Virus record (IMG/VR): IMGVR_UViG_3300033153_002141
Coordinates: 1 to 21,421 of that record
Length of the DNA: 21,421 bases
Source of the DNA: a virus
Reading direction: 5' to 3' (one strand)
A model generated the notes under the pieces. It was not told where the DNA came from. It did no database searches and saw nothing but the letters and a program-made list of their open reading frames with translations. Positions within the stretch are counted from its first letter, which is position 1; each line of letters opens with the position of its first letter. Both the position numbers and the translations under genes were made by a program. Shown piece after piece: positions 1 to 21,421 of this stretch.

Positions 1-18
1 CTTAAATGATATTAGTAT

Positions 19-51
19 GCCTTCAGAGTCATTTTAAGACCCCTAGAAGGC
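19..51 (-). other. Imperfect stem-loop after the last gene
   Basis: The arms GCCTTC (19-24) and GAAGGC (46-51) are perfectly complementary. The stem can continue inward with a bulged T and a bulged G to a 7-nt AT-rich loop. It lies just downstream of the stop of the 70-residue gene that ends at 95. No U-tract follows on the minus strand, so it is not a convincing intrinsic terminator. It could be a processing site or chance. Bases 1-94 contain no gene that I can support. Confidence 0.3.
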
Positions 52-94
52 ACAAACTATCTATTACCTATACTAAGGTATTCCTCTAGTCTTT

Positions 95-307
95 TCACTT
101 TTTTAGCATAAGCCTTGTATATTTTACCCAGCAACCAAGGCTACCAAAGAAAGCAATGTATGTAGCATGAAACTTACCTATCTTGCCTACAAGGCAGACA
201 TAGAAGTCTCTAGTGCTGCACTTCTCATCATGAAGCTTACAGCAACCAGAAATATCTTCACCTGCCCATCTCTCTGGAAACCAAGTGCAATAGTCTTTAG
301 ATTTCAT
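95..307 (-). CDS. Small cysteine-rich protein with a phospholipase A2-like motif
   Basis: This 70-residue protein opens with CTWFP (C7-P11) and carries C22-C23-x-x-H26-D27, with further cysteines at 30, 38 and 59. A CCxxHD core is the calcium-dependent catalytic His-Asp site of secreted phospholipase A2. The usual PLA2 signature has two residues between the His and the next Cys; here there are three (D-E-K), so the match is not exact. Residues 46-61 are hydrophobic and the C-terminus is basic, which would suit membrane contact. The start has a good AGGAG site overlapping the end of the upstream gene. The position downstream of the tail-fibre genes is where T7-like phages keep holin and other lysis genes, so a membrane or lysis role is a reasonable inference. 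I recall similar short CTWFP/CCxxHD proteins in phages, but enzymatic activity is not shown by the sequence. Confidence 0.7.
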   Translation of the reverse strand: MKSKDYCTWFPERWAGEDISGCCKLHDEKCSTRDFYVCLVGKIGKFHATYIAFFGSLGCWVKYTRLMLKK

Positions 308-311
308 CTAC

Positions 312-620
312 TTACACTCCTATTATAGCATCACGCTCTGCTCTAAGAGTTATTGCTTCATCATCTAGTTGAGTAAGTCTATCTCTATCTGCTTGGCTAT
401 CTCTGCCATTACCTTTAGCCCTTAAAGAACGAATACTAAGAATATCTATCTCACTAAGCCTAGCATCAATCTCTGCTACTCTATTAGCCTCAATCTCTTC
501 CTGTGTAGGTGCTAACAGTACATCTTTTTCAGCCTCAGTTATAGTAGTTAAACCATCTTTAGGCGTTGCATCATCTTCATAAGCCCATACTTTATTATCA
601 TTATCTTTAAAATATTTCAT
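312..620 (-). CDS. Small tail-fibre-associated protein, possibly an assembly chaperone
   Basis: This is a 102-residue acidic protein. The N-terminus (MKYFKDNDNKVWAYEDD) resembles the opening of many phage tail-fibre assembly proteins: a short beta-hairpin with 'KYF.d..nkv.aye' spacing. From about residue 30 onward it is charged and likely helical (EEIEANRVAEIDARLSEID and similar), consistent with a coiled coil. It starts at an ATG with an AAAGGA site 7 bases upstream. It follows the probable fibre-tip gene directly and ends 4 bases before the PLA2-like gene. The chaperone role is inferred from the N-terminal resemblance, the coiled coil and the location; no catalytic motif is visible. It could instead be a minor structural protein. 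Confidence 0.75.
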   Translation of the reverse strand: MKYFKDNDNKVWAYEDDATPKDGLTTITEAEKDVLLAPTQEEIEANRVAEIDARLSEIDILSIRSLRAKGNGRDSQADRDRLTQLDDEAITLRAERDAIIGV

Positions 621-632
621 ATTATTTCCTTT

Positions 633-1301
633 TTATCTTAATTCTGACCAGGCTGCCAATGAACCTGTTAACCCACTTAATATGTATGTGCTTCCATTTG
701 GAACGACTGTTCTTAATGTTAAAGGAACTCCATTTCCTGATACTGTGTCTGCGACCACACCGGCAACTGTTATAATCCCTGTTTGAATACCAGAAGCAGT
801 TTGTAAAATTGATATATCAATTGGTCTGCCTGTAGTGTTTGTATATGTAACGCCACTTGACCTGCTTCCAGTTACAACAGTCCATGTTTGTGCTAAATCA
901 AATTTAGTAAAACTTCCATACATAGTCATATCACCATGCTCTAGCGTAGCACTTGATACTGTTGGTGTTCCTGTTGGAGTATCTACAGAAGTAAAAGTGA
1001 TAGTATCTGTATCAACTACTGATGCTACTACCCATCTACCATTAGGTGCATTTGTTGTAGCTACTAATCCTGTAACTCTAAAATATTGACCTACTATAAG
1101 ATTGTGAACTGCTGATGTATTTATTGTGATTGTTGTTGTCGCAAAGCTCCAAGAACTAACACCAATACTCTCACCTATTGTTAAGTCACCAATTTTAGTT
1201 TGAGCTGTGCTTATGTTAGTAATACAAAGAGCATCAACTTCTGCTTGAGTGTATATTGTTTCTCCCAAGTCTCTTGCTATTTCTAAATTATCTGCTACCA
1301 T
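633..1301 (-). CDS. Probable tail fibre tip / receptor-binding protein
   Basis: This 222-residue protein is rich in Thr, Ser, Val and Gly, as beta-structured fibre proteins are. The N-terminal 40 residues are mildly helical. The C-terminal part (about 135-222) contains TWTVVTGSRSSGVTYTNTTG followed by alternating hydrophobic strands, a pattern I associate with C-terminal domains of phage fibres and other virion surface proteins (W-x-x-V-T-x-S-R-x-x-G-x-x-Y-x-N). The ATG has an AAAGGAATGATAAA leader. It sits among fibre-related genes, after the DUF4376-type protein and before the small chaperone-like protein. The receptor-binding role is inferred from composition, this C-terminal pattern and context; no enzymatic depolymerase motif was seen. 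Confidence 0.7.
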   Translation of the reverse strand: MVADNLEIARDLGETIYTQAEVDALCITNISTAQTKIGDLTIGESIGVSSWSFATTTITINTSAVHNLIVGQYFRVTGLVATTNAPNGRWVVASVVDTDTITFTSVDTPTGTPTVSSATLEHGDMTMYGSFTKFDLAQTWTVVTGSRSSGVTYTNTTGRPIDISILQTASGIQTGIITVAGVVADTVSGNGVPLTLRTVVPNGSTYILSGLTGSLAAWSELR

Positions 1302-1335
1302 TTTATCATTCCTTTATTTTTATTTATGATTCTAC

Positions 1336-1788
1336 TCATACTATTTCTCCATTAAAGAATTTGTTTCTCTCTACACCAAACCAAATGGCAAAAGCTAACC
1401 AGTCTGCATCAGCTATTGGCATCTTAACACCATTGCTAAAATGAAAGACTGTGCTTGTGAATAACCCAGCCATTTGTTGTACTGTTACTGCTACAACTCC
1501 ATTCTGTGCTTCTTCGTTTAGAGGTATTTGGTACTCTACACCATTGAGGGTGTAAGGTAAACCTATCTCTTTAAGTTCTGAAGTTGTTAGAGGGTCTACT
1601 GCTTTTAATAACCAAGTAGAGCCATCCCAATAATGTTCGTCTGATGGCTTATCATCAATCAAAATAAAAGATTCGTCAGTAACCTCTACAGTTATATCTT
1701 TACCATCAGCATCAAATCTATTTTCTTGTTTAGTTGGTATGCTTGAAGCAACTAAAAAGCTATTGCTTTCTGTATTAAAGTATGTCAT
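1336..1788 (-). CDS. DUF4376-like tail-fibre-associated protein
   Basis: This protein has 150 residues if it starts at the ATG at 1788. The open frame extends to 1824, but the 1788 start forms a TAATG stop-start overlap with the fibre ORF upstream and has a GGAGG site six bases before it, so I chose it. The C-terminal half (NGVEYQIPLNEEAQNGV, then an alternating amphipathic segment and DWLAFAIWFG) has the layout of the DUF4376 domain found in phage tail-fibre assembly and baseplate-associated proteins. The N-terminal part includes HYWDGSTWL, a short Trp-containing hairpin seen in fibre-associated proteins. It probably helps fold or attach the fibre. The family assignment is from memory of the pattern and is moderate; the gene itself is secure. 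Confidence 0.8.
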   Translation of the reverse strand: MTYFNTESNSFLVASSIPTKQENRFDADGKDITVEVTDESFILIDDKPSDEHYWDGSTWLLKAVDPLTTSELKEIGLPYTLNGVEYQIPLNEEAQNGVVAVTVQQMAGLFTSTVFHFSNGVKMPIADADWLAFAIWFGVERNKFFNGEIV

Positions 1789-3050
1789 TATGTAGCCTCC
1801 GCTGTTTTTATGGTACAAGTCCATGATATTGTTGTCGCTGCTATTCCTGTAGCTTTAACAGATAAACCACCATTTGTAGTATCTGCAACTACGGCTATAC
1901 TTGATGCTGATAGAGAAGCATCAGTAAATAGTTGAGTTACTGTCGGTGTTCCAACTAATGCAGTTGTAGAGGCATTAGCTCCTCTTCTAATCAACCCTAC
2001 TACATCAAACATAACAGCAGCAGATCCACCATCATTACCTACAATGATAGCGTAGAATGACTGTGCTGATAAGTCTGGAAGTATCAACTGATTTGTTGCT
2101 GATGCTGCTGCTTGGTCAGAAGTGATTGTTGTTTGTGTTGCATCTGTTGTCTCAACATTAAGTGTGGTTATACCACTCTGCCCTTTACCTACTGTCGTGT
2201 GTGTTCCGATAGCAAACTTAGAATGAATGTTGTTGGTTGTACCAGCTTGACCTATTGCCAAACTATTTAATCCAGTTGGTAATGATGACTGTCCCATTGA
2301 GATAGCACCAGTTGAACGCATACTCATTACATTGTTTGTTTCAGTTGTAGCATGAGAAGCAGAGAAATCAACTTGTGTTCTTGATGCTGTTCCACTAATT
2401 TCCCAATGTCTAAAACTTAATCCTAATTCATTTGCATAAGTTGAGCTAGACAGTCCATTTCTTTGAAGCAGAAGAGTTTTAGCTGCAGCAGTTGTGTCAA
2501 CACCAAGTCCTGTTGCTATTGTTGTTTTACCAGTAGTACCTGTCATGGTTATTTTCTGATGACTAGATACATTAACACCATCACAAGCAATAACGAGTGA
2601 TGTTGCTATTGTTGAAGCATCAATATATTTCTGATACCCTGATGGTGCTGCTGGAAAAAGTATCTTACTCCACGATGTTCCTGAGTCTCCAACATTTAAA
2701 TCACCTGTAACCGTTAAGCTTGAATCAACAGTAGACCCCCAAGAAGCATCAGTTCCATCACTTGTAAAAACCTGACCTACTGTACCAACAGGAAGTCTTG
2801 TTGTAACATTAGAAGCATTTTTAAATATAATATCACCTCTAGTTGTCATAGGGTCAGAAAAACCTCCACCACCAGCAGATGTTGTTCCTTTCCATACCGC
2901 AGCACCTGAAGTAGCATCTAAACACTCATATGCTTCATCTGCTGTAACATCTAACCATTTAGAACCAACTGCATATCCACTTCCTGAGTCATCTGTAACT
3001 GCTGGTGCTACTGTTGCATCTCGTTCTCTGTGCTGAAGCACTTGCATCAT
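1788..3050 (-). CDS. Tail fibre, distal part (second frame of an apparently split fibre)
   Basis: This reading frame encodes about 420 residues of low-complexity, Thr/Ser/Ala/Gly-rich beta-structured fibre sequence. The segment DDSGSGYAVGSKWLDVTADE followed by AYECLDATSG is typical of the middle of long phage fibres rather than of an N-terminus, which suggests that this is the continuation of the fibre encoded at 2989-4605. The frame opens with TTG at 3053 and ATG at 3050 and 3047. I use 3050, but no strong Shine-Dalgarno site precedes it, so it may not be an independent start. The overlap with the upstream frame is about 60 bases and the relation is +1. The C-terminus flows by TAATG into the DUF4376-like gene. 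Either a translated second subunit, a programmed +1 frameshift product, or a fibre broken by an indel or assembly error. Confidence 0.8.
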   Translation of the reverse strand: MMQVLQHRERDATVAPAVTDDSGSGYAVGSKWLDVTADEAYECLDATSGAAVWKGTTSAGGGGFSDPMTTRGDIIFKNASNVTTRLPVGTVGQVFTSDGTDASWGSTVDSSLTVTGDLNVGDSGTSWSKILFPAAPSGYQKYIDASTIATSLVIACDGVNVSSHQKITMTGTTGKTTIATGLGVDTTAAAKTLLLQRNGLSSSTYANELGLSFRHWEISGTASRTQVDFSASHATTETNNVMSMRSTGAISMGQSSLPTGLNSLAIGQAGTTNNIHSKFAIGTHTTVGKGQSGITTLNVETTDATQTTITSDQAAASATNQLILPDLSAQSFYAIIVGNDGGSAAVMFDVVGLIRRGANASTTALVGTPTVTQLFTDASLSASSIAVVADTTNGGLSVKATGIAATTISWTCTIKTAEAT

Positions 3051-4605
3051 CAAGTAAAGCTCTACCAGCAGTAGTCAATGTAGCTACAGCATAAGTATCT
3101 GAAGCAGTTGTGTATATCATCTTATCTGCTGCTGTTGTTAATCCAGCTATTGAAGTTAATCCAGCATCATTAGGCTCATATACTCCTGTGTGTGTATGGT
3201 TACCTATAGCTAGTTGTCCTGCTCCTGTTCCAACATCTCCATTAGTATCAAGTAATTCATAAGTAACATCAGCATCAAGAACATTGGTTGCTGAGTAGGC
3301 TTGAACTGTTGTTCCTATGTCTCCATCAACAACAACATCAGCGTGAGAAGTCTCGTTAGCTGAAGTTACATCTGCTCCTGTTGATACTCCACTAAGTTTA
3401 GTTTTTTCTGTAGCTGTATATACTTTATTAGTTGTTCCATCTACATGATTATCAACATCAAAAGCATCTCCCTCAACAGAAGTAGGGTCATAAGTTGCTT
3501 TAGACATATCTCCTGAACCTGTGGAAACACCATATAATAACACATCAAGGTTATGTCCTGATATTCCTGCTGTAGCTAAAACAACGTTAACCCCACTTGT
3601 TACAGTAACATCTACACCATTTATTAGCTTTAACCCATTTACAAACACATCTATATGTCCTGCATCATAACCTCCATCAATAGGGAAAGTTGTAAGTGAT
3701 ACACCATCATAGTCTCCACTTGCTGAGCCTATTACGAAAGCTTCTCTTGCAGATGCTCCACTTACTACAGGGTCAAGAGTATCCCAAGCTGTTCCATTAT
3801 AGATTTTTAGCTTTTTTGTAACACTATAAAAGTACATGTCTCCCTCATCAGCACTTACTGGGTCTGATGCGAAAACTCCATGATAAATCCCAGTAAACTC
3901 ATCTAAACTTGCTTGAGCTGCACTCTCTGAAGCTGCTGCATTAGTCTCACTTGTAGAAGCTGCTGATTCACTAGCTGCTGCATTAGTTTCAGATGTACCT
4001 GCTGCACTCTCTGAAGCTGCTGCATTAGTCTCACTTGTAGAAGCTGCACTCTCTGAAGCTGCTGCATTAGTCTCACTTGTAGAAGCTGCACTCTCTGAAG
4101 CTGCTGCATTAGTCTCAGATGTACCTGCATTAGTTTCAGATGTTCCTGCTGCTGACTCACTAGCTGCTGCTGCACTCTCTGAAGCTGCTGCTGCTGCTGC
4201 ACTAACTACTGCCTCATCTGCTGCTGTCTCTGCTCTTTCTGCTGAAGGTTGGGCTAATGTAGAACCAAACTCTTCTGATGTAGTAGCTACCTCTAACCAG
4301 AATGTACTATCAGCAGGAGGAGCAACATAGTAAAGAATACTATTATCTACTACTGCCCACTTATCTACTGCCACTAAGTCATCAGATTGAGCAACATCTA
4401 GTCCCCTCTTCCATAGGTTGTCTGGATAACTCCAATCTGCTTGGTCTGTCCCTCCACCTTCTAATTCATCTTCACTCCCATCTGGGTCTAATCCATCATC
4501 ATAGATGTATACATAAGGTCTTGCATATTGTTCACTTCTAATTATGAAGTCACTCAAGAACCTATTTATACTACCATCAGGGTAGAATATCTTGCTGCTT
4601 ATCAT
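2989..4605 (-). CDS. Tail fibre, proximal part with virion-attachment domain
   Basis: This ORF encodes 538 residues. Residues 1-115 form a compact N-terminal domain (IFYPDGSINRFLSDF, then ILYYVAPPADSTFWLEVATT) analogous in size and layout to the tail-attachment domain of T7 gp17; the sequence resemblance is weak. Residues 133-233 are an Ala/Ser/Thr/Glu/Asn-rich repeat region, likely a trimeric helical shaft. Residues 234-525 are mixed beta regions, including GDMYFYSVTKKLKIYNGTAW and HTHTGVYEP. It reaches a typical mid-fibre sequence, ALLDDASASAQR, and then reads TRCNSSTSSYR and stops, while the expected fibre sequence continues in the +1 frame. The start ATG has an AAAGGA site. It lies directly after tail tubular protein B, where T7 would have internal virion genes. 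The fibre identity is strong; the true C-terminus is uncertain. Confidence 0.88.
   Translation of the reverse strand: MISSKIFYPDGSINRFLSDFIIRSEQYARPYVYIYDDGLDPDGSEDELEGGGTDQADWSYPDNLWKRGLDVAQSDDLVAVDKWAVVDNSILYYVAPPADSTFWLEVATTSEEFGSTLAQPSAERAETAADEAVVSAAAAAASESAAAASESAAGTSETNAGTSETNAAASESAASTSETNAAASESAASTSETNAAASESAAGTSETNAAASESAASTSETNAAASESAAQASLDEFTGIYHGVFASDPVSADEGDMYFYSVTKKLKIYNGTAWDTLDPVVSGASAREAFVIGSASGDYDGVSLTTFPIDGGYDAGHIDVFVNGLKLINGVDVTVTSGVNVVLATAGISGHNLDVLLYGVSTGSGDMSKATYDPTSVEGDAFDVDNHVDGTTNKVYTATEKTKLSGVSTGADVTSANETSHADVVVDGDIGTTVQAYSATNVLDADVTYELLDTNGDVGTGAGQLAIGNHTHTGVYEPNDAGLTSIAGLTTAADKMIYTTASDTYAVATLTTAGRALLDDASASAQRTRCNSSTSSYR
3907..4116 (-). repeat. Five 42-bp tandem repeats in the tail fibre gene
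   Basis: The fibre protein repeats a 14-residue unit ETNAAASESAASTS five times in a row (residues 164-233), with small changes such as AAGTS and AAQAS. Degenerate half-units precede it (residues 140-163; bases up to about 4188). At DNA level this is a 42-bp tandem repeat rich in GCTGC on the plus strand. Repeats of this kind form the extended shaft of lambda-Stf-like fibres and commonly change copy number. Confidence 0.9.
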
Positions 4606-4619
4606 TTATTTATTCCTTT

Positions 4620-6908
4620 CTATATTCTTGAAGACCTTTGAAAAAAGAAACCTTCTAAATTTGCTGTAGACAATATGAACCCTTTACTAGGCTCAACTGT
4701 ACTACTACTAAAAGTTATTTCTACTTTCTTACTGTCTGACATTACTGTTACTTTATCATCATCTGTGTATACTCTAGTATAATAAGGGTCATTTTCTACC
4801 CATAGAAGGGTATCATCCCAATCATCTGCATCTACCCAAGCAGTACCAAACATAATATCTTCATCAAATAAACTACTAGCTGTATTAGCTATAGTGGTAA
4901 CATACTTACTGTCATCTTCTATAGTATATTGCATAGTTCTTAATTGGTATCTACCTCTTACTGTACCCTTACCTTCACCATCTCTTATAAAGAACTCAGA
5001 GAACTTAATATGAGAAGTATACTCAGTATCTCCATCAGTAACATTATATCTATCTAAGTAAGATGTATTAGTGAAGTCACCTGGTGTCTCTAATAACATA
5101 TGAGTTAAATCCCCATTCTTGAATAGTATATATAGTTCATTGTTTATAATATGTGTACTTACTATCTCCTTATCAAATGTCCACTTATGAAATGCATTCT
5201 GTAAGTCTTCTTTACCTCTTACTACAGAAGTTAATACAATAAGTTCCTTTGGTGTGTCTGCTATCTCTAAGAAAGTATAGCCTAGTACATCATGTCCTAT
5301 AATTCTACTCACACTCTTATCTATATAAGAAGGGATATGTAGTGTCATAGGGATAGCCTCAGTAACTTGACTTCCTTTATCTGAAATCTTATAAGAATAT
5401 ATCTGACTATACCCACCTGCTTGATTACTGAAGAATATCCTATTACCAATAGCCTTAGCATTAGCTCCTTTACCATAAGTATAATTACTTAAAGGGGAGA
5501 TATCTGCTGAGTTAGGTGTTAAAGGTCCTTCTAAAGCAGTCAACTGAAACTGTGTATCATCAGAGAATAGTACAAGACTACCTGCTGTGCTTACTGCATG
5601 TCTCAGAATAGTTACATCTGTACTAGCTACTGCTAAGTCAATAACATCATCATCTAATACATTCTGGATAGTACTTACAAAGAACTTACCATACTCTCCT
5701 GTTGAAGATAGTATAATATTATCATCTGTAAGAAATCCTAATCTATTCTTATGGAAGAAGATGTTGTTTAAAGTATTCCCTATAAATGAGGGGTCTTGTA
5801 GTTCATCTAATCCACCTGATGTTCTGCTTTCCCATTTAGATACACCATCTAATGCACTACCATCTGTTATAATACCTTCATACTCATCAAACAAGAAACC
5901 ACCTGTAAGTCTATATAATACATGTGGCATTGTTGCTGGGTCTAGTGTAGTCTTTACACCTGGTGCAGTTGTTTCTTTCCAAGTCTTAGTTGAATCAGAA
6001 TACTTAAGGAAGTAGTCATCAAACTCTGCTGAAGTACCTCCTGATATCTTTACAATGAAACCATCTAAGGCTGCTGGTATCTGAGCTGGTAGCTTCTCAG
6101 CATCATCTAGTGTAGTCCATACACCTAATGAAGCCTCATTTCCAAATGTATCATCCCAAGACCAATCAGTTCCCGCAAAGTTATCATTATAAGCAACACT
6201 CCCACTAAAACTAGTAGCCAGACTATATACATAATCATCTTTAATTGCTTCTGCTATCTTCTTAGAAGTATTTACATCTATAGGTGTCTCTCCTGGTCTT
6301 GTATCTTCTGTAGCTGCAACAGTTGTGCCATTCAATCTATATTCATATCCAAGCATTAGGCTGCCTGATGTAATAGGGTCTGTACCTGATTGCTTCTGTT
6401 GTGATACTACTGATGTAGTTTTCTTAATCCAATAAAAAGCCATATCTTCATAACCATCAGAAGTAGAAACAGCAGAAGTCATATCTATTGTCTTTGTCTT
6501 ATTGATAAGGAATGTGTGGTCTCCTATAGTTAAGGCCTCAAAAGACTCCTTAGCTGTATCACTACCACTTACCTGTAGATAAGTATGTACAGTAGAGTTC
6601 TTATAAAGGAAAGCTCCTGTATTAGCATTAAATACATGTATATATCCATCACCAGGTATTATTACTATATACTGTTCTGTACCTGTACCTCTATCATAAG
6701 AGTATACATAGGCATCTGTAAGGTCAGCAGGTACTCCTGAGAGATTAGCTACTTCCTGTATAGGGTTCCTTCTAAGAACACCTCTAGTTAGAGAAGGAGT
6801 ACAATTCTCCATCTCCTCTACCTGACTATCAAATCTTCCTTCTTGATATTGTTGTGTAACTCCTGCATTCAATGATGAGAGAGTATTATTTACTAGTGAA
6901 CCTGGCAT
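4620..6908 (-). CDS. Tail tubular protein B (T7 gp12-like nozzle)
   Basis: This 762-residue protein is close in length to T7 gp12 (794). It forms the nozzle below the adaptor ring through which DNA leaves the short tail. Recognisable features are the N-terminal GSLVNNTLSSLNAGVTQQYQ and RFDSQVEEMENCTPSLTRGV (gp12-like proteins start with a 'GVSQQ...R...Q...N....GL..R' stretch) and a central FFHKNRLGFLTDDNIILSS (residues roughly 390-410), followed by VLFSDDTQFQL; both are diagnostic for the family. The ATG at 6908 lies 3 bases after the tail tubular A stop, with a GGGAG site inside that gene's end. The order capsid, tube A, tube B, fibre supports the call. No internal virion protein genes follow, unlike T7. 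Confidence 0.95.
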   Translation of the reverse strand: MPGSLVNNTLSSLNAGVTQQYQEGRFDSQVEEMENCTPSLTRGVLRRNPIQEVANLSGVPADLTDAYVYSYDRGTGTEQYIVIIPGDGYIHVFNANTGAFLYKNSTVHTYLQVSGSDTAKESFEALTIGDHTFLINKTKTIDMTSAVSTSDGYEDMAFYWIKKTTSVVSQQKQSGTDPITSGSLMLGYEYRLNGTTVAATEDTRPGETPIDVNTSKKIAEAIKDDYVYSLATSFSGSVAYNDNFAGTDWSWDDTFGNEASLGVWTTLDDAEKLPAQIPAALDGFIVKISGGTSAEFDDYFLKYSDSTKTWKETTAPGVKTTLDPATMPHVLYRLTGGFLFDEYEGIITDGSALDGVSKWESRTSGGLDELQDPSFIGNTLNNIFFHKNRLGFLTDDNIILSSTGEYGKFFVSTIQNVLDDDVIDLAVASTDVTILRHAVSTAGSLVLFSDDTQFQLTALEGPLTPNSADISPLSNYTYGKGANAKAIGNRIFFSNQAGGYSQIYSYKISDKGSQVTEAIPMTLHIPSYIDKSVSRIIGHDVLGYTFLEIADTPKELIVLTSVVRGKEDLQNAFHKWTFDKEIVSTHIINNELYILFKNGDLTHMLLETPGDFTNTSYLDRYNVTDGDTEYTSHIKFSEFFIRDGEGKGTVRGRYQLRTMQYTIEDDSKYVTTIANTASSLFDEDIMFGTAWVDADDWDDTLLWVENDPYYTRVYTDDDKVTVMSDSKKVEITFSSSTVEPSKGFILSTANLEGFFFQRSSRI

Positions 6909-6911
6909 ATT

Positions 6912-7568
6912 CTAAAACTCCCTTCTACCTTTATTTCCATATAATCCTTTGACTAAGTAACCGTTATGTATTCTAGTAGATACCCTACTATTACCTATAC
7001 CATAATCTTGTGACTGTAGCTGTCTTCTCTGTAAGTTAATAAGAGTATCACTCTCATCTCTAACAGTAAAACTATCTAACTCAGCAGAACCTATAACCTT
7101 CTGATGGAACTTCCTTGCAGCTCTCATAGTTATATATTCATATGCTTCAGGAGGCAAGTCACTATAATCAACTAACCATACTATGTCTGCCTCTAGTGTT
7201 TGCTCTATTATATATGTCTTATTAAGGTAATCATATACTCCTTCACTCTTTAATGTATACTGATGCTTATAACTTGAATTACCAAAGTCTGCTCTCAATG
7301 TATTAGGAGGCATATTAATAAAATCATTACTGTCTGGAAATAGTTTGAAGTCATAATCAGTATTAAAATACCAACCTCTTGTCTGTACTTCTACCATTGT
7401 CTTCTCTACTATTCTCTTAGCAGTCTCTCCATCTGTTCCCAAAGGAAGAGTGTCTACAACAGTCTCTGAAGTAAAAGGAACCTCGCCTATACTCAAAAGA
7501 CAATCATTTATCATGTCCAACTTACTTTTAGCATATACAGTCCCATCTGAGAATATCACATCTGCCAT
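6912..7568 (-). CDS. Tail tubular protein A (T7 gp11-like adaptor)
   Basis: This 218-residue protein is slightly longer than T7 gp11 (196). It forms the dodecameric adaptor ring between portal and nozzle. The N-terminus KLDMINDCLLSIGEVPF is the family's opening helix ('A.n.mL..iGe.p'), followed by the pattern MVEVQTRGWYFNTDYDFKL (W/Y/F in 'v...GW.fN.....L') and FINMPPNTLRAD. A later segment PPEAYEYITMRAARKFHQKV is the usual C-terminal helical signature. The start at 7568 has an AAAGGAG site. It is separated from the upstream HNH gene by 20 bases and is followed 3 bases later by tail tubular B. Confidence 0.93.
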   Translation of the reverse strand: MADVIFSDGTVYAKSKLDMINDCLLSIGEVPFTSETVVDTLPLGTDGETAKRIVEKTMVEVQTRGWYFNTDYDFKLFPDSNDFINMPPNTLRADFGNSSYKHQYTLKSEGVYDYLNKTYIIEQTLEADIVWLVDYSDLPPEAYEYITMRAARKFHQKVIGSAELDSFTVRDESDTLINLQRRQLQSQDYGIGNSRVSTRIHNGYLVKGLYGNKGRREF

Positions 7569-7588
7569 TTATCTTACTCCTTTATTAT

Positions 7589-7984
7589 TTAATAACCATA
7601 CTTCTGATGGTGTAGTCTGTGACAACACGCACAATACAATATACACTTCTCAGCTTCTTCTTTAATTACCTTGAAGGGGCGGCTCATAGCCAGTAGTTCT
7701 GATACTCCTGCTACCTTCTCTTCTGGGTTTATATGATGAAAGTCAAAGCATACCATATTATCTACAGTAGCTTCCTTAGCACATCCCTTACATTTATTTC
7801 CTAACATTTCTATTAGTTCTAACTGCATCCTTACTTGTCTTCTTTTTCTCTCTTGTCTTTTCCTTTTGTTTTCACAAGGCTTACAAGTAGCTCCTCTTCC
7901 TACACTTTTGGTTGCTGAGGTCATATAGACCCCGCATCCTGTGCAGAAGAGATTACTTTTACTACCATGGTTAGTGTTATTCAT
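7589..7984 (-). CDS. HNH endonuclease with N-terminal zinc ribbon
   Basis: This 131-residue protein has an N-terminal zinc-ribbon-like Cys set (C14-x2-C17, C34-x2-C37) and a very basic linker (residues 40-52, Lys/Arg rich). The HNH core follows: C65-x2-C68, DFHH (H83, H84), and C118-x2-C121 followed by HRLHH. The overall plan is the same as that of the HNH protein at 18385-18771. Such genes are usually free-standing homing endonucleases that spread between phages by cutting intron- or gene-less alleles. It occupies the slot between capsid and tail tubular A, with gaps of about 20 bases on either side, as an inserted gene would. Its activity and target are not visible. Confidence 0.9.
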   Translation of the reverse strand: MNNTNHGSKSNLFCTGCGVYMTSATKSVGRGATCKPCENKRKRQERKRRQVRMQLELIEMLGNKCKGCAKEATVDNMVCFDFHHINPEEKVAGVSELLAMSRPFKVIKEEAEKCILYCACCHRLHHQKYGY

Positions 7985-8005
7985 AATCTCATTCCTTCTT
8001 AGTTA

Positions 8006-8917
8006 CTATGTATCATCATTTATAACCACCATGCCCGTTGGATTAAGAGGTCCCATACCTAGAGCGTAAAATGAAGTTAACTGATAACCTAGTCTACGGA
8101 AGTCATAGTTAGACTCAGACTGAATGTCCATAGCCTTAACTACACCTGCTACATCTTTAGTGAACATTAACATAAGTAGTTTAGCATTAGTAGTAGTATC
8201 TAAGTGGTTAGTCCAACCAATAGAGAAACCTGCTACCTGTCTAATCATACCTGTATCAATACCACCATTATTAGAAGTAAAGTCTGCATTAACACCTCTA
8301 GTAGATTGTACAATGTTGTAGTAATCTTCTGGTGAAGTAATAACAGATGGTGTATCAGTTACATTCTTAACATTTAATGCTGCTTTAGAGTCATATAATG
8401 CTGTAATAAGAATATCACCTTTTGCTAGTGCTGTTGATGCTGCTGCATATCCTGTAGCTACAGTTGTAGTTGCTGCTACTTGTCCTGGTAGTGGTGTCAT
8501 TGCTGGAACATCATTACCAACTAGTTTGAATACATCCTTATCAATCTTAGTAGCTAGTACTTGTCCTGATTGAAATGCTAATTCCCCTCTTACTTCATAT
8601 TGAGCAAGTTTTTCATCTAGTGTATCTAGGAAGTGTGAGTGTACATATCTAGTACTTACTGTAATAGTTACCTCATCATTTGCCAGTACTTTAGAGATTA
8701 CCTCTTCACCTCTTACATGAGTCTGGATATCTCCCTCTGCTGCTTCACCTGTTACAATGAATTGTGCTGTCTTACCACCACTAATCTCTCTTGATTTGAT
8801 TAGTCCTAGTCCAATATTCTTCTCACGGAAGGCTTTGATTACCTCTCCTGTATATAGTTTTAATGCTGTGTCTCTTGTTGCATTCTTATTTGGTGTTTGT
8901 GCTACCATTGAAGCCAT
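8006..8917 (-). CDS. Major capsid protein (T7 gp10A-like)
   Basis: This 303-residue protein is similar to T7-like capsid proteins (gp10A, 345 residues) of the HK97 fold. Typical features are the N-terminal ALKLYTGEVIKAFREKNI, then SREISGGKTAQFIVTGEA, then THVRGEEV, matching the 'k.f.gevl.aF...ni......r.i..GksaqFp.iG...a..h..G..i' pattern at the start of this family. The C-terminal part has DIQSESNYDFRRLGYQLTSF and YALGMGPLNPTGMV, as expected ('e..y..r.....v.....G.g.LrPe'). It has a good AGGAGA site before the ATG, preceded by the longest non-coding gap in the window and a strong hairpin. No frameshifted 10B-like extension was seen. Confidence 0.95.
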   Translation of the reverse strand: MASMVAQTPNKNATRDTALKLYTGEVIKAFREKNIGLGLIKSREISGGKTAQFIVTGEAAEGDIQTHVRGEEVISKVLANDEVTITVSTRYVHSHFLDTLDEKLAQYEVRGELAFQSGQVLATKIDKDVFKLVGNDVPAMTPLPGQVAATTTVATGYAAASTALAKGDILITALYDSKAALNVKNVTDTPSVITSPEDYYNIVQSTRGVNADFTSNNGGIDTGMIRQVAGFSIGWTNHLDTTTNAKLLMLMFTKDVAGVVKAMDIQSESNYDFRRLGYQLTSFYALGMGPLNPTGMVVINDDT

Positions 8918-9050
8918 TATTATTTCTCCTGCCCTATTGGGACTTATGTATACTGTCTATTGTATATTTATTCTGTACTAATGTACTACTCTACTTAACA
9001 TGTCTGTTAGAGTTATCTTCTGTCACTATCCTTGAATAGCTTTATCAGGC

Positions 9051-9098
9051 TCAAGTGAAACCCTCTCAAAGGAGAGAAGGTGAGAGAGTCTCACTTGA
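9051..9098 (-). promoter_or_regulatory. 17-bp RNA hairpin upstream of the capsid gene
   Basis: Arms 9051-9067 and 9082-9098 pair over 17 consecutive positions, with two G-U pairs in the minus-strand RNA, around a 14-nt loop (9068-9081). In transcript order the arm TCAAGTGAGACTCTCTC comes first. No U-tract follows, so it is unlikely to be an ordinary terminator. It lies in the 203-base gap between scaffold and capsid, 134 bases before the capsid ATG. In T7 this region carries a phage promoter and RNase III sites lie between other genes. An mRNA processing or 5' stabilising element for the heavily expressed capsid message is my inference. The rest of 8918-9120 holds no ORF or clear promoter. 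Confidence 0.7.
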
Positions 9099-9120
9099 AC
9101 TTAATAGGGAGGCATAGGTA

Positions 9121-9918
9121 CTAACCTATTGCCCATCCTGTTGTATCTGTCTTTGCTAGTTTAGCTTCTACTGCCTTAGCAAAGGACTTGTGTGTTTTGT
9201 AGTCTTCACTACCTATATCTTTAAAGAAGTCTGCCTCAGATGTATACCCTTTGCCAGGGGTTACTTGTGGTGCATTAGTATGTAATGTAGTATCAGTAGT
9301 ATTACCTGCTTCATACTCAGCATACAATCCTTTTAACATAGCTTGTTGTGCTATCTTGCCTGAAGATGTCAGAGCTTTATTAAACTCTGCTAGTTCAGTT
9401 GCATCCTTGTTCTCATTAGCCCATCTAGTGACCTCTGTAAACTTCTCTACTCCACCTCCTAGTGTGTCAGTCATAGACTTAATAGCCTTATCCTTCTTAT
9501 ACTGTCTATACTCAATCTCTTCATCTACTTGCTCTTTAGTATAACCTTTTTCAGCAAGTTCTGTATAATCATCAGTAGATAATTCACCATTCTTATCAAG
9601 AGCATCAGCATACTTCTGAAATTCTCCTGCTTCTGGTGCCTTATCTTCTGTAGGAGCCTCTTCCTTCTCCTGTGTAGCTTCAGTATCACCCCCTTCCTCA
9701 GTCTCAGTTTTACCTTTGAACTTCTCCAATTCAAGATATGACTTAATTACTTCTTCAGTTGATTTACCTTTAAACTTATCAGGTACCTCAAAGTCTGGCG
9801 AGTCAGATGGTAGACTAGCCACCTCTTCTGCTTCACCTACTGGTGTCTCTAATGTTTCCTGTACCTCACTCTCTGATAGTACAGTTGATTGTTCTACAAT
9901 CTCTCCTTCTGCTCCCAT
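9121..9918 (-). CDS. Capsid assembly (scaffolding) protein, T7 gp9-like
   Basis: This 265-residue acidic protein lies just before the capsid gene; T7 gp9 is 307 residues. It contains VPDKFKGKSTEEVIKSYLELEK (about residues 45-66), the short motif most conserved in T7-like scaffolds, where a 'P.kFkGk..e...ksY.eLE' helix is followed by Glu-rich disordered sequence. The middle (70-100) is Glu/Thr/Ala rich. The later parts are predicted helical, ending with GYTSEADFFKDIGSEDYKTH and a short tail. Scaffolds guide shell assembly and leave before or during DNA packaging. It starts at 9918 by a TAATG overlap with the 55-residue gene upstream. The hairpin and gap before the capsid gene follow it. Confidence 0.92.
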   Translation of the reverse strand: MGAEGEIVEQSTVLSESEVQETLETPVGEAEEVASLPSDSPDFEVPDKFKGKSTEEVIKSYLELEKFKGKTETEEGGDTEATQEKEEAPTEDKAPEAGEFQKYADALDKNGELSTDDYTELAEKGYTKEQVDEEIEYRQYKKDKAIKSMTDTLGGGVEKFTEVTRWANENKDATELAEFNKALTSSGKIAQQAMLKGLYAEYEAGNTTDTTLHTNAPQVTPGKGYTSEADFFKDIGSEDYKTHKSFAKAVEAKLAKTDTTGWAIG

Positions 9919-10085
9919 TATCCTTTCTCTCCTCCATACTTATTGTACTCATCCCAAGAGTTAAAATCATACCTATACTTCTTAGGTACCTTCTCTACTA
10001 CCTCTGGCAACTTACCTGCTTCTGTCTCTACTACTGTTAGTCTAGCTGCCTTCTCTGCTCTCTGTGCCTTCGTCAATCCTGCCAT
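9918..10085 (-). CDS. Small 55-residue protein between portal and scaffold
   Basis: Reading the minus strand from the ATG at 10085 gives MAGLTKAQRAEKAARL at the start and RYDFNSWDEYNKYGGEKG at the end, then TAA. The stop shares its A with the scaffold ATG (TAATG at 9918). An AAAGGAGAG site precedes the start, inside the end of the portal gene. The tight fit between two structural genes and the strong ribosome site argue that it is real. The N-terminal half is basic and helical; the C-terminal half is aromatic. I do not recognise the family. A small virion or head-assembly protein is possible from context only. Confidence 0.8.
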   Translation of the reverse strand: MAGLTKAQRAEKAARLTVVETEAGKLPEVVEKVPKKYRYDFNSWDEYNKYGGEKG

Positions 10086-10088
10086 CTA

Positions 10089-11633
10089 TTACTCTCCTTT
10101 GTTGTTATCTATAGCCATCTGCCCATTCACTTCTTGTTCTTGTTGTGCTTGTTGCATCTGCATTTGTTGTTGTTCTTCTGCTTGTATCTGTTCTTGAGAC
10201 TTTACTATATCCTTTGGGCTCATACCAAGTGATGTAGCTATCTGTGATAAGTAAGCAGGTACATTTAAGTACTTAGCTATTACTTCAGGTCCTAACTGTG
10301 CTACTGACTGTAACATAGTATTAAGGTTCTGGAAGTCTCTCTCCCTAGATATAGCACTAATACCAGTTGTTACACTAGGTATAGTAAACTTTAATACATC
10401 AGGGTTTAACTCTTGTAATATAAGATGTATCATAGGAGTTTGAAACTCACTAGCTAATACACTAAATACACCACCTAATGTAGCTTCTAGTTCTGCTGCT
10501 GTAGCTCTTACCTCTGTAGCTGTAGTTCTTTCAGAGTCTCTTACCTGTCCTGATAACATCAAGAAGGCTCTACTAAGTCTCTGCTCTAACTGAGCTATAA
10601 GGTTTAGAGGTACTTGTAAGTCTGCTCCTTTATCTATCTGTAAAGTAGTTACCTCTCTCTCAAGGTCACCCATAACAAACTCACCATTCTCTGCATTGTT
10701 CAAGTCCTCTACTTGTAATGTACTACCTGGCTTTAATCCAAATAGATGCATAGCTGAGATACCTGCTCCCTCTACAATAGTTTGGGTAAGTCCTTCTAAG
10801 CTTCTTAAGTCACCTAGGTACTGAGATACTATACCTCTACCATATGACTCATTGTTTACAGTAGACCATCTTAAAGTAATATAAGGAAGTTTATCCTCAG
10901 TATAACTCTTCTCTGTGCCTTCTATAATAATACCATTAATCTCTTGAAAGACTTTGTACTTATTAGTACCCTCTCTAACAATCATAGTATATACTTCTAC
11001 TTGTCTTACTTCTTTACCATCACCACCTTGTACAGTAGTAGTCTCTTCTGCTTCTGCTAAAGTATCTTGTACCTTCTTAGGTAAAGCCTTTAAAGCTATT
11101 GTCTCTTTAATACAAGATGTCAGTACATTACCTACATAGTCTCTCTGTACTACATATTGGTAAGGACTAAACACTTTGAAAGAACCACCAGGTATCTTAT
11201 ATAACATAACATTACCAGTTATAATTAGAAGCTTAATAGCCTCATATATAGGTACCCTTAATGCCTTCTGATTTATATACTCTATTACATCCTGTTCTAC
11301 TTGAGCTAACTCAGAGTCTAGTTGTTTCATATCCTCTTCTTTAATATCTTTAACCTTCTCACTATCTGGGAGTAGTCTAAAGAATACACCAGTAGGAGGT
11401 ACCAAAGCTAATAGTAACTTAGAAGCCAATGTATTAACTGCATTAGGTCCTATACTATTAAAAGGTGTAGGCATTATTGCCCCCTCATCTTGGTCCTCTA
11501 CTGGAAATACATAAGGAAGTGTAAGTTGTGAGGCATCTCTCCATTCTTGTTCTAAACTATCTCTTATTGTTTCATTAGCAATATACCAATCCTTAGCTAG
11601 TCCATACTTTTCATGTAAGGTGCCTTCTTTCAT
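10089..11633 (-). CDS. Portal protein (T7 gp8-like head-tail connector)
   Basis: This 514-residue protein matches T7 gp8 (536) in size and layout. Hallmarks are the N-terminal LEQEWRDASQLTLPYVFP, then NSIGPNAVNTLASKLLLALVPP (residues about 60-82), which is the most recognisable head-tail connector motif ('G..a.n.LaskL...LfPp..pfF.L'), followed by FFRLL. The centre carries LPYITLRWSTVNNESYGRG, another family motif (W....ge.YGrg). The C-terminal region is helical, and the last 30 residues are Gln-rich (QEQIQAEEQQQMQMQQAQQ). Twelve copies form the DNA-packaging vertex. It starts at 11633 by TAATG overlap with the 78-residue gene and is followed closely by the 55-residue gene. Confidence 0.95.
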   Translation of the reverse strand: MKEGTLHEKYGLAKDWYIANETIRDSLEQEWRDASQLTLPYVFPVEDQDEGAIMPTPFNSIGPNAVNTLASKLLLALVPPTGVFFRLLPDSEKVKDIKEEDMKQLDSELAQVEQDVIEYINQKALRVPIYEAIKLLIITGNVMLYKIPGGSFKVFSPYQYVVQRDYVGNVLTSCIKETIALKALPKKVQDTLAEAEETTTVQGGDGKEVRQVEVYTMIVREGTNKYKVFQEINGIIIEGTEKSYTEDKLPYITLRWSTVNNESYGRGIVSQYLGDLRSLEGLTQTIVEGAGISAMHLFGLKPGSTLQVEDLNNAENGEFVMGDLEREVTTLQIDKGADLQVPLNLIAQLEQRLSRAFLMLSGQVRDSERTTATEVRATAAELEATLGGVFSVLASEFQTPMIHLILQELNPDVLKFTIPSVTTGISAISRERDFQNLNTMLQSVAQLGPEVIAKYLNVPAYLSQIATSLGMSPKDIVKSQEQIQAEEQQQMQMQQAQQEQEVNGQMAIDNNKGE

Positions 11634-11869
11634 TATATCTGTACTCCTGTCCCTTGTGCTGTATCTGTAGATGTAGTACTAGTATCAGCTTCTAAAGGAA
11701 TTCTTAATCCCCTTGTTCCTAGCTTCTTCTTAGCTACCATCTTTTCCTCACTATTCTCAGGCTCGTCAAACTCAGTCTCTTGAGCACTTAACTGGCTACC
11801 AACTGCTGTGTTAGTTATAATATCCTTTGGTGTCTCTGCTGCTACACTTCCACTCTTACCTCCACCCAT
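11633..11869 (-). CDS. Conserved small phage protein upstream of portal
   Basis: This 78-residue protein begins MGGGKSGSVAAETP and ends with KKKLGTRGLRIPL, then a Thr/Ser-rich tail TGVQI. Small proteins that start with MGG(G) and carry a 'k.lGt.gLrIpl' segment near a Gly-x-x-(I/L) end are frequent next to portal genes of podoviruses in my memory, with no defined function. It abuts the preceding gene (TAG then ATG, no gap) and leads into portal by TAATG. The composition is disordered apart from the basic segment around residues 45-58. A minor head component or packaging accessory is an inference from position. Confidence 0.75.
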   Translation of the reverse strand: MGGGKSGSVAAETPKDIITNTAVGSQLSAQETEFDEPENSEEKMVAKKKLGTRGLRIPLEADTSTTSTDTAQGTGVQI

Positions 11870-12052
11870 CTATTTAATCTCCTGTTCTTGTTCTTGAATT
11901 ATGTTTAACTTTAACTTAAGCTTCTCTATTAGTAGTTGTTGTCCCACTAGTATACCTAAGTCAAAGTCTCCTGTCTTACCTAATGGTAGTCTATTTGGAA
12001 AAGCCTCCTCTAAGTACTGCATTATGTATGCACTATCATTGCTCTTCTTCAT
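11870..12052 (-). CDS. Small hypothetical protein, 60 residues
   Basis: This short protein (MKKSNDSAYIMQYLEEAFPN...) has a likely helical C-terminus rich in Leu, Lys, Gln and Glu (LLIEKLKLKLNIIQEQEQEI), which suggests a coiled coil. It overlaps the end of the upstream gene by 17 bases and abuts the next. A GGAG sequence lies about six bases before its ATG, inside the upstream gene. I do not recognise the family. It belongs to the small-gene cluster in front of portal, a slot that in T7 (genes 6.5 to 7.3) holds minor and host-range virion proteins. Confidence 0.7.
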   Translation of the reverse strand: MKKSNDSAYIMQYLEEAFPNRLPLGKTGDFDLGILVGQQLLIEKLKLKLNIIQEQEQEIK

Positions 12053-12347
12053 TTATAATCTCCTCCTCTGCTATCTCATTATCAAGCATTGGAAATAAAC
12101 TGTTATCAAATATATAACTTGGTGGTTTAGAATCTTCTGGCAAGGTGTCTTTATTCTTAGCAATAAGATAAGCTCCTACTACCCCTAACACCATCTCTAA
12201 ATCAGCCTTATTCTCTGTTATCACACCTGCTTCACCTAGTCTCTCACACACCTCAGTTAGTACATCTTCTAGTACCTCACCTCTTGTTGCATAAGTTAGG
12301 TCCTCTGTTACATACTTACTTAACCCTTCACTTACATTATTAATCAT
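12036..12347 (-). CDS. Hypothetical protein, first gene of the structural block
   Basis: This is a 103-residue acidic, mostly helical protein starting MINNVSEGLSKYV. The frame is open to 12389, but the ATG at 12347 has an AGGAG site seven or eight bases upstream, whereas the 12389 codon lies within a palindrome and has none, so 12347 is preferred. The sequence from about 45 to 80 includes ENKADLEMVLGVVGAYLIAKN, a hydrophobic helix that may be buried rather than membrane-spanning. The C-terminus is Glu rich. No family recognised. It is the first gene after the intermodule gap, so it probably shares the transcript with portal and later genes. Confidence 0.75.
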   Translation of the reverse strand: MINNVSEGLSKYVTEDLTYATRGEVLEDVLTEVCERLGEAGVITENKADLEMVLGVVGAYLIAKNKDTLPEDSKPPSYIFDNSLFPMLDNEIAEEEIINEEEQ

Positions 12348-12381
12348 ATCATCTCTCCTCACTTTTATGATAGAGGTATAC

Positions 12382-12400
12382 TTAATCACTAACTGATTAA
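12382..12400. promoter_or_regulatory. Perfect inverted repeat TTAATCA-N5-TGATTAA
   Basis: Seven-base arms TTAATCA (12382-12388) and TGATTAA (12394-12400) flank a five-base spacer. The element lies 35 bases before the preferred start of the first structural-block gene, in the 133-base gap 12348-12480. The form suits a dimeric DNA-binding protein site. It could also be chance, because the region is very AT-rich. The surrounding gap shows no strong sigma-70 promoter. Confidence 0.4.
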
Positions 12401-12436
12401 ACTGCTATTTCTATATGCATAGTATTAGCTGTATAT

Positions 12437-12460
12437 CCCCTTCACCTTTAGGTAAAGAAG
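12437..12460 (-). other. Weak stem-loop after nrdG
   Basis: In the minus-strand RNA the arm CUUCUUUACC (12460-12451) pairs with GGUGAAGGGG (12446-12437) around a UAAA loop: ten consecutive pairs, three of them G-U. It lies 21 bases after the nrdG stop, at the border of the replication and structural blocks. There is no U-tract, so it is not a standard terminator. RNA processing or partial attenuation is possible. Confidence 0.35.
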
Positions 12461-12480
12461 TAGACTTCCTACATTATGGG

Positions 12481-12897
12481 CTACAATCTAATAAATCTTT
12501 GGTTAGTTCCTTCTGTTCCTAATCCTCCTAACTCTTCTATATAAGGACCTGTCTTGATGAAGTCTAGGTAGTACACAAGTTCAGAATTAATCTCCTTCAA
12601 CTCATATCCTGTATATAGGCATAGCTTAAGTCCTTTATCTTTAATGTAATCACATAAAGTTATTAGTCCATTAGCTTCCCACTCACCACCATAGAATAGT
12701 ATGCAAGTTACATGCTTATGTTTAAGTAGTAGTTTATCTATCTCACATACAGTTAAGTATTTACCTAACTCTGGGTTCCAAGTCTGGGCTGAGTGACAAC
12801 CATCACATCTTAAAGGACATCCTGATACAGAGATAGCCAGGCTTATCTCACCTGGTACCTCTTGTAATACTATACTTGCTTCACTATACTTTAGCAT
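12481..12897 (-). CDS. nrdG: Anaerobic ribonucleotide reductase activating enzyme (radical SAM)
   Basis: This 138-residue protein has the radical-SAM cluster motif C27-x3-C31-x2-C34 in SGCPLRCDGCHSAQTW, the characteristic NrdG form with HS..W after the third Cys. FYGGEWE corresponds to the glycine-rich SAM-binding strand (usually GGEP or similar). It would use a [4Fe-4S] cluster and S-adenosylmethionine to place the glycyl radical on NrdD. The length fits phage NrdG (T4 NrdG is about 156). It overlaps the end of nrdD by 14 bases, so the two are almost certainly co-expressed. It is the last gene of the replication and nucleotide block. Confidence 0.95.
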   Translation of the reverse strand: MLKYSEASIVLQEVPGEISLAISVSGCPLRCDGCHSAQTWNPELGKYLTVCEIDKLLLKHKHVTCILFYGGEWEANGLITLCDYIKDKGLKLCLYTGYELKEINSELVYYLDFIKTGPYIEELGGLGTEGTNQRFIRL

Positions 12898-14665
12898 AAT
12901 CTCTTATACCTTCTTCCACTCTTCTCTCTGCCGAGAAGCTCTTAACCTTCTTAAGGTAGCCTATTACCCTAGTAGCCCAAGATATGTCCTTAGAACCACA
13001 CTCAGTACACTCATACTTAGTCTGTTTATTTACATAGCCACAGTCTTCACAAATTGTTACCTTGATATTGAAACAGAAGTATTCACATCCCTCTAATACT
13101 GCTACATCTAGTAACTTCATAAAGCCTTCCTTAGTAGGATACTCTTCTAGGTTACAATGATATGCTGAACCTCCATCTAAGAACTCACTAGTGTCCTTAC
13201 CATGTAGTGCAAACTTCTCTAGGATATCTACTTCATCACTCTCTACAATATATAGATAACTATTGTAACAGTCTCTAGGTACTATATACCCATCTGCTCT
13301 ATCCCACTTAGCGTTCTTAACTCCTAGGTTCTCAGCAGGTACAAACTCTGTATTAAACTTAGCTCCATATTCCTTACTAGCTATCTTGTTACCTTCTGAG
13401 ATAATCTGTAGTAAGTCTCTTACCCAAGTAGTATATTCTGTATTATTACTAATCTCATAGCCTAAGTACTCTGCTGCTTCTACTATACCATTCACTCCAA
13501 TAGTTAGGTATTGCTTCTCTGTAGTGATGTATCCTTCTGAGTATACAGGTAACATTCCTGCCTCAATATAGTCATCAAATAAATCCTTAAATGCTAACTG
13601 ATACTTTCTTACCTTCTCAGATTCCTCTCCTACATCTCTACCATCTTGTATCATTCTATTCATATTCATAGTAATAACATTCATTGAACCTGTAGCTACA
13701 CCACCTGCTCCTAGTGAATATGAGAACTCATTGATACTATCTGATATATCATTCTTCAATCTACAGCAAGAGCTTAATGCATGTGCTGATTCATTAGTGA
13801 ATGTAAAGAATGAATTACCTTCTGCATACTCTCCTGCTATGAACTCTTGGTATTCTTTATCTACAAATGTCTCTCCATCATTAAGTGATGCTGAAGTTAC
13901 AACAGGGAATGTAAGTAGTGCTTGTTCTCTCTCCTTATTAAACCACTTCATAAAGAACTTCTGTAGTTTATGTAGGCTATCATAAGTAGGTACATCACCA
14001 TCAGGGTATACAAAGTTATCAAACATAGCCTCAAAGTAAGGCTTATCATATATACTAATGTTCCAGAATACTGATTGAAACCCTCTAGCTGATGCTGGTT
14101 GGTTCAATGCAAATACTGTATGCTGTAACTGATTAGCTATAATATTTGTATGTGTCTCTAGGTAGTTATCACCATAATCCTTTCTAGCAAAGTGGTCAAA
14201 ATACATCAACCATTCTACTGTAGCTACTGCCCCTGCAAACTGTGCAGAGATAGCAAAGACTAAATTAATGAAGCCACCATTGAAAGAGGCTAGGTGCTTA
14301 GGTGCCGCTGAGTCACCTCCAAATCCTTTAAGTCCATCTAATAGGAATGGGTATAGGCTTACTGATACACAGTATGGATTAAGGCTTGTCTCATCATGTA
14401 CATAAATCTCATGTGCTTCTACCTGTCTTTCATACTCCTCAGCTAATTCCTCTCCATGTCTTGCTGTAATTCTTTCTTTAATTAGAGACCTGTTTACTTG
14501 GATGTTAATATCCTTGTTAATTTCTGCCCCCATTGTAGCAATGTTATGTGAAGATACATTAGCATTTGCATCTAACTTACTCCCATCTGCTCCATTCTCT
14601 GCTCCTATATATGCCTTAATAAAATTCTTCTTTGCCTCTACTTGTGCCCCTGTTAATCTAATCAT
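12884..14665 (-). CDS. nrdD: Anaerobic (class III) ribonucleoside-triphosphate reductase
   Basis: This 593-residue enzyme reduces ribonucleoside triphosphates to deoxy forms using a glycyl radical, in the absence of oxygen. Visible key sites are C99 in HDETSLNPYC, C300-C301 in ESAHALSSCCRL (thiyl radical region, like T4 C290), a C-terminal zinc site C539-x2-C542 and C553-x2-C556, and the glycyl radical G569 in RVIGYL (usual form RVxGYL). The size is close to T4 NrdD (605), and the N-terminal ATP-cone of the bacterial enzymes appears to be absent, which would remove dATP feedback. That suits a phage making DNA quickly. The start at 14665 has AAAGGA upstream. It follows the Cas4-like nuclease gene after 16 bases and overlaps nrdG. 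Confidence 0.97.
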   Translation of the reverse strand: MIRLTGAQVEAKKNFIKAYIGAENGADGSKLDANANVSSHNIATMGAEINKDINIQVNRSLIKERITARHGEELAEEYERQVEAHEIYVHDETSLNPYCVSVSLYPFLLDGLKGFGGDSAAPKHLASFNGGFINLVFAISAQFAGAVATVEWLMYFDHFARKDYGDNYLETHTNIIANQLQHTVFALNQPASARGFQSVFWNISIYDKPYFEAMFDNFVYPDGDVPTYDSLHKLQKFFMKWFNKEREQALLTFPVVTSASLNDGETFVDKEYQEFIAGEYAEGNSFFTFTNESAHALSSCCRLKNDISDSINEFSYSLGAGGVATGSMNVITMNMNRMIQDGRDVGEESEKVRKYQLAFKDLFDDYIEAGMLPVYSEGYITTEKQYLTIGVNGIVEAAEYLGYEISNNTEYTTWVRDLLQIISEGNKIASKEYGAKFNTEFVPAENLGVKNAKWDRADGYIVPRDCYNSYLYIVESDEVDILEKFALHGKDTSEFLDGGSAYHCNLEEYPTKEGFMKLLDVAVLEGCEYFCFNIKVTICEDCGYVNKQTKYECTECGSKDISWATRVIGYLKKVKSFSAERRVEEGIRDYAKV

Positions 14666-14681
14666 TCCTTAATATCCTTTC

Positions 14682-15413
14682 TTAATCTTCTTTATCAAAC
14701 TCATGTTTGTCTTTTTCTGGTACAACATAATGTGTACATGCCTCTTGGAAAGGACAGTAGTTGCAAAGCCAACTTGGACAATCATTCTCTGGTTGTTCCT
14801 TCTGTTTAGTTACTGCTATCTTTCCTTTAATGTATGTGTCTATTGTACTAATAGGTAATAAGTCTATCCATACTTCTTGCATCTCAGGGTAAGCTGAATA
14901 TGATGCATGACCTGGTGTGAATAAATATATCACTCCCTTATCTTCAATATTAAATAGCCCCTCAAATAACCATCTGTATATACTCATCTGTAGTTGTTCT
15001 TTCTCCTGCTCTGGCTTAGGAGTTGGGTTAGCCTTAGTTCCTATACCTAAGAACTTCTTAGTAGGGTAGTCCCCTTTAAGTTTAACATCTCCAATCCTCC
15101 AAGAATTTACAGTATACCTCCATCTTAACTCATCTACTGTGCCTCCAATTCTAGTACCATCTTTCATAGTCCTTACCCAACTAAGCTCTTTAACTACTCC
15201 ATCCTCATCTTGGTTTTCTATTACATGATGTAATGCACTTCCTAGAAAAGATTTAAAACCTACTACCTTATCATGCTTGTCTTCTCCAAAAGCTGTATTA
15301 GCTTTACTCCACAGCTGTGCAGAAGGCATACATATATCTGATGCTGAATAGTCACAATCTTTTGGGCGATACATACTTTTAAGCCACCCCTGTTGTATTC
15401 TTGAACCTGCCAT
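14682..15413 (-). CDS. Cas4/RecB-like PD-(D/E)XK exonuclease with iron-sulphur cysteines
   Basis: This 243-residue protein has the full nuclease core: a His motif LGSALHH (H62/H63), IGGTVDEL (D94), WRIGDVKLKG (D109, K111) and a Gln helix EKEQLQMSIYRWL. Four cysteines fit a [4Fe-4S] site of the Cas4/AddB type: one of C20 or C28 near the N-terminus, then the cluster C212, C217, C220, C226 (WLCNYCPFQEAC). There are no cas genes or repeats nearby, so this is the phage recombination/degradation nuclease, most likely filling the role of T7 gp6 exonuclease (RNA primer removal, host DNA breakdown, concatemer recombination). It is joined to the DUF3310 gene by TAATG and precedes nrdD. Confidence 0.9.
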   Translation of the reverse strand: MAGSRIQQGWLKSMYRPKDCDYSASDICMPSAQLWSKANTAFGEDKHDKVVGFKSFLGSALHHVIENQDEDGVVKELSWVRTMKDGTRIGGTVDELRWRYTVNSWRIGDVKLKGDYPTKKFLGIGTKANPTPKPEQEKEQLQMSIYRWLFEGLFNIEDKGVIYLFTPGHASYSAYPEMQEVWIDLLPISTIDTYIKGKIAVTKQKEQPENDCPSWLCNYCPFQEACTHYVVPEKDKHEFDKED

Positions 15414-15733
15414 TAATTACTTCCTCCTTCTTGTTCTAACCAATACTCTAAGTAATGTATTGCTTTCTTTATATCTTCTCTTGTATCCATTTTATTCCTA
15501 AGTATATATTTAATAGCATTACCTCTGTAGAAGTCTAATCCATACTCATTTATAATATTCCAAGGCTGTATTTTATGTTTGGTATAATGACTACCTCCTA
15601 CTTGTCTGGCTGCTGCTTCTCTTGGGTCTCCTGTTCCATCATACTCTCTAGCCTCAATATGTTCTCCATAAGTAAGCTCACCATCTTTTACCTGTCTATA
15701 CATTAAGGCTTTATTATTATATCCTTCCTTCAT
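15413..15733 (-). CDS. DUF3310 (SaV-like) protein
   Basis: This 106-residue protein has an N-terminal 40-residue part without recognisable domains and a C-terminal DUF3310 domain (about residues 43-102): GGSHYTKHKIQPWNIINEYG, then FYRGNAIKYILRNKMD, then DIKKAIHYLEYWLE. These are the family's hallmark stretches (HY...ipPie......f..GN.iKYi.R...K....DL.KA..Yl...). The family is widespread in phages next to nucleotide and replication genes and has been described as nucleotide-kinase-like; its exact function is not settled. It sits between a MazG-like gene and the nuclease, both coupled by TAATG, which agrees with a nucleotide-metabolism role. Confidence 0.93.
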   Translation of the reverse strand: MKEGYNNKALMYRQVKDGELTYGEHIEAREYDGTGDPREAAARQVGGSHYTKHKIQPWNIINEYGLDFYRGNAIKYILRNKMDTREDIKKAIHYLEYWLEQEGGSN

Positions 15734-16107
15734 TATGCTACCTCTATATCAAGAATCTCTTTAATCATACTCTCAGGTCCCACAAAGTTATCAGGTTTAG
15801 TAATCTTACCATCAGCATTCTTCTTACTAGCCTTAGTATTATTAGCTGCTGTTACTGCTAGTAGGATATCCTCTGCTGCTCCCTTGTTACCACCACATAG
15901 TTTAATCAATCCACCTAAGGCTACTACTGCTATGTCAGCTAAAGCATCTGCCTCACCTACTATATCTCCTATAATACCTGCCTCCATATATTCATTCAAC
16001 TCTTCATCTAACATACTATACTCTAAACTAGGTGAGTATCTTAAGTTCTCTCTAGTTATATTCCAATCATATACTTCCTCTGTAAAGTTTAATCTTCCAT
16101 CCATCAT
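15733..16107 (-). CDS. MazG-like all-alpha NTP pyrophosphohydrolase
   Basis: This 124-residue protein shows the metal-binding helices of the all-alpha NTP-pyrophosphatase superfamily: LDEELNEYMEA (E35, E36, E39) followed by GEADALADIAVVALGGL (E52, D58 on the second helix). It ends in a Lys/Asn-rich segment NNTKASKKNADGKITKP, which resembles the substrate-binding loop of MazG/HisE-like phage proteins ('N.sK.....G...k.......'). Such enzymes hydrolyse (d)NTPs to NMPs and may balance the pool or remove unusual nucleotides. The gene starts at 16107 (TAATG with the 50-residue gene; a second ATG follows at once) and is coupled to the DUF3310 gene. Which nucleotide it acts on cannot be told. Confidence 0.85.
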   Translation of the reverse strand: MMDGRLNFTEEVYDWNITRENLRYSPSLEYSMLDEELNEYMEAGIIGDIVGEADALADIAVVALGGLIKLCGGNKGAAEDILLAVTAANNTKASKKNADGKITKPDNFVGPESMIKEILDIEVA

Positions 16108-16259
16108 TATTTCTTTCTCCCTTTAGTTTTCTTCTGCTTCTGTTTAAGCTCTTCTATTATCTCATCCATTCTAAATAGGTCTAAGGGTTCTCTTATCCCA
16201 TACCTACCTTTGAATATCTCTATGGCTTCTATTACCATATCTTGATTAGTATCTTCCAT
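16107..16259 (-). CDS. Small 50-residue charged protein
   Basis: This short gene begins MEDTNQDMVIEAIEIFKGRY and ends with a Lys/Gln-rich tail (about residues 39-50) before TAA. It has an AGGAG site about eight bases before its ATG at 16259, lies 14 bases after the endonuclease VII-like gene, and its stop shares an A with the start of the MazG-like gene (TAATG). The length and coupling make it credible, although it is shorter than most called genes. The tail is strongly basic, as in small nucleic-acid-binding proteins. Family not recognised. Confidence 0.75.
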   Translation of the reverse strand: MEDTNQDMVIEAIEIFKGRYGIREPLDLFRMDEIIEELKQKQKKTKGRKK

Positions 16260-16273
16260 ACTACTTCTCCTCT

Positions 16274-16681
16274 TTATCTTTTCTTTAGATATGTAACAGC
16301 CTTATTAAGTCCTTTAATATTATCTCCTAATATACCTATAGCTCCATTACATCCTCTACACAGTACTCCTCTAAAAGCTTCTAATCCTTCAAGCTCATGG
16401 TCATGGTCATATACTAAATCTTTCTCACTTCCACATACTTCACAACAATGAGAAGATGACATACACATATCATATTCTTCTACTGTTAGATTGTACTGCC
16501 TACTTATAAACTCTTTCCTTTTCTTACCTGGGTCATAATTTAACTTACCTAACTTCTTTTGACATCCATTACATAAATTCTTCCTACCAAATTTAGACAT
16601 TTTATCTCTAACAAATGTTTCTAATTCCTCCACAGTATTTGCAGTTAAACCACAACCTCTACATTCTCTAATGCACTTCAA
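16274..16681 (-). CDS. Endonuclease VII-like HNH/His-Me nuclease
   Basis: This 135-residue protein contains a C-terminal recombination endonuclease VII domain: CEVCG, then DHDHELEGL, then FRGVLCRGCNGAIGIL (D92-H93-D94-H95, R104-G105, C108, C111-N112), followed by a helical DNIKGL segment. An N-terminal zinc-ribbon-like set (C7, C10, C37, C40) precedes a basic linker. T4 endonuclease VII resolves branched DNA before packaging; many relatives are free-standing homing nucleases. The frame begins with TTG at 16681, overlapping the polymerase end by 14 bases, with GGGAGA about nine bases upstream. Because a RusA-like resolvase is also present, a homing role is at least as likely as junction resolution. 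Confidence 0.88.
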   Translation of the reverse strand: MKCIRECRGCGLTANTVEELETFVRDKMSKFGRKNLCNGCQKKLGKLNYDPGKKRKEFISRQYNLTVEEYDMCMSSSHCCEVCGSEKDLVYDHDHELEGLEAFRGVLCRGCNGAIGILGDNIKGLNKAVTYLKKR

Positions 16682-18392
16682 ACCAATTTCTCCCTATCTT
16701 ACTTTCTGAATGTATAGGCATCCTAATACCTACAGCCTCACATGCAGTCAATGAACTCTCTTCTAAAATTTTACCTAGTTTCTCAGCTTGGTCCTCTTTA
16801 CATTCAAACTGTAACTCATCATGTATCCAACCTATTTGATTACACACTATACCTTCCTCCTTTATTCTTTTATCCACTTCAACCATCCAGAGTTTACTTA
16901 TGTATGACCCTAATGATTGTAGTAGTGTATTAAGAGCTGAGTGGGGTGACCTTATAAATAATCTCCTACCTGTTATACCTTTAATCCATTTCTTCTTAGC
17001 TGCTTTAGCTACCGCTTCATGCAACTGTTTAAATCCTGGTGTACCTGCAAAGAACTTTGTCTTTAATCTCTTACCATCCTTAGCTGTACCTTGTACTATC
17101 TCTCCTACCTTTGCATCTCCACCTCCATATACAACTGAGTATATAAAAGTTTTAGCTTGGTCTCTTGTCTTTAAACCTGCTGCCTCTTTATTAGCCGTGT
17201 GGATATCACCCTCCAATATTAGTCCTGCATATCTTCCTTTATCATAAGGGTACATATAGTGTGCAAGACATCTAAGCTCCACCCCACTTAAGTCTGCCCC
17301 TACATTAACCATACCCTCACTTGCTATGAAGAGTTCTCTAGCTTCTTTGCCTTTGTATGCTCTAGGGCTTGGTACTTGTCCTAAATTAGGATTACTATGA
17401 GTGGCTCTACCACTTACAGCACCTAATATATCCATACTACCATGAAGTCTATCACCCCTAGAGAGTTTTAACCAAGCCTTATCACCAGTTGCTAATTGCC
17501 CTAGTAGTTTATTAACTTCTAAGTAATGTAGTAGTGGTTCAAGGAATGGTTCTTCTCCAAACATATCTTTTAATGTCTCTGCATCTGTCTTAGGGTTACC
17601 CTTCTCAGTCAGTGCCCACTTCTGTTTACCTAGTACCTTCTCTACCCACCATACGATATGATTACCACTACCAGGGTTAAAAGTCCTAAGCTTAATAGGC
17701 TGATGCGGTCCCACCGTAGAAATACCCATTCTTCTAAAAGGTCTCTTTGGTGTTTTAACCTTTCCATCTGGAAGAAACATAGGAATAAAAGTTCCCCATA
17801 AATCTTCCTCAGCCACCTCTTTTTCTTTAACCAACTCAACATGTAACTCTCTTCCTTTCTTTATATCAAATTTCCAGCCTTTAATGTATTGTTTTGTAAC
17901 TACTTTTTGTACATCTTGTTCAAGCTCCAATGCCTCTTGAGGCAACCAGATTGTTTTTCTTTTAAGATGTGTATAGAGTTTACTTGTGACTTTAGTATCT
18001 TGTTTGTTATACTCCAACATCTTCTCTGTAAATTTACTCCAATCACTATACTCTCCTTTCTTCTCTCCTAGTCTTTCTCCATATGCATCTAGACTGTGGC
18101 TCCAAGACTTATCTTTATCATAATAAGCCAACTTAGCTAATATTAATGTATCTATTATCTCCCCTTTGTATTTTAGACCCCCTAATTTTTTTAATACAGG
18201 TAGGTCATATCCTATTATATTGTGCCCAATTATAAGTGAGGCTTCCTCAAGGTCTTTAATAAGCCTACTTAATTCATGTGGTCTATATTCTTCATACTTC
18301 TTAGTATCTAAATTATAAGTGACAGCACAATGAAAGGTATCTACCTCTAAGAGTAAACCATTAGTCTCAATATCAAAAACCAGGCTAGTCAT
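16668..18392 (-). CDS. T7-type family A DNA polymerase, compact
   Basis: This 574-residue replicative polymerase has an intact 3'-5' proofreading domain: DIET (D7, E9), HNIIGYD (D63), YNKQD (Y128, D132). The polymerase domain has motif A GADLSGVELR (D367), motif B RDQAKTFIYSVVYG (R410, K414, Y418, Y422) and motif C WIHDE (H524, D525, E526), and the family's C-terminal His (NWFEVH). T7 gp5 has 704 residues. The shortening includes the thumb region (about residues 200-240), where T7 has its thioredoxin-binding segment, so processivity may not depend on host thioredoxin in the same way. The start must be near residue 1 because DIET follows at once. It has no clear Shine-Dalgarno site and overlaps the HNH gene upstream by eight bases (ATGACTAG). 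Confidence 0.97.
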   Translation of the reverse strand: MTSLVFDIETNGLLLEVDTFHCAVTYNLDTKKYEEYRPHELSRLIKDLEEASLIIGHNIIGYDLPVLKKLGGLKYKGEIIDTLILAKLAYYDKDKSWSHSLDAYGERLGEKKGEYSDWSKFTEKMLEYNKQDTKVTSKLYTHLKRKTIWLPQEALELEQDVQKVVTKQYIKGWKFDIKKGRELHVELVKEKEVAEEDLWGTFIPMFLPDGKVKTPKRPFRRMGISTVGPHQPIKLRTFNPGSGNHIVWWVEKVLGKQKWALTEKGNPKTDAETLKDMFGEEPFLEPLLHYLEVNKLLGQLATGDKAWLKLSRGDRLHGSMDILGAVSGRATHSNPNLGQVPSPRAYKGKEARELFIASEGMVNVGADLSGVELRCLAHYMYPYDKGRYAGLILEGDIHTANKEAAGLKTRDQAKTFIYSVVYGGGDAKVGEIVQGTAKDGKRLKTKFFAGTPGFKQLHEAVAKAAKKKWIKGITGRRLFIRSPHSALNTLLQSLGSYISKLWMVEVDKRIKEEGIVCNQIGWIHDELQFECKEDQAEKLGKILEESSLTACEAVGIRMPIHSESKIGRNWFEVH

Positions 18393-18771
18393 GGTGATGT
18401 ATCATATGACAGTTATGACATAAGAACTCACATTTATCAATCTCTTTCTTTAGTGTCTCCCAATTAGCTGTAATAATATTACCAGGATTTATATCCTTAT
18501 TCTCTTTTTCATGGTGCCAAGCAAAAGGACTAGTAGTATTATGTGTGAAGCCACACCTATTACATTTAAACTCTCCTCCTAAATACTCTCTAAGGTTATC
18601 CCTATTAGCTTTTCTTTTCTTATGTCTTCTCTCTGCTACTTGTTTATTGTAACATGTTCTGCACAGTTTTCTAGTGTTGCTTTTAGTCTTATCTTGCCAC
18701 ATAATAGTTCCTCTAGATAGTTCTTCTCCACACCCTCTACAATCAGAAGTCTGTGTTTGCTCCTTGCTCAT
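18385..18771 (-). CDS. HNH endonuclease between primase-helicase and DNA polymerase
   Basis: This 128-residue protein has an N-terminal zinc-ribbon (C11-x2-C14, C37-x2-C40), a basic linker (NKQVAERRHKKRKANRD) and an HNH core: C70-x2-C73, FAWHH (H86, H87), C118-x2-C121 and a terminal HHHD. It shares this design with the HNH protein at 7589-7984. The start at 18771 has AAGGAGAG, which lies inside the last codons of the primase-helicase gene (overlap 29 bases). Its end overlaps the polymerase start by eight bases. It is therefore probably a homing nuclease that has become woven into expression of the polymerase. T7 carries comparable HNH genes beside its replication genes. Confidence 0.9.
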   Translation of the reverse strand: MSKEQTQTSDCRGCGEELSRGTIMWQDKTKSNTRKLCRTCYNKQVAERRHKKRKANRDNLREYLGGEFKCNRCGFTHNTTSPFAWHHEKENKDINPGNIITANWETLKKEIDKCEFLCHNCHMIHHHD

Positions 18772-20371
18772 TCTTAAACTCTCCTTCCTCTTCTACTTCT
18801 TCTGGTACTAGTCTACCTATGTCAGCTATATACTTAGCATGTCCTAGTTCACCTACCTTCTCTCCTTCTTCTCTATCCTTAAGACATCTTATTAGTCTAA
18901 GGTTACTTCTCTCTGGGTCTTGTTGATTACCTTCTAATCCTATGACCTTATCTGATAGCTGTGCAATGCTCCCTGAGCCTCTTAAATGACTAAGGGATAC
19001 TTGTACCCCATCTTCATGTCCTCTGTCCCCTGATGGTCTTTTAAGGTGGCTTACAAGCATCATCCCTACACCTGTCTCTTCTACCAATGACCTTAACTTG
19101 GTCATAAGGACATCTATTACTCTTCTTTCATTGTCCCCCATATCCTCTAGTCCAGATACCACAATAGAAATATGGTCAAGGATAATAATGTCACACCCAG
19201 CACCAACTGCCAAGTACCGTAACTTATTAAGCAGACTATCAGAGTCAAGGCTACCAAAATGGTTATATAAATATAGCCTGTCAGTCCCAATGACTTTCTC
19301 ATAAGCCCCTTTAATTTTTGTAACATTCTCGGGTACCTCCTTATACTTACTCCACTTAGACTTACCTACTATAGATTCATTTAATTCTATACCTAAGTAA
19401 GCTCTCTTACTAACACTATTGTTCTCCTCTAGTGCAACATGCCCTACTGTTAGATTATGCTCAGTAAGTAGGTGATGTCCTATCTCTCTAACTATTGTAC
19501 TCTTACCCATACCTGAGCCTGATACAAAAGTAGTCATAGCCCCTTTAGCTATCTCTAGTCCTGTATATTGTGTATCATATACCTCATCACTAGCACTATC
19601 CTCCATAAGGGCTTCAAATCCTCCCTCATTAGCATTAACTATACCACTTGGAGTAAACTTCTTAGTCTCATAGTAGTAATGTAGTAATCCTGCCTTACCT
19701 TTGTCTACTAATATCTCATTAGCATCCTTATAGGTACCTGTGTCTATTGTATACACCTTACCTGGTGGAAATAGTGTACTGACTTCTGATACTGCCTTTC
19801 TACCTGCATCATCATTATCAAACCATAATACTATCTCATTAAAGCTATTAATAAATTCTATATGTTCCTTCAAGTCCTTCTTAGCTGTAGCTGCCCCATT
19901 AGAGATACTTATTACAGGATACTTACCACCATGTGCCTCTGATACACTCATAGCATCAATTTCACCCTCAGTAATAGTTATCCTCTTACCTCCTTGTCTC
20001 CATTGGTTCATACCAAATGGTACAGCTTCCTTATTCTTACCAGACCAACTAAAAGTCTTGTCTTTGTATCTCATCTTCTGAGCTACTATTGCTCCCTCTT
20101 TATTAAACATCTGTGCTATATGTTCACCATTCTCTCCCCTAAAATAACTAAATTGCTTGTATGTCTCAGGGGATATGCCTCTTATCTTTCTATCTATCTC
20201 TACTACCTTCTTTAAGGTTTCATCTTTAAACTCATTCATGCTCTGTATAGCACCTCCTTCCTGCTGTTCTTTCCAACTCTTGTCACAGCTAAAACACTTC
20301 CATATACCATCTGTTTCAGGTACAGGTGAGGCGGCATCACTACTACCACACCACTTACAAGGACTACCCAT
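18743..20371 (-). CDS. T7 gp4-like primase-helicase
   Basis: This 542-residue protein (T7 gp4: 566) unwinds DNA and makes primers. Its parts in order are a zinc-binding domain C5-x2-C8 and C26-x2-C29; the TOPRIM primase with ITITEGEIDA (E135) and VLWFDNDDAG (D185, D187); and the RecA-type helicase with Walker A VSGSGMGKST (K290), Walker B DIIILDH (D399), the DNA-facing LVSHLKRP, and LRGSGSIAQLSDKVIGLEGNQ. It overlaps the small gene upstream by eight bases (ATGGGTAG), with no clear Shine-Dalgarno site. A second start at M45 (20239), preceded by a strong AAGGAGGTG (20251-20259), would give a form lacking the zinc domain, as with T7 gp4B. The HNH gene begins inside its 3' end. Confidence 0.97.
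   Translation of the reverse strand: MGSPCKWCGSSDAASPVPETDGIWKCFSCDKSWKEQQEGGAIQSMNEFKDETLKKVVEIDRKIRGISPETYKQFSYFRGENGEHIAQMFNKEGAIVAQKMRYKDKTFSWSGKNKEAVPFGMNQWRQGGKRITITEGEIDAMSVSEAHGGKYPVISISNGAATAKKDLKEHIEFINSFNEIVLWFDNDDAGRKAVSEVSTLFPPGKVYTIDTGTYKDANEILVDKGKAGLLHYYYETKKFTPSGIVNANEGGFEALMEDSASDEVYDTQYTGLEIAKGAMTTFVSGSGMGKSTIVREIGHHLLTEHNLTVGHVALEENNSVSKRAYLGIELNESIVGKSKWSKYKEVPENVTKIKGAYEKVIGTDRLYLYNHFGSLDSDSLLNKLRYLAVGAGCDIIILDHISIVVSGLEDMGDNERRVIDVLMTKLRSLVEETGVGMMLVSHLKRPSGDRGHEDGVQVSLSHLRGSGSIAQLSDKVIGLEGNQQDPERSNLRLIRCLKDREEGEKVGELGHAKYIADIGRLVPEEVEEEGEFKNEQGANTDF
20251..20259 (-). promoter_or_regulatory. Internal Shine-Dalgarno site in the primase-helicase gene
   Basis: AAGGAGGTG on the minus strand stands 11 bases before the in-frame ATG at 20239 (Met45 of the primase-helicase), just after the zinc-binding domain. 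It is the best anti-Shine-Dalgarno match I saw in the window, although its spacing is a little long. It corresponds in place to the internal start of T7 gene 4 that makes the helicase-only 4B form (there at Met64). The functional reading is an inference. Confidence 0.6.
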
Positions 20372-20618
20372 CTATATCATCATCAAGTAGTTCAAATAAT
20401 ACTCTATACATACTATCATCTACTAAATCAGGTCTGTCTGTTGCAAACATACCTACAGTTGTATTATAATAATGTCTATACTTTAATATTTCTTGCTTAA
20501 AATCACCATATACTTTATTAAGTATCTCTTCATGGTGTTCTTTTAGGATTGCTTTTCCATCCTCTAAACCATATTCAGGATATTCCCATTGAAGTTGTTC
20601 TGCTTCTTCATGTGTCAT
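20364..20618 (-). CDS. Hypothetical acidic protein upstream of primase-helicase
   Basis: This 84-residue protein, rich in Glu, Asp and aromatic residues (LQWEYPEYGLEDGKAILKEHH, ending LFELLDDDIDG), is mostly helical. It begins at a TAATG overlap with the RusA-like gene and has a GGGAGG site about eight bases upstream. It overlaps the primase-helicase start by eight bases. I do not recognise the family. Location suggests that it belongs to the replication transcript and that its translation helps drive that of the primase-helicase. Confidence 0.8.
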   Translation of the reverse strand: MTHEEAEQLQWEYPEYGLEDGKAILKEHHEEILNKVYGDFKQEILKYRHYYNTTVGMFATDRPDLVDDSMYRVLFELLDDDIDG

Positions 20619-21016
20619 TACTCTTCCTCCCTTACTGTTATTAGTACATAACCTCTCTTAGTTTCATCCATACCACCATATCTATAGGTAACATGTTGTA
20701 GATATTCATAATTATCGTCAATTGCATGTCCTAATTCAACAAAAGAGTCACAAAAGTTCTTATCTATGATGCTACATACATTAGAGATGTCTCTTTTGAG
20801 TTTATTAGGCAGCCATAACTCATAATCTACACTAAACTTCTCATAGAATACATCTTGAGGGATAAGAGGGGTTAATATCCTCTTATATTCTTTTTTTATA
20901 TTGTTGTTGAGGTGTCCTACTTGATTTCTTAGTAAATTAAGGTTTAAATAGTACCTTTTCTTCTTTTTCTTACCAAGCTCTACCCAGATAGGTGCCTTTA
21001 TAGTAAATTTACTCAC
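20618..21016 (-). CDS. RusA-like Holliday junction resolvase
   Basis: This 132-residue protein matches RusA in length. The conserved acidic and Lys residues are in place: KRDISN (D76, N79), D85-K86, D90 and the late IDD (D100, D101), in the layout 'D.dN..K...D.l.......DD'. RusA cuts four-way junctions made in replication and recombination. It occupies the slot where T7 has endonuclease I (gene 3), so it may be a functional replacement. The start is a GTG at 21016 that overlaps the previous stop (GTGA), with AAGGAGAG about six bases before it. It is followed by the 84-residue gene through TAATG. Confidence 0.88.
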   Translation of the reverse strand: MSKFTIKAPIWVELGKKKKKRYYLNLNLLRNQVGHLNNNIKKEYKRILTPLIPQDVFYEKFSVDYELWLPNKLKRDISNVCSIIDKNFCDSFVELGHAIDDNYEYLQHVTYRYGGMDETKRGYVLITVREEE

Positions 21017-21261
21017 AATATCTCTCCTTGCTTGTCTAGGGAATGGTCGAAGACCTGACCTCCTATCACATTCTTAGATAGATAAGGTGTGACCTCACTC
21101 TCAGCAAGTAAGAGTACTTCCTTATCTTGCATCTTTACATCATAAGGATAGGAGAGACCTCCTCTAAGGTCAACAATTACTCCTATCTGTCCTTCATACT
21201 TAGTATAATCATTTACACCTTCCTGAAAAGATACTTTTACTCTCTGTCTCTTTTTTAACAT
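21013..21261 (-). CDS. Hypothetical small protein, likely beta-barrel
   Basis: This 82-residue protein has alternating short strands (RVKVSFQEGV, GQIGVIVDLRGG, YDVKMQDKEVLLL) with a GxxGxIV segment that resembles an SH3-like or KOW-type barrel. I do not assign a function. The ATG at 21261 has AAGGAGAG about eight bases upstream, and the stop overlaps the GTG start of the RusA-like gene. It lies 48 bases after the SSB stop. The context suggests a role in DNA replication or recombination, but nothing in the sequence shows which. Confidence 0.75.
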   Translation of the reverse strand: MLKKRQRVKVSFQEGVNDYTKYEGQIGVIVDLRGGLSYPYDVKMQDKEVLLLAESEVTPYLSKNVIGGQVFDHSLDKQGEIL

Positions 21262-21309
21262 ATTTCAAACTCTCCTTAAGATTTTTACTCTGTTTCTTGG
21301 TTCCATTGA

Positions 21310-21421
21310 TTAGAAATCCTCTCCCTTACCTTCATCAACTGGGGCTTGTGCATCAGTCTCATCTCCAAAGCCTTTATCTCCTCCACCTGTATACTCTACT
21401 AGGTCAATTGCCTGCATTGCA
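21310..21421 (-). CDS. ssDNA-binding protein (T7 gp2.5-like), C-terminal end only
   Basis: The window edge cuts this gene. The last 36 codons can be read, from AMQAIDLVEYTGGG to an acidic tail ending GKGEDF then TAA. An acidic C-terminal tail ending in a single aromatic residue (here Phe) is the hallmark of T7 gp2.5 and similar phage SSBs, which use it to contact polymerase and helicase. Its position before the resolvase and primase-helicase is as in T7 (genes 2.5, 3, 4). The identification rests on this tail and the order; the OB-fold lies outside the window. Confidence 0.75.
   Translation of the reverse strand, partial: AMQAIDLVEYTGGGDKGFGDETDAQAPVDEGKGEDF

What the first reader, a model, noticed from the sequence alone, without database searches (positions are those of the whole stretch)
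2989..3080. Tail fibre split across two overlapping frames in a +1 relation
The proximal ORF reaches typical mid-fibre sequence (ALLDDASASAQR) and then runs only 11 odd residues (TRCNSSTSSYR) to a stop. The +1 frame, opening about 60 bases before that stop, at once continues with characteristic fibre sequence (TVAPAVTDDSGSGY). Its possible starts (TTG 3053, ATG 3050, ATG 3047) lack a strong Shine-Dalgarno site. The joined product would be about 940 residues. Options are a programmed +1 frameshift near the AGAACGAGAT stretch, a genuine two-subunit fibre, a recent indel, or an assembly error.
Basis: partly seen in the sequence, partly recalled or inferred. Interest (0 to 1): 0.7.

Follow-up and report, generated by a model that had tools for sequence, protein, structure and literature searches.

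The report
Phage fibre gene broken at joint
The tail-fibre gene of this T7-like phage is a patchwork of recently acquired pieces, and two pieces are joined out of reading frame; this looks like an accident of piece-swapping (or a sequencing error), not a device that makes ribosomes change frame.

Summary
On the minus strand ORF1 (4605-2989, 538 aa) carries the conserved fibre anchor and ends 11 unrelated residues after a known fibre module (A). Module B begins at once in the +1 frame, in ORF2 (3053-1788). Codon statistics put the frame switch at about 3030-3012.

In related phages all 39 copies of A run on with xTL after QR, and all 20 copies of B carry their own lead residues. The window lacks both edges, so the site is a deletion-like joint between two modules that happens to be out of frame. 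No other viral contig joins A to B within 30 bases in any frame. Relatives keep A and B inside longer ORFs; the two closest with a complete fibre gene have one ORF (1136 and 1228 aa).

ORF2 has no Shine-Dalgarno site, although most genes here have one, and its first residues are an out-of-frame reading of module A. No known +1 shift signal is present. Best reading: an out-of-frame joint made during fibre module swapping, giving a truncated fibre. A sequencing or assembly error cannot be excluded without reads. Programmed frameshifting or a two-subunit fibre is unlikely.

Side result: the clade avoids CpG and GATC almost completely, except in the swapped distal fibre.

The parts
2989..4605 (-). 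ORF1, proximal tail fibre: conserved anchor (about residues 1-120), alanine/serine-rich ASES/TSETNA coil repeats (21/42-base units), then fibre modules ending in module A
   Evidence: anchor 63% identical to L121/L122 over residues 1-121
3022..3168 (-). Module A (DAGLTSIAGLTTAADKMIYTTASDTYAVATLTTAGRALLDDASASAQRT), truncated after QRT
   Evidence: up to 89% identity to many viral contigs in the best segments; 39 of 39 copies elsewhere continue xTL after QR
3012..3030 (-). Frame-switch zone and module joint; holds ACG/CGA, codons almost absent from the window, and one of its rare CG dinucleotides
   Evidence: change-point scan, frame scores
2989..3024 (-). Out-of-frame tail of ORF1 (11 residues TRCNSSTSSYR) and its TGA stop at 2991-2989
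2871..3020 (-). Module B (DATVAPAVTDDSGSGYAVGSKWLDVTADEAYECLDATSGAAVWKGTTSAG), small fibre domain with invariant P, G-Y, G-S-W and A-W positions
   Evidence: phrog_33012 E 5e-14
1788..3053 (-). ORF2, distal tail fibre; no Shine-Dalgarno site; first about 11 residues are an out-of-frame reading of module A
1336..1788 (-). Next gene downstream (phrog_2837 tail protein, weak). Its likely start is ATG 1788-1786, overlapping the ORF2 stop as TAATG with GGAGG upstream
   Evidence: contrast with the ORF1/ORF2 junction
4620..6908 (-). Nozzle (tail tube B) protein used to find relatives
   Evidence: PF25675 E 1.6e-129

Best explanation
The gene is a mosaic T7-like tail fibre whose distal half is repeatedly replaced by imported modules. 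Two modules, A and B, have been joined by a deletion or illegitimate recombination that removed the normal end of A and the normal lead of B and left the second module one base out of frame. In the genome as assembled, ribosomes finish the anchor, coil and module A, add 11 meaningless residues and stop. The distal fibre (B to the C-terminus) is then not made, or made only at trace level from weak internal starts. Shown: the split, the switch zone, the absence of both module edges, the lack of a ribosome-binding site. Inferred: that the event was recombination or deletion, and that the product is a truncated fibre that would cost the phage adsorption unless intact copies circulate.
For: Frame switch at 3030-3012. 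39 of 39 A copies continue xTL after QR and 20 of 20 B copies carry their own lead, mostly N/K/H-rich; neither edge is present in the window in either frame. A and B lie within longer ORFs elsewhere: at least 83 aa follow A, and B's DD motif starts at aa 43 or later except in one ORF cut by a contig end. A close A-B join occurs in no other viral contig. The near relatives L003 and L004 have one-ORF fibres of 1136 and 1228 aa with the same kind of anchor. The CpG ratio rises from 0.06 to 0.23 towards the distal fibre, with a change point near 3876 (interval 3360-4152), and the same contrast is seen in L003 and L004 (0.014-0.019 outside, 0.22 in the distal fibre), so the distal fibre looks like a recent import in all three. 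The only GATC in the window (1 seen, about 50 expected) is at 2023, in ORF2. No other frame break was noticed among the conserved genes.
Against: No relative with an A-B join was found, so the ancestral in-frame state is not seen. No reads are available. A lytic phage with a truncated fibre should be selected against, which favours an error or some rescue mechanism. The CpG change point is not at the joint itself; A and B both lie in the imported zone.
Confidence: 0.58

Rival explanations
1. Sequencing or assembly error: the phage has an in-frame joint and the frame break is an artefact of the contig.
For: The contig is an IMG/VR virus record, a fragment with no reads on hand. The switch zone contains codons and a CG pair that the window otherwise nearly avoids, as an erroneous base would. 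A working phage needs its fibre.
Against: No homopolymer at the site; the other conserved genes of the contig are open. A chimera made by shared k-mers would need long identity at the joint, whereas A copies elsewhere diverge right after QR. A single-base error alone would not explain the loss of both module edges.
Confidence: 0.25
2. Two-subunit fibre: ORF2 is translated on its own from 3053/3050/3047 and assembles onto the proximal fibre.
For: ORF2 has possible starts; in several phages module B lies near the N-terminus of a separate tail gene; a nozzle relative, L013, has a short fibre followed by a second ORF.
Against: No Shine-Dalgarno site at any of the three starts while most genes here have one. 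The 60-base overlap is unlike the tight TAATG coupling with GGAGG at the next gene. The N-terminal residues are an out-of-frame reading of a conserved module. B's DD motif starts at aa 43 or later in separate-gene relatives, against about aa 21 here.
Confidence: 0.11
3. Programmed +1 frameshift in the AGAACGAGA stretch fuses the two ORFs at a fixed ratio, giving short and long fibres.
For: The frames overlap by more than 60 bases and the +1 product joins two real fibre modules. Rare codons (ACG 4 of 413 Thr codons, CGA 0 of 180 Arg codons) lie at the switch. SPP1 gp17.1* is a known +1 case (PMC6316719).
Against: No P-site codon that re-pairs well in the +1 frame and no stop codon next to the switch, unlike CCC-UAA in SPP1. 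AGA, the codon after ACG, is the commonest Arg codon here. No relative shares the site. The missing module edges point to a joint.
Confidence: 0.06

Closest known systems
T7-like podovirus tail fibres (anchor plus swapped distal modules), as in contigs L003/L121 and L004
   Same: Same position after the nozzle gene, homologous anchor (63% identity to L121), coil repeats, distal part of different composition
   Different: Relatives have one continuous fibre ORF (1136 and 1228 aa); the window's is split
Phage SPP1 gp17.1/gp17.1* +1 programmed frameshift (PMC6316719)
   Same: Tail protein with a possible +1 extension
   Different: SPP1 shifts at CCC next to the stop codon; here the switch is about 30 bases before the stop, without such a signal
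Tail genes that carry module B near the N-terminus (Ruegeria phage vB_RpoP-V13, Rhizobium phage RHph_N3_13)
   Same: Homologous module B near the start of a separate tail gene
   Different: Those genes have their own N-terminal residues before B (tens of residues); ORF2 here has only an out-of-frame reading of module A

Membership tests
T7-like tail fibre | Gene directly after the nozzle gene, with an N-terminal anchor homologous to that of related phages | tested here: met
T7-like tail fibre | One continuous reading frame | tested here: not met
Programmed +1 frameshift gene | Slippery codon able to re-pair in the +1 frame next to a stop or hungry codon | tested here: not met
   reading of 3080-2986 with codon counts; judged by eye against the SPP1 site
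Programmed +1 frameshift gene | Layout and site conserved in relatives | tested here: not met
   no A-B join elsewhere in viral contigs; relatives with one ORF
Programmed +1 frameshift gene | Both products present in virions | not testable with these tools
   needs proteomics
Two-gene tail fibre | Own ribosome-binding site and start for the distal gene | tested here: not met
Two-gene tail fibre | Native N-terminus before the first distal domain | tested here: not met

The most novel reading that the evidence does not exclude
An unrecognised +1 recoding site, or leaky internal initiation, that lets one phage make both a short and a long fibre from the same gene without any known shift signal.
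Probability: 0.06. Interest if true: 0.6.

Novelty: new member of a known kind. Interest (0 to 1): 0.22.

Why it matters
If the break is real, it catches a fibre gene in the act of failed module swapping, the process by which phages change their receptor-binding parts. If it is an error, it warns against reading split fibres in metagenomic contigs as recoding. The almost complete avoidance of CpG and GATC in this clade, relaxed only in the swapped fibre end, gives a simple mark for how recently fibre pieces were acquired.

Tried and rejected
Megablast of the window against phage records: no match. Searches for relatives of ORF2 as a whole and of its distal part found none. Nozzle relatives in bacterial genome contigs: none, so no host clue. 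Inverted repeats around the fibre, to test an invertible segment: the longest is 31 nt at 71% complementarity, no convincing pair. Terminator and promoter scan: no more hits than shuffles. The read-through translation with a four-letter word met a second ACGA at residue 803 and was not used beyond the joint. Structure of module B: low confidence (pLDDT 66) and no significant fold or sequence match in the PDB. Literature searches for fibre frameshifts gave only SPP1 as a useful parallel; a search on CpG depletion in phages gave nothing useful.

Full report
What is there. The window is a 21,421-base virus record of a T7-like podovirus: primase-helicase, DNA polymerase A, portal, capsid, tail tube and nozzle proteins all lie on the minus strand. 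The fibre follows the nozzle gene.

Where the frame changes. Codon usage of the window's other genes, scored along the region, favours the ORF1 frame by about 9-16 log units down to about 3042 and the ORF2 frame by about 10-16 units from about 3012. The best single change point is at 3021, with neighbours between 3030 and 3012 nearly as good. The zone holds ACG (4 of 413 Thr codons) and, in the other frame, CGA (0 of 180 Arg codons), and one of the window's 57 CG dinucleotides (697 expected).

What is joined. The sequence before the switch is a widespread fibre module, A (AADKMIYTTASDTYAVATLTTAGRALLDDASASAQR; most of the 118 viral-contig hits to ORF1 fall on it). The sequence after it is another, B (DATVAPAVTDDSGSGYAVGSKW...). 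In 26 other loci, 39 of 39 A copies continue with xTL after QR, usually TTLGL. All 20 B copies found are preceded by their own lead, mostly an N-, K- or H-rich stretch such as NNL. The window has neither. The site is thus a joint that lacks the edges of both modules, and it lies out of frame. A pattern for A followed by B within 0-30 bases, in any frame, found nothing else in 2.9 million viral contigs; it does match the window itself.

Relatives. Nozzle relatives at about 65% identity (L003, L004) have one fibre ORF of 1136 and 1228 aa with the same kind of anchor and coil. Across relatives of A and B the modules sit inside longer ORFs: at least 83 aa follow A, and B's DD motif starts at residue 43 or later except where a contig end cuts the ORF. 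More distant nozzle relatives have short fibres followed by other ORFs (L008, L013), so split fibres as such do occur.

Translation of ORF2. Its three possible starts have only -2.8 kcal/mol of anti-Shine-Dalgarno pairing, against -5.4 or stronger for 22 of the 26 other starts scored. One of the four weak ones, 1824, is probably misassigned: the ATG at 1788 follows GGAGG and overlaps the ORF2 stop as TAATG. This shows what a coupled junction looks like in this phage; the ORF1/ORF2 junction is nothing like it.

Mosaic origin. CpG is strongly avoided (ratio 0.06 over 3021-21421) but less so over 1-3020 (0.23). A change-point test puts the boundary near 3876 (interval 3360-4152; gain 18.8 log units, maximum of 300 permutations 10.4). 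L003 and L004 show the same: 0.019 and 0.014 outside the fibre, 0.22 in its distal part. GATC occurs once in the window against about 50 expected, at 2023 in ORF2. The distal fibre, modules A and B included, is therefore probably a recent import (inference).

Conclusion. The simplest account is an out-of-frame joint formed while fibre modules were exchanged. Whether the break is present in living phage or was added by a sequencing or assembly error cannot be told without reads. Programmed frameshifting lacks a signal and conservation; a two-subunit fibre lacks a start site and a native N-terminus.

Noticed in passing
window 1-21421; L002-L007: Extreme CpG avoidance (57 CG against 697 expected; relatives at 0.007-0.064 of expectation), relaxed in the distal fibre and the genes after it. 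May reflect a CpG-directed host defence or host composition.
   Followed up: partly
window 2023; L003, L004, L011: GATC almost absent (1 in the window against about 50 expected; 0 in L003, L004 and L011), which suggests a GATC-cutting restriction enzyme in the hosts. GGCC is also low in the window (1 against about 13).
   Followed up: partly
window 12481-14665: Phage-encoded anaerobic ribonucleotide reductase (NrdD) and a radical-SAM activase-like protein, which suggests an anaerobic or facultative host.
   Followed up: no
window 7589-7984, 16274-16681, 18385-18771: Three small genes between core genes: 16274-16681 matches endonuclease VII, and the other two look like HNH-type endonucleases by eye (no Pfam match above cut-off).
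   Followed up: no
window 1336-1824: The listed start at 1824 is probably wrong; ATG 1788, with GGAGG upstream and a TAATG overlap with ORF2, is the likely start.
   Followed up: yes
window 3907-4221: Tandem coil repeats of 21/42 bases (ASESAA.TSETNAA) in the proximal fibre; the copy number may vary.
   Followed up: no

Follow-up and report, generated by a model that had tools for sequence, protein, structure and literature searches.

The window, by which we mean the whole stretch of 21,421 nucleotides analyzed here, is a 21.4-kb IMG/VR virus record (IMGVR_UViG_3300033153_002141) from a marine, T7-like phage. On its minus strand it carries a T7-like set of replication and structural genes, namely those for primase-helicase, an HNH-like protein, family A DNA polymerase, endonuclease VII, portal and capsid. 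Among these genes lie three small ORFs of HNH or endonuclease-VII-like type (7589-7984, 16274-16681 and 18385-18771, minus strand), one of them between primase and polymerase. A tail-fibre-like gene (2989-4605, minus strand) contains an Ala/Ser/Glu/Thr repeat (AASESAA.TSETNA), which in another frame (ORF 3903-4202) is translated as a Gln-rich stretch. The features of the primase-helicase locus are as follows.

20364..20618, minus strand: small upstream ORF (84 aa, from the ORF list), its stop overlapping the full-length start
20369..20371, minus strand: full-length start ATG, without a Shine-Dalgarno (SD) site by sequence and SD energy, overlapping the stop of the upstream ORF (ATGGGTAG)
18743..20371, minus strand: T7 gp4-like primase-helicase gene, full-length form (4A-like, 542 aa; Pfam Toprim_2, Helic-prim_T7_N, DnaB_C)
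20285..20359, minus strand: zinc-binding motif C5-x2-C8-x17-C26-x2-C29 (translation; the N-terminal zinc region of T7 gp4 aligns with it)
20251..20259, minus strand: internal SD-like site AAGGAGGTG (-13.0 kcal/mol with the anti-SD)
20237..20239, minus strand: internal in-frame start codon ATG (Met45); in 10 of 12 clade members this linker has an SD-preceded ATG or GTG
18743..20239, minus strand: short form predicted from the internal start (4B-like, 498 aa; RNA-polymerase fold and helicase, without the zinc domain)

Residues 4-535 of the primase-helicase align nearly end to end with T7 gp4 (PDB 6n7i, E 1.5e-83), and the protein combines in one chain the N-terminal zinc motif, Toprim/RNA-polymerase fold and RecA-like helicase of the T7 gp4 type. 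Its translated N-terminus reads MGSPCKWCGSSDAASPVPETDGIWKCFSCDKSWKEQQEGGAIQSM45N, and the start of the RNA-polymerase domain is close to the RGI motif, at about residue 63. Met45 follows the last cysteine by 16 residues and precedes RGI by about 18, so the internal in-frame start falls between zinc and RNA-polymerase domains. In minus-strand order, AAGGAGGTG (20259-20251) is followed by CTATACAGAGC (11 nt) and then by the ATG at 20239-20237. An earlier, sequence-only reading had proposed that this gene uses two starts in the manner of T7 4A/4B; on rechecking, its coordinates, the cysteines C5, C8, C26 and C29, and the SD 11 nt ahead of in-frame Met45 were all correct. It was equally right that no SD precedes the full-length ATG (+0.5 kcal/mol) and that the internal site is strong.

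The full-length ATG has an in-frame TAG directly ahead of it and, because it overlaps the upstream stop codon, is probably translationally coupled to the ORF at 20618-20364. A search of ten records from close relatives gave no match to this 84-aa ORF. The same overlapping layout is seen at the DNA polymerase gene of the window, whose start (18392) lies inside the ORF 18771-18385 and is also without an SD. A full-length start lacking an SD is not general in the clade, three members of which (L002, L004 and L005) have a strong SD there.

At -13.0 kcal/mol, the internal SD is the strongest among all starts examined, the 27 gene starts spanning +0.6 to -12.0 kcal/mol. The complete AAGGAGGTG occurs once in the window (0.20 expected; at least one copy in 19 of 100 shuffles), and its AGGAGG core is not enriched there, with 18 occurrences found and 15.6 expected, so the site can be meaningful only through its position and conservation. 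Synonymous shuffling of the window alone matches or exceeds the strength of the site about once in eight times (p about 0.13); codon choice at the site is thus not unusual by itself, since Glu-Gly-Gly codons readily spell an SD. Measured the usual way, from GGAGG to ATG, the spacing is 13 nt, yet it is 4-9 nt at the window's own genes with a clear SD, 3-10 nt (mostly 4-7) at the genes of Roseobacter phage CRP-143, and 7 nt at T7 4B. Efficient initiation at the internal start is therefore doubtful in the window and in its nearest relative, L001, which shares the spacing. The window's internal start may be weak, or may depend on ribosomes already translating the full-length frame, and the short form may be a minor product in this phage because the spacing is long.

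Most relatives have a shorter spacing of 10 nt. The exact AAGGAGGTG is exclusive to the window; relatives carry AAGGAGG, AAGGAG or GGGAG instead. L001 has AAGGAGG ahead of an ATG at 13 nt, and it differs from the window by two compensating 2-nt indels between SD and start (GAIQS in the window, GYTEP in L001) that leave both the spacing of 13 and the frame of the ATG intact. AAGGAG is found with ATG at an aligned spacing of 10 in L002 and L004, with GTG at 10 in CRP-143, L124 and L126, and with ATG at 7 in L125, while GGGAG occurs at 10 in L003 and, with GTG, at 7 in L442. A G-rich site precedes the ATG in L445. The two exceptions, L005 (GTG) and L121 (ATG), have a weaker SD and retain the start. 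Loss of Met45 in close relatives, which the sequence-only reading had named as an outcome that would refute it, did occur in five of them (CRP-143, L124, L005, L126 and L442), but an initiation-competent GTG is kept in each. Valine at the start position is encoded by GTG in all five, although GTG makes up 14-24% of the Val codons in those genes. On these sequences, the start codon in the window clade turns over from ATG to GTG without being lost.

Conservation, which the sequence-only reading had suggested checking in close relatives, was evaluated on about 430 loci from IMG/VR and GenBank phages, annotated phages among them, that encode a homologue whose zinc motif could be read; after redundancy reduction (below 88% identity), 151 representatives remained. 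The initial scan used a peptide pattern beginning at Met45 (MNEFKDET), which introduces selection bias; later scans used queries without the linker, and most loci were collected in this way. The genome collection held weak relatives only (29% identity or less, or short matches). The score of each gene was the strongest SD energy ahead of an in-frame ATG or GTG anywhere in the linker between zinc and polymerase domains, with -8 kcal/mol or stronger counted as strong; it was compared with gene-specific synonymous codon shuffles, each of which was rescanned. A strong SD with a start was present in 10 of the 12 non-redundant members of the window clade, against 3.05 expected (P 1.6e-6), and thus in 9 of the 11 relatives of the window. 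With ATG starts only, the count was 7 of 12 (3.04 expected, P 0.004). The T7 subfamily (at least 55% identical to T7) gave 12 of 19 (4.4 expected, P 2.8e-5), and all other representatives 14 of 120 (7.1 expected, P 0.005). These P-values are approximate because clade members share descent, though the relatives share just 52-81% identity with the window; taken one by one, most relatives give p of 0.1-0.5 in synonymous shuffles. Equal-length windows elsewhere in the same genes were depleted in such sites: 5 of 203 such windows in the window clade (13.8 expected), 15 in the T7 subfamily (32.1 expected) and 35 in all others (68.9 expected). Among control internal ATGs, 1.8% attained this SD strength. 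The clade has therefore retained the SD and a start, which may be GTG, beyond what the protein requires. The excess depends on how much spacing is allowed: with at most about 17 nt allowed between SD and start it holds, 8 of 12 members passing (2.5 expected) and the window failing, and with a limit of 15 nt 3 of 12 pass. Tightening the limit thus removes the window and L001.

We also considered RNA structure at the internal site. A hairpin of 4-5 bp, whose AUACAG loop is constant and whose stem occurs in three versions that all preserve pairing, can be drawn between or over SD and ATG in the window (20237-20255, minus strand) and at the same place in L001-L004 (-4.4 to -6.3 kcal/mol). We do not claim it as a real element, since by these tests it does not exceed chance: 21% of other internal ATGs in the same genes fold as well, and synonymous shuffles give p of 0.05-0.35. 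Over 81 nt, local structure in the window does not stand out (z about -1). Pairing with CTCC adjoining the ATG could hide the SD in L002-L004.

We consider it probable, at about 0.68, that the primase-helicase gene of the window has a T7-like dual start yielding forms with and without the zinc domain. The comparison supports this reading because SD and start are kept in the clade beyond codon choice, and the T7 subfamily gives the same signal. Ribosomes finishing the upstream ORF would begin at the ATG that overlaps its stop and produce the complete primase-helicase, zinc domain included, whereas others, or those reading through, would begin at Met45 by way of the internal SD and make a zinc-less helicase, the presumed equivalent of T7 4B, which could join hexamers. 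We infer actual initiation at Met45, the amount of each form and the mixing of forms in hexamers.

The case for the dual start has to be weighed against an unlikely but by no means negligible explanation, in which GAA GGA GGT encodes a flexible Gly/Glu-rich linker that merely resembles an SD and Met45 is an ordinary residue. The window-only shuffles, the individual relatives and the unenriched AGGAGG all agree with such a by-product, and linkers in this family are often Gly-rich. What it does not accommodate is the strength of the clade-wide excess together with the depletion in the rest of the gene, the preference for GTG over other Val codons at the start position, and the Gly-Asp linkers of cyanophages, which never spell an SD. 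That the internal SD instead slows or pauses elongating ribosomes between the zinc and polymerase domains, aiding folding rather than initiation, seems improbable to us: location at a domain boundary and the long spacing to the ATG would suit it, but the in-frame ATG or GTG downstream and the GTG preference among Val codons are left unexplained, and a general pausing effect of SD-like codons is itself disputed. Very improbable is the use of Met45 as the sole functional start, with the zinc domain no longer made in this phage. The full-length ATG does lack an SD while the internal one is the strongest of the window; however, the phage retains the zinc-region sequence with its four cysteines, primase activity requires the zinc domain, as established for T7, and the overlap of the full-length ATG with an upstream stop is repeated at the DNA polymerase gene, also without an SD.

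It is already known that T7 gp4 has two forms and that the short one arises at an internal start served by a separate ribosome-binding site (PMC12593628). New here are the codon-level evidence in a distant clade, the turnover of the start codon and a map of the lineages that lack SD support. Both 4A and 4B forms are annotated in the T7 and T3 records, and the window resembles T7 gene 4A/4B (63-kDa and 56-kDa gp4) and T3 4A/4B in family, in the linker position after four cysteines and in having an SD with an in-frame start. In T7, where the internal site is AGGAGGTAAACCAATG and the start is Met64, the spacing is shorter, as given above; linker sequences are unrelated, and the SD-less full-length start is a further difference of the window. 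The nearest relative of the window in the phage collection, CRP-143 gp19 (OR420748.1, 66.9% identical), has an SD (AAGGAGAGG) and a start in the same linker, but this start is GTG rather than ATG and the record annotates a single "DNA primase". As a cultured relative, CRP-143 is suited to testing the dual start.

A FastTree tree of the region downstream of the linker recovers two well-supported groups that lie far apart, one with the 12 rows of the window clade and the other with the 19 rows of the T7 subfamily. The presence of the SD needs at least 18 changes on this tree. Lineages between the two groups mostly have no SD in the linker, so a single inherited site for the window clade and T7 is unproven; an SD is also present in the neighbouring Lau218 (L108). 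We tentatively propose, as a possibility well short of an even chance, that T7-like phages have acquired or reacquired the zinc-less form several times, its start turning over between ATG and GTG, and that in the window's clade it is made by a long-spaced SD working mainly while the full-length frame is already being translated, an arrangement that would set the proportion of the two forms. A distant clade that keeps its internal start against codon drift, set beside many lineages without an SD, offers a comparative test of when a mixed hexamer pays.

Several other lineages differ in their linkers. In a T7 sub-branch (L331, L329, L117, L315 and L324, including Pseudomonas phage CHF17), there is no SD before linker starts and sometimes no start, which suggests from the sequences that the 4B form has been lost. 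No SD was found in the gp4 linker of cyanophages, and their full-length gp4 starts have an SD in 0 of 19 cases. In cyanophages L110, L227, L233-L279 and relatives, a Met about 14 residues past the last cysteine is present in nearly all representatives while its neighbours vary; this conserved residue might be an SD-independent internal start. Desulfovibrio phage ProddE 006A/006B (MZ666938.1) has two nested forms and two ribosome-binding sites annotated by its depositors, but no ATG or GTG was found in its linker, the annotated second start lying beyond the linker scanned. In Rhizobium phages RHEph21 (L102) and RHEph01 (L118), only the internal primase-helicase start is annotated, and zinc-region homology extends upstream of it.
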